Positions 1 to 64,000 of a stretch of 64,000 nucleotides of DNA are shown here, in pieces (the first letter of the stretch is position 1; each line of letters opens with the position of its first letter). The notes under the pieces are model-generated. The model did not search any database, was not told the DNA's origin, and saw only the letters and a list, made by a program, of their open reading frames with translations. The DNA comes from Ipomoea triloba (Eukaryota > Streptophyta > Magnoliopsida > Solanales > Convolvulaceae), in contig NC_044925.1 of the NCBI RefSeq assembly GCF_003576645.1, positions 11,175,860-11,239,859 on the forward strand. The letters are read 5' to 3'. The position numbers were made by a program, and so were the translations under genes.

Positions 1-1634
1 CAGAAAGTAAATGCAAGAGAGATTTTTAAGTGGTTCGGCCAACCCGCCTACTTCCACTCTTCTTCCAGAAACTCCCTGGAAGGATTGCACTAAAAACTTC
101 CCTTTCTAGTACAATAACGAGCGCTTGAGCTTTGATCACCAAGCCCGCCTCAAGCCTCAGGTTTTTCGCCTCGCTTCCAGTTACTCCACCTCTCGAGCAC
201 TTGACCTTTGATCACCAAGCCCGCGTCAAGCCTCAGGTTTCTTTCGCTCGGACAGCAGCCAGGTTACTCCGCCTCTCCTCAGGTTTTTCTCCCCGCTTCC
301 AGTTACTCCACCTCTCGAGCACTTGACCTTTGATCCCCAAGCCCGCGTCAAGCCTCAGGTTTTTCGCCCCGCTTCTCGTTACTCCACCTCTCGAGCACTT
401 GACCTTTGATCACCAAGCCCGCCTCAAGCCTCAGGTTTCTTTCGCTCGGACAGCAGCCAGGATACTCCACCTCCCTTGCTTAATCCAAAGCAAGACGTTG
501 TTGATAGTCACAGTTGAATGTAACAATCTCCAATCTGACCACAAGCTATCGTTGAATCAACTTTGATGTAGAGCAGCTTTGGTCACCTTCTGGATGTATG
601 ACAGTTTAGCTTTGTAACTCTCTTCGAACACTAAGATGTGTTCTCTCGCTGTATTGAATATCAGGATGATATTCCAAGTTAAGCACTTTGCACTGGAACG
701 TTTTTATCAGACACCTTTTGTTAACCTCTTGACCTCTTTCACAACCCCCTCTCTTTCTTCTGTGTCTTTACGTCCTTATATATGAGAGTAGAAGAATAGT
801 TCCGTTGGAGGGAAAACTATTCCGTTTGAAATTGGTCTCCCACGCCGAACATGGGTCTTTGCACAATTTCAGCATTTTTCATGGAGTAGTGGTCTTGTAA
901 CTTGAGCCTTTTGTTTTGTAGTGAATATTCCATATTCCACTTTCTTGAGCTCATGCTTCACTTGCTTCTTTTGGATAAAGTTACTCTTTTTATGTTCCCA
1001 TCATTCCTTGTTTGGGGAATCTGACCACTTCAGGATTGGTGCACTTCTTGACCGTTTGTGGTGGAGGTCTGACGTGTCATCCACTTCCGTCCATTTTGAA
1101 ACCTCCCGCTCAGCACCTCTTCAATATTTTATCTCCATGATATTCTTCTTCTCCAAACTTAGAGTATTTTATCTGCACATGTTGACTAACATTCAGCCTC
1201 TTGGAGAAGTGCCGGTTTATCGAGACCATAAAAGATGTCTCGACCACTTGATGTTTCAATCCCATGTATCGAGAGGTCTATCTCTCGAATATTCTTTACG
1301 TCTCGAACTCGATAGGTATATCGAGAGGTCCTTACCTCTCGAACTTGGCTTGTGTCTCGAGACTTAGTTGATGTCTCGTAGACCCTTATTCCTCCAGAGT
1401 TGTCTCGTGCCTGCTTCTGATCTATCTGTTTGCTTACAACACGAAAACTTCTAAGTTGTTCAAACAAGTTTACCTTAAGCTTAAATATTTCCCGAGTTGA
1501 GCTCAAATTACCCGGTTGTATTTTCGCTCTTAGTTTACTTATCGAACTTACATTGTTTTGCCTATGTATCGAGACTTGGGGATTCTTACTTAACAGTTGG
1601 TATCATCAAAACCTATTACATGGTGTTCCTAACA
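1..1634 (-). mobile_element. Partial SIRE-like Copia LTR, left part outside the window
   Basis: The segment aligns in order with the second half of the complete SIRE LTR at 15171-17123. Both contain a GAGAGATTTTTAAGTGGTTCGGCC block (here near 17-41, there near 15595) followed by tandem repeats, and both end in ATTCCTAACA or GTTCCTAACA (here at 1634). Reading the minus strand, as in the complete copy, a CATATATAAGG TATA box lies near 785-772. No gag or pol is attached, so this is either a solo LTR or one end of an element that extends beyond the window. ORFs in this segment are short and resemble no protein I recognise. Confidence 0.7.
121..440. repeat. Tandem repeat inside the SIRE-like LTR
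   Basis: A unit reading roughly GAGCACTTGACCTTTGATCA followed by CCAAGCCCGC and TCAAGCCTCAGG occurs four times, starting near 123, 199, 316 and 396. Spacers contain TTACTCCACCTCTC. The complete SIRE LTR has a different tandem repeat at the same relative place (15680-15800), so this part of the LTR is repeat-prone. Confidence 0.8.
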
Positions 1635-4070
1635 ATATTTATTATGTCGGTACATAATATATGCATTCACACGTCTCTTTTCTCTCATATTTATTACTAT
1701 TGCACCGCTCGATGCACAAAATTAATCATTGCAATTAATGGGTAAATGGATCGATTACCATCACTGAACAATAAAGAAACGAGGGGTTTAATTTTATTGT
1801 TCAGTGATTGGTAAATATTACAATATTACAATCACTCTTTCCCATACTTTTGGACGTTTACATGTCCAATGTGAATTTAATGATTCATTCATTAAAGGTT
1901 GGAAGCCTTTCCACTGTAAAGGCTTCATATATACCGAGTTAAATAAACAAGCAGTGATCAATTCCAGCAACTCTATCTCCCATTTCTTCTTCTTTCTCTG
2001 ATCTGCAAAAATTTTAAGCCTTTGCTATCAAAATGTCTCACCTGTAGGTCCTAAGAATATGAGAAAGTAATGAAAAGGTGACTTATGTTGTTCCAGAAGG
2101 AAGAAACAGTGAGTTAATCAAGAGTCAGGAATGGCTTTTTTATGACTCGGAGGTCAGTTTTGCTTTCCTTTATTTTTTTTTCCTACTGCAGTGATAATAT
2201 GATTTTTTTCTACTTTCTTTTGACAATGGTTTTTTAATGCCTACTAATTCCATATCCGAGGTATTTTTATGGCTACTGCAATCATAATATCATATCATAG
2301 AGAGATTGTATCAGACTTACCCCACATATCCGAGATTTTTTAAGTCTCATATCACATATGCATACTGTTTGCTCCTCTCTGTAATGTGTATTGTTTGCTG
2401 CTCTCTACAAAATATGATAAATATGTACGAAATTATTGGTACATATTTCAAATTTTAAACATGAACATATGGATTATCTGCTTATTTCAGCACAGAGCTG
2501 CGACGACGACTTTGTTCTAATGCTTTGGAAGTTGTTGACCATGGCTTTTAACTTGGTTTTTGGCTATTTTACAATTTCATAGCCACAATAGTTGTGAGCT
2601 TTGCATGGACATACTCTGAACAAATTTATCATGCACTACTGTATTGTGCAAAGACTGCTATTTGGCCTTTTTGGCAGCATTATGTTTTTTAATTGAGTCC
2701 ATTTTATGACCTATCATTATAACTGCTTTGCAAAATGTTTAAACTCTAATGCAGGTGTTCAAGAGTGGAGAACAACAACTCACTTCCTGACAAATACTGC
2801 AGTATTTCATTTTAAGCAAAGAATGTACACAATTTATTGCAGTTTCAACTTTAGGTTTATAGTTTGTTCAAATGTAGTTACATTTTTTTTCGTCTATTAA
2901 CAAATGTAATAAACAAAAACCAGTGCTTTAATAATATCAGTTTTACTCTTTTACTAAAACAAACTATGCAAGTAGTTCTATAGCAGCATGGATTATTCAA
3001 TTTTCACATTAGAGTTTATACAAAATTTAAAAATAAAGCACTTAATAAATATTAGTGACTTACCTAACTCAATATTGCATGTTCAATACTCCTTTAGTTT
3101 TTGAAGTGAAAACTGTGTTTATAAAACCTGTCTCCCACACTCAATGCTTAGTTGTTCACATCCAGTAGAAGCTGGATTGTTAAACTGACAGAAGGAAATA
3201 TAAATCCTTATCACTATCTAAATAGTAATCAAAATTTTCAGATGAAGTAAAATATAAAGCACAATCAATTCATCTAACTCATCAATAGGACATAGTTAAT
3301 GTAAGTAGGTTGTAACAAAAATACAGTAAAAAACTCATTTATATCATTGAAATGTAAGTAAATCAGAACACCATGAACAGCAAACCATAGATAAAATCAC
3401 TAATACAATATAATAAGTAGGGCGAACTGAAGATTAACCAAACCACGGAAAATCAGTAATACAGTATAATAAACAACACATGCATAAAAGAATTGTTAAT
3501 ATAACCCTAGATACAGATTTTAGCTGAGAAATAATGAACATAGCCCTAGATTATAAGAGCTTCAAGTTCTCAATTGAACAACTAATACCATAGAATCGTT
3601 CATTCTTAGGATTGATTCACTAAATTACAGCTCAAAAACAAAAAAAAAAAACCAAAAAGATTGAATAACAAAGACATAACCTGTGGCGAGTGTATATACA
3701 CTAGGAGCGTCCAGTACGAAGAATTCATAGATACTGACCTTTAGCGAGAGAAAAATGGCAACGGACAGAGGAGCAGATTAGGATATGGAAATGGGGTTGT
3801 CGACAACTGGAAATGGGGAAAGGGTGTCCACAGATTACTAGATTAGGATCTTCTAGATCTTCATTCTTTAACCAGTATATATATTTTTTAATTATTTTAA
3901 ATATTATTACTACGTATTATTTTGAGGATCATTATTATTAGATAATGTAAATAATAATAATAATAATAATAATCTAAATCCATTTAATCATTTCATTCTT
4001 ATTTTACATATTTTTATAGTACAAGAAAATTATATTATGCCATTAAATACTTGCAAAGTGGATTATTGAT
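1635..4070. other. Decayed non-coding sequence with possible exon relics
   Basis: No convincing gene. Two short stretches look exon-like. At about 2090-2158 an open frame reads EGRNSELIKSQEWLFYDSE and is followed by a GT donor. At about 2492-2549, after a TTTCAG acceptor, a frame reads TELRRRLCSNALEVVDHGF. I do not recognise the family. The rest is A/T-rich with a short (AAT)n run at 3947-3972. ORFs at 1804-2001 and 2706-2900 have no supporting features. Confidence 0.35.
1752..1814. repeat. Short inverted repeat (foldback)
   Basis: ATTACCATCACTGAACAATAAA on the left is matched by its inverse, TTTATTGTTCAGTGATTGG, with an intervening loop of about 20 bases. It would form a hairpin with a stem of about 19 bp. 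No element boundaries are visible. Confidence 0.6.
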
Positions 4071-4861
4071 TTAGGTGATAGTAAATTGGGTGACAACAAT
4101 AATGGGCAGTGCAATATAATCATTCCTTCAGAGTTTGTATTTCAATACGAAGGTGATCCTCTTGCAGCCATTGTTGATAGCACTTTCCCGTCATACAGGA
4201 GCGGTAACATGGAGACTAGTCAACTTCATAGTAGAGCCATATTGGCTCCAACACTAGATGTGGTCGATCATGTTAATGAGTACATGAACAGTTTGAATAA
4301 ATGTTCGGCACAAACATATTTGAGTTGTGATTCCGTGTGCAAGTCTGATTCAAATGCTGATATATTAGCTGAAGTCCACACGACGGAATTTTTAAACAGT
4401 TTGAGGTGTTCAGGTGTACCAAACCATTCTCTATCATTAAAGGTTGATTCTTCAATTGACCATTCATTGAGTCTTTGTAATGGAACACGGTTGATTGTGT
4501 CCAAATTAGGAAACCATGTCATTGAAGCAAAAATCCTATGTGGACACCATGCAGGGACATATGTCTTAATATCAAGGTTGGCATTGACGCCTTCAGATCC
4601 AATACTTCCTTTTAAATTTCAAAGGAAATAATTTCCTGTCATGTTGTCATACGCAATGACAATCAACAAGAGTCAATAACAGACATTATCACATGTTGTA
4701 TTGTTGCTTAAAAAATCAATTTTCAACCATGGGTAGTTGTATGTTGCAGTTTCAAGAGTTAGTAATCCAGACGGTGTGAAAGTTGTAATTAATGATGATC
4801 ATAGAGGGATTCTTAACACTACTCAAAATGTTGTTTACAAAGAAATTTTTAATAATTTGTA
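4071..4861 (+). pseudogene. Helitron helicase (Pif1-like) C-terminal fragment
   Basis: The translation matches the C-terminal part of plant Helitron RepHel/Pif1-like helicases. In order it shows the RAILAPTLDVVDHVNEYM segment, TYLSCDSVCKSD, the FLNSLRCSGVPNH stretch, LCNGTRLIVSKLGNHVIEA and TPSDPILPFKFQR. A stop at 4629-4631 replaces the usual glutamine. The frame then continues with FPVMLSYAMTINKSQ, the conserved helicase motif, before breaking again. A tail, VAVSRVSNPDGVKVVI and onward, is readable at about 4744-4861. The N-terminal Rep domain and the ATP-binding motifs are missing. It is a dead relic, and no Helitron 5' TC or 3' CTRR end could be assigned. Confidence 0.85.
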
Positions 4862-4992
4862 ATTTTATTCCTATTCAATGTAGTCAATGTTGTCACCCAT
4901 TGTATTGTTAACTTGTTATATATATGTTATGTGAAACTTGTCTTTCCTGTTTTGTAGATATCTTATTTGTATTTCCTGTTTTGTTCAATCAG

Positions 4993-5083
4993 TCATTTCG
5001 AATGGTCCCAAAAACTACTTGCATATACTAGAGGGACTTCTCAAGCTTCTAGAAAATATGGAATGTGCTGATTGTCAGAACAG
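4993..5083 (+). pseudogene. ARF-GAP domain exon fragment
   Basis: After a CAG acceptor the frame reads HILEGLLKLLENMECADC, matching the start of the ARF-GAP zinc finger in plant AGD5/AGD15-type proteins (ILEGLLKL.EN.ECADC, including the first CxxC). The fragment ends at a canonical AG/GTACAA donor. The rest of the zinc finger and GAP domain is absent. The next exon-like block is from an unrelated gene (SWI3C-like) and would be joined out of frame. This is therefore a captured or rearranged exon, not a gene. Identification rests on about 18 residues but the match is dense. Confidence 0.72.
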
Positions 5084-5171
5084 GTACAATTTCAATTGAA
5101 GAACTATCAACTTTTGAAATAAAATTGCTACCAAATAAAATCATGTTTTTTGACACCATGTTTTTTGACAG

Positions 5172-5535
5172 GTTGAGGTGGTATTGTGTTTGGATTGCTT
5201 CCATGAAGGAAAATTTGTCATTGGTCACTCTAGCCTGGATTTTGTCAAGGTCAGCTCTATGAAGGATTATGGAGATCTAGATGGAGAAACTTGGACTGAC
5301 CAGGAAACACTACTACTTCTGGAGGGAATGCAACTATATAAAGAAAACTGGATACAAGTTGCAGAGCATGTTGGTTCTAAGTCAAAAGCACAGTGCATCC
5401 TTCATTTTGTTTGCCTGCTTCTTGATGGTGCTCAGTTGGAGAACAATGAGGTTCCAAGCACATCTAGTTCCTTAAATTTTTGCACTAGGGAAGAATATGA
5501 AAGGCCACATTCATATTTAAATGGGAATAATGCAG
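5172..5535 (+). pseudogene. SWI3C-like: SWI3C-like exon (ZZ finger end plus SANT domain)
   Basis: The exon runs from a TTGACAG acceptor to a CAG/GTAATA donor. It starts VEVVLCLDCFHEGKFVIGHS, the second half of the ZZ-type zinc finger of the SWI/SNF subunit SWI3C. It continues with the SANT domain (WTDQETLLLLEGMQLYKENW, then VAEHVGSKSKAQCILHF), and then the LENNEVP segment. SWI3 proteins are core subunits of SWI/SNF chromatin-remodelling complexes in the nucleus. The SWIRM domain and first half of the ZZ finger are not found upstream, where an ARF-GAP exon and a Helitron relic lie instead. The next exon (27290-27363) is separated by 21.6 kb of nested transposons. I read this as a captured or broken fragment rather than a working gene. 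Confidence 0.8.
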
Positions 5536-5618
5536 GTAATACTATGATGATTTATTTTGCTAATATTGTTTTAATTTAAGGGGCATATATTTACTTATAA
5601 GAAAAAAAGTTGAGAGCA

Positions 5619-5623
5619 TCTAA
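5619..5623. repeat. Target-site duplication TCTAA, left copy
   Basis: TCTAA directly before the TGTAAGC start of the left Copia LTR. The same five bases follow the right LTR at 27247-27251. This fixes the boundaries of the outer Copia insertion. Confidence 0.9.
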
Positions 5624-5927
5624 TGTAAGCATAAAACAATATAGACTAACCTCCAGCCATAGTGCCCTTAAGATTGCCTTTGTTTGAAGCTTGTTGATAG
5701 TGTTGGTAGTGGATAGATCATGCAGAGTGTCTCCCACTTGTTCTCAGGTACCTTAGTATAGATGGTGTAGGTAGTAACCTGAGCAGTGGGGGACCTATAG
5801 CTTATATACCTATAGAACCATCAATATAGGTCATGTAACAGTTTCCGTTACATGGCACCACATAATGGCTATTGAAAGCCATCATAACTTGCACCATTTA
5901 CTTTTCCCTAATGGGAAAAATGTTACA
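5624..5927 (-). repeat. 3' LTR of the outer Copia element
   Basis: 304 bp, starts TGTAAGCATAAAAC, ends AAAATGTTACA, and is nearly identical to 26942-27246. Confidence 0.92.
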
Positions 5928-6201
5928 TTCTCCCACTTGGTGCAAGTACAAACTCAAAGAAAACAAAGAAACATGAACTATAGTGATATGTCCTCTTAAT
6001 GTAAGTAGCATCTACTATAATCACAATGTAACTTGTTCTCTAAACATTTCTTGTGGTAATCAAAACTTAATGGATAAACCTTATGTTTAATCCAGGTCCA
6101 AAAATATATTTTCTCAACAAAATGTGTGCACAATACAATAACGAGAAAATATCTGAATGCTTTAAGAATTTCATAAAATAATGACTGTATGTATACAAAT
6201 T

Positions 6202-6413
6202 TTACAAAGTGGGCGCAAGTCCCATTTTCTCAACAAAATCCCTAAACTTTAATGGTGGTATGCCTTTAGTTAGGGGATCAGCAATCAACAACTCAGTGCT
6301 TATGTGCTCAATGATCACTTTCTTATCTTTAACACGCTCCCTGATGGCTAAGTACTTGGTGTCGATATGCTTGCTTCGACTCCCACTCTTATTGTTCTTA
6401 GCCAGGAAGACCG
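6202..6413 (-). pseudogene. Copia RNase H C-terminus (separated piece)
   Basis: On the minus strand the frame reads VFLAKNNKSGSRSKHIDTKY, then [16 protein letters not shown], and ends at a stop at 6202-6204. This is the end of a Copia RNase H domain. It continues the frame that ends at 9455, and the two pieces were split by the solo LTR at 6414-9449. The stretch 5928-6201 is the element's 3' untranslated region and holds no gene. Confidence 0.88.
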
Positions 6414-9400
6414 TGTAATACCCCGTATTTTCCTAACATTATTATTTTATCCTAAGGCGTTGACATTCATAAGTTATGATCTTCAGATATTTCAAAAGAA
6501 TTTTTATAAGTGAGTATAGTTGTTATTAAGCTGCGATCGTACGTCCCGGTCACGAACCGTAAAAAAATTTAGGAACTAGTATTCGGACCTGTTTGTCTTA
6601 GGAAATGGATTTTTAGACACCAAACTATTATTCTGGAATTTCCTATTTAATTAAATTAGCCCATAGCAGCAAAAATTTATTTTTGATCGTACATCGCGAA
6701 ATTTCGCGGTGTACCGAACCTAGCCCAATTTTGAGTTTCAGTCTGAGATAAATTTTTAGTTTCGGAATTATTCCTATTTAAATTATTTCCTACCGAAATT
6801 ATATCTGTTTTGACCCTTACCAGTCCAATTGAAGATATTTTTCTTGAGTTACCATAAGATTTTGACACTTGTCACCATTTCTAGCCACATGTTATTATTT
6901 AATTAATTCTTGAAGATGATCCAAATAATGTGGCTTATCCTACAAGCTCCCTCATATAATATATAAGCTTTGTCTTTAATTTTTTTTCCATTTCCCTTCA
7001 AATTGCCGAAATCAAAGAGAGAGAGAGAAAGTGTGATCATCTTCATCTTCTTCACCATTTTTCCTCCATTAAAGCTTGCTTCCATAGCCAAGTTTCTTCA
7101 CAAGTGTCAAACTATTCGGTAAAACTTCGATTTTATTCGGTGGAAAGCTTTGTTTTTCCTCCTAGAGCATGAATCTAAGCTTAAGTTCTTAATATTTGTT
7201 GTTATGGTGTTGATTTTGATCTTAGGGTTTTGAGTAAATTGGGGGAAAAGATCCAAAATTCATCCTACGGTGTTAATATACTCTCAAGGAGGTAAGGAAT
7301 CCCTTTATTTGGTTGAGGTTATTTGAAACTAGATAATTGATAGCTAGGTTGTGAATTGTGGTTGATTGGTGTACATGAAATCTATGTGTTATGTGAAAAT
7401 TATGTGTTTAACTTGAGGAACTCTTAGATGGTTCAAGAAATTACTCTTTGAATTTTTGGTAGTTTTTGTGTACATGTTCATAGCTAATATATGCATGTAT
7501 ATGTTGTATTTATGTCCATATAGGCTTATACTTGTGAAAATATTGAAAATCAAGATAGATTTCTGGCAGTAACTTCCGAGATTTATTGGGAAAATTTGGG
7601 AAGGTATTTTGATCCTATTTTCTTCAGATATGTATTTCAATAAGTGTAGAACCTGCATATAAAATTTCATAATGATCGGAGTAGTATAAGTATGGTTTTC
7701 GAATTTTTTTCCAAAACTGGTCCAGAGAGAAAAATTCTGGACAGCACACTGCCAAGGGCAAAAATGGAATTTTCTGTGTTTATTCGCGGATCAAAATGAT
7801 CAAAACTTTTTATGGACATTAAGTGCTATGAGTTGGGGTTCTACCATAAACATTTCAAGTGAAAAAGAGTTCGGGAATTATTTTTACCGGCTCAATCTTT
7901 CGGACTGCGCCAAGCTGAAATTTTCTTATAAGGAGGTGGTATTATGTACATGTAAAGAGTAAATGTATTTTGTGTATTATGCCTATGTTAAGGTTGGGAA
8001 GTACATATGTTATATGTATTGAGATGTATGTGTCAAGTATGGAACTTATGTGAAAAATGTGGGGTTGGAAGTGTAGAATGGTTACACTTGATTTACCATT
8101 GTGAAGGGTTGTTAGTGGATTATCTAAATGTTTTGCAAGAGAAAAGGGAAATTTCCGGATTTGGTTAAAAGGGGGAATCGATTTCCGAGTATTGGAATTG
8201 ACTCAAGTATGTCCAAAATATTTTCAAAGCAAGAAAAGGGAAAAGGTGGAAAAATGTTTTCAAACCTTAGTTCTAGTAAAAGTGGTGAAGGACCTTGTCT
8301 TGCAGCCTACGGGATAGAGAGCTTAAAGTGCCTTCCCGTATGGTGGTTATGTTATTGTATGACCAGTTCATACTGTGGGCGAAGTCTATTCGCCGAGTAC
8401 TATATCACCCGGAAGGAAAAGGGTCTCCTGCGGGGGTGTGCACACTTAAGTATAGTCACTCTATTTTCGGGTAGGGGTCGTTCTTATGAACCTAGTGAGG
8501 CTAGCTAGGAATCATTCCAACGCTCCTATAAGTCCAGGGGATCAGTATTAGACCGGGCGATGACCACTGAACCCGAGTTGAACGATCCAAGTGGTCAGTC
8601 AAAAGTGGAGAAAGGATACTCTAGAGGCCTCACACTCACTTTCTATCTAGGACCAAGTGGATTTTTAAATATGAATGTAGTTACGCTGTAGCTACGGAAA
8701 GGAGATATGTGACAAGTATTGAAAATACCCAAAGGTTGTGGGTGATATCTCTTTGAAAAGTGAAAAGTGAAAACACCCAAAGGTTGTGGGTGATCTCTCT
8801 TTGAAAGGTGAAAAGTGATGAGAATTCCCTTTTGAGGGAAAGTTTTTGCAAATAAAGTGATTGAGAGCAAGGTGTGGAATTTGTGTTTTTCCATTACTTG
8901 CTTGCATGCCTAAATGTTTAGCCTTATATTCTTTGGGTGAGTAAATGATCTTCAAATGACCTCGTCTAGAGGGAAAATGATTCAAGATGATGTTGAATTT
9001 TGCCTAATATGTGTGCAAGTTGCCATTTATAACTGTTGCAGGTAGAATCCCTGCTGATGAGTAAGGTATAGGGTTTCCATGTAAAAAGTTTTACCAAAAC
9101 CTTTATTTAGTTTTGAATAACCCGCGGATATCCTTGCTTAGCCGTCGCGCTAACTACACTACAATGTGTTTTCTGTTAACAGATGTTATATAGGGTGGGT
9201 TCCTGTAGCCCGATGAGCTCTGAATAGGATGGGAGTCGAGGTTGGGGTCTACTCTTTGATGTAGACAGGGATTGTTGTTAATGTTGTAAATTTAGCCTGT
9301 GCACTTAGAGTGGAGTTTGTCAAAGAGGTGATAGAATTCACTCTAGGTGTGGCGGTAGCACCCAGTTTTCTGCCTATAAGATGTAAGCTTCCGCAGCATA

Positions 9401-9449
9401 TGAATACTGATTTGTAATAAATGTAAGAGTTGAAAATTGGGGTGTTACA
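6414..9449. mobile_element. Solo LTR of a Ty3/Gypsy element (Tekay/Del type)
   Basis: A 3,036-bp block starts TGTAATACCCCG and ends GGGGTGTTACA, with TSD GACCG on both sides (6409-6413 and 9450-9454). Long LTRs with TGTAA-ACCCC inverted ends are typical of plant chromoviruses of the Tekay/Del group. No gag or pol is present, and the block is not itself bounded by two copies of an LTR, so it is a solo LTR left by LTR recombination. A plus-strand TATA-like ATAATATATAAGC lies near 6955 and an imperfect 55-bp duplication lies at 8722-8818. ORFs inside (for example 8128-8508) show no domain. Confidence 0.85.
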
Positions 9450-9454
9450 GACCG

Positions 9455-10561
9455 CATCTGAGTTGTCACAATAAACCTTTAACGGCTTAGAAATAGAATC
9501 CATAATTCTAAGCCCTGAAATGAAATTCTTAAGCCATACATCTTGAGATGTAGCCTTAAAACAAGAAACGAACTCGGCTTCCATGGTTGAAGTGGTGACA
9601 AGAGTTTGTTTAACACTTCTCCATAAAATAGCTCCACCTGCCATAAGGAAAATGTTTCCCGAAGTTGATTTTCGAGAATCAACGCAACCGGCAAAGTCCG
9701 CGTCAGAGTACCCAACAATGTCCAAAGTGTTCATCTTCCTGAACACAAGCTTATAATCCTTGGTACCTCTGAGATACCTCAAAACCTTCTTTGCAGCTCT
9801 CCAGTGGTCTAAACCTGGATCACTTTGATATCGTCCCAGCATTCCAACAACAAAGGCGATGTCCGACCTAGTACAGACTTGAACATACCCGAAACATCCG
9901 ACAACCGAAGCATAAGGAATATTCTTTATTGATTCTCTTTCAAAATCATTCTTTGGGCACTGGTCCAAACTGAATTTATCACCTCTCACGATAGGAGCTG
10001 GACTCGGTGTACAATCTTTCATCCGAAATCTTTCTAAGAATTTGTTGATATAGGTTTCTTGCGATAGTCCCAAAATTCCCCGGGATCTATCCCTATGGAT
10101 CTTTATGCCAATGATATAAGATGCATCACCCATATCTTTCATATCATAGTTTTTAGAAAGGAACTGTTTAACCTCGTGCAACATTCCCTTATCATTTGAT
10201 GCAAGCAAAATATCATCCACATATAAAACAAGAAAACAAATTTTACTCCCACTTGTCTTCTGGTATATACAGTGATCTAGGATACTTTCAACAAAACCAT
10301 ATGATGAAATGACTCCGTCAAACTTGATATACCATTGGCGGGAGGCTTGTTTTAAACTATAAATGGACTTTTTGAGCTTGCAAACCAAATGATTGCCTTC
10401 ACTAGAAGAGAATCCTTCAGGTTGTTTCATATAAACCACCTCTTCTAGATCACCATTAAGGAATGACGTTTTCACATCCATTTGTTGCAATTCAAGATTG
10501 AAATGTGCAACCAAAGCCAAGCTTATGCGAAGTGAATCTTTCTTTGATACAGGAGAAAAGG
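9455..10561 (-). pseudogene. Copia reverse transcriptase and RNase H
   Basis: The minus-strand frame contains reverse transcriptase motifs QQMDVKTSFLNGDLEE, PEGF, and the catalytic LYVDDILLAS. It then has RNase H motifs [20 protein letters not shown] and TTSTMEAEFVS. The frame is open from about 10520 to 9455, where the solo LTR interrupts it. A TAG stop near 10563 separates it from the upstream RT start. The apparent C-terminal extension down to 9249 is translated solo LTR, not element protein. Confidence 0.88.
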
Positions 10562-10562
10562 T

Positions 10563-10901
10563 CTACGTGTAATCAATTCCTTCTTTTTGATTGAATCCTT
10601 TAGCAACGAGCCTAGCCTTGTATCGCTCGATGTTGCCTAATGAGTTCTCTTTAGTCTTATAGACCCATTTACAGCCAATGGCCTTGTCCCCATTAGGCAA
10701 CTCAACAAGGTCCCAAACCCCATTGCTCCGCATAGAATTCATTTCTTCCTTCATAGCTTCAAACCATAAATCAGACTCTTTACAATTTATGGCCTGTGAA
10801 AACGTTTCTGGATCATTTTCAGCTCCAACATCAGACTCTTGCAGATACACTATGTAATCACTAGGAATTACCGATCTTTTATCTCGAACAGATCGCCTCA
10901 A
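10563..10901 (-). pseudogene. Copia reverse transcriptase N-terminal part
   Basis: Reads LWFEAMKEEMNSMRSNGVWD, GCKWVYKTKEN and ARLVAKGFNQKEGIDYT, the conserved start of Copia reverse transcriptase. It ends in a premature TAG just after GIDYT. The next ORF continues the domain in the same orientation. This nonsense codon is one of several lesions showing that the outer Copia polyprotein is dead. Confidence 0.87.
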
Positions 10902-10939
10902 AGTTGAACTACAATCTCCTCGAGAAGTTAGTGGTTCAA

Positions 10940-11334
10940 CTACCGTTTCAGGAATTTCCTGAATGGTTGTTCGGTTGATATAATATCAGCATCTCGTAGA
11001 ATTTCCTCAATAGGTTGTTCAATACCCGTTTGATCTTGAGGGGTGCTTGAATCTATTATCAACCTATATGATGATGTAGAAGAACAAGATTCAATATGAT
11101 CATGATTAGAAATCAAATAACTGAATTTATCCCTCCCACTAATCATGTCATTTTCAAGAAACTTAGCATTTCTTGATTCCACGATCCTAGTCGAATGAGA
11201 TGGACAATAAAATCTATACTCTTTGGAGAACTGTGCGTATCCAATAAAGAAACCACTAATAGGTCCAACTTCTTTTCTTGTGGGTTATATATCCTTACCT
11301 CAGACGGGCATCCCCAAACACGCATATGTTGCAA
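10940..11334 (-). pseudogene. Copia integrase to RT linker, frameshifted
   Basis: Minus-strand pieces read HMRVWGCPSEVRIYNPQEKKLD and, in another frame, MESRNAKFLENDMISG. These are typical of the region between the Copia integrase core and reverse transcriptase. Frame changes and stops separate the pieces. Confidence 0.75.
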
Positions 11335-11343
11335 ACTTGGTTT

Positions 11344-11887
11344 CTAACCTTTAAATGACTCAAATGGTGTCTTTAGGACAGCCTTGGTTAGAACACGGTT
11401 TAATATATATGTTGCCGTCTTAAGCGCTTCGGCCCACAAAAACTTAGGAAGTTTGGAGTTGCTAAGCATACTCCGCACCATGTCAATAAGCGTTCGGTTT
11501 CTTCTTTCAGCAACACCATTTTGGTCCGGAGAACCAGGCATGGTATATTGGGCAACAATCCCATGTTCTTGAAGAAACTTAGCAAATGGACCAGGTGTTT
11601 GTCCACTTTCAGTGTACCTACCATAGTATTCACCACCCCTGTCGGATCTTACTATCTGTATTTGTTTCCCACATTGGTTCTCAACTTCAGCCTTAAAAGA
11701 CTTGAAGGCATCCAATGCTTCATTTTTATTATGAACCAAATACACATTAGTAAATCGCGAGTAATCATCAATGAAGGTGATGAAATACTTCTGACCTGGC
11801 ATATCCATATCTTGACAGCAAATGTCAGTGTGTATGATTTCCAATATGCTTGAACTCCTTTTGGCACCTTTCTTAGACTTGTTTGTC
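11344..11887 (-). pseudogene. Copia integrase core
   Basis: The minus-strand frame shows the DDE integrase: IHTDICC and [20 protein letters not shown], then [12 protein letters not shown], then [20 protein letters not shown]. The catalytic aspartates are still present. The frame is broken at both ends, with [10 protein letters not shown] followed by a stop at 11344-11346 where the family continues. Confidence 0.88.
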
Positions 11888-12363
11888 TACTTTCCCTTTA
11901 TGCAGTCTATACAAGTCTCGAAATCAGTATAATCAAGAGTACTAAGTACCCCATCATTTACTAATCTCTTTATACGTTCAAGGGAGATATGAACTAATCT
12001 CCGATGCCATAACATGGAGGAGTTCTCACTATTACTTGATCTTTTGGAACCGGAATGAACATGCAATGAACTGTAAGTGGTATTGTCTTGTAAATGCAAA
12101 CGATAAAGACCATCAGACATTGTACCGTATCAAACACAAGTTGATTTATTAAAAATATCAAAACACTTGTCTTGAAAATTAAAGGAAAAACCCAACGGCA
12201 CAAGTCGTGAAATTGAAATCAAGTTTCGGGAGAAACTTGGTACAAAAAATGTCTTATTTAGAACCAAAACAAAACCAGTATTTAGAACCAGCTTGCATGT
12301 TCCAATTGCTTCCACTTGCGACCCCATCTTGTTTCCTGATAAGATAGTCCGCTCATTTCCCAC
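11887..12363 (-). pseudogene. Copia protease and GAG-pre-integrase region
   Basis: Minus-strand pieces include FVPSFSRNLISISRLVPLGF and LWHRRLVHISLERIKRLVND, followed by the CIDCIKGK zinc-binding end. These match the protease tail and the HHCC GAG-pre-integrase domain of Copia polyproteins. Stops and frame changes separate them. Confidence 0.8.
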
Positions 12364-12451
12364 CAGCTTCCTCAGATTTTACATTCCCTCTAAAGAGTTT
12401 GCAATGTGGGTTGTTGTCCCAGAATCAATCCACCAAGTATTAGCGTTAACT

Positions 12452-13485
12452 TCAAGACATATTAGATTCATAACAAATGAATGAGGATAGATTACCTTTC
12501 TTCTCGACCCACTTCTTGTACTTGATGCAATCTTTCTTCATGTGTCCCTTCTTTTTACAGAAGAAACACTTATGCACCTTTTTTATGTCAGCTTGAGGCG
12601 GAATGTTTCCATTCCCCTTAGCCTTAGAAGTGGAACCTCGAGATTTGCTAGATTTAGACTTGTCTCGTGCCGTAGCTAGCATAGCAGTTTCACCCATCTC
12701 CATCACCAATCTACCTTCTTCTTTAACACACATGGTCATTGAATCATTTAATTTATAGACCATTTTTCCTTATGTGTGTTATAAGAGATTTTAAAAGGTC
12801 CGTACGATGATGGTAGGGTGTACAAAGCATAATACACGAGAAAGTCATCCGACATATCTACCCCAAGAGTCTTAAGTTGAGCCACAATGTCACGCAATTC
12901 CATGATGTGTTCATGCACACCTTTAACGAAAGTGAGACGAAGAGAGGAGAATCTCATGATGAGGGTGCTTGCTAAAGCTTTTTCTGATGTGACGAAATAG
13001 TCGTCAATAGCCTTGAGCAATGCTCGGAAATCCTTATGTTTCTCACTAACGGAACCCCGAATCCTATTAGAAATTTTCGCATTGATGTACATTGAGCTGA
13101 GCCGATTGGATCTATCTCATCGCTCATATAGCGCAACCTCATCTTGGGTACTTTCTTTAGTGGGAACTGGCGGTTTCTCATTGTGAATAGCGTAGTCCAA
13201 GTCTCTCCACCCTAGATTAAGAAGAATAGTTTCCTTCCACATCTTATAGTTGTCGCCCCTAAGTTCTGGATCTTCAATGTTCAAATCTGTGTGAGTAACG
13301 GATTGAGATGCTGTAAAGGTAAAGGTTTGGATTAGAATATTGAGGCATAGATAGAACTGAATTGCATACATTACCAATGTAAATAATGCATATCCTAGAT
13401 CCGAATGCCATAAAAATTGCCTGTGGGCTAAATTTTTACGTAGAATGGACCTTGAAAAATTAGAATAGAAATGAGATGGGTACAA
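12452..13485 (-). pseudogene. Copia gag with CCHC zinc knuckle
   Basis: Minus-strand segments read RGDNYKMWKETILLNLGWRD, then FRALLKAIDDYFVTSEKALA and MELRDIVAQLKTLGVDMSDD. The zinc knuckle is KCFFCKKKGHMKKDCIKYKK (C-X2-C-X4-H-X4-C). Segments are in different frames, so this gag is decayed. Gag binds and packages element RNA. Confidence 0.85.
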
Positions 13486-15165
13486 GGTTGAATTTCTATT
13501 CTCAATGTTAAAAGACTACCAAAATTATATGCCGACACATAATTGCATGTGGGCTAAATTATGGCCATAATTTGGTATTTTAACCTGATCAATCACACAA
13601 ATATAACAAAATTGCATGTGGGCTAAATTTCATTATATTAAGTATAATTAATCACAATTTATGCCTAAACTTTATGCGATTTAGAAAACTTTGATGCACA
13701 ATATTAATTAAATTAATGATGTTGTGGCTACTTCTTAGTCAACTAAAATTGTACTATCGCATCGACATAGATTTTGAAAAGGCAAAACAAATTATACAAT
13801 TAACATGATATGCAATTCCCAACTATACTCCTAGGAAAGTTGGTTGGGCTAAGGCCCATTAAAAACCAACTCCTTAGACAGAGTAGGATTTCAAGGGAAC
13901 TTGCCGCACATTGGCTATTTCCAAGTTTTCTTCCCAAGAAACCTTCCCCAGGTCATGCAATTTCACATTCTAGCATAATTGTTTTGAAGGTGTTATTCAA
14001 AATTTTGATGTTCACGGTTTGGAAAAAGCTTTAAGGATAGGTGAACCTTTTGAACTTAATGTATTAACCTTCAGGCACTACCGTAGTTGTACTACACCGT
14101 ATGTACTATGTAATATGCTAAAGTCCAATATCCTAAGGAATTTCACTAATTCCTAAATATGTTTTTCTAAGGCATAATATAAATTGCATAATTAAAAAAT
14201 AAATATTATGCTTATTGGACATAAAACACATATTACAATAATATAAACTTCATATTAAACAACAAATTGCACAAAACATCAGAGCAATTCAATAAATATG
14301 ATGAACACATAAAATTTAAATTTAATTTGCAATTTTGAATGAAAATTTCAATTAAAGACTTTATAATTTTCAAAATAAATTGTATATTGAATAAAAATAA
14401 TATATGCATTGCAAGTAGAAGGCCCAAAATAATTAAACAAATATGTATATACATACAATAAACCAGGATAGTATATTAAAATGCCCAAAATAAACAGAGT
14501 ATTTATAGAACAAACAGGCCCAAAACCGATTTTTTTTAAGAATGGGCCAGGCCCATTCGGCCATACCCGGCGCAACTACTTTAAAAAACAAAGAGATCAA
14601 ACAGCAAAAAAAATTAAACCTAGCACGCAGCGGAAGAAAGAAAGAAAGATCGACGGGAAATCGCTCGCCGCCGCAGAGTGATGCCTCGCGTCAGGCATCA
14701 CCGCTCGCCGCCGCTTGCCATCCAGACACCAGACCCAGCGCCACCGCCATCCCTCCTCCGTCGCACCAATGGACTGCAGTCGTCAAGCAGAGAGACAGAC
14801 AGCGTCAATAGCCACCGCCCTCTCGCTGCCGGGAAACGACGCCATCGCCGGGAAACACTACTTCGCCTAGGTTTTTTTTTTTTAATGTTTTCGCCGATTG
14901 TTCGCCGGAAAGGAAAAACCCACTGGCGACCGCCGCCCAATGGCAGGGATTTCGCCGGAATAGGAGGCGCACTGGCGACCGCCGCCCAACGGCGGTCGAG
15001 GTCGCCGGAAAGAAGGGTACGCCGGCGACCATACGAATGGTTGCCGGCCGGAACCCCCGAATCCATATGCCTCCTTTTTTTTAAATTACGAAAATAAAGT
15101 GTTTGTATACAAATATATATGCGGAAAATTTGTATACAAATACAGTGATACCAAAAGTTTGTATA
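13486..15165. other. Copia leader region with a GC-rich promoter-like insert
   Basis: No recognised coding sequence. The motif GC(A/C)TGTGGGCTAAATT recurs near 13422, 13538 and 13612. From about 14400 the sequence changes. GGCCCA/TGGGCC (TCP site II) motifs appear near 14421, 14517 and 14540-14560. They are followed by a GC-rich stretch (14640-15065) rich in CGCCGCC and CGCCGGAA, which looks like a plant promoter plus 5' UTR. An ORF at 14678-15097 (139 codons) is low complexity and not recognised. It reads on the plus strand, antisense to the Copia element. Confidence 0.45.
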
Positions 15166-15170
15166 TAATT
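15166..15170. repeat. Target-site duplication TAATT, left copy
   Basis: TAATT precedes the left SIRE LTR and follows the right one at 26767-26771. Confidence 0.92.
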
Positions 15171-17123
15171 TGTTGGTCCCGAATGGGTGGTGAAAAGTCT
15201 AGAGGGGGGGTGAATAGACTTTTCAAGCAAATTAAAAATTAATAACACTTTAACTAAAAATAATTCCAAGTGAATAAATTGAACTTGAAATGCACAGCGG
15301 AATAAAGTACGTAAAATGCTATAATTAAAACGCAGTGAAGGAGAGGAGATATATCACATGCAATACGATAGAAATACTTGGAATAGCTCAAATGTGATAT
15401 ATAATAAATTTGACTTGCATGCGGACGTAAGAGATAACAAATAATAGCAAACCCAGATAAGAATGAATAGTGATGAATAGTGACGAAATAGTAACTGGGT
15501 TTAGAAAATATTATGCTGCAAATTAGAGTGTGTGTGTGAGCATGAATATTATGTGTGCAGAGCAAAAATATATATGGGCAGTAAATAAATGAGAGAGAGA
15601 TTTTTAAGTGGTTCGGCCAAACCCAGCCTACGTCCACTATACTCCTTTCACTATCTTCAATCACCCAGATACAATAGTGAACACCAAGTGCCAACCCAGC
15701 ACTTCTATCTACACCTAGTAGATATTGAGTATTTCGCACAAAGCTATACTCCTACACCAACGAGTGTCTCGCACAAAGCTACACTCCCCAGGGTTTTCAC
15801 AAGCTTCTCTTGTTACTCAGCCCTCTGTCTACACTCAGTAGAAATTTTGATACAAGGTAGTAAAAGAAAATATTTTTCTCCAACTCTCAGGAACTAAAAA
15901 TATGGATTTTTGGTTTTTCGGATTTTTCTTGCTTTGCTATTCTCAGATGTATCACACTGCTTTTCTTGCCTTTCACTTGTATATCTCTATTTTTCTTCTT
16001 GCTCAAGTGTCTCGTATTTATAGCTGATGAAAGAATTAATCCGTTGGAAAAGATTAATTCTTTATTGTTGATGTGCTTATTGCAGTCTCCGTATTTCTTC
16101 CGCTTCCTGATATTCCTCCTGATCCTCCTTTCCCTCCTGAAATTGCTCCTTCTTCTTTTCCTTATATTCCTCCTGAAATTGCTCCTCTTTTCTTCTGGCC
16201 TTAATTCCGTTGGAGAGTTGAGTTGATATAGAGTTGATATATTCCACAATGTAGTCAGATTACTTTGAGTTGAGTTGATATATTTATTCCACAATTCATA
16301 TTATTTTGTAGTGTAGTGTTTGTAGACATATTCCATTTTGTAGTGTAGTGTTCAATCTCCAGATATTCTTCATCTGTTTGGAATGTAGTAAATAGACCTA
16401 TTCTCCTTATTTTCGTATCTCCGTACCTCCACCACAGCTCAAAACCATTTTGAGCAAATCAGTCAAATATATCCGTTGAAGTGAACAAATCAGATTTATA
16501 CACCTTTGTCTTTTTGTGTTTGTATGACTTCCTTGTAATATTCTTCTTTTGTCCTTAGTGTTTGTATTACTTCCTTGTAATATTCCTTCATTTGTCCTTA
16601 GTGTTTGTATTACTTCCTTGTAATATTCCTTCATGAATTTTCGCATCTTCCATGTGCATTTTCGCAGTCTTCAATGTGCATTTTCATCTGAATTAATTTT
16701 TCTCAAAATAAACTCTCCTGGGATTCGAACACAGTACCACTTAGATCATTTTCCAAGTTCAACTCCAATGCTCTGCTCAATCCTTTGTTTACTATGCCTG
16801 TAAATAATATATGAGTAGTAATATTCTGAGAAGTTCTGATTTCCTAAAATTTCGTGGCTTAGGGGATTCGAACCAGAGACCCTTCATCATGTATACAAGT
16901 CTTCTACCATCTCTGCTGCTTCAACCATTTGCTACTTCTAGTGCTCCAATTAAATTTAAGCTCCGTCCGATTCGAACATAGTTCCTTTATTCTCCAAGAA
17001 TTCTTCTAAGTGGACTTCTTAACTCTTTTAGATACATACCTCTACGAAATTTTTGGCTTTCTAATTTTTCAAACTAAAATACATTTTTGGCTCATCAAAA
17101 TCTAAATACAAATATTCCTAACA
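15171..17123 (-). repeat. 3' LTR of the SIRE element
   Basis: 1,953 bp from TGTTGGTCCCGAATGGG to AATATTCCTAACA. In element sense (minus strand) a CTATAAATACGAGACA TATA box lies at about 16028-16014. A 42-bp unit (TTTGTATTACTTCCTTGTAA with its spacer) is repeated three times at 16516-16636. Three tRNA B-box-like TTCGAATC sites occur at 16721-16730, 16862-16873 and 16969-16977. Confidence 0.93.
16721..16977 (-). promoter_or_regulatory. Three tRNA B-box-like sites in the SIRE LTR
   Basis: On the minus strand the LTR carries TGTTCGAATCCCAGG, CTGGTTCGAATCCCC and TGTTCGAATCGGACGG about 110-140 bp apart. The middle one fits the RNA polymerase III B-box consensus GGTTCGANNCC. Each is preceded by weakly tRNA-like sequence. 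No complete cloverleaf tRNA could be drawn. The second LTR has the same sites. Confidence 0.45.
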
Positions 17124-17141
17124 ATTTCCCCCTTTTTGATG
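17124..17141 (-). other. Polypurine tract of the SIRE element
   Basis: The minus strand reads CATCAAAAAGGGGGAAAT immediately next to the 3' LTR. It would serve as the plus-strand DNA primer site. Confidence 0.8.
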
Positions 17142-17985
17142 ATGCCAAAACCTATACTCAGTCATTTGGCTTAGTCTTTGAAAAATATAAACTTCAAAAA
17201 TTTTCATTTTATTTCGACTAGCCATAGATGAGTTTAACAATGATTTTTGACTTAGAAGAATTGTTTTCAGACAATAAAATTCCTACATGCATTATTGAGA
17301 CTGGTTTAATTCATTTTAAAATATTTCTCAATCATGCATTTATACAAACTAAATCAAAAACAATTCTTCATACCAAAAAATTAAAATAACTTGTACTGAA
17401 TAACTCCTTCCCCCTAACTCCTTCCCCCTATGTATATGCCAAGAATAAATAAAGAACATGTATACCAAATATTTACCTCTTTGCGATCCTTTTTTTTTTT
17501 TTTTTGGACTTCTTTTGCACCAAATGACTTCTTTTGCACCAAATGACTGTCATTCTTTTCCCCCTTTTTGACATCATCAAAGAACCACTGGATATTCTTT
17601 TCCCCCTTTTTGACATCATCAAAGAACCACTGGATACGAATGAAATTCTTGCTCACATCATCAAAGAACCACTGGATACGAATGAAATTCTTGCTCTTGA
17701 ATCATTTGCGCCATGGTGCATTTGCTTGCTTCTGTCACAAGTGCAAAAAAAAGTTGAGTACTCCACAAAATACGGTACGAGACCCTAGTAATAGGATCAT
17801 CCTAACTATTTCCCGACAAGGCATAGCACCTATTGATCACTATTCCCTTGTGACAAAACGATTGAAAAACCGCGATTGTCGAGAACAGTAAGAGGCGATA
17901 ATTGATATCTTTCGACGGTACGACCTTCCTTGAAATACTCAATTGGTTTGAACAGTGTTAACATTCTCACATCGATTCTCCTTGC
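17142..17985. repeat. SIRE spacer with repeated PPT-like units
   Basis: No gene. CTCCTTCCCCCTA occurs twice at 17402-17430. TGACTTCTTTTGCACCAAA is duplicated at 17507-17546. The unit TTCCCCCTTTTTGACATCAT, followed by CAAAGAACCACTGGATA, occurs twice complete and twice without its pyrimidine tract between 17549 and 17695. On the element sense strand each complete unit contains a polypurine tract like the one beside the LTR. Confidence 0.75.
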
Positions 17986-17994
17986 TATAAATTC
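17986..17994 (+). promoter_or_regulatory. TATA box of the RWP-RK gene
   Basis: TATAAATTC preceded by CTTGC, 52 bases upstream of the start codon at 18046. This is ordinary spacing for a plant TATA box with a short 5' UTR. It is on the plus strand, opposite to the retrotransposon. Confidence 0.6.
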
Positions 17995-18045
17995 ACCATT
18001 CGTCTTTCCATCAATCTGCTTGATTTTATAGCTTACATAAAAGAA

Positions 18046-18991
18046 ATGGAAAATACGACATATCCCTCATCTTCGGATAACTCTTCCTTTTGGGATGACA
18101 TTATCGTATCACCGTTAAGAGATAGTGCACAAAGTATAGATCGTACTGCTGTCGAAAATTTTGAAAATGCTCCACCAGAGTCGATTGATATAATTACTCC
18201 ACCAGGTGTTACGGGTACAGATGTTGTGGCCGTTGATCAAGGTACTGCTGTAGTAGCGGAGGAAGATAATACCACTGCAGCGCTAGATGTAGCAGCTATG
18301 AATGCAAGTGTATTTCGTGGGAGAAAGAGAGCTAGAAGAACATTTTGTGATACTACCACGCTAACTTTTGAAAAATTTTCTGAATATTTTTATCTGCCTT
18401 CTGAACAAGCTGCAGAGGAATTGCAGGTTGGGCGCGAAGTTTTTAAGAAAAAGTGTAGGGAAGTGGGAATTTCCTACTGGCCTTATCGAAAACTCGTGAG
18501 TCTGGACAGATTATTGGCAAAAGTTCAGGTAATTTCTATATTCCTATATCTTTTTCAACTTAACATTTTCGAAGGGGGTTTAACAAAGTGTGATATAGGA
18601 ATTTGGTGAAATCAAGGATCAAGCTGAACTGCAAAGAACAATTAAGGGGCTGGAGGACGAGAGAGATGCGATACTTCAAAATCCAAATTTAGACTTGGCT
18701 GAAGCAACAGTAAGGCTTAGAGACAAATGTGATAGGAATAGTTCTAGAAAGAGAAGGTATATAGATCCAGCAGCTTTTCCTTCAACTACTCCTGGAAGTT
18801 CATCACAAGCTCCTATATTTTCTGATATTCCTGAATTAGCACCGGAAGCTTTTCCTTCCACTACACCTGGGAGTTCATCACAAGCTCCTATATTTCCTGA
18901 TATTCCTGAATTAGCACCAGAAGAAATACAGGAGGTACTTGCTTGGCTAGATGAGGATGATCCTCCTCCCAAAAATATTAGCGACAAATAA
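18046..18991 (+). CDS. RWP-RK domain transcription factor carried antisense in a SIRE retrotransposon
   Basis: Exon 1 is 18046-18528 (161 codons), then a 70-bp GT...AG intron (18529-18598), then exon 2 at 18599-18991 ending in TAA. The phases match and give a 291-residue protein. Residues about 105-158 form an RWP-RK DNA-binding domain: LTFEKFSEYFYLPSEQAAEE, then VFKKKCREVGISYWPYRK and SLDRLL. The first residue of the signature is Y instead of R (YWPYRK at 144-149). A basic RGRKRARR patch lies just before the domain. Exon 2 starts with a charged, coiled-coil-like stretch. It then carries a 24-residue tandem duplication (AFPSTTPGSSSQAPIF and continuing) and an acidic tail (WLDEDD). RKD-type RWP-RK proteins are nuclear regulators of egg-cell and embryo programmes. 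The gene has its own TATA box and no stops. It lies between pol and the 3' LTR of the SIRE element, antisense to it. Confidence 0.85.
18770..18925 (+). repeat. In-frame 72-bp tandem duplication in the RWP-RK gene
   Basis: The segment encoding EAFPSTTPGSSSQAPIF followed by (S/P)DIPELAP occurs twice in tandem in exon 2, with few differences between copies. The frame is preserved. Confidence 0.85.
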
Positions 18992-19091
18992 GCATAGAGA
19001 GCATGGATGGAGAATACTATGTATAAAAAAAAATCTCTTTAGATCATGTATAGGCGTACTGCAAGTAACATACGAAAGCATCACAATTTTA

Positions 19092-19122
<31 letters not shown>

Positions 19123-19414
19123 NNNNNNNNNNNNNNNNNNNNNNNNNNNNNNNNNNNNNNNNNNNNNNNNNNNNNNNNNNNNNNNNNNNNNNNNNNNNNN
19201 NNNNNNNNNNNNNNNNNNNNNNNNNNNNNNNNNNNNNNNNNNNNNNNNNNNNNNNNNNNNNNNNNNNNNNNNNNNNNNNNNNNNNNNNNNNNNNNNNNNN
19301 NNNNNNNNNNNNNNNNNNNNNNNNNNNNNNNNNNNNNNNNNNNNNNNNNNNNNNNNNNNNNNNNNNNNNNNNNNNNNNNNNNNNNNNNNNNNNNNNNNNN
19401 NNNNNNNNNNNNNN
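19123..19414. other. Assembly gap (292 N)
   Basis: Run of N directly after an (AT)n microsatellite at 19092-19122. Predicted ORFs crossing it are meaningless. Confidence 0.98.
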
Positions 19415-19454
19415 CATATACTTGAGCTATAATTAGAGATTAAGATTTAGATAC

Positions 19455-22400
19455 TTAGCTCAATTCAATCATGCCCATTTCATGCCTTAGAGTGATGAAT
19501 CTTGATTCGCATAAAGGCTTTGTAAGGATGTCTGCAATTTGATTTTCAGTGGATATGTACTCAATCTTTAGATCTTTCTTTTCGATGTGATCCCGGATGA
19601 AATGGTGTCTTACATCAATGTGCTTGGTTCGTGAATGAAGTACAGGATTTTGGGTAATCGCGATTGCACTAGTATTGTCACAAAAAATACTAACATCATC
19701 GCAATTAATTCCATAATCCTTTAACTGTTGTTTCATCCACAAAATTTGTGCACAACAACTCCCTGCTGCGATATATTCTGCTTCGGCTGTGCTTGTCGCA
19801 ATGGAGTTTTGTTTCTTACTAAACCAAGAAACTAACCTTCCCCCTAAGAACTGGCACGTCCCTGAGGTACTTTTTCTATCAATTTTGCAACCTGCAAAAT
19901 CTGCATCTGAAAATCCTGTTAGTTCAAAGTTACCTTCTTTTGGATACCACAGTCCAACGTTGATAGTGCTTTTGAGGTAACGAATAATTTTCTTGGTCGC
20001 AAGAAAATGACTCTCTTTGGGTTGTGATTGGAATCTCGCACATACACCTACTGAATATGATATGTCGGGTCTACTTGCAGTGAGGTATAGCAAAGATCCA
20101 ATCATTCCTCGATACTTCGTTTGATCAACATCTTTGCCTTCTTCATCCTTGTCCAGTTTGAGAGATGTGCTCATTGGAATTTTGACTGAGCTTTTTCCTT
20201 CTAAGCCGAATTTCTTGATAAGATCTCTTGTGTATTTGGATTGATTAATGAATATACCTTCCTTCGATTGTTTGACTTGCAATCCAAGAAAGTAATTTAG
20301 TTCTCCCATCATGCTCATTTCGAATCTGTTTTGCATAAGCTTAGAAAATTTCTCACATAAATTGGCATTAGTACTTCCAAAAATAATATCATCAACATAA
20401 ATTTGTACTAATAAAATATGATTATTTTCTTGAATTCTAAATAAGGTTTTGTCAACAAGGCCTTTGGTAAAACCACAACTAATTAAAAACATTGATAGGG
20501 TATCATACCAAGCTCTAGGTGCTTGTTTTAACCCATATAATGCCTTCTTTAGTTTATAAACCTTGTCAACTTCACCTTGTACCTCAAATCCGGGTGGTTG
20601 TTCAACATATACTTCCTCTTCAAGTAAGCCATTAAGGAATGCACTTTTCACGTCCATTTGATAAACCGTGAAATTCTTGTATGCAGCGTAGGCTAGGAAA
20701 ATTCGGATCGCTTCAAGTCTTGCAACTGGGGCAAAAGTCTCATCAAAATCTATTCCTTCTTCTTGAGAATATCCCTTTGCCACTAGCCTTGCTTTATTCC
20801 TAACAATGATGCCATCTTCGTTTGCTTTGTTCCTAAAGACCCATTTAGTTCCAATAACATTGTGATTTTTTGGTCTTGGGACAAGCTCCCAAACATCATT
20901 TCTTTTGAATTGATTCAATTCTTCTTGCATAGCCTCAATCCAACTTGCATCACTTAAAGCTTCGTCAATTTCTTTCGGTTCCATTTGAGATAGAAAGCAT
21001 GCAAACAAAGCATCCCTTGTAGAAGATCTTGTTTTCACACCATCGTGCAAGTTTCCAATAATAAGATCTTGAGGGTGATCTTTGAGCCATTTCAAATCTG
21101 GTTGAAAGTTGTTTAGGGGAGAGGATGACAGAGTAAGGTTATTTGTAAGTGGGATTGAGAAAGATGGGTTTTGGTTTGTAGAGTTGGTTCCATCCTCATT
21201 TCCAAGGTCAGCCTCAACTTCATCACCTACTGCGTCATTTATGTACTGCTTTCCAATTTCAGTGAAATTTAATTCTAGATCATTTAACCCCTGTAAAACA
21301 TCATCTTCAGAAGAATCATTAGTAACACTTAAATCATTATGGACGTTCTTACCCATATTTGGAGTATTTGGTTCTTGGATTTTTGGTGATTCATCAAATA
21401 CAACATGAATTGATTCTTCTACCACCACTGTCCTTTTGTTTAGTATTCTGAATGCTCTACTGGTAGACGAATATCCTAAAAATATTGCTTCATCTGCACG
21501 CTCATCAAATGTTTTTAGATACGATTTACCATTATTAAGAACAAAACATTTGCAACCAAAAGAGTGAAAATAGCTAAGATTAGGCTTTCTCCCTTTCCAT
21601 AATTCATATGGTGTCTTGTTGTATATTTTGTGAATCATGCTTCTGTTCTGAGTATAACAAGCAGTGTTGATAGCCTCCGCCCAAAAACGTTTGGGTAGTT
21701 CGGCTGCTGAAATCATGACCCGTGCAGCTTCTTTAAGTGTTCTATTTCTTCTTTCGGCTACACCATTTTGTTGTGGCGTCCTTGCGGCAGATAGTTGGTG
21801 CAAAATCCCTTGTGAACTGCAGTAGGCCTGAATCACACCATTCACGAATTCTGTACCTCTGTCTGTACGGATTTTGGAGATTTTTGCGTCCTTTTCGTTT
21901 TGAAGTTGTTGCAAGAGCTCTGGCAATCTTTGTTCCACTTCGTTCTTCTTATTGATGAATATCGTCCAAGTGTACCTGGAAAAATCATCAACAACAACAA
22001 GAGTATATTTCTTACCACTTATACTTACCGGGTCTACTGGACCAAAGAGATCCATATGTAGTAGACTAAGAGGTCTTGATGTAGATTCTTGTGTCTTAGA
22101 TTTGAAAGAAGACTTGATTTGCTTTCCTTTCTGACACGCATCACAGATTTGATCCTTCTTGTATACAATGTTGGGTAAACCTTCAACTAACTTACATTTT
22201 GCAAGCTTGTTAATAGACTTGAAGTTTAAGTGATTTAATTTCCTGTGCCATTCCCAACTCGTAGTGCTTGAGTTATTTGCCATTAAACATACAGAGTCCT
22301 TCGTTGCGCTCCAATCAACCACATACATATTTTTCTTTCTCCTTCCGGTGAGCACAGTTTTCTTTGTGGATTCTTCTTTAACTCGGCATTTGTCTTTGAA

Positions 22401-22655
22401 GAACTCTACAAGATATCCTTTGTCACAGAATTGGCTAGTGCTAAGGAGATTAAACTTTAGTCCTTCTACGTATGATACATTTTCAATCCTTAGACCATTC
22501 TTGATAACAGTTCCGATTCCCTTTGTTATTCCATGATCATTTCCACCAAATATGACTTTTGGTCCTTCGATATTTCTGAACTCTACAAGACTAGCTTTAT
22601 TGCCGGTCATATGTCGAGAACATCCGCTATCAAAGTACCAAATATCCTGCAACAC
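19455..22655 (-). CDS. pol: SIRE-type Copia pol polyprotein (protease, integrase, RT, RNase H)
   Basis: One open frame of 1,066 codons. In order: protease start [15 protein letters not shown], then the GAG-pre-integrase HHCC region ([18 protein letters not shown] and CDACQKGKQ). The integrase core follows ([52 protein letters not shown]), and then reverse transcriptase ([20 protein letters not shown], catalytic [10 protein letters not shown]). RNase H closes the protein ([39 protein letters not shown]). All catalytic motifs I can check are intact, so it may encode active enzymes. The frame opens just after 22668 and differs by one base from gag. Pol expression would therefore need a frameshift, or one LTR copy has a small indel. 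Confidence 0.93.
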
Positions 22656-22657
22656 AA

Positions 22658-24748
22658 TTAAGTATTTTTAGGTACCCAGATTTGTTTGGGTCCTTCCTTG
22701 TTAGTGATTTTAGGCATCCAAACCCACCTAGATCTCATTAATCCAAGATTAGGTGATTTGTAACCATTGACAGTATTATAATTATAAGGAATTTGGACAT
22801 TCTTTTTGTGGGCTGGCATTTGTCCAACATTCATTTGTTTAATAAAATGAAATGCGTTGAACCTCGTTTTTGTCCATGGTTTGATTTCATCATGCCAGTC
22901 CTCTTCAGTAGGATAATCCCTACCAAACCTCATCATCGGAAATTGTTTCCTATGAGGTCTTTGCGCAGTTGACTCATTGGTAAATCTCTTACGAGAACCA
23001 AACTCATGCTTTTTAAAATTCTGCATTGGCGAAAAATTATTGCTTTGAAGCTTCGGCCTTGCAGTGTTTATTCTAGCATTAGTTTGATAACCAATTCCTT
23101 GTCTCATAGTGCTATCTTGACTTTTGACAAATTTTACTACTTGGGCTTTATTAGTTAAAGAAGTAGTAGAATTAGTCAATTTTTCAGAAATTTTAGAACA
23201 TGTAGGATCATAGCCCAGTCCGGCTTTATCTCCTGAGGGTTTTTGCATATTTACCATTTTATCCATTATTTTGGATGAATGTGTAAATGATGCTATTGTC
23301 TCCCTAAGATTATGTTCTCTAATTTCTCTAGCTTTACACTCTTCTTGAAGGCGAATATTTTCAGCTTTCAAGTTTCTCATCTCAAGTAAAGCATTTTGCA
23401 ATTTCTCATTTATTTTATCTTTTTCAAGAATTAGAGAATCATTGCGCTCTTTGAGTTGAGAATGAGTGTCCATAACAGTTTGACAATCTTTCATTAATTG
23501 AAATATAGATTCTCTAGAAAAAGATGAATTTACATAATCAAAAGATTTAGATGTTACCTCGTCTTCTTCTACTTCATGCGCCATTAGGCATTTTTCTTGG
23601 AAATCTGATTCACTGGTTATGCTTAGAAGACACAGCAGTGCAGTATCCTCCGTTGAGCTATCACTTTCATCACTTGAAGATTCCTCAGACCCACTTGTCT
23701 CAAGAGGGTCACTTATTAAAGCTTTCCTTTTATCCTTCTTGAATCTTCTATCCTTTGATTCAGATATTTCCTGTGGAGAGTTAGAAGTATTTTTATTTTG
23801 ATTTTTACTTACCTTGGGGTATGGACATTCTGCCATGAAATGTCCTGGTTTTCTACAGTTGTAACACAAGTTTGTGTTATCATCAGAAAATTCCCTTCTT
23901 GGTCTTTTGGATGAACTTCCTTGATTTCTTTGAGATGAATTGTTGAAGTTGTTTTTCCACATGAATTTTTTGAATTTCCTAACAAGTAAAGCAAATTGTT
24001 CGTCAGATAAAAAATCATTATTTCCTACTAACCTTGAGTTTGATGGTTGTTCGGCTACTAAGGCTGTGATTCTTTCTTCACGTTCCTCCTCAAGTTTTGA
24101 TTTCATCTCGAACTCGTACGCTTTGAGATCACTAAAGAGTTTGTCAGTTGAAACAGTTTTTAGATCCCTATGATCTCGCATGGCTGTCACTTTCATATCC
24201 CAGCTTGACGGTAGTCCGCGGAGTATTTTGAGAGAGATTTCTTTCTGATTAATGGTCTTTCCAAGATCACTAATTTCTCCCAAAACTTTGACCAGTCTAG
24301 CCTCCATGTCCGCAATGTTTTCACTTGGCAGCATCTTGAAGTCTTCAAACTTTTTCATTGCAATTGTGAGTTTGTTGTCTTTTTCCTGTTCGTCTCCTTC
24401 GCCGATTTGGATTAAGACATCCCACACGTCTTTAGCTGTTTTGCACTTACGGATTTTTGGGAAGATTGTATCATCCACAGCTTTGAACAGTATATCCTTA
24501 GCTATATTGTCCAGGTTACTTCGCAATCTATCGTCAGAAGTCCATTCCATCTTTGGCTTTGAAACATACTGCGGTCCATCTGGGCTTAGGATTGATGAAG
24601 GATTGACCTTCATGATTTCAATAGGACCATCTGAGATAACATCCCACATTTCATCGTGAAGAGCGGATAAATGTACCTGCATGCGTATTTTCCAATCATC
24701 AAATTTGTCAAGAGAGAATAATAAGTTCTGAGCTAAATCTTTCTTCAT
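22658..24748 (-). CDS. gag: SIRE-type gag (nucleocapsid) protein
   Basis: An open frame of 696 codons starting at ATG 24748, about 50 bp after the primer-binding site. It begins [20 protein letters not shown] and contains the Copia gag core ([20 protein letters not shown], then [11 protein letters not shown]). It has a CCHC zinc knuckle, [20 protein letters not shown] long coiled-coil-prone C-terminal half follows ([20 protein letters not shown]), as is usual for the enlarged SIRE gag. The product would assemble virus-like particles and bind element RNA. It ends in TAA at 22660-22658. The stretch 24749-24799 is a short leader. Confidence 0.92.
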
Positions 24749-24799
24749 TTTGAAGATTAGATCTGTCTAGCAGTCAAGATTTGACTCAAATAGACAACT

Positions 24800-24811
24800 G
24801 CTCTGATACCA
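24800..24811 (-). other. Primer-binding site of the SIRE element
   Basis: The minus strand reads TGGTATCAGAGC, the complement of the 3' end of plant initiator tRNA-Met. It is two bases from the 5' LTR. Confidence 0.92.
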
Positions 24812-24813
24812 CT

Positions 24814-26766
24814 TGTTGGTCCCGAATGGGTGGTGAAAAGTCTAGAGGGGGGGTGAATAGACTTTTCAAGCAAATTAAAAATTAATAACACTTTAACTAA
24901 AAATAATTCCAAGTGAATAAATTGAACTTGAAATGCACAGCGGAATAAAGTACGTAAAATGCTATAATTAAAACGCAGTGAAGGAGAGGAGATATATCAC
25001 ATGCAATACGATAGAAATACTTGGAATAGCTCAAATGTGATATATAATAAATTTGACTTGCATGCGGACGTAAGAGATAACAAATAATAGCAAACCCAGA
25101 TAAGAATGAATAGTGATGAATAGTGACGAAATAGTAACTGGGTTTAGAAAATATTATGCTGCAAATTAGAGTGTGTGTGTGAGCATGAATATTATGTGTG
25201 CAGAGCAAAAATATATATGGGCAGTAAATAAATGAGAGAGAGATTTTTAAGTGGTTCGGCCAAACCCAGCCTACGTCCACTATACTCCTTTCACTATCTT
25301 CAATCACCCAGATACAATAGTGAACACCAAGTGCCAACCCAGCACTTCTATCTACACCTAGTAGATATTGAGTATTTCGCACAAAGCTATACTCCTACAC
25401 CAACGAGTGTCTCGCACAAAGCTACACTCCCCAGGGTTTTCACAAGCTTCTCTTGTTACTCAGCCCTCTGTCTACACTCAGTAGAAATTTTGATACAAGG
25501 TAGTAAAAGAAAATATTTTTCTCCAACTCTCAGGAACTAAAAATATGGATTTTTGGTTTTTCGGATTTTTCTTGCTTTGCTATTCTCAGATGTATCACAC
25601 TGCTTTTCTTGCCTTTCACTTGTATATCTCTATTTTTCTTCTTGCTCAAGTGTCTCGTATTTATAGCTGATGAAAGAATTAATCCGTTGGAAAAGATTAA
25701 TTCTTTATTGTTGATGTGCTTATTGCAGTCTCCGTATTTCTTCCGCTTCCTGATATTCCTCCTGATCCTCCTTTCCCTCCTGAAATTGCTCCTTCTTCTT
25801 TTCCTTATATTCCTCCTGAAATTGCTCCTCTTTTCTTCTGGCCTTAATTCCGTTGGAGAGTTGAGTTGATATAGAGTTGATATATTCCACAATGTAGTCA
25901 GATTACTTTGAGTTGAGTTGATATATTTATTCCACAATTCATATTATTTTGTAGTGTAGTGTTTGTAGACATATTCCATTTTGTAGTGTAGTGTTCAATC
26001 TCCAGATATTCTTCATCTGTTTGGAATGTAGTAAATAGACCTATTCTCCTTATTTTCGTATCTCCGTACCTCCACCACAGCTCAAAACCATTTTGAGCAA
26101 ATCAGTCAAATATATCCGTTGAAGTGAACAAATCAGATTTATACACCTTTGTCTTTTTGTGTTTGTATGACTTCCTTGTAATATTCTTCTTTTGTCCTTA
26201 GTGTTTGTATTACTTCCTTGTAATATTCCTTCATTTGTCCTTAGTGTTTGTATTACTTCCTTGTAATATTCCTTCATGAATTTTCGCATCTTCCATGTGC
26301 ATTTTCGCAGTCTTCAATGTGCATTTTCATCTGAATTAATTTTTCTCAAAATAAACTCTCCTGGGATTCGAACACAGCACCACTTAGATCATTTTCCAAG
26401 TTCAACTCCAATGCTCTGCTCAATCCTTTGTTTACTATGCCTGTAAATAATATATGAGTAGTAATATTCTGAGAAGTTCTGATTTCCTAAAATTTCGTGG
26501 CTTAGGGGATTCGAACCAGAGACCCTTCATCATGTATACAAGTCTTCTACCATCTCTGCTGCTTCAACCATTTGCTACTTCTAGTGCTCCAATTAAATTT
26601 AAGCTCCGTCCGATTCGAACATAGTTCCTTCATTCTCCAAGAATTCTTCTAAGTGGACTTCTTAACTCTTTTAGATACATACCTCTACGAAATTTTTGGC
26701 TTTCTAATTTTTCAAACTAAAATACATTTTTGGCTCATCAAAATCTAAATACAAATATTCCTAACA
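24814..26766 (-). repeat. 5' LTR of the SIRE element
   Basis: 1,953 bp, the same length as 15171-17123. The only differences I noticed are one base in the GATTCGAACACAG(T/C)ACC stretch and one in TTCCTT(T/C)ATTC. It carries the same TATA box and B-box-like sites. Confidence 0.94.
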
Positions 26767-26921
26767 TAATTTCAAATGCAAAACTATTGCATAGTTCATA
26801 CATCTAAGAAATTATACATTTATATGCATTCAAATAGGCATAATAGATTTTCAAGAAAAATATATTGCATATCATATCCAAGAAAATATATATCATGCAA
26901 TATATACAACTAGGCAGAGAT

Positions 26922-26939
26922 TTCAGGGCTCGGATACCA
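26922..26939 (-). other. Primer-binding site of the outer Copia element
   Basis: The minus strand reads TGGTATCCGAGCCCTGAA, two bases from the 5' LTR. It differs from the initiator-tRNA-Met complement at one early position. The remaining leader (26772-26921) is A/T-rich without a gene. Confidence 0.75.
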
Positions 26940-26941
26940 AA

Positions 26942-27246
26942 TGTAAGCATAAAACAATATAGACTAACCTCCAGCCATAGTGCCCTTAAGATTGCCTTTG
27001 TTTGAAGCTTGTTGATAGTGTTGGTAGTGGATAGATTCCTACAGAGTGTCTCCCACTTGTTCTCAGGTACATTAGTATAGATGGTGTAGGTAGTAACCTG
27101 AGCAGTGGGGGACCTATAGCTTATATACCTATAGAACCATCAATATAGGTCATGTAACGGTTTCCGTTACATAGCACCACATAACGGCTATTGAAAGCCA
27201 TCATAACTTGCACCATTTACTTTTTCCTAATGGGAAAAATGTTACA
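26942..27246 (-). repeat. 5' LTR of the outer Copia element
   Basis: 305 bp, TG...CA, partner of 5624-5927, followed by TSD TCTAA at 27247-27251. Confidence 0.92.
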
Positions 27247-27289
27247 TCTAATGCCAATATGCTTTTTATTTCTTATTTTCTTGACACAG

Positions 27290-27363
27290 GATCAAGTTTA
27301 CAAGACTTTGATTCTGATGAAAAGTTTTCTTTTGCACATTGTGGAAACACAGTCATGGCCATG
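27290..27363 (+). pseudogene. SWI3C-like: SWI3C-like exon, continuation after the transposon nest
   Basis: After a TTGACACAG acceptor the frame reads SSLQDFDSDEKFSFAHCGNT and then VMAM, ending at an ATG/GTAACT donor. This matches the SWI3C segment directly after the SANT region. The previous exon ends one base into a codon, and joining it to this exon restores the frame. The two pieces were therefore neighbours before the Copia insertion. The next family segment (LVAFLASAVGPRVAA) is not found. Confidence 0.75.
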
Positions 27364-28147
27364 GTAACTACTATTTCAAGTGTAACCAATTCCTCATGTA
27401 TAAGAGTTCCTTTGATTTTATTTTGTAGCAATTGCATTTTTGCTATTTGTGCTAATCATGAATTCTTGACAATTGATTTTATTTATTTATTTATTTTAAT
27501 TGAAGAATCATCAACTTTTGAAATATGAATTGGTTTGAAATTTACAAGTTCTTTTCAATTAAGTTGTAAGATTGATCCTTACTTTTAGTTGGTGATGTCT
27601 ACTAACTTTTAATTTGTATGCTTCTTACATTCAACATTTTTAGTGGCTATTAACAATGTACTTATCACAAAATATAATAAAAAATAAGTAATCGGCAACG
27701 AAAAATGCTCACGCTTTCTAATGTTTATTCTAGATGATTATGACTTGTTTATCAATTTTTGTCTTTTCCATGTAATAGGTGAGGTCTACAACTCTAGATG
27801 CCTAGCTGCCTGATCATATTGCATTCATGCAATGTATCCCTCAACTTTCTCTTTCTCTCTCTTTTCTCTTGTTGTGTGCTTTGTTTCCCACTTGCATGTG
27901 CTCTCAAATATAAGAAATATGGGTGTTAAAGTTGCTTACATTTCTCTTACAGAATAGGAAGCATTTTGTTGAGTGTGCTTGTTATAGATGATACATTTTT
28001 AATCCCTGTGTTTGGGGAGTTTGTATACTTTGTTTATACATTTTAAATCCCTGTGTTTCTCATGAAAATGATTTTTTAAATTAATTACATGTTTGCATTA
28101 ATAAGCCTCTGCCTTCCTAAAATTGATAACTGGTGTTCCTGCTGCAG
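27364..28147. other. Intron-like sequence without a recognised gene
   Basis: A/T-rich. A stretch at 27495-27527 (AATTGAAGAATCATCAACTT and on) closely repeats 5092-5121 from the intron before the first SWI3C-like exon. No further SWI3C exon is visible. Confidence 0.5.
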
Positions 28148-28175
28148 TATCTAGAAGTTTTTCTCGCAAGAGTTG
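28148..28175 (+). pseudogene. Unidentified exon-like fragment, left half
   Basis: Follows a GCTGCAG acceptor and is cut by the Gypsy insertion. It resumes at 38080-38163, ending at a TTTCAG/GTCTAA donor. One frame reads YLEVFLARVDSLRQNVFISR across the junction (TSD counted once). All three frames contain stops, and I do not recognise the family. Confidence 0.3.
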
Positions 28176-28602
28176 TGACGGTAATAATGCGTTACCGGAT
28201 ATTATTTGAGTATTATTGAGTATTTGAATACAATATTTGAGTGCAGTGCTTAGTGTACAAATGAGTTCAGTATGTGTTTTGTCTAAGTTCAAGTGTCGTG
28301 TCTCTACTTTGCATTGTGAGTCTTTTTATTTCCTTCAGCTCAGTAATGGAGCATTAATGCTGAGGAGCTACGTTGGGTATCAATGCTGAGGAGGAGCTGA
28401 ACGTTGAGCATTAATGCTGATGAGTCGAACGTTGGGCATCAATGCTGAGGAGCTGAACGTTGGGCATCAATGCTGAGGAGTTGAACCTTTGAGCATTGAT
28501 GCTGAGGAGTGAGATGTCTTGGGTAGTTTGAACGATAACTGTCTTGACAATGTTTTTGGGTCCTACCAATGGTTCCGGGTCGGGTACCCAATTACCCTGT
28601 CA
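28176..28602 (-). repeat. 3' LTR of the Gypsy element
   Basis: 427 bp, starts TGACGGTAATAATGCG, ends ATTACCCTGTCA. It contains five copies of a GAGCATTAATGCTGAGGAG-like unit (28350-28510). The other LTR is 26 bp shorter because of a copy-number difference in this repeat. Confidence 0.9.
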
Positions 28603-28778
28603 CCAGCCCCCCACTCCCTAGTTAGCTAGAATGGCTGGCTGAGGTAGCTAGGGAGTAATAGCTTGGCACTTGTGCTGAAAACTTGGTATGGGATTCTAGA
28701 AGGAAATATTATTGGATTTGTGGAATATTTCCTAATTTCTTTGTGATTTTCTTTCCTTGTATGGGTCACCTTCTTGTG

Positions 28779-28786
28779 TATATAAG
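28779..28786 (+). promoter_or_regulatory. TATA box of antisense gene A
   Basis: TATATAAG, 53 bases before the ATG at 28839, on the strand opposite to the Gypsy element. Confidence 0.5.
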
Positions 28787-28838
28787 AACTCTCCCAGACT
28801 TTGTGTCTTCCATCCTTCCTCACTACGTCATTGTTGCC

Positions 28839-29075
28839 ATGAGTCCAAAGAGAGCAAGCACAGGGATGAAGAGGCGCCGGTCGTCACGCCTGATGGAGCT
28901 GGCCAGACGCGAGATGCTAAAGCAGAGGAAGGTAGGCGGGCACGAAGTCGGGGATACCGTTGAGGACCCACTGACCATTCCGTCAGATGGGGAAGAGGAG
29001 AAAAATGTGGCGAGGCAGCCGAAACAAGCTCCTGTGGAAGAGGGTATGGCCATCGTTCTTGTGCCTGAGGATTAG
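28839..29075 (+). CDS. Small basic antisense protein A in the Gypsy element
   Basis: Encodes 78 residues, starting MSPKRASTGMKRRRSSRLME and ending in an acidic tail. The start was chosen because a TATA box lies 53 bases upstream and the longer ORF from 28683 would start before the TATA box. The N-terminal RRR patch could be a nuclear signal. I do not recognise the family. Either it is a small gene or it is the first part of antisense gene B. Confidence 0.4.
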   Translation: MSPKRASTGMKRRRSSRLMELARREMLKQRKVGGHEVGDTVEDPLTIPSDGEEEKNVARQPKQAPVEEGMAIVLVPED

Positions 29076-29426
29076 CTCCCTTTGGCAGTGGAGTATCCCA
29101 AGCCCCCGAAGACCTAGATTTTGAGTAGTGATTGAAGAGCTAGATATTGAGTGGTAGTTTGAAGTGTAATGGCTTTGAATTGAATGAAATAAAACGTTTA
29201 CTTCGAATATTTTGTACTAAGTTTTACTTCGAATATTTTGTACTGGGTTTTTTTTTTTTTTTTTTTGAATTTAGCTCCCATAATTACCCGAAGTAATTAA
29301 GGATATGAACTAGCCGGATTCACATAGGGAATCCTTGGAATCTTGAAAATATATGGTGGGATTTGTTTAGGAAATCCCGTTGATTTTAGGAATATTGGAT
29401 TTCCTTATACAAAACCCTAGGGTATG

Positions 29427-29434
29427 TATAAAAA
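29427..29434 (+). promoter_or_regulatory. TATA box of antisense gene B
   Basis: TATAAAAA preceded by AAAACCCTAGGGTATG, typical plant core-promoter context. A GT donor (CTG/GTAAGT) follows near 29493. Confidence 0.45.
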
Positions 29435-29526
29435 TCTCTCCTCCTTCTTCCTTTGTAATCGTCCATCTTACAATCCTACTTTCAACTTCTCTGGTAAGTC
29501 CACAATTTTTTTTTTACGTTGCGTCC

Positions 29527-29635
29527 TCAGCACGAGGCCAGGCCTCCGTGTCGAGGCGTGACCTCGGTGGCCGAGGTCACGTCCAGGACCTCGTTGGCCG
29601 AGGTCACGCAGCGCCGAGGTCACGGTTTTTTTTTT
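29527..29635. repeat. CCTCGG/CCGAGG palindrome cluster, left of antisense gene B
   Basis: GACCTCGGTGGCCGAGGTC, CCTCGTTGGCCGAGGTCACG and GCCGAGGTCACGG are packed into about 100 bases and can form several hairpins. The same motif cluster appears at 32934-33020 on the other side of gene B. Long T-rich runs adjoin both clusters. Confidence 0.75.
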
Positions 29636-29856
29636 GTTTTTTGTTTTGTTTTGTTTTGTTTTTTGTTTTGTTTTTTTGTTTTTTTTTTACTGTTGCTCAA
29701 GGCTCTTTTTATATACTGTTCCTCAGGGCTCTTGTTTTTCTTTTGTTGTACTTGGCAGGTTGGTGATCGTGCTTACTAACCAGGTTAGTCGTTTTATTAT
29801 AGACTTAAATTTCATACATTGGGTTTTCTGATGATGAATCTTCCTCCTACGATAGT

Positions 29857-30618
29857 ATGGAAGCATCGACCCATGATGATGACACTGAGGACACTTCCTC
29901 TCTGTCTTCCTCTCCTTCCGAGCATGTCACCGTAGATCACAAACCCCCCTCTCCTAATTTGACTGTTGGTCTTAAAAGGAAGAGGCATAAGGCCTCGTAC
30001 TCTCCCTTAGATAGCTCACTTATTGATACTATCCGACCTCGTCTAAATACTGACGAAATAGAAGATATCCAAGGTCTAGTGTGGGAGAATGTTAGCATTA
30101 TCGTACCTGGGCATGATGTTAGCATCATGGAACCCCCCGAACCATCATTTTTTGGTGTTCACCTCTTGTCCGTGCAGTTAGGGCTTAGGTTTCCCCTCCA
30201 CCGTTTCCTGGTTGAATTTTTGAATTTCTACGAAATAGCCTCAGGTCAGCTTGCTCCAAATGGTCATCAAGTGATTGCAGGATTTCTTTCCGTGTGTCAC
30301 CAAAAACGAGAGGAATCCACCTTAGGTCTCTTCCAGTCGTTGTTTAGAATCTGTAGGTCATCTGGAAAGGGTAAGGGGTCGTTTAGTTCATTTTTCTGTT
30401 TTTCCATTTCCAAATTTCCATTTCTCCAGTTTTCCATTTTTCCATTTTTCCTTCTCCATTTCTCCAGTTTTCCATTTCTCCAGTTTTCCAATTTTCCTTC
30501 TCCATTTCTCCAATTTCTTCATTTTTTAGTTTTAGTACATGTTTTATTACAAAAGAAAATACCAAAAACTTCATTAAATACAATCATCCCATATAACAAC
30601 AACAACAACAACAACAAC

Positions 30619-30652
<34 letters not shown>

Positions 30653-32494
30653 TCATTTTACAAATTTAATTTTTAAATAAAAAATCCAATTACACTAATA
30701 CTAATTAAATGTACAAAATGTAACAAAAGTGGATAAAAACATATTACTCCTTACTAAATAAATTAAAAGTATTTCAATCATTTTAGTACATCATTGAATA
30801 CATAATAATAAAAATTAAAATAATAATAATAATAATAACAATAGAAATTAAAGTAAAAAAACGGTAAACATAAACATAAAATAATAATAATAATATTCAC
30901 AGGAGGGGAAAGAACAAAAGAAAAGGGGAGGGAAAACAGGCTAGCATATTCACAGGAGGGGAAAGAACAAAAGAAAAGGGGAGGGAAAACAAGCGGGCAT
31001 ACACGCGCACTCCCCAAAATAATTGCGCTCAGTAGGGTTCGAAGTGCAAACCTCACGGCAAGCATACACGTGCATTTCCATTCTTCCATTTTGGAGAGAG
31101 TGGGTTTCTATCTCTCCAATTTTCTATAAGAATTGGAAGAACGGAGTGGAGAATGAATTTGGAAAAATGAATTTAGTAAATAACTTCTCCAATTTTTTTT
31201 TTCACTTCTCCAATTCTCCATTTTTTAAAGAAAATTCTCCATTTTTCCAAGTTGCTAAACGACCCCTAAGGGTTTCGTGTGTATCTCTGCTAGGCCCCGT
31301 GTGCATCTTTTTGATGATCGCCCCTCCTTCAAAAAGTCTTGGAAATCGAAGTTTTTCTTTATCTCCCTAGGTACTCCCTCTCCTTTTGTTGTCAAATGGG
31401 GAACCCAAGTTAGGCACCATCCACCTGTAGACAAGAGTCGAGATATGCGTAGGAGGGTAGAGAAACTCCGAGAGGGTGGTCCGTTTAAGGTTGTGGCATA
31501 TACTTCTGTGTGGTGGCTTCGAGATTTGGGTTTCAAGAGGATTCGGCCAGTTGCCCTTGACGCACCCGGTACCCCTCTACTGTCCACGGTGTTTAGTTGT
31601 TTCTTGTAATTGTGTTTACTTTTTTCTTGTAATTGTTCGTCATAACCTGATATTTTTGTAGGTGCTATGTCGTCGAAAGGTGCTATATCGTCGAAAGCTG
31701 CCCGGTACTTGTCGCAAACTGGACGGAATCCATCCAAGAGAAGCAAAACTGACAAGAAAGGGAAGAAGAGTCAAGCATCAACAGCTGATGGAGGAGCCTG
31801 TAACTTCACGCCTCAGCCAACAAGATCTTCAACCCAGCCCTCGGCTCATACTTTGGATGTGGATCCCTTGCCCGAGGGATCTTCTGCCCAGCCCCCCGAG
31901 CGAGGGGAAGCCTCGTTAGTGCCACCTCCACGCATTCGAATTAACTTGATCCGGCTTGGTATGGATGTGCTTCCTGGGGAGTCTATCATAGAAGGTAGTA
32001 TTAGCGCCCCCGAGTTTGTTCGCCGCCTCGTCCCTCCAGCGGATGTGGAAATTCTTGAAGGGCAGAGTTTGATTGTGTTACGGGAGCGATATTGCAAACA
32101 AGTGATGGAGCCTGTATTGGCGGGGCAAATTCTTCATTCTCAGTACGAAGCTATGTTCCGCAAGGCTATTGAGGAGATGAACAAACTCAAAGGGGAAATA
32201 CTGTTGCAGGACACCGAGCTTAAGAAACTAAGGGCTGACAATGTGAAGCTAAAAACTGACCATGCAACGTTAGCACAGGAGCTAAAGGAGGAACGAAAGG
32301 AGCACAGGGCTGCTGTTACCAAGCTGGAGGAGTCTCTTAAAGAAGCACGAGAGACTTACAAGCAATCAGCTGAGTTCAAGAATGACGTCCGAGAGTTTAT
32401 GAGCACCCCTGAAGCTGCAGAGGAGTTCTTTGAGTCCGAGACTAGACGGGTTGCACTCGAAGTTTCCTTAAGCAGAGTCTCAATTAGCATTTGA
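29857..32494 (+). pseudogene. Antisense gene B: putative gypsy-type transposon protein (PF04195-like), split by a MITE
   Basis: The plus-strand frame begins with an acidic, serine-rich stretch. It continues with LGLRFPLHRFLVEFLNFYEI and ASGQLAPNGHQVIAGF, which resemble the plant 'putative gypsy type transposon' domain (PF04195). A MITE interrupts it at 30375. Past the MITE the frame resumes with VHLFDDRPSFKKSWKSKFFF and AYTSVWWLRDLGFKR. After a probable intron (about 31605-31664) it carries a long coiled coil (residues encoded at 32160-32380). Removing the MITE and one TSD copy keeps the frame open. A one-base shift near 32475 separates the tail at 32502-32750. Such antisense ORFs are known in Tat-type elements (for example Grande); their role is unknown. 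Confidence 0.7.
30375..31266. mobile_element. PIF/Harbinger-like MITE inside antisense gene B
   Basis: 892 bp with inverted ends GGGGTCGTTTAG...CTAAACGACCCC and TSD TAA (30372-30374 and 31267-31269). The interior is TTTCTCCA/TGGAGAAA-rich with an (AAT/ATT)n run at 30600-30652 and 30820-30890, plus a duplicated GAGGGGAAAGAACAAAAG block at 30903-30990. No transposase, so it is non-autonomous. Confidence 0.85.
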
Positions 32495-32501
32495 TCTTGG
32501 A

Positions 32502-32750
32502 ATGTTCACCATTCAGCAACAGATTTACCCGGTGCTTAAGGAAAAAAATCTTGATTTCGATCCGCCGGCTATGGGCTTGCCCGGGATTTTAAAGGACCCC
32601 GATCCTGAGTCTGAGCACCACATAGTTATTAATGAAGATGAGGTTACTGCTGATGTTGCTGATTCGGGAATGTCTGATCGTCCTGCAAACACCAACACTG
32701 GTGCCCAGGATGTCACTGAGGATCCCACCACTGCTACGGAGGATGCCTAG
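32502..32750 (+). pseudogene. Frameshifted tail of antisense gene B
   Basis: Continues the protein after an indel near 32475: FTIQQQIYPVLKEKNLDFDP, then an acidic tail ending in EDA. It was probably one reading frame with 29857-32494. Confidence 0.55.
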
Positions 32751-32933
32751 CCTGTCTTTTAGTTTTCATTGTTATTCGTACTCGTATTGTTTTTTTTTTT
32801 TTGAATACTAGTTTAGTATTATTCGTGTTTTGAACACTTGCATTGTTCTTTGAATATTAGATTTGCATTGTTTTGGAATACTAGTTTCGAATTATTTTCA
32901 TGCCCAACTTCTTCTTTTTTTTTTTCTTTTTTG

Positions 32934-33020
32934 ACCTCGGCGTTGGCTAAGAGGTTTCACCTCGGCATTGTGCCGAGGTGGGACCTCGGGACCTCGGCTT
33001 TGTGCCGAGGTGGGACCTCG
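32934..33020. repeat. CCTCGG/CCGAGG palindrome cluster, right of antisense gene B
   Basis: GACCTCGGCGTTGG, ACCTCGGCATTGTGCCGAGG and GACCTCGGCTTTGTGCCGAG hairpins in under 90 bases, mirroring 29527-29635. The stretch 32751-33196 otherwise holds T-rich runs and no gene. Confidence 0.75.
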
Positions 33021-33196
33021 ATTCTTTTTTTTTTTTTTTTTGCAACTCTTATATGACAAGAAACAGAATTTTTATTCAAATGGGTTGGACAGACCAACAC
33101 TGTGGACGGACCAAGACTAAGCAACCTGGACAGACCAGGATTGGACTTTCTACTGATAAAATTTTGTTAAATGTTCTGAATTCCATATTCTATCAA

Positions 33197-33514
33197 TCAA
33201 CCTGCCCCTACTGTCATCAACTTGTAAGTTTCTGGGCGAATCACCTCATCTATGATATACGGACCCTCCCATTTTTTCGCGAACTTGCCTCCTTCCAAGG
33301 GTTGACTGGCTTCTCTCCTTCTAAAAACATAATCACCTACTTGGAAGTACCTGGGTTTAGCTTTGGCGTAATGATAGGACTTCAATTGCTTGTTGTAGTT
33401 TTCCATCCTACAGAACGCAGCTTCTCGCCTTTCATCTATGAAATTGAGATCGGTTTCCTGTTGGAACTCATTTTGTCTCGCCTTGTATTCTTCCATCCTC
33501 CTACTTGGTATCAT
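33197..33514 (-). pseudogene. Gypsy integrase C-terminal domain
   Basis: The minus-strand frame reads ERREAAFCRMENYNKQLKSY and VGDYVFRRREASQPLEGGKF, ending with KKWEGPYIIDEV. This is the C-terminal integrase region of Tat-type Gypsy elements. A stop near 33545 separates it from the integrase core. Confidence 0.8.
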
Positions 33515-33544
33515 TACCTCTGCTAGAGCTCGAGCTTCGAACCC

Positions 33545-34798
33545 CTAACTCAATGCGAAGGGAGTTTCACCAGTAGCCCAACTTGGCGTTGTGCGATAGG
33601 TCCAAAGAATGCTGTCCAGTTCTTCAACCCACGCCCCGCCAGCTGCCTCCAATTTCCTCTTCAAACCATCAAGGATGGTTCTATTGACATTTTCTACTTG
33701 ACCATTCGCCTGGGGGTATGACACCGCCACCCGACTGTGCTTGATGCCCCATTGAATGGGGATTACTTGAATGGGGATGCCGAAGCGACATAGTATATTT
33801 TTCTCTACGAACTTCTTACATCTAGCTGCTGTGATACTAGCTAGAGGTTCAGCTTCCACCCACTTGGTGAAGTAGTCAATGGCCACAATAATATACTTCC
33901 GGTTTCCCGAGCCCGTGGGAAGGGCTCCCACCAAATCTATTCCCCACCTTGAGAAAGGAATTGCTGTACTCACCGGAGTATAATTGGTTGCAGGTCGTCC
34001 TGGAAATGTCTGAAACTCTTGACACTTGGGGCATCGCCTGGCGTATTTTGCGCAATCCTTCAACATCTTAGGCCAGAAGAAACCTTGCAACATGATGCGT
34101 CGAGCTATGGTGTACGCCCCCTGATGCGCGGAACACACTCCTTCATGGACTTCTTTCATTATCAACTCTGCTTCGTCAGGGTATACACACTTCAAGACTC
34201 GTTTATATAACATGTCTTCCAGTATCACGTAGCTGGATGCTCGTAACCTTGTCAGCTTTGCATCTTGCTCGTCCAATGGTAAAGTGTCGTCCTTCTTGTA
34301 CTTTGTGATGTGGTCAATCCAACATGGCTCTCTGGTTTGCACGGGGCAGACCCACGAGATGTCGATGCTGGATGTCTCCAAATCCTCAACCCGAGCAATC
34401 TTGCGAATGTGGCCGGGGATCCCCGTGCTCAGCTTGGAGAGCATGTCAACGTCAGCGTTCTGCTCTCGAGGTACCTGGTGGATTTCATATCCCTCAAATT
34501 CACGCAAGGTTGGCAGCACTGCGTCCCTGTATCTTTGCATGTTTCCTTCATTGGCCTCGTACTCCCCGGTCACATGGCCGACCACTAGCTTAGAATCACA
34601 TCGGATGCGAACTTTTTCTGATCGTAGTCCTGCTGCTAACCGTAGCCCGTTTAGGAGGGCCTCATATTTTGCTTCATTGTTAGATAATTTGAAGTGGAAC
34701 CTGATTGCATAGTAAGCGCGGAATCCTTCTGGGGTGATGAGCACTATCTCACCACCGCAACCTTTACTGTTGGATGAGCCATCCGTAAATAATGTCCA
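33545..34798 (-). pseudogene. Gypsy RNase H and integrase with lost catalytic segment
   Basis: RNase H starts at WTLFTDGSSNSKGCGGE (34798 downward), shifts frame near 34745, and continues with LSNNEAKYEALLNGLRLA and RIRCDSKLVVGHVTGEYEAN. The integrase has the HHCC zinc finger (HEGVCSAHQGAYTIARRI, CPKCQEF) and the first catalytic region (WGIDLVGALPTG, AIDYFTKWVEAEPL). The stretch normally holding the second catalytic aspartate (DNGTQF) is missing: FGIPIQVIPIQWGIKHSRVA runs straight to YPQANGQVE. Integrase is therefore inactive. Confidence 0.85.
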
Positions 34799-35087
34799 GG
34801 ACTATGTTGCTCAACCACTGGGGATAATAGATCTCCTTGACATGTCCTGCCTGTGCCAACGCGACCACCTCATTATTCACGAAGTCCCTTCGTTCGGCCG
34901 ACATATATCGCTTTCTTTGCTGTACTGGTTTCTTGGTAGGGTCCACGGCCAACTTATGGGTTATGATGTTTCTGTCGATACCTGGCATGTCTTCTGGACT
35001 CCACGCAAAAACTTCTTTAAATTGTCGGATGACCTCGACTATTTGAGCTCTCAGCTCTGGTGCCAACCCAGTGCCAATCTTTACCAC
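34764..35087 (-). pseudogene. Gypsy reverse transcriptase, N-terminal stub
   Basis: Reads VIRQFKEVFAWSPEDMPGID, then KKPVQQRKRYMSAERRDFVN and YPQWLSNI, the opening of a Tat-type RT. It then jumps directly into RNase H (WTLFTDGSS). The RT fingers/palm core, including the YVDD motif, is absent. Full-length relatives have several hundred codons between these two points. Confidence 0.87.
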
Positions 35088-35150
35088 CCTATCCGCTCAT
35101 GCGGGATCGACCACCACATCTTCTGTTTCAGATGCAGGCTCGGTGCGAGG

Positions 35151-35870
35151 CTAGCCCTCCTCTTCTTTCAGCACTTTTTCTGCAATGGTGTGGACCTGCA
35201 GATCTTTCTGTCTAATTTTCTTGCATGCTTTGACGTAATAGCTACGAGCTGCTCTTTGATCTCCTCTCTCAACTCCTATCCCGTATGGCGTGGGAAATTT
35301 CATGCATAGGTACTCCATCGAAATTATCGCCTTCAGATCCTCCAAAGCTGGCCTCCCTAATATGATGTTATGGGCACATGTGAGTTTCACCACAATAAAC
35401 TCCATGTTTATCTTGGAGGTGTTGGGGCTCGCGCCTATCTCCACTGGTAGTACTACGGATCCCTCTGTCTCTATTGAATCCCCAGTAAAGTCAGAAAGTG
35501 GAGTCCGTACCTCTTTGAGCTGATTTCTGGGCAGTCCCAGTTTGGTGAAAGCGTCGTAGTACATCACATTGACTGAGCTTCCGGTGTCTACGAGTATGCG
35601 ATGCACAATGCTGTCGTTGATCTCCATCTTGATTACCAACGCATCTCGGTGAGGCAGTGGACCTTCTGGGAGGTCATCGTCAGAGAAGGTAATGGCTTCC
35701 CTCCTCTGCTTTTTTCCCCTTGGAAAGCTGACCACCTCACCTACATATAACTGGCGACTCCACTTCTTCCTCTCTGCTTGTGTGTCCACCTGCAGGACCT
35801 CCGTAGATAAAGTGTATGGTCTACTTCTTGTGTTTCCTGGGCTCTTCTGTGTCTTTGTCAGAGAGATCAC
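35151..35870 (-). pseudogene. Gypsy aspartic protease region
   Basis: The minus-strand frame contains HRILVDTGSSVNVMYYDAF, the DTGSS retropepsin active site, and CAHNIILGRPALEDLKAIIS, the conserved ILGR segment. A stop around 35151 separates it from RT. Confidence 0.87.
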
Positions 35871-36054
35871 GATCTGTTACTGTAACTTGGTCGTGTTCCC
35901 TTTTCTTACCACTCGAGGATGACTGTTCGAAGCTGTCATCCTTCTTCCAAACGTTTTTTGGTAGATTACGCGGAGGTTGTTGCTGGCCTCACTTTTGCTG
36001 GCCTGACCGTTTGACGAACTGTCTGAAATATCCCCTTTGGATGAGTTCCTCAAT

Positions 36055-37589
36055 CTAGCGTTTTAACACATTGCATTCATCGGTATCATGGCCCACCTGC
36101 CTATGGAATCTGCAATACTTGGATTGATCCGCATTTGGGGAGACTTTCATGCACTCCTGCGGAAATTCCACGATCCCCATATCTTCAGCTTGATTTAGGA
36201 TTACGCTAACCGGGTGAGTTAGCGGTGTCAGATGTCGCAATGGGATGAGGCGAGGTCGGTCGTCTCTTCCCTTCTTTGAGGGTGGTTGGTTTGGTCATGG
36301 TGCCTGGCTGGGCGTACTAGCTTTATCAGGTCGCCCACTCTTTCGTCCTTCCTCCTGTCAGCCTCTTCTGCGTCTGCGTACCGGTTGGCCGTTCTCATGA
36401 GTTCTTCATAAGAACGTGGGAGGTCGGCGTTAAGTTGTTTGTGGAAGTCGCCCGACCTCAGTGCTTGGATGAAGATGAGGATTGCTGCCTTTGAATCGAT
36501 GTCATATACGTTATTGACTTCTTTTTTCCATTTGCTCAGAAAGTTTCGCAGGCTTTCTCCCTTATCCTGTTTTATCCTGTAGAGATGCGAGAAGGGTTTC
36601 TTATGTTGTATACTTCCCGAGAAATAAGACAAGAAACTTTTGGATAGTTCTGCAAAAGTCTGAATTGATCCGTCTGTGATTGTGTTAAACCAATCTTGAG
36701 CCGTTCCATCCAAAGTGGACAAGAACGCTCTGCACATGATGGCATGGCTTGCCGCAATCATCACCATAGCTGCCTTGTATCTTGTCATGTGGGCACGCGG
36801 GTCAGAAGTGCTAGTGTAGGCCTTGATGGCGGGTAGTCGAAATTCTTTTGGAAGAGGAACTTCCATTATGTCCGGGGAGAATGGAGCGGCCATTCTTATC
36901 TCCAGTTCTGGTGAGTGTTCTCTTGCTCCTACTTTCTTCTCCAAATCATCTATCTGCCTTTGGAGTCTTTCAACCAGGTCTTCTTGTGGTGTTCTGTGTC
37001 TAGTGGAGTGACGCGGAGCCAATCCACCAGATTCGCCCATCCTTTCTCCGGATGGTCGTTTGGTTACGGCCTTGCCCGCTTGGGGACGGGGATCTCTATT
37101 GGAGGATCCTTGCACCCCCAGCCGATCTCGGATAGATCTAGAAGCCGCCGGTCGTTCTCGAACAGATCTGGAAACTGCCGGGCGCTGCGCTAGACTCCTC
37201 GGCTGTGGTCCGCTGTTCTGTCCCTGAGTTCTGTCTTGTCTTGGAGATTGCACTTCCTCCTCCAGAGGAGGTGGTGGAGGTAGAGTCTGGCCTTGCATTC
37301 CTGCGACAAGTTGGGCCATTGTCGTTGCCGCTTGTTGGATGACCTGCGCTGCTGCCAAAAAGTCCACAGCCTGGGCGGGAGCAGCAGTTGCTGGGAGGGG
37401 AGTGTGGCCACCACCATGGTTGTTGTTGAGTTGGCTACGGAGGTCACCTTCTCTGCGGTGATTGTTGTTGAGCTGGCTGCGAAGGTCACCACCGCGGTTA
37501 CTGTTGAGCTGCTCACGAAGATCGCCCGAGGGGTGACCCTTGTTCACTTGACGAGGAGTATGCGAGCTGCTGGATCCAAATTGTGCCAT
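36055..37589 (-). pseudogene. gag: Tat-type Gypsy gag
   Basis: An ATG at 37589 opens 453 codons. The N-terminus is a glycine/asparagine-rich tandem repeat (GDLRSQLNNNH units). The middle is proline-, glutamine- and arginine-rich and carries a DLVERLQRQIDDLEKKVGA coiled coil. The capsid domain follows (RAFLSTLDGTAQDWFNTIT, FLSYFSGSIQHKKPFSHLY, FLSKWKKEVNNV). A frame change near 36230 leads to the C-terminal KYCRFHRQVGHDTDECNVLK zinc-knuckle-like segment at 36055-36240. Gag would form the particle. Confidence 0.85.
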
Positions 37590-37673
37590 CGATCAGGATG
37601 AGATGAGCTGAGTGGTTTGCGAATTTGTGAAGTTTGCCTGAGATCTGATCTCGGCTCTCAATGAAAGCACCAA

Positions 37674-38074
37674 TAACGGTAATAATGCGTTATCGGATAT
37701 TATTTGAGTATTATTGAGTATTTGAATACAATATTTGAGTGCAGTGCTCAGTGTACAAATGAGTTCAGTATGTGTTTTGTCTAAGTTCAAGTGTCGTGTC
37801 TCTACTTTGCGTTGTGAGTCTTTTTATTTCCTTCAGCTCAGTAATGGAGCATTAATGCTGAGGAGCTGAACGTTGGGCATCAATGCTGAGGAGGAGCTGA
37901 ACGTTGGGCATTAATGCTAAGGAGTCGAACGTTGGGCATCAATGCTGAGGAGTTGAACCGTTGAGCATTGATGCTGAGGAGTGAGGTGTCTTGGGTAGTT
38001 TGAACGACAACTGTCTTGACAATGTTTTTGGGTCCTGCCAATGGTTCCGGGTCGGGTACCCAATTATCCTGTCA
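37674..38074 (-). repeat. 5' LTR of the Gypsy element
   Basis: 401 bp, partner of 28176-28602. Starts TAACGG instead of TGACGG and ends TATCCTGTCA, followed by TSD AGTTG. Confidence 0.9.
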
Positions 38075-38079
38075 AGTTG

Positions 38080-38163
38080 ATAGCTTAAGACAGAATGTCT
38101 TCATCTCAAGAAGTGGCGAGTGCCGAGTGGCTTGGATTATGCAATGATATCCACACCTTTCAG
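38080..38163 (+). pseudogene. Unidentified exon-like fragment, right half
   Basis: Continues 28148-28175 after the Gypsy insertion and ends at CAG/GTCTAA. See the left half. No family recognised. Confidence 0.3.
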
Positions 38164-38354
38164 GTCTAATTGTGTCATGTTTTTTTTATGGGAGTATGAT
38201 ATATTGAATCTGCTTACTTAAAATGTTCTGCTCATCTTTTACATATTCCATAAATTATAATTAAATGTGGAAATTTGTGTGCATTAGTATTCTTCTATGG
38301 ATCCTTTAATTTAATTGCAGGAAATAATGAATTATGTAAAATTCTAATCTCTAA

Positions 38355-38493
38355 TTATTTTTACATACTGAATGATATAAGTTTGTTACCTGATAAGTTG
38401 CTCATTAATCTGAATGTGTGGATTATTATTTTTACATACTGAATGATATAAGTTTGTTACCTGATAAGTTGCTCATTAATCTGAATGTGTGGA
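38355..38493. repeat. 71-bp tandem duplication
   Basis: TTATTTTTACATACTGAATG through CTGAATGTGTGGA occurs twice, 71 bases apart and almost identical. No coding function. The surrounding 38164-38554 shows no gene. Confidence 0.88.
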
Positions 38494-38554
38494 AATAATA
38501 ATCTGAAAGGTGATCAGGGACATTTTTATAAAATAATTTTATTTTTTTAATAAA

Positions 38555-38839
38555 AATGACTATCTGCGTCTGGAACTGGAAAGCTCCAGACGCAGATAGT
38601 CATTTTATATTTAAAAAATAAGACTATCTGCGTCCGAAACTGGGCAGTTCCAAACGCAGATAGTTAGTTAAAAAAAAATAAAAAAGACCATCTGCGTCCG
38701 GAACTGCCCATATCTGCGTCCGGGGCAACTCCGGACACAGGTAGTCTTGTCTATTTGCGTCCATGGCATATGCATCCGGAGTATTCCGGACGCAAATAGT
38801 CCATAACACCGGACGCAAATGCCCTTTTCTGTACTAGTG
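38555..38839. mobile_element. CACTA-like terminus with CTGCGTCCGGA subterminal repeats
   Basis: The right end is TTTTCTGTACTAGTG, the inverse of CACTAGTACAGAAAA, a CACTA-type terminus. Before it stand inverted pairs of GA(C/T)TATCTGCGTC(C/T)GGAACTG-like units forming hairpins. No matching opposite terminus or transposase is in the window, so this is one end of a truncated or non-autonomous element. Confidence 0.65.
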
Positions 38840-39671
38840 TTGGTTGATACACCACGGGAGTAGGGCAATCCTTGTTCTAATCCTTGTCTTGACTAGTATA
38901 TATTTGTGCTTGCCTCAAGACCCTAGGTAAATTTTTTTTCCCCCAACCTTAAGTGCTAAAGCATCTAGATAGTAATGGCCCTAACTTGAGTCCTATTTCT
39001 TTATTTTGTATTTATCTATTGTTTATATGTGTTGTTCTATCTTGTTGTCATTTGCTTAGCTTCTCTTTGATTTCCTTGTGCTAGTGTCTAGTTTTGTGAT
39101 TGCATATTGTGTGCCTAACCCCTAATCCTCAGCGGAACGACATTTCACACCCGTACACTCACCATCACTCATTTTTGCTACACATCAGGCATCATTCCAA
39201 AAAGCCATACACTCCATTTGGTAATCTGGAGTGAAGTTTGGATTAACAATTTGGAAATGAATATTAATAATTGATTGAAAATTAAAAATAGAAAAGAGAA
39301 CGGAAATTATGTCAATTGGAAAAGGAAATGAATATTAATAATTGACTGAAAATTAAAAAATATCCTTAATTAATTAAAATGAAAAAAGAAATGGTCAAAT
39401 CATTGCATTTTAAATTTTCACAATAATATTACCCAGTAGAATAAATCAAATCACAATTAAATCGTAAATCTTTCACAATTTTAAACAATGGAATGGAAAT
39501 TAAAAATGAAACAGAAATATTTGAATAATAATATTCTACATCATCAATAGTAAAAGTAAATTAAAAATGGAAAGGAAATATTTTAATAATACTATTCTAC
39601 ATCATCAATAGTAAAGGCATATGTTAAATTTTAAACAATAGTCAAGGTAAATTAAAAATTGAATGAAAATA
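38840..39671. other. Non-coding sequence between transposons
   Basis: 38840-39190 contains CCTCAGCGGAACGACATTTC and looks like a fragment of a Gypsy LTR or leader, which I cannot assign. 39230-39671 is A-rich degenerate repeat (AATTAAAAATGGAA and ATTCTACATCATCAATAGTA units). The same repeat continues after the CACTA element at 56820-57160. Confidence 0.45.
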
Positions 39672-39689
39672 CACTACTACAGAAAACAC

Positions 39690-40062
39690 ATTTAACGTCA
39701 CCTAAACAACGTCGGTTTTTAAAAAAAACCGACGTCAAAAGGGATACGACGTCGGTTGTAGTACAAAACCGACGTCATTTGTTTTTAAAAATTTACGAAA
39801 ATAAAACGACGTTACCAAACCGACGTCGTATTTAATATTTAAATTTTTATTTTTTTTAAATATAAATTACGGCGTCGGTTCTGCGCATAACCGACGCCGT
39901 AAATTAAAATAAAATAAGTATGACGTCGGTTCGTGAGTGAACCGACGTCGTATATTTATTATTATTTTTTTAATCTAATTAATAAATTGTTTTCAGATTT
40001 AAAAAAAATGAAATAAATGGGCTACGGCGTCGGTTGTTCAGAAAACCGACGCCGCAGGGCTT
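39690..40062. repeat. Left subterminal repeat array of the CACTA element
   Basis: Alternating AACCGACGTC / GACGTCGGTT and GGCGTCGGTT / AACCGACGCC units form nested hairpins. GACGTC has an ACGT core like bZIP C-boxes. In CACTA elements such arrays bind the element's own DNA-binding protein. Confidence 0.88.
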
Positions 40063-41636
40063 TAATTAAAAGCCCACCAGATCTACGCGAACAGCAGATC
40101 TGGAACACAAACAAATATTTCCCTCTTCACGCGAACAGCAGATCCATGCGAACAGCCACCGCCCTCAGCCATCCGTCCGCGACGACTCCGCCATCCGCGA
40201 CAGCCACCGCCCTCGGCCTCGGCTCTCCACACTCTGGCACCACCACCGCGACCCTGGACCGCCACCACTCCTCCAATCACGACAGCGCACCGCCACAGCT
40301 CCGTCATTCGCGACAGCGTGCCGCCACCGCACACCGGACGTCACAGCCGCCTCCCCCGCCACATCGAGGTTCCACCGCCTCCCATTGCCGCCTCCCACCG
40401 GTAAATATTAATTTTTTTAATATATTTCAAATTTCGAATTATTTGTTAATATATTATGAATTTTAAGAAATTATAATGTATTTTAGGGTTTATTATGTAT
40501 CTTAGGTCTTATAAATTCATAATTTCGAATTTTAAGAAAATTATTATGTATTTTTAGGAATTATTTATAATATATTTCGAATTTTAGGAATTATTATATA
40601 TTTTTGAGCCTATAAATTCATAATTTCGAATTTTAATAAATTATTATGTATTTTTAGGAATTATTTATAATATATTTCGAATTTTAGGAATTATTATATA
40701 TTTTTGAGCCTATAAATTCATAATTTCGAATTTTAATAAATTATTATGTATTTTTAGGAATTATTTATAATATATTTCGAATTTTAGGAATTATTATATA
40801 TTTTTGAGCCTATAAATTCATAATTTCGAATTTTAATAAATTATTATGTATTTTTAGGAATTATTTATAATATATTTCGAATTTTAGAAACTATTATGTA
40901 TTTTAGGCCCTATAAATTCATAGAATTTTAATAAATTATTATGTATTTTTAGGAATTATTTATAATTTCGAATTATATTAATTTACAAATAAAACTTGTA
41001 GGTAATTAGTTAGATTCGAGATTTGTTTACGGACGTGGATAACGCTGTGGTGAGGTAAGATTTTTTCCTATTTTTATTTATGCTTTGGCTTTATATTCTG
41101 CATCCGGTGATTAGCCACACCGTGGTCTATGTTTATTTATGCTTTGGCTTTATTTATTGCATCCGGTGATTAGCCACACCGTGGTCTATGTTTATTTATG
41201 CTTTGGCGTTATATATTGCATCCGGTGATTAGCCACATCGTGGTCTATGTTTATTTATGCTTTGGCTTTATATATTGCATCCGGTGATTAGCCACACCGT
41301 GGTCTATGTTTATTTATGCTTTGGCTTTATATTTTGCATCCGGTGATTAGCCACACCGTGGTCTATGTTTATTTATGCTTTGGCTTTATATATTGCATCC
41401 GGTGATTAGCCACACCGTGGTCTATGTTTATTTATGCTTTGGCTTTATATATTGCATCCGGTGATTAGCCACACCGTGGTCTATGTTTATTTATGCTTTG
41501 GCTTTATATTCTGCATCCGGTGATTAGCCACACCGTGGTCTATGTTTATTTATGCTTTGTTTGTTATTATTATAGAATTTGTTGAATTAGTGTTAACTTA
41601 AGTTTAATTAGGATTAATATTATTTTAGATTGGCTT
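40063..41636. repeat. CACTA 5' region: GC-rich leader and two tandem-repeat arrays
   Basis: 40080-40400 is a GC-rich, CCGCCA-rich leader; the ORF in it (40017-40466) is low complexity. 40480-40960 holds about four copies of a roughly 100-bp A/T-rich unit (TTATTATGTATTTTTAGGAA and TTCGAATTTTA). 41075-41555 holds eight copies of a 59-60-bp unit (GCATCCGGTGATTAGCCACA plus CCGTGGTCTATG). No gene. Confidence 0.85.
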
Positions 41637-42082
41637 GTGATGGATAAAAGTTGGATGAATGCTTCTCGAATTAGTCAAGAATACGATGATGGAGTTAAAA
41701 ATTTTATTAACTTTGCAAAGAATAACCTTCCGGGTAGTAATGAAAGGCTCCTTTGTCCTTGTAAGAAGTGTTGTAATCAGAAAATGTTATGTGTGAAAGA
41801 CGTATATGATGATCTAATCTGTCATGGGATTAATCCATCTTATACAAAATGGATATGGCATGGTGAAAGCAATGTGGCTACAACATCTAACATGTATGTC
41901 GACAACGAAGCAAATGAAGATGATGAGTCTGAAGATCAATTAGATGAAATGTTTCGTGATGTTGGAGAGGAGTTCACCGATCGGTCAAACGAGTTGGATG
42001 AATTATTGAAGGATTCAAAATTACCTTTATGGCCGGGTTGTAGTAAATATACGCGATTATCTGCTGTATTAAAATTATTTAA

Positions 42083-42280
42083 CTTGAAAGCTGGGAATGG
42101 GTGGAGTGACAAGAGCTTTACTAACTTGAAAGCTGGGAATGGGTGGAGTGACAAGAGCTTTACTGCGTTACTTGAGAGGAATGGGTGGAGTGACAAGAGC
42201 TTTACTGCGTTACTTGAGATATTAAAGGAAATGCTTCAGAGCTTTACTGCGTTACTTGAGATATTAAAGGAAATGCTTCC
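42083..42280 (+). repeat. In-frame overlapping tandem duplications in TNP2
   Basis: NLKAGNGWSDKSFT occurs twice, GNGWSDKSFT(A)LLE-type pieces three times, and SFTALLEILKEMLQ/P twice. All keep the frame, and the units overlap each other as if produced by successive slippage events. Confidence 0.88.
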
Positions 42281-43121
42281 AGATGATAATGAACTTCCGA
42301 AGAGTACATATGATGCCAAGAAGATTTTGTGTCCTATGGGTATGGGATATAAAAAGATACATGTTTGCCCTAACGATTGCATATTGTTTAGGAATGATTA
42401 CAAAGATTTGCATGCTTGTCCAATATGTGGGGCATCTTGTTTTAAAACAAGAGAGAATGTTGCTGGGAAAGTAAGTTTGAAAAGTCCACCAGCTAAAGTT
42501 ATGTGGTATCTTCCAATTCTCTCAAGATTTAAGCGTATGTTTGCTAATCCAAGCGACGCGAAAAACTTAACATGGCATGCAGATTAAAAAATTTCTGATG
42601 GCAAGCTTCGACACCCGGCTGATTCTCGTCAATGGACAACATTTGATAATGCATTTCCTGAATTTGGTCACGAGCCGAGAAATCTTAGGCTTGGACTTTG
42701 TACTGATGGTAGGAACCCTCACGGGAACCTAAGTAGCAAACATAGCTCGTGGCCAGTTATGTTGGTAATTTATAATTTACCTCCTTGGTTGTGTATGAAA
42801 CGCAAATACATATTATTGTGCTTAATGATTTATGGGCCAAAACAACCAGGAAATGATATAGATGTCTTTTTGGCGCCTTTGATTGAAGACTTGAAAAGTT
42901 TGTGGGATGAAGGTGCGTTAGTGTTTGACGCATACCGAAAAGAGAGTTTTAAGTTGCATGCAATGCTTTTCTGCACAATCAATGACTTTCCAGCTTATGG
43001 AAATCTATCTGGATATAGTGTCAAAGGACATAAGGCATGCCCCATATGTGAAGAAAATACATGTTATCATCAACTTGTTCATGGCAGAAAGACAGTCTAC
43101 ATGGGGCATCGAAGATTTCAA

Positions 43122-43385
43122 GATAAATTTCACCCTTATCGAAGATTAAAAAAAGCTTTCAAAGATAAATTTCACCCTTATCGAAGATTAAAAAAAGCTT
43201 TCAATGGGGTATTTCACCCTTATCGAAGATTAAAAAAAGCTTTCAATGGGGTACTTCACCCTTATCGAAGATTAAAAAAAGCTTTCAATGGGGTACATCA
43301 CCCTTATCGAAGATTAAAAAAAGCTTTCAATGGGGTACAAGACCCTTATCGAAGATTAAAAAAAGCTTTCAATGGGGTACAAGAC
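43122..43385 (+). repeat. In-frame 42-bp minisatellite in TNP2
   Basis: YRRLKKAF is encoded six times with a 42-bp period (HPYRRLKKAFNGV units), where family members normally have one HPYRRLKKAFNG. The frame is kept throughout. Confidence 0.92.
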
Positions 43386-46300
43386 TATACAGATGCTCCA
43401 CAACCATTAACTGGGATTCAAGTTTATGAACGCGTAGAATGTATCAATGTTACTTTTGGTAAGACTCAAAAACTTAAATCTCAAAGAGGTAAGAGATCAA
43501 AATCTAATGTTGATGTACCATCAAATGAGAAGAGTCCGTGGAAAAAGAAATCAATATTCTTTGATCTTCCATATTGGAAGACACTTGATGTCAGACATAG
43601 TATTGATGTGATGCATGTTGAGAAAAATGTGTGTGATAGTCTTGTTGGAACTCTTTTAGACATAAAAGGTAAGACTAAAGATGGTCTCAATGCTAGATTG
43701 GACTTGATTGAAATGGGTATACGACCTTCATTAGCTCCACGCAATGGTGATAAGAAGACATATTTGCCTCCAGCTGCTCATACTTTGTCAAGAAAGGAGA
43801 GAATCAGTTTTTGTGAATGTTTACGTGGGGTGAAGGTACCACAATGGTACTCATCAAATATCAGTAGACTTGTTAATATCTAAGATTTAAAATTGGTGGG
43901 ATTGAAGTCTCATGATTGTCATGCCTTAATGCAACAACTATTGCCAGTGGCTGTTAGAGGCATATTGCCTAAAAAGTTGAGATATACCGTCATCAGACTT
44001 TGTTTCTTTTTCAATGCCATTTGTGCGAAAGTCATTGATCTAGACAAATTAGATGAATTGCAGAATGGCATTATAGTTACACTGTGTCAGTTAGAGATGC
44101 ATTTTCCACCTGCATTTTTTGATATCATGGTTCATTTGCTTGTACATTTGGTGAGAGAGATCAGAGAGTGTGGTCCAGCTTATTTGAGGTGGATTTACCC
44201 ATTTGAAAGGTACATGAAAGTCTTAAAAGGTTATGTGAGGAACCGATATAGGCCAGAAGCATCTATTGTTGAAAGTTATATTGCTGAAGAGGTTATTGAG
44301 TTCTGTACTGAATATTTGGCAGGGGTAGAGGCAATTGGTGTTCCAAAGTATCGACATGAAGGAAGAATTGATGGAAAGGGTCATCGACATCCCAAAATGC
44401 ATGCTATGTCTCGTGAAGATGTTGAGCAAGTACACTTATACATCTTGCATAATACAAGTGAAGTTGAACCCTATTTAGATGAACACAAGGCCTTAATTAG
44501 GGAGCAAAACCCCAGAAGAGCAGACATGTGGATTGTGAGCGAACATAATCGTACTTTTATTTGTTGGTTCAAAAATAAAGTTCTTGGAAATAATAATGTT
44601 TCTGAAACTATACGATGGTTAGCTCATGGTCCTAGTATGCAAGTCGTATGTTATAATGGATATGACATTAACGGATTTTCTTTTTACACAAAAGCTCAAG
44701 ATGAAAAAAGCACTATGCAAAATAGTGGAGTCTCTTTAGTTGCCAATTCAATGCATTTCAGTAGTTCAAAAGATAAAAATCCTGTAATTGCAGAATTGTC
44801 ATATTATGGTGTGATTGAAGAAATATGGGAGGTTGATTATGTGAAGTTCAGGGTCCCGGTGTTCCGATGTAGATGGGTTGATGGCAAACATGGTGTGAAA
44901 GTTGATGAGTTAGGATTTACGCTTGTAGATCTTAATCGGGAAGGTCACAAAAATGAGCAATTCATAATGGCATCCCAAGGGAAACAAGTATTTTATGTTA
45001 GTGATCCTTCTGATAAAAAATGGTCAGTTGTTCTTCATGGGAAGAGACAAATTACTAGAGATGGGATTGAAGATGTTGATGTTGAGGAAATACCGCCATT
45101 TTCTTCATGTTTATTGCCGATTATTGTAGATAATGAAATAGATGAAGTGCATGCATCACGGGATGATCATAATGAAGGGATATGGGAGCATTGATTATTT
45201 CATGTAATGCTTTAAGTTCTTACTGTGTTTTAAAGTTTTATTATTGTAATATTTATATATATATTTTTTCATTTAATGTTTTTTCATTTAATATTATTTC
45301 ACGCATGACTTGTTTTAAAGTTTTTGATCTAATAATTTTTCTATTTGAACAGGCTTATGGATTCATCAAATAATCCTACTGATGATAGTACTACCCAAGG
45401 TACTGGTTCAACTCAAGGTAGTGATACTAGTACTAAGACGAGAGGGGCGACTCATTTGAAGAAAGTCTTTCTAGGGCGTAATACTTTAGGAAAGAAACCA
45501 GTTCAATTTGAGGGAGGACATCCTGTTGGGACAACCGGAGCGGAACTTTCAAGTTATGCAGCATTAGTGACACGTATTAACGTGCCGATCACAATAAAGT
45601 CATGGGCTAATGTTCCAATGGATACTAAGGAGAATGTTTGGGAAGAAATTCTGGTAACCTTTTTTGATATTTAGATTTTTATTTACCAAATAAATTAATA
45701 TAATTGCATTGGATACTAATAAAGTATTCTTTTTTGCAGAGTACTTACGATATTCCCAACACAGATGATATGAAGAAACATTGGATACAATATGCGGGTC
45801 AACGGTGGAAAGATTTTAAAACAAAATTGGTTAGCAAGTATATATTTGGCAATTTGTCACATAAGAATCCATGTGATGAATACACATTCCTTGATCCAGT
45901 GGCATGGAATGAGTTTGTGCAGCTTCATACAGGTCCAGAATATGAGGTATCATTATTCTACTATCAATTATTAACTCAATTTGTTAAGTTTGTTAATTAT
46001 ATTATGTATTGCTACTTAATGTTTTCTTTATATGTAGGCAAAAAGAAAAAAGCATCAAGAAATACAAGCTAAGAATATTCATCCACATAATTTATCTCGA
46101 GAAGGTTATAAAAGATTTGAAAAAATTATGATGGATGAGAAGATGAAAGAACAACAAAAATTGCAGATTCAGATCCATCACATACAATTAGTCCTCCATC
46201 TCCTCCACGTAGACACGAAAAGTGGAAGAGAGCAAGAATGGACAAGTCTGGAAATATTCACAGTGAAGCGACTAGAGTGGTCGTAGAAAAAATGGAAATT

Positions 46301-46595
46301 TATAATTTTCTTTTCTACGTTAATAGGTCATTTTATTTACACATATAATTATTAAATATTGTTTATAAATGCTAGGATTCTCTTGAGATGGAAGCTTCTC
46401 AAGGAGCATTCGTTGCGTCCGGAAGACAAGATATACTATCTGTTGCGCTAGGTACTGATGAGCATCATGACCGTGTTAGAGACATGGGAAGAGGATATGG
46501 CATAAAAAGTGTATTTGGTAATGCAAAACGTACTCCTCACACGCCTACAGAAGACGTTAAACGAATGGTTGACTCTGCTGTTGCTGCTGTTGAAG

Positions 46596-46725
46596 CACGA
46601 TTTGAAGCACGAGTTGAAGAATGATTAGAAGCACGAGTTGAAGAACGATTAGAAGCACGAGTTCAAGAACGATTAGAAGCACGACTTCAAGAACAATTAG
46701 AAGCGCGATTAGAAGCACGGATTGC
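46596..46725 (+). repeat. EAR(V/L)EERL coding minisatellite
   Basis: A 24-bp unit, GAAGCACGAGTTGAAGAACG-like, is repeated about five times. It encodes an alternating Glu/Arg helix and is broken by one TGA. Confidence 0.85.
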
Positions 46726-47838
46726 TGAGATGATGCAACAATTCAGTAATATGCAGACTTCTCTTCATCAAGCTGCACAATCAAGGCAAGATGATGTCAT
46801 ATGTGAGCATGTTTCACCACAAAATGACAGTCAAAAAGCTAGTTCCTGAGACCCTTTTGCTGATTTACCGACGGTAAGTAATTGTTTATAATTAATCTTA
46901 TTATTATTATTATTTATTAAAATATATTTTCTATGACTCTTCATTAATTAATGCAGTTAGGAGCACGATGCCAATTGTACTTGGAACACCCCACTAGACG
47001 TCTAGTAGCATTTGGGATAACCTACAGTGGTGGATAAGTTCATGGGGTTACACTAAATGTAGATCAAGTGAAGGTGAGCATAGACAAAGTCATTGATCCA
47101 CATGCAAAGGTACCATTCCCCACCAGTGAAGTTCAGCTTGTAGGTTATGCATTTCAACAGTTTATTATTTGGCCAAAGAAGCTGGCAGAGTTATGTACTC
47201 AAGCTGATAAGGTATGTACGCTATAAATGTATTTGTATTTAAAATAGTATACAATTGACTTTTTTAAAAATAATAATTGTTATTTATATTAAAATGGACA
47301 GTTAAAAGGAAAGACCAAATCGACTTTTGAATCAGTTGTGAAATCTCATCATCATGCATTGACTTTAGCTTATCCGGATTCTGTGAGTAGAGCATGCAGA
47401 AAGGCATACAAGATTGCTTGTAGTCTTGAACACAATGTGGTGACGCAAATGCCTCGTGGTGTTGTGGGTAAAATTGATTATGAATTACAACTTGAGAGTT
47501 TGGAAATCATGCGCTTATTGAATATGGATACCTTAGATATTTCTATTATTCAGTTCTTTATAAGGTAATATGTCTTTAGTATTATTTGATCAAAATAGTT
47601 TTAATTTTATTTAACATAATTATTAGTAATTTATATGATTGCTTTTGATTGTGAGCAGGGGTATGGATTTTTATATGGTTTTCAATCACAAACCAAGTAT
47701 GGATTTTTAGATCCAAGTTGGATTCAACCGAAACTGTTGACTAGAAAGTGAAACCATGGGATATGGTGAGATGAAAGATTGCTATTTAGGCCCATATAAT
47801 TTCGAGTAAGCATTTGATTATGTTTTAAAATACAATAC

Positions 47839-50800
47839 TGATAGTGTTAATGATCTCATGTATTCCCACGCACAAAATACGCATAGAAGTGGCATGTAAA
47901 GCAAGATCTAAACCAAAATATAGCCCTCAATTCATCTCTTTTATTGATTGTTCTAGAACCATTTAGAGAGAGGGAAGAGCTTAGTTTCTAAGGATGTTTC
48001 TGGAGAGAAGGAGGAGAGAAGAAGGGAAAGGGAAAAGGTCCCCAACATACAAGGCTAAGGTCCCTTTTATAGGGTTAGTACCCGTACTCGTATACGTCTT
48101 ACGTACAAAATACTTAAAGCCGTATACCCAGGGTATATTCCCTATCAAGTAGCCCCCCAAGTTTGTGCCCTGACGTCGAGCCAACGAGGAAGGGTTCGGG
48201 CTAAAAAAAAGGTCCGCATAGCCTGCGACTTACGCTAGTTGCCTCGTTAAAAACCTTAGACTAAGAAAAAACCTAGTGGGAAAAAATCTTAGTCAAGGAA
48301 AAAAGAGCACAACCTTAAACGTCGATGAGGAAGAGTTCGGGCTGAAAGACTGACCATATAGTCCGTGACTTACGCTGGTTGCCTCGTTAAAAACCTTAGA
48401 CTAAGAAAAAACCCAATGGGAAAAAATCATAGCTAAGGAAAAAGGAGCATAACTTTAAGCAGCCTTTTGGACTATAAGGGTCGTCCGAACTCCGCCGATC
48501 AAGGGATTGGTTTCGTGATACGGTTGAGAGGTCGAATTTTACCGATCTAGCGACCGGATGGTCGGGAGGTCGAACCTAATCTCGATTTAGAGATTCAAAT
48601 TTTCCAATAAAGGGATTCGATTTGCCCGAGGCGGAATGCCGACCTGTCGGGTTGAATGGCCTAACTCGTAAGGCTTAAGGCTGGGAACTGGTCCCGAGCT
48701 AACTATGTCTGTGATGGCGATGTGATGCCGATCTAATCGGGCCTACTATGCCGGTGGTGGTAATTCCGACCTAACCGGACTTAACTGCCTACAATGTAGG
48801 ATTTGTGCCAAAATATGGTCTCGGGCTCACCGAGCCAATAGTGGCAATGCCGACCTAATCGGACTTATAGCACCAGTGGTGGTAATGCCAACCTAACTGG
48901 CTTGACCGATCGCGCTCGGTTAATTTTGATTGCCACATTAATCATTATGGAGGGTTTTCAAAAAGCCGCAATCATTTTAACAAGGTGATTTCCCCTTTTG
49001 CCGCTCTGAGTGGAGGGATGCTAGGAAAACCGAAAGTCTGATGAGATCGGGAAAGTCTAATAAGACCGGGAAGGTCATCATGCTCGGGAAGTGCATTACG
49101 ATCGGGAATTGCTTTGATGGGCTTCGTAGGTCGAGGGAGTTGCCCTACAATCCTGCTAGCAGCCCCTCCCCCATTTTCCCATGTTGCGCGAATCGCCAAC
49201 ATAAGGGAGTACGTATGATAGCTTCCCTTGTTCGTTTTCAATTTTGACAACAGTTGGGAAGTAACTCGAAAGATCTAATGCTTTTTTACCTTTGGCTCGT
49301 CGACCAGAATATGATCTTTTCGATTTAATGCCTTTTAGGCTTTCGGTTTGGTGGCCGAAATATGATCTTTTTGATCTAATGCCTTCTCGGCCTTCGACTC
49401 GGTGACTAGAATATGATCTTTTCGATCTGATGCCTTTATCGGCCTTCGGCTTGGTGACCGGAATATAATCTTTTCGATCTAATGCCTTTTCGGCCTTCGG
49501 CCCTGGTGACCGGAATATGATCTTTTCGATCTAATGCCTTTTCGGCCTTCGGCCCTGGTGACTGGAATATGATCTTTTCGATCTAATGCCTTCTCGGCCT
49601 TCGGCCCTGGTGACCGAAATATGATCTTTTCGATCTAACGCCTTCTCGGCCTTCGGCCCTGGTGACCGGAATAGGATCTTTTCGATCTAATGCATTTTCA
49701 GCCTTCAGCCCTAGTGACCCGACTTGTGCCAAGATTTTTCTCGGACTTAACGATGCCGATGGTGACAGTACCATCTTAATCAGGTTTCGTACATATTTAA
49801 CCTGCATATATGATCATATTCACATTTGCAAAGAAAATTAGGTTATAAATTTGTATGGTCGAGGGCATTTTCCCCCGCCGGTTCAGAGACAGTAGTTTTT
49901 CCCGACTTTTCGGTCGTAACCGATCTTAACGATCGCATATGGGCACCTTCCTCCAAATGCCCTATAACTGGGCGAACAAACGGGTACCTTATTCCCGTAG
50001 CCGGCGTTTTAACCGGTCAAGACAACCTACTTCGTAAGACTTACGCCGGGACATAATCCCGAACTTATAATGCCGGTGGTGGATGGGCCGACCTAACCGG
50101 GCTTATTACATCTATTTAATCTGGCTATTACAATTTTCTAAGTGTGAGGCCTATAACCTATACAGATTGTAACTTAGGCTACACATTTTATAGTTTAATA
50201 CTACTAATATAATTTACATTTTCAAAATTCGAACAAAGTGCCCAGAGCTTCGTAACTGTGCCCGAGTAATCCGCATGCAGCAGTTCTGATTAATGGTCAA
50301 GAGGGGCATATACACGATCACATGCGGAGTGAACTGCGTGTGAACCCGCCGACCATCACAGCGGTTTGAATGGACTACATGATTAACCATGTTCTGCCGT
50401 GCACGATCAGAAGAAAGTCCAAATTTGTTCAATTCAGTGGGCCCGGTGATAATCTTCCGACTCCGCAGCTGTGTGGAATTTGTGCCATGTCAGATGTTTG
50501 GGAAACCTGCTAGCATGTCGCATCCTCGATCACCGGTCAAGAGGGGAGTCATGGTTAACAGCTTCAACTACATACACCGACTATTAATAAAATCATATGT
50601 TGAGTTGCGTATGACGCTGCCAACCACCACCAAGAAGAAAGTCCAAGATGGGAAGCCTGGTGACACTTGTTCGGCGGGGATCGCGAAGCAACTGCCTGAG
50701 GATTTTGCCTATGATGGGGTAGCACTGATTTCTTTGATTCATTCACTTGAACGGGGAAGATTGGGACTGGAGAAGATGACACCTCCTACGGCATCATGAA

Positions 50801-53800
50801 AACATGCAGAGCAAACTAACATGATACTGCCGACCACCATACTCTCTGAACAGAAAACTGGAGCTGGATAAGTGCCGGTCAGGTTGCTGACAGGCTTGTC
50901 GGGAACTTGATGCTCGGGAGAATGTGAGTAATGCAGCCATGCAAATCACGGTTCGTGCATGCAAGACTCTCAGTTTAAGTTACAGAGACTTATAATCTTG
51001 CAACCTACTCTCAGAGAAGTTTGGAGAATGGAATATACTGACGAACATGAGACCCGTTCCTCCGTTTAAGAAACACCAAGATCATGTAAAACTCGATGCT
51101 TGAGAGAACGGGAAACCATTTAGAATGCAGAGTGTGCAACGTATATTGCTCAACTGTCAACACCGCCCTTCCACGTATAAATGCACCCACCAACTGTACA
51201 ACATTGGTACTGCCGTCGGTTGAATGCCACGTCGGTGAGGTCGGTAGAACACGCATAACCGGCTCAGACTAGTTCAAGAGCTCTTTTGCAGGTTATCTTT
51301 CCGACTGGCTCTCAACTCTGAAGCGCCGGCTGGTACCGATTGAGGATGGCACTGCAATGTTCGGGAGTAGGTACCTTGATCCGAAATGTCGGAGACAAGT
51401 TCCAGAATGATTCCACCGGGTACCGAAATTCAATTCTCTGAAGTGACGGTATACCGACTGCTTAGTGGTGCCCGGGATAAACCAATGATCTCACATGTAG
51501 GATCGGACGGCCAAGCTTAAGGATTTAAGTGGCCGGTACTGCTCTCGGTCGTGATTCGGGGGATTTGTTCAAAGCTTGCACCGGAGTGTTCAGGCAACTT
51601 GAGAGAGAGTGCATGAATGGCTGGCCGGGAAAGATGAGTGAAAATAAACAACGGTGTCTCATGAGCGACACCTTTTGGGTTTTCCAAGTTGCGATCATTT
51701 TGAGAAAATTGCTCGGTGCTTAGGCTTCAGGAGACACACATTGATTAATTTCCTCAGGAGATAATACAACACTGGCGACACCGTTAACTAATTACATAAA
51801 CAAGGCTGGGAAATAGCTTTTAAAAAGGAGCTCGAACTAACCAGCCTGAGAAGAGCGGGAGCGCAGCTATACGCCTGGGAGTGATTAGGAATCACTTTGT
51901 TGTATTATGGCCGGCTCGATCATCCCCGTGTGGTCGCGGTTCTATTGCGCGAGATCAGAATCATGCCCGAGTATACCTATCCGAAATAACAGCTCGGGGA
52001 GCTTTGGAGAAGCTTGGCCGAGCTCGAATAATTAACCAGGACTCCGCTTGCCGATTGGCGAATTCATATTGTTATCTCAGTTTTGCTACGCAACCCACGA
52101 TAAGACTGCCAATAATCAAACTCGGTGGCAATTGATAATTTCAGCTGCTTGATGATGCTCAGATGGTGGTTCAACTCAATCCGAAACTGGTTTCGTGATG
52201 CATGCATGCTTGAAAACTGACCATCGGTTCAGGGAAGGTCACGGAAATGGTGGTTGATCGGGACATGGGCTTTCGCTCTGTGATGCCTGGTGATGGCCTG
52301 AAACGAATTCCTCATCACAAGTTTATCCGGAGTCCACCATGACCGGAGCACCCCCTAGCAGGTTATAAATCAAATACTTGAGCTCTGACAGGTGTTGCTG
52401 TGGCGATTGCCCAGTACCCAGATTACTTTCATGCATGCGTCGTTTGAGTTGGTAGGAGGTACTCAAACAACGAATTCCTGGAGGTCATGAGGCCGGTACA
52501 ATGAAGTCTGGTGATCATAAGATGAAACAGATGATGCTTGGTCAGCTATTGTAATTGTTGCTTGACAGTTCTCGTGGATGGTCGGGATCCTTGTTGCTAA
52601 TGTTCCGCTCGAGACACCAATTCAGAGTCTAAGGATCAACTTTGCTTGGAGAAAATGCAAGACTCGATCGGTTCTGCCCATCGTCTCGGAGGCCGGAGAG
52701 TGAAACGGAAGACCGGGTCTGAGCTGAGGTCAATCCTCATCCACGCCCTGGTTGCTTGAGATCTCTAGCATCGACATGATCGGGAAACCTGCGATGTCGG
52801 GAAAATTGCCGGCACCTGTGGGACTGGAATTCTCCTCCCCGACTTTTAGCTCTCAGCATACACAGCGAAGCATGCATGCTTGGACACTGACCACTGGTTC
52901 AGGGAATGTATAGCACTCGTCCGTTCGGAAACCAACCCGAAGTTCACAGATTCAGTCCTTTGCGTTGAAAATGGGAAACGGGTTTTCATCAGCTCAGTAA
53001 AAACAGGAAATGTGTTGTCAACCTCCAATCTCATGAAGCGGTCGGGATGCCGAGCTGGAAAGCTTTGAACCGGGAATCCTATGCTTATCAGCTTGGGAAC
53101 TTTGAGGCGTTGATGGTTTTTGTTAACGGGGAGGAGTGATCATTCTGAAAAAGCGAACATGCCCGGTACTCATATAAAAAGTTATTATGACCGGGAGATG
53201 CTTTGCGATTGTTAAGGCCGGGCGCATAGTCAGCTGGAAAATATAAGCAGATCGACGAATACTAGCAGACCGGAACTCTGGTTGGCTGCTCCCAACACAA
53301 ACAGACCGGAACTATGGTTGTCTACCTCGGGAGCTCTGGCATCGACCTTGATGTCAGGGAGAGCCAGTAATCAAACCATAAGTGGAGAGCCCGGACTCGG
53401 CGAAGTAGCCAAGCAAGATAGCCAACCTCTACGACACGCTCGGTGACCAGAGTGATTGCCTGCTCGGTCAACCAATGGGCTTGCATGCATCTATTAAATT
53501 ATGATTTTCTTTGCTTCTATATTCCACCACCACCTTCAACAAATCAGACTCATGCATCATCAAGAAGGCTTTTAATTCCAAGGATGCGCCATCGTTTATG
53601 CTTGATACGATCGGACCTGAACCGAATAATGGTCAGGATGACTGTCCACCAATCTCTGTAAGCTTTGCCGTACAGATTTCGCTGCCCAAGCTGTATTTTA
53701 GCAACGCGCATGCAACAGAATCCCACAAGGCGACGTGTTATCTGCATGCTTCTGGGCGGGTGAGTACTCATAGAGTCATAGTTTCCCTGATGCCTTACAA

Positions 53801-55423
53801 ATAAAAGTAACTAGAGTTTGAGACTTAGCAGCGACCATCCGGAAGCTTGACCAAGGTGACGGCTCGGGACGCTCTGGCGAAAGCTTGGTGAAGCTCAGGT
53901 AATTAATTTGGATTGTTCAACCGGGTTCCCTTCACGCATGCAATGGGGATATACAACTTCGCACAATGAGGACAGCAGCCAGGAGCACATTAAGGATTTT
54001 GGGGTCGGGACACTTGTGATGCTCGGGAAAGGCGCAATACCAGAGTCCGTAATGACCGGCCGGGGAGAGTGAACAGAGTAGATTTCTTGCCGCTTCTGTT
54101 CGCTGCAAACGAATTTCGATCACCCGTATGGAGAAGGCCGGGAAACCGGTCGCTGGTTCCAGGGGGTCTACCGAATGGTTTATTCAAGTGCTTACGAAAT
54201 AATGAGTCACCCAGCGACTGGATCTTTCCCCTATCAGTAATGATCATTTACGGTTTAATTTATTCTCATTTTGCACTTACGATTTAATTTCTTCTCATTT
54301 TGCACTTTTCCTTCCACCGCCATTCCCCACCTATTAGATTGCATGCAATATTCCATTTCTTTTTTATTTATTTCCACATTCCACCGCCAATCAGCACCTA
54401 TTAGATTGCATGCAATATCTAATTTCCAGCCTTTTCCTAAATCCATAGCCACCCAGCACTGTCAATCCACTTTGAGGCTACTGAGGCGAGGCTTGATCAT
54501 TGGCCGAAGTTGATGACCGCAATGACTAGTGACGAAGCATTACGTTCCCGGCGAAGGCAGCCTCCGCTCAGCTCCGCTAATCTGCTGTTGCATGTGTTGC
54601 AATGGAAAGGTGCGGCGGTGATGCATGGCGAAGATGATCGTGATAGAAGATGGCGGAGAGGTTGATGACTCTATGCATGAATCGAATCGGGTCTCTTGGT
54701 TTATAAGACCCGCTCTTATGCCCTTTTTGGTTGGATTTTCGACTGAAATCTGTTCAAATTAAAATTGGGAAGCCTTCAACTCCAGCGAGATATGTCGGTG
54801 GTGTTCTTTGAAGGTAATTCGTGGCATTTTTAATTTCTCTCATCCTTTTGTTTTCAGTCTTCTATGCTTTCCTCTACTCATTGTATTTTCAAATGCAGAA
54901 AATGTTGTTGGATATGGAAACGCCAGACTCAATCTCCCCACCCAGACAAAGTCAGCATAAAACAAAAAGAGGAAATCTCTCACACAAGGGGCCAAACTGG
55001 GCGAGTGGACCTCTGATGAGAGGAAGGGTTGCAGATTGAATTTCTCCTCCACAGGACTAGGAAATGTTCAGGAACACAGCTTTTTTGTTGCATTCCCACG
55101 GACGGCGCCAAAAATGATAGTGTTAATGATCTCATGTATTCCCACGCACAAAATACGCATAGAAGTGGCATGTAAAGCAAGATCTAAACCAAAATATAGC
55201 CCTCAATTCATCTCTTTTATTGATTGTTCTAGAACCATTTAGAGAGAGGGAAGAACTTAGTTTCTAAGGATGTTTCTGGAGAGAAGGAGGAGAGAAGGAG
55301 GGAAAGGGAAAAGGTCCCCAACATACAAGGCTAAGGTCCCTTTTATAGGGTTAGTACCCGTACTCGTATACGTCTTACGTACAAAATACTTAAAGCCATA
55401 TATCCGGGGTATATTCCCTATCA
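47839..55423 (-). mobile_element. Non-coding LTR retrotransposon (LARD-like)
   Basis: 7,585 bp with two 309-bp TG...CA LTRs (47839-48147 and 55115-55423) and TSD AATAC (47834-47838 and 55424-55428). On the minus strand the primer-binding region reads TGGCGCCGTCCGTGGGAA at 55112-55095. A purine tract, CTTGGGGGGCTACT, adjoins the 3' LTR. The 7-kb interior encodes no gag or pol in any frame; its longest ORFs (50389-50799 and others) show no domain. It must depend on proteins of another element. It lies in an intron of the second CACTA gene. Confidence 0.92.
48148..55114. other. Interior of the LARD-like element
   Basis: A block of about 140-150 bp containing GTTGCCTCGTTAAAAACCTT is duplicated (48185-48320 and 48325-48460). 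At 49265-49725 a 51-52-bp unit (ATATGATCTTTTCGATCTAA plus CGGCCTTCGG) is repeated about nine times. The rest is moderately GC-rich, unique-looking, and has stops in all frames. No tRNA or protein gene was recognised. Confidence 0.8.
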
Positions 55424-55472
55424 AATACCTTATATATAATATACTATAAACTAATAAAATTCTTATTTGTAG

Positions 55473-56086
55473 GGGCCATTAGATGTTGATGGCTATTTGT
55501 CCTAAATTATATGAAATCTATTGGTTTGATTCCACTGGTAATCCGCCACGTGATGATATTAAAGATATAGTTGAAACGTATGTAAATTTATAAATATAAT
55601 TAATACTTATTATTAATATAGTGATGTCAAACATTTATGTATATTTTATATGTCTTATATTAATAGGTCTTTGAAGGCAACAAGCATAAAATGTGGAAAG
55701 AAAAATGGATTACATGTTCGGTAAATACATATATCTTATTGTTTTTTATTAATAAAATCTTAATTATATTAATTATTTCAAATGTAGTGTGCCATACAAA
55801 GAGGAGGTACCGAATGTGGATATTCTGTGATGAAATTTATTTTGGAAATCATTTCATTGGGAACATGCAAGGGAATGAATAAGGCAAGTACTTTAATAAA
55901 ATATCTTTCGATCTCCTTCATATTTTTTAAAATACTAAGTTATTAATTCTTTTCATTCTCTTTTAAACTTTATAGATTTTGGAGAGACAAGGAAGATTGC
56001 CATACAATAAAAAAGAAATTGATGAAGTTAGAGACATATGGTGCCAATATTTAGTTGATGAATGGGTTGATAGATTACTTCTTTAG
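55473..56086 (+). pseudogene. Ulp1/C48-like C-terminal exons of the second CACTA gene
   Basis: Exons begin after TTTGTAG (55472), AATAG, AATGTAG (55787) and TTATAG (55976). Visible features are a catalytic-type His followed by TAG instead of Trp, the Asp in YWFDS, and the Gln and Cys in QRGGTECGY. The C-terminal KKEIDEVRDIWCQYLVDEWV resembles the end of plant CACTA Ulp1-like proteins. Listed separately because these exons lie 7.6 kb from the others. Confidence 0.75.
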
Positions 56087-56374
56087 CTTGATGAATTGTG
56101 AGATTTATGTTAAATACTTGTTGTTTATTAGTTATTGAATTGTGAGATTTATGTTGAATATTCAATGTTTTATTAGTTATTGTAGTATACTTTATTAGTT
56201 TGATAAGTTGTGATGTTTATTAGCTTTGATTAATTGAGAACTTTATTAGTTTGATCAATTGTGAATTATAAATGTTAATTTGTTACCCAGGTTCTGAAAC
56301 TTATGTGTGAATTGGAAATATACTGTACAGGTTTTAGGTAGATTCGTAAAATATTTTTAATATTTAAAAAAAAA

Positions 56375-56790
56375 AACGACGTCAGTTAATAAGAACTAAC
56401 CGACGTCGTTTATATATATATATATTTTTAAATTAATTACGTACGGCGTCGGTTATTTCATATAACCGACGCCGTATATATATTTTTTATTTTTTAAAAA
56501 ATAAACGACGTCGGTTACTTATTAACCGACGTCGTTTATTTTTTTATTAAATGTATGATACGCCGTCGGTTTTTCCTAAAAATCGACGTCGTATCATTTT
56601 TTTAATTTTTTTTAAATAAACAACGTCGGTTTTTTTAAATAACCGACGTCGTTTATTTATTTTAAAAAATAAAAAATACATACGGTGTCGGTTTTTACAA
56701 TCGACGCCGTATCATTTATATACAACGTCGGCCAGATCAACGTCGATTTTTAACCGACGTTAAAAGTGCTAAAAAACCGACGTTAAATGT
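56375..56790. repeat. Right subterminal repeat array of the CACTA element
   Basis: ACGACGTCGGTT...AACCGACGTCGT and GGCGTCGGTT...AACCGACGCC palindromes alternate, matching the left array. The stretch 56087-56374 between the last exon and the array is A/T-rich with no gene. Confidence 0.88.
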
Positions 56791-56806
56791 GTTTTCTGTA
56801 GTAGTG

Positions 56807-57265
56807 ATATCAGAGCATCTATTATTCTAATTGACTAATTAACTGAAAATAAAAAAAGAATAATCGACTGAAAATGAATATGATATTACTAATTGACTGA
56901 ATACATAAAAGGAAATGAATTTTAATAATTGACTACAAATAAAAAATTATCCATAATTGACTAAAATGAAAAAGGAAATGATCAGATCATTGCATTTTAA
57001 TCAAAAAAGAAATGGAAATATTTCAATAACAATATTCTACATCATCAATAGTAAAGGCATATTTTAAACAATATTAAAGTTAAATTAAAAATGGAACGGA
57101 AATTAAAAATGAAACGAAAATATTTCAATAATAATATTCTACATCATCAATTAAAAGAGAACGGAAATTAGATAAAAATATCACTACATCTCATATTTTA
57201 ATTGACTGATATTCTATCATTATATATAAAAAGATCACTAATTTACTGATATTCTATCATTATAT
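56807..57265. other. A-rich degenerate repeat flanking the CACTA element
   Basis: Repeats AATTGACTGAAAATAA, AAAGGAAATG and ATTCTACATCATCAATAGTA. It continues the repeat found at 39230-39671 and shows that the CACTA element landed inside this low-complexity block. Confidence 0.65.
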
Positions 57266-57275
57266 ATTTTTTATT

Positions 57276-57866
57276 GAGCAAATACCAATTTTGGTCCCAC
57301 GACTATTAGCAAAATGACAATTTTGGTCTACATGTTTAATTTCTATCAATTTTGGTCCCACGACTATTGTTTTAGTACAATTTTCATCCACGACTATTAT
57401 TTTAGTGTCAAAATTCATCGCGCCGGTCACACATCCATTTAATACGTTAAAAATATAAAATTGTTAAGGGTATTTTTGTCATTTTCAACATAATATTCCA
57501 ATTTGTGCATGAATAAATGGATGTAAGCCCTAAGATCGATCAAAATTATTTACAGTTTTCCTCCTCATTTTACCTTAATTGGGGGAGAAAACTGTGAACT
57601 GTGATCGATCCTAGGGCTTAAATTTCTTTATTTATGCTCAAATTTGAATATTGAGTTGAAAAGGACGAAAATACCTTTAAAAATTCTAGATTTCGGCATG
57701 TTTTAAACGGAAGGCAACGCCATGAATTTTGGCACTAAAACTATAGTCGTGGGACCGAAATTGGTATTAAAATAATAGTCGTGGGACCAAAATTGGTAGA
57801 AATTAAACATGTGGACCAAAATTGTCATTTTGATAATAGTCGTGGGACCAAAATTGGTATTTGCTC
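57276..57866. mobile_element. Mutator-like MITE
   Basis: 591 bp with long inverted ends starting GAGCAAATACCAATTTTGGT (about 32 bp nearly perfect at the tips, extended by further inverted TTTTGGTCCCACGACTATT units). It is flanked by a 10-bp direct repeat ATTTTTTATT (57266-57275 and 57867-57876). The TSD size and long TIRs fit MULE-derived MITEs. No transposase. Confidence 0.85.
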
Positions 57867-57876
57867 ATTTTTTATT

Positions 57877-59690
57877 GTTCTCTGTAATTTCTCATCTTTC
57901 TCTTTATTGCTTAGTAATTGAGTCAAATTACGTCGCTCAGGACAAGATAGGCGTTCCCCATACATTAATCATCAAAAATAAAATAATAAACGGAATGGAA
58001 ACATACCTCAGAGAAGTCCAGCTTTGCAGCATTTGTGCGGCTACCCATCAACTTCACTGTTTTGGCATAAAGGATACTGTCCTGCACTATCTTTGCAAGC
58101 TCAGAAAAATGCCAACCATACCATTCTCATACCCTCATTGCATATGTGTTTAGCTCTTTATCAAGATCGTCCAATAGACTAATTGCTTGGACTATCAAGA
58201 CATGAAGATAGAGAAAAACAGCTAATGTTATTTTCTTTTGAAGTTCACATTTTGACAAACTGAAAAGAATAAAGCCAGTATCTTAGATCTAAGTCTTCTG
58301 CTGAAAACAAATAGCAATTTACCTTATCAGGGCTAAATTTTAGCTTGTATCTTGAAAGGCTGTGAGATAAACCATATATAAATTCATAAACCCAAGCTCA
58401 CTGGAGCCAAATCTTGAACAGCCAAACCAAATATGAGCTCAGTTAATTGATTTCTCAATCCTCTCATCAATTCCATGACCGTACTGTTGTGCACAGTCAA
58501 TTTGCTGCAGGCAAATGGTAGTTTAAGATCACAGAATATAAGAGAAACGAATTAAATGAAAAGAAATGAGATCTTAGCCCTCTTAAAAGTAAAATACTAA
58601 AACAGAACCATGGATTCATCATATCCTAAAGTCACTAAAGCCTTGTTGGGATATAATTATCTGAAACCAATCCTTAAAAATTGAGAAAATTTGCCCAATT
58701 TCATAGCTTGAATCATCTATGTTAATGGTCTAGCCAAATCATTCTTGTATTTAGTTTCTCACAAGCAGCTACCATTTTTATTATGCAGTGGTACATAGAT
58801 GATTATATATGTATGTGTGTTTATATGAACTCAACAACAAAAGGCTGGTAATCTGCAGTCAGTTGACAAACAAAAAGAATCTTAAATTTGAGTTCAATCT
58901 CTTTTCTTAACCATGAATATACAAGAATGTTCTTGTGTAAACAGGGACATGGAAATCATAACAAGGGCAGACCACAGACAGATACAATATTTCACCATAT
59001 CTGCTTATCTTCCATTAAAATTCTTTTAAAAATTATAATAGCAAAAGGTAGCAAAATATAATCTGCATTTATATATATCTAGCAAGCCCTAGCTACACTA
59101 ATACAAGCAAAATAGATTGCTCCCAACAAAAAATGTATAGAAACTGATCAATCAACAATGGAGGATCGATAAGCATTAAAAATTCAAAAATACAGTCTCA
59201 AGAATTCATGAACTCTACAAATTATACCGATTTTCAACAAAGAACTCATTTAAATTACGGATTCAACATCATATACACAAACATATATAAATTCAGATCC
59301 ATCAAGGATATGCATAAGATGGCGAGAGGCAGGGGGCTTACAGAGGTTCTCTTTGTGAAGTCGCGATTTGGAATGAAATGAAAGGGAGTGTCCTGCAACA
59401 CAAATAATCAATTAAATCAGCAAACATTCCAACATATAGTGAATGGGATGTAGGGAGAAGAGTTGTGGTACTTGTTAGAGAGGAGCTGAGACCTCCTTGA
59501 GCTAAAATTGAGGCGGAGTGAGTGATGATGAGGGAGTTAAGCGGGTAGAGAATGGCGCGGTGAAGTGAGGTTAGGGCGGCGATTCATCCTCCTCGGACGT
59601 CATCGCAGCGGATGAAGACGGCATTGACGAGGACAGAGCTTGTGGCAGCGACTGTAGTGGCGTTGATTTGGAGGTGCAAACAATTAATCA
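57877..59690 (-). pseudogene. Possible captured exon fragments (unidentified gene)
   Basis: On the minus strand a frame at about 58110-58017 reads AKIVQDSILYAKTVKLMGSR and ends NAAKLDFSE at a GTATG donor. At about 58505-58400, after a TTGCAG-type acceptor, a frame reads TVHNSTVMELMRGLRNQLTE and continues LIFGLAVQDLAP. Intron-like A/T-rich sequence lies between them. 59480-59690 is GC-richer and promoter-like. I do not recognise the family. Its position just inside a CACTA-like terminus suggests gene capture, but the opposite terminus was not found. Confidence 0.35.
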
Positions 59691-59810
59691 TTTAGGTTTC
59701 CATATTAAATTAGGGGCGGTTTCTATAACCGTCTCAAAATAATCATTTAGAGGCGGTTATATATAATCGCCGCTAAGTATATGTCGCTAAAACATCAATT
59801 TGTTGTAGTG
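59691..59810. mobile_element. CACTA-like terminus with GGCGGTT subterminal repeats
   Basis: Ends AATTTGTTGTAGTG, the inverse of CACTACAACAAATT, a CACTA-type end. Before it stand GGGGCGGTTTCTATAACCGT and AGGCGGTTATATATAATCGC hairpin units. No partner end was found in the window. Confidence 0.6.
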
Positions 59811-59936
59811 GTTATTGAAGAAGTATTAAATGCAATTAACTAAGCAAGTGCTATAATAAAACAAACCAAAACAATAAAGCAAATCAAGTACAAACAAGCA
59901 TTTCACCTTGTTGTTTGTGAGAACATCCGAAATTTT

Positions 59937-62240
59937 CAATCGAATGGTATTGCCGAACGTAAGAATCGTACATTGAAAGAGATGATGAATGCGATGCTTA
60001 TAAGTTCGGGCCTACCTCAAAGCATGTGGGGTGAGGCGATTTTGACAAGTAACTACCTTTTGAATAAGGTACCTCACAAGAAGCTCGATAAGACTCCTTA
60101 TGAGCTGTGGAAAGGTAGGAAACCTTCCTACAAATACCTCAAAGTGTGGGGGTGTCTTGCCAAAGTTTTGGTTCCAACACCAAAGAAAATAAAGATAGGT
60201 CCAAAGACGGTGGATTGTATCTTTATTGGATATGCACACAATAGTAGTGCTTATAGGTTCTTAGTACACGAGTCCCAAAATCCGGACGTACATAAGAATA
60301 CTATAATCGAATCAAAGAATGCAAGTTTCTTTGAAAATGTATTTCCTTGTAGGTCTAATGAAAGACCAAGCACGTCACTTCGAGAAGTCGAGAGACCCAG
60401 TGCGTCACTTCGAGAGGTCGACAGATCAAGTACGTTACTTCGAGAGGTTAACATACCTAGTATGTCACTTCGAGAGGTTGACGGACCGATTTTGTCACTT
60501 CGAGAGATGGACGAACCAGGTACATCACTTCGAGAGGGTGATGTTGCTGACGAGCTTGAGCCGAGACGTAGTAAACGGGCGAGAGTTGAAAAATCATTTG
60601 GTCCTGATTTTCTGACTTACTTATTAGAGTATGATTCGAACACTCTAACTTGTTTGATAGAAAATGGACCGGATTTTCTATCTTGTTTGATAGAGAACGA
60701 ACCCAGGACTTTTCGAGAAGCTGTAACTTCTACGGAAGGTCCTATGTGGAAGGAAGCCATCAAAAGTGAAGTGGATTCTATCCTACAGAATCACACTTGG
60801 GAACTTGTTGATCTTCCTCCGGGTTGTAAACCTTTAGGATCCAAGTGGGTCTTTAAAAGGAAAATGAAACCAGATGGTTCCATCGAGAAGTATAAGGCTA
60901 GACTTGTAATCAAGGGTTACAGGCAACGAGAAGGCCTTGATTACTTTGATACGTATTCTCCTGTGACGAGAATAAATTCCATTAGGATGATCCTTGCCAT
61001 AGCCGCATTGCGGAATTTGGAAGTTCATCAAATGGATGTAAAAACAGCTTTCTTAAATGGTGAGTTAGATGAGGAAATCTACATGGACCAACCCGAAGGG
61101 TTTGTGGTTCCAGGCCAAGGAAAGAAAGTATGTAAGTTAGTTAAATCGCTATATGGTTTGAAACAAGCGCCTAAGCAATGGCACGAGAAGTTTGACCACT
61201 CGATGTTAACTAATGGGTTCAAAATAAACGAAAGTGACAAATGTATCTATGTTAAGGAAACGGTAGATGGCTACGTCATTCTTTGTTTATATGTGGATGA
61301 TATACTCATCATTGGTAGTAATGATCGAATGATCAAATCCACCAAGAACATGTTAAATGCAAGATTTGTCATGAAGGATATGGGTTTGACTGATTTAATC
61401 CTCGGGATTAAAATCATTAAAAGACCTGATGGTCTTGTGTTGAGCCAATATCATTACGTTGATAAAATCCTTGAAAAGTTTAACAAGGATGATAATCAAT
61501 TGGCTAATACACCTTTTGATACAAACGTTCAATTAACCAAGAACCACGGAGAGTGTATTTCTCAAGTAGAATATGCTCGGGTAATTGGTAGTTTGATGTA
61601 TCTTATGAGTTGTACAAGGCCGGATATTGCCTTTACTGTTAGTAAACTTAGCAGGTATACTAGCAATCCCGGTGTGATTCACTGGAAGGCAATAGTAAGG
61701 GTTATGAGATACTTGAGGTATACTCGTGATCTCGGATTGCACTATGTAAGATATCCTGCTGTACTTGAAGGGTATAGCGACGCTAGCTGGATATCTGACA
61801 TTAAGGATTCTAAATCCACGAGTGGTTATGTGTTTACACTAGCCGGTGCAGCCGTTGCATGGAAATCCTCCAAGCAAACAGTAATAGCTAGATCCACAAT
61901 GGAATCTGAAATGATTGCCTTGGACAAATGCTGTGAAGAGGCTGAATGGCTACGCCAATTTTTGGAAGATATTCCAAGTTGGGAAAGACCTGTACCTCCA
62001 ATTTGTGTGCATTGTGATAGTCAAGCAACAATTGGGAGAGTCAAGAGTCAGATTTATAATGGTAAGTCTAGACATATGCGTCGTAGACATAACACCATTA
62101 AACAACTCCTCGCAACTGGTGTTGTCTCGATTGACTTCGTGAGGTCAATAGACAATATAGCGGATCCGCTAACCAAAGGGTTGAGCAAAGAAGTTGTTGA
62201 GAAGTTGGCACGAGGAATGGGTCTAAAGCCCTTGGATTAA
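59937..62240 (+). pseudogene. pol: 5'-truncated Copia polyprotein (integrase end, RT, RNase H)
   Basis: Homology begins abruptly at [20 protein letters not shown], in the middle of the integrase core; the gag, protease and N-terminal integrase are missing. From there the frame is open for about 755 codons: integrase end ([18 protein letters not shown]), a repetitive SLREVDRPS linker, and reverse transcriptase ([20 protein letters not shown], catalytic [11 protein letters not shown]). It ends with RNase H ([38 protein letters not shown]). It is different from the other two Copia families here and on the opposite strand. It cannot make a full polyprotein. Confidence 0.9.
60375..60545 (+). repeat. 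In-frame 30-bp minisatellite in the Copia linker
   Basis: Six units starting at 60375, 60405, 60435, 60465, 60495 and 60525, each TCACTTCGAGAGGT-like. They encode SLREV(E/D)RPSx decapeptides between integrase and RT. Confidence 0.9.
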
Positions 62241-62821
62241 AAATTCCATAGTGGATACCCAACCTAGCTGGCACCTAGGTTCAATGGGACAACTAAATTG
62301 TGGAATAGCGTGTCACTGTGGGGGGCCCCCCGGACTCCCTACCACTCCTCGTTAAAACAGTGACTCCCGATTGAGGCTAGCACACTAGTGCTTTAATGAT
62401 TCGAGTGTATTTGACATATGCTTTGTATGCAATGTCAATTGACATATGTTGAGTTGCGGGAAACTCGAGAAAGAATCGCCTATGTGAGAGAGAAGTGAGG
62501 GTCGCTTCAAAGGAGAATTGAAGGGGCTTAATTCTTTAGAAACTCTTGCAGAACCAGGAACAGTGACCCACGACCAAAATGGGCACAGTCATGAGAACAA
62601 ACCGTGGTTGGAAGGTTCCTGTGTGAGATTTGTCAATGTCTACACAAACGGTAGTCGGTTCAAAGACATCACGTTCCACCGTACAGCCAATAGAGTACAT
62701 AGATCTCATGAGGCGAGGTTCAAAGGGTTACACCTACCTTTGCTATGCAGGAATCGACCGTTGAACGCAGTTTCCGTTTTCTAAAATACCCTTGAAAATC
62801 TTTTTCATTCATGTGGGGGAT
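62241..62821 (+). other. Copia 3' untranslated region and polypurine tract
   Basis: No gene. It ends in CATGTGGGGGAT (62810-62821), a typical Copia polypurine tract, directly before the LTR. Confidence 0.8.
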
Positions 62822-64000
62822 TGTTGGAAAAATTGCACTAAAATGGCATTTTAAGTGGCCATTTTGTGGTATAAATATCTGTGGGTCCACTTCCGATTTT
62901 GGGTCGGGTCAAAGTGGATTCGGGTTCTTCGTTCTTAGACGAAGAAATCGATATATTATACGCTCAAAATGGATAATGGGTGAATAAGAAATTGATTCTC
63001 AAAGTAGACCCATTTGAGATGGAATTCAAGTGTGGAAAGCTTATGTAGCTTTGTCCCACATTGATTTGGAATGAACTTTTGCACCACTATATATACAAGA
63101 GTCTTTCATGACTATTTAACTTGTATAGCATAGATGCTCTCTCTCGCGCGCAAGGGGGGGGGTGCAAATCAAATTCCAAAGTTGAGTTCGAAAGGCTTGA
63201 ACTCGTGTGCGCCGGCACCTGCGGGCACGAATGTCGTCCGAAAAGTGGCAGGCCTTGCGGGCTAAGTTATGCCATATTTTCGAACGAGTTTTCTGTCTCA
63301 GACCACATGAGATCGAACTGATCTCTCGTTCGAGACATCAAATGAATTGACCTCTCGAGAGGTAGTTCAATGTCTCGAACCAAGTCTCTTACAGGGCGAT
63401 ATCGCGCAGCCCCGGATCGGCGCGCGCATTTCATGTCTCGCGGACCAATTTGATGTCTCGATGCAGTGCGATGTCTCGAAGCTAGCACTTCTCGACGTCT
63501 CACGGCACGAGCTATGTCTCGAAGGTACGCAGATATGAACGATGTCTCGAGGAGCGACTCTGGTGACCTCTCGTTTGCGACCATTCACCTACTGGATCCG
63601 TTCAGAAATAACTGTTAATATTTCGGAGTTAATGTCATTAATTCCAATCTTTATTTCAGAGTTTATTTCTTGATTAAATGGATTAATAGTGGGTGTAAAT
63701 AGGTTGCTAATGGGTGGAGGTTACAAATGGGAATTAAATGCCAGATTTAATGCAATGATCCCATCCTTCACTACATATTCGTTGTGAGCAGCAGGTTTGA
63801 CATACATACACTAAGAACACACGAATACACTGTTTTTTTCCTCAAAACCCTGCTCATATTTCCTTCAAGCCATCTGCGTTCTTCCCACGGTTTAGTTCGT
63901 CGGGTCCAAGTTTGGGTGCACAAACGGCGGATCGTAGCACGTTTTATCCTGGGAAGCCTAGGCCGCAACGTTCCAGCACCTCGGGAAGCGGCAAATAAGG
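62822..64000 (+). repeat. 3' LTR of the truncated Copia element, runs off the window
   Basis: Starts TGTTGGAAAAATTGCAC right after the polypurine tract. A TATATATAC box lies at 63088-63096. At 63285-63560 it is packed with TGTCTCGA motifs. The LTR end is not reached. ORFs here (63267-63584 on the minus strand and others) are shadows of the repeat. Confidence 0.8.
63290..63550. promoter_or_regulatory. TGTCTC cluster in the Copia LTR
   Basis: TGTCTC or GAGACA occurs eight times in about 255 bases (63294, 63332, 63371, 63434, 63454, 63472, 63514, 63543), usually as TGTCTCGA. TGTCTC is the classical auxin response element. The sites lie downstream of the TATA box, in the presumed R/U5 region. 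Function is inferred from the motif only. Confidence 0.4.

Follow-up and report, generated by a model that had tools for sequence, protein, structure and literature searches.

A SIRE-type Ty1/copia element on the minus strand of Ipomoea triloba DNA (15171-26766 of the 64,000-nucleotide stretch analysed here, hereafter the window) encloses a two-exon RWP-RK gene that is read from the plus strand (18046-18991) and encodes 291 amino acids with zero internal stops. The gene sits antisense to the element, between pol and the PPT cluster at the 3' LTR. Based on our data we propose that a SIRE-type Ty1/copia family of Ipomoea carries RWP-RK as a heritable antisense accessory gene whose product would serve the element, an explanation that we consider reasonably probable.

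The RWP-RK gene and the element that encloses it

Exon 1 (18046-18528, plus strand, 161 codons) encodes the RWP-RK domain at residues 106-153, and exon 2 (18599-18991, plus strand) contributes 130 codons and the stop. They are separated by a 70-bp GT-AG intron (18529-18598, plus strand), which is placed where alignments of I. triloba proteins to the window break. The frame is not due to chance, as the Pfam RWP-RK match (E 3.6e-17) scores 62.4 bits against a curated cut-off of 29.3; this one RWP-RK domain is the only Pfam domain of the 291-aa product. The initial annotation had credited the gene with its own TATA box. A TATAAA does lie at 17986-17991 (plus strand), 60 bp upstream of the ATG, and its role as the promoter of the gene is suggestive at most, the same motif arising in 11 of 500 dinucleotide shuffles of the surrounding 100 bp (17924-18023).

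The enclosing element is delimited by two LTRs of 1953 bp each, the 3' LTR at 15171-17123 and the 5' LTR at 24814-26766 (both minus strand), which were found by self-comparison as direct repeats with 2 mismatches and whose TG..CA ends were fitted. The target site duplication TAATT, hand-fitted to these ends, stands on the left at 15166-15170 and on the right at 26767-26771. On the minus strand the PBS TGGTATCAGAGC (24800-24811), which we take to be of the iMet tRNA type, begins two bases (AG) past the 5' LTR and is followed by gag (22658-24748, 696 aa) and pol (19455-22655, 1066 aa), each a single open frame; by arithmetic on the coordinates the two frames differ. Within pol the integrase (Pfam rve, residues 193-294) precedes the reverse transcriptase (RVT_2, residues 586-829), which is the Copia order. 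The linker beyond pol ends in a PPT cluster of five AGGGGGAA octamers on the minus strand (17126-17607; low coordinates 17126, 17408, 17422, 17558 and 17600). We looked for the remnant of a sense-strand env and rejected it: outside a run of 292 N, the longest sense stretch between stops is 120 aa and is the reverse of exon 2.

At 7e-9 substitutions per site and year, the two differences between the LTRs date the insertion to about 73,000 years ago. At 1.3e-8, a rate quoted within PMC10011142, the age is about 39,000 years. The run of N, an assembly gap at 19123-19414 preceded by a (TA)n run, had raised the concern that it hides a misjoin. This is unlikely, because near-identical LTRs and the same TSD flank both sides and because an Ipomoea batatas gene model (P0020, see below) spans the interval.

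Sireviruses are described as having a linker with several copies of one PPT octamer, the final copy lying 10 bp away from the 3' LTR, together with a C-rich integrase signal close to the end of the LTR (PMC2829016, in its account of these signals). In the window element AGGGGGAA occurs five times in the linker and once elsewhere (in pol), the start of the terminal octamer is 10 bp away from the 3' LTR, and seven consecutive C are found about 33 bp short of the LTR end. AGGGGGAA is a variant of the standard Sirevirus AGGGGGAG, of which the element has zero copies, and its terminal change is one reported for ToRTL1 and Tnd-1 (same account in PMC2829016). Together the Copia domain order, the octamers and the C run fit an assignment to SIRE. 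The element resembles Sirevirus (SIRE/Maximus) also in its large gag and in having pol in another frame, and differs from it in having the antisense two-exon RWP-RK gene where a sense env-like ORF would stand. A sense ORF downstream of pol, eORF-3'F, is reported for 74% of SIRE elements in the survey part of PMC6317226; the RWP-RK gene occupies its place on the opposite strand. That survey, as its text describes it, required uninterrupted ORFs of at least 250 codons and would overlook the present gene, since its exons have 161 and 131 codons.

These data bear out the structural core of the initial annotation, namely a stop-free 291-residue RWP-RK gene in two exons, antisense between pol and the 3' LTR of a young SIRE-type element with LTRs of identical length and TAATT on either side.

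Relatives of the gene in Ipomoea

Comparing the 291-aa product with 5.8 billion proteins returned 16 matching proteins, all 16 from Ipomoea, among which the exact protein of the window is absent. Seven clusters with I. triloba representatives (P0004-P0010, with 11, 3, 1, 4, 2, 2 and 1 members respectively, 24 sequences in all) share 69-99% identity with the product, and their representatives fall on contigs that have five different chromosome-scale lengths. A second search with an alignment as query (E limit 1e-6, scoring the 7995 candidates that share most words) again matched Ipomoea alone, 20 proteins of 20, and added P0019-P0022. Three of the proteins, P0014, P0015 and P0019, have 41-42% identity to the product and are located on three additional contigs. 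Within exon 2 of the window gene a stretch of 25 residues is duplicated in tandem (residues 220-269, about 18773-18922); the duplication is present in P0005 and P0006 and absent from P0007 and P0008. Judged by these matches, the RWP-RK gene is not peculiar to the window element. When viral contigs were searched with P0004, 7 stretches matched a pattern and none of them encodes a relative.

An AlphaFold model of P0004, built on a 9-sequence alignment, has a mean pLDDT of 51 and is too weak for a fold search; residues 101-160 reach block means of 64-78 and form helices. A profile of the clade described below, compared with solved structures at E up to 1, matched 23 sequences that include no RWP-RK chain and are all ribosomal protein L13/eL13 (best E 0.0039).

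Ten I. batatas models (P0003, P0011, P0012, P0013, P0016, P0017, P0018, P0020, P0021 and P0022) include exon 1, whole or in part, and cover it up to about its cryptic end. Alignment to the window shows that three of the ten join the RWP-RK exon to other sequence of the element: P0022 starts within the PPT array (17594-17728), P0003 includes the upstream linker (17814-17888), and P0020 passes from the RWP-RK exon into one that runs antisense to pol (21248-21319, matched over 24 residues at 79%, E 2.8e-8), in which 17 of the 18 residues past the junction agree with the window. The other seven have no element match outside the gene, bar alignments that extend at most 39 bp beyond the start codon on its upstream side. 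These computed models are surely mis-spliced in part, and yet the sequence that they join still shows the neighbourhood of the gene. P0013, P0017 and P0018 look like fused models, bearing the names of an endopeptidase, a shaggy-type kinase and auxin response factor 2, respectively, and would be either annotation errors or element insertions in or near those genes.

To place the gene among RKD proteins we used a hybrid query containing a generic RKD core, which matched 335 proteins at E up to 0.001; the best 120 of these comprise P0014, P0015, P0019 and 117 others. A tree was computed from 42 rows, namely the window protein, eight I. triloba proteins of its type (hereafter carried-type) and 33 of the 117 RKDs, with Ipomoea, Cuscuta and Nicotiana included. 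In this tree, which was rooted at its midpoint rather than by an NLP outgroup and which holds two distant host rows on long branches, the nine carried-type proteins form one clade with 100/100 support, separated from the 33 sampled RKDs by a stem 2.13 changes per column long, and divide into two supported subclades. The host-like Ipomoea RKDs P0023-P0026, P0029 and P0059 lie across that stem, and the proteins listed include no near-identical host donor gene. Since the stem is that long and the support is 100/100, the carried-type gene is, as far as the tree goes, an old and diversified lineage that was not recently copied from any present-day Ipomoea RKD listed.

The window protein has Tyr144 in place of the Arg of the RWPxRK signature (YWPxRK), and is for this reason filed here as RKD-like and not as a canonical RKD. 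The initial annotation had pointed out this Tyr; the change turns out to be shared by the carried-type clade and is not special to the window copy, 10 of 11 carried-type sequences having Tyr at this position and the remaining one Cys, as against Arg in 117 of 117 other RKDs among the best 120 of the 335 matches. Furthermore, of 36 positions with a conservation of 95% or more across 116 RKDs, 11 are changed in the window protein, and the RWP-RK scores of seven carried-type proteins (55.4-69.5 bits) stay below those of three host RKDs (80.2-82.5). The window protein resembles host RKDs in having one RWP-RK domain, a similar length and no further Pfam domain, and differs from them by its separate long-branch clade, the replaced signature Arg and the 11 changed positions of 36. 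The Tyr and the other changed positions could mean that DNA binding is weakened.

The initial claim that a captured gene now moves with the element can therefore be kept in part. Dispersed relatives in Ipomoea and the three element-linked I. batatas models speak for movement with the element, whereas a recent capture is not supported, as the gene is not a freshly captured RKD. In passages of PMC10011142 on the expansion of RWP-RK genes in pearl millet, elements are not named as its cause.

Possible role of the product and alternative explanations

As the gene is antisense, the genomic RNA of the element would carry only the complement of its 70-bp intron, which is no splice substrate, and the intron would thereby survive each cycle of retrotransposition. 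This argument had been put forward in the initial annotation and we judge it sound; the model of P0009 (I. triloba) translates through an intron that matches that of the window nearly letter for letter. A promoter of its own would give the gene a separate plus-strand mRNA, and its product would, with less certainty, be a nuclear DNA-binding protein. Less certain too is the step by which the product would be kept because it is useful to the element, with the LTR or promoters of host reproductive cells as conceivable targets, so that the activity of the element would be placed in cells where insertions are inherited. RKD proteins act in egg-cell and embryo programmes, and RKD4 is reportedly involved in early embryogenesis, so the benefit to the element may lie in activity in reproductive cells. 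The product would most likely be an accessory regulator of the element, a role also proposed for the antisense ORF of maize Grande and others like it.

It is conceivable, though we rate it as unlikely, that the family has adopted the RWP-RK factor, one of the egg/embryo-programme type, as its own regulator: antisense expression from a promoter of the gene itself would yield a protein that activates the LTR or a favourable reproductive-cell state, leading to transposition in the germ line. If so, a shift in DNA specificity would be what the change from Arg to Tyr reflects, and sweet potato and its relatives would possess, in the scattered copies, a store of mobile transcription factors.

The wider proposal of an accessory gene draws on the LTR pair, TSD, PBS and PPT array that surround the gene and on the linkage found in P0022, P0003 and P0020, as well as on the 16 Ipomoea-only matches, the dispersal of the seven clusters, the one supported clade and the variation and open frames described next. 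Against it stand the seven I. batatas models of ten without element sequence outside the gene, three of which are fused to other names, the changes in the domain that could weaken DNA binding, and the stop codon that the window has at the position of the first (Gly) codon of the antisense-pol exon of P0020.

Among four full-length members of one subfamily, namely the window protein, P0004, P0005 and P0006, 9 of 112 residues vary in the range 93-204, which was chosen after viewing the alignment, against 35 of 179 outside it (one-sided p 0.005). Single-pair tests of lower variation in this range gave p < 0.05 in 4 of 10 cases (range 0.006 to 0.56). In a neutral simulation the mean number of stops was 1.2 at a protein divergence of 8% and 3.7 at 25%, and 4% of the sequences were stop-free at 25%. 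Between P0004 and the window protein 4 residues differ; between P0004 and P0007 or P0008, members of subfamilies that are about 30% apart, the frames are still open. These open frames support a maintained protein and do not prove it, since gene prediction favours intact copies. In view of the sequences compared, the RWP-RK gene is probably kept for its protein.

The main competitor, possible and in our estimate somewhat unlikely, is that an ancient capture brought a host RWP-RK gene into the element, which has copied it without benefit to itself, the open frames reflecting the recent amplification of a few intact masters. Such a history agrees with the youth of the element (2 LTR differences) and the 4 residues that separate P0004, as close copies would stay intact without selection, with the 6 of 10 single-pair tests that are not significant, and with RWP-RK scores of 55-70 bits in the seven carried-type proteins against 80-83 in the three host RKDs. 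It does not sit well with open frames in subfamilies about 30% apart, considering how few simulated sequences are free of stops already at 25% divergence, nor with the pooled variation, which avoids the DNA-binding half of the protein.

Much less probable is that the useful product is an antisense RNA, pairing with the genomic RNA to regulate or silence the element. Such roles of transcripts are discussed for plant elements in passages of PMC7264820, and yet an RNA of this kind needs no open frame of 291 codons with a 62-bit RWP-RK domain. We give as little weight to a dispersed RWP-RK family of Ipomoea that spread by other means (tandem or segmental copies, or another transposon) and of which one member landed in this SIRE copy, for although the seven unlinked I. 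batatas models would agree with it and P0014, P0015 and P0019 could belong to one kind or the other, the gene is linked by three I. batatas models to three different parts of the element, which lie on both sides of the gene.

Parallels in plant elements and other features of the window

An extra ORF that lies antisense past pol, ahead of the 3' LTR, is described for maize Grande (gene23), RIRE2, Retand and PvRetro13; gene23 of Grande is transcribed from its own promoter and encodes a nuclear protein, and the antisense-ORF proteins show no clear similarity to others, bar SMC and Transposase_28 domains (PMC7264820, in the sections on these ORFs). The RWP-RK gene, an aORF-3R by its place and strand, shares both with these four examples, most of which are Gypsy elements, and is unlike them in having a plant transcription-factor domain, a Copia host and an intron. 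Domains of host type are also known from plant LTR elements, among them an AlkB-type demethylase in orchid Gypsy elements and a B3 domain in Aegilops tauschii (main text of PMC9289625). The same text reports 15 unusual domains from 121 angiosperm genomes under its filter, all in Gypsy and 0 in Copia elements, and neither RWP nor Ipomoea occurs in it. The present case is similar in that a host-type domain recurs in an element lineage, as does the plant DNA-binding B3, and dissimilar in that the RWP-RK carrier is a Copia element, while the 15 domains of that text are all in Gypsy elements. We found no earlier report of an RWP-RK factor in a plant LTR element in the titles, abstracts and passages of the literature among the matches listed. 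Hence, antisense extra genes and host-type domains in plant LTR elements are known, and the RWP-RK factor as such is apparently new.

A named transcription-factor domain in an antisense extra gene has DNA targets that can be searched for, and the idea that antisense extra genes regulate their element therefore becomes directly testable. In addition, some caution is due with Ipomoea annotations and expression studies, as the "RKD1-like" genes that they list in multiple copies may belong to retrotransposons. Transcripts of an RKD paralogue were reported at FPKM 18.4 in roots of I. batatas and not in those of I. trifida, and were read as a storage-root factor (PMC5234144, in its passage on this gene); they could derive from the retrotransposon gene described here.

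The window contains remains of several other mobile elements. A second Ty1/copia element at 9249-13485 (minus strand) is broken into several short frames, with RVT_2 in 9249-10520 (E 8.5e-45), and a third pol frame of this type, 755 aa long, lies at 59973-62240 on the plus strand (RVT_2, E 1.1e-78). Gypsy-like remains occupy 33545-37589 on the minus strand, with RVT_3, Integrase_H2C2 and a weak rve in 33545-34744 and Retrotrans_gag in 36228-37589. Remains of a CACTA-type transposon (41637-45194, plus strand) hold Transpos_assoc, Transposase_21, DUF4218 and DUF4216 in three frames; tandem repeats lie inside them at 43112-43385, and the frames are adjoined by two tandem arrays, whose periods are close to 100 and 59 bp (40480-40985 and 41068-41559). 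A frame at 4086-4631 (plus strand) with a Pif1 helicase 2B domain (E 4.8e-10) is perhaps, we presume, a Helitron remnant. Finally, about 590 bp at 57275-57867 match their own reverse complement at 81% and form a large palindrome.
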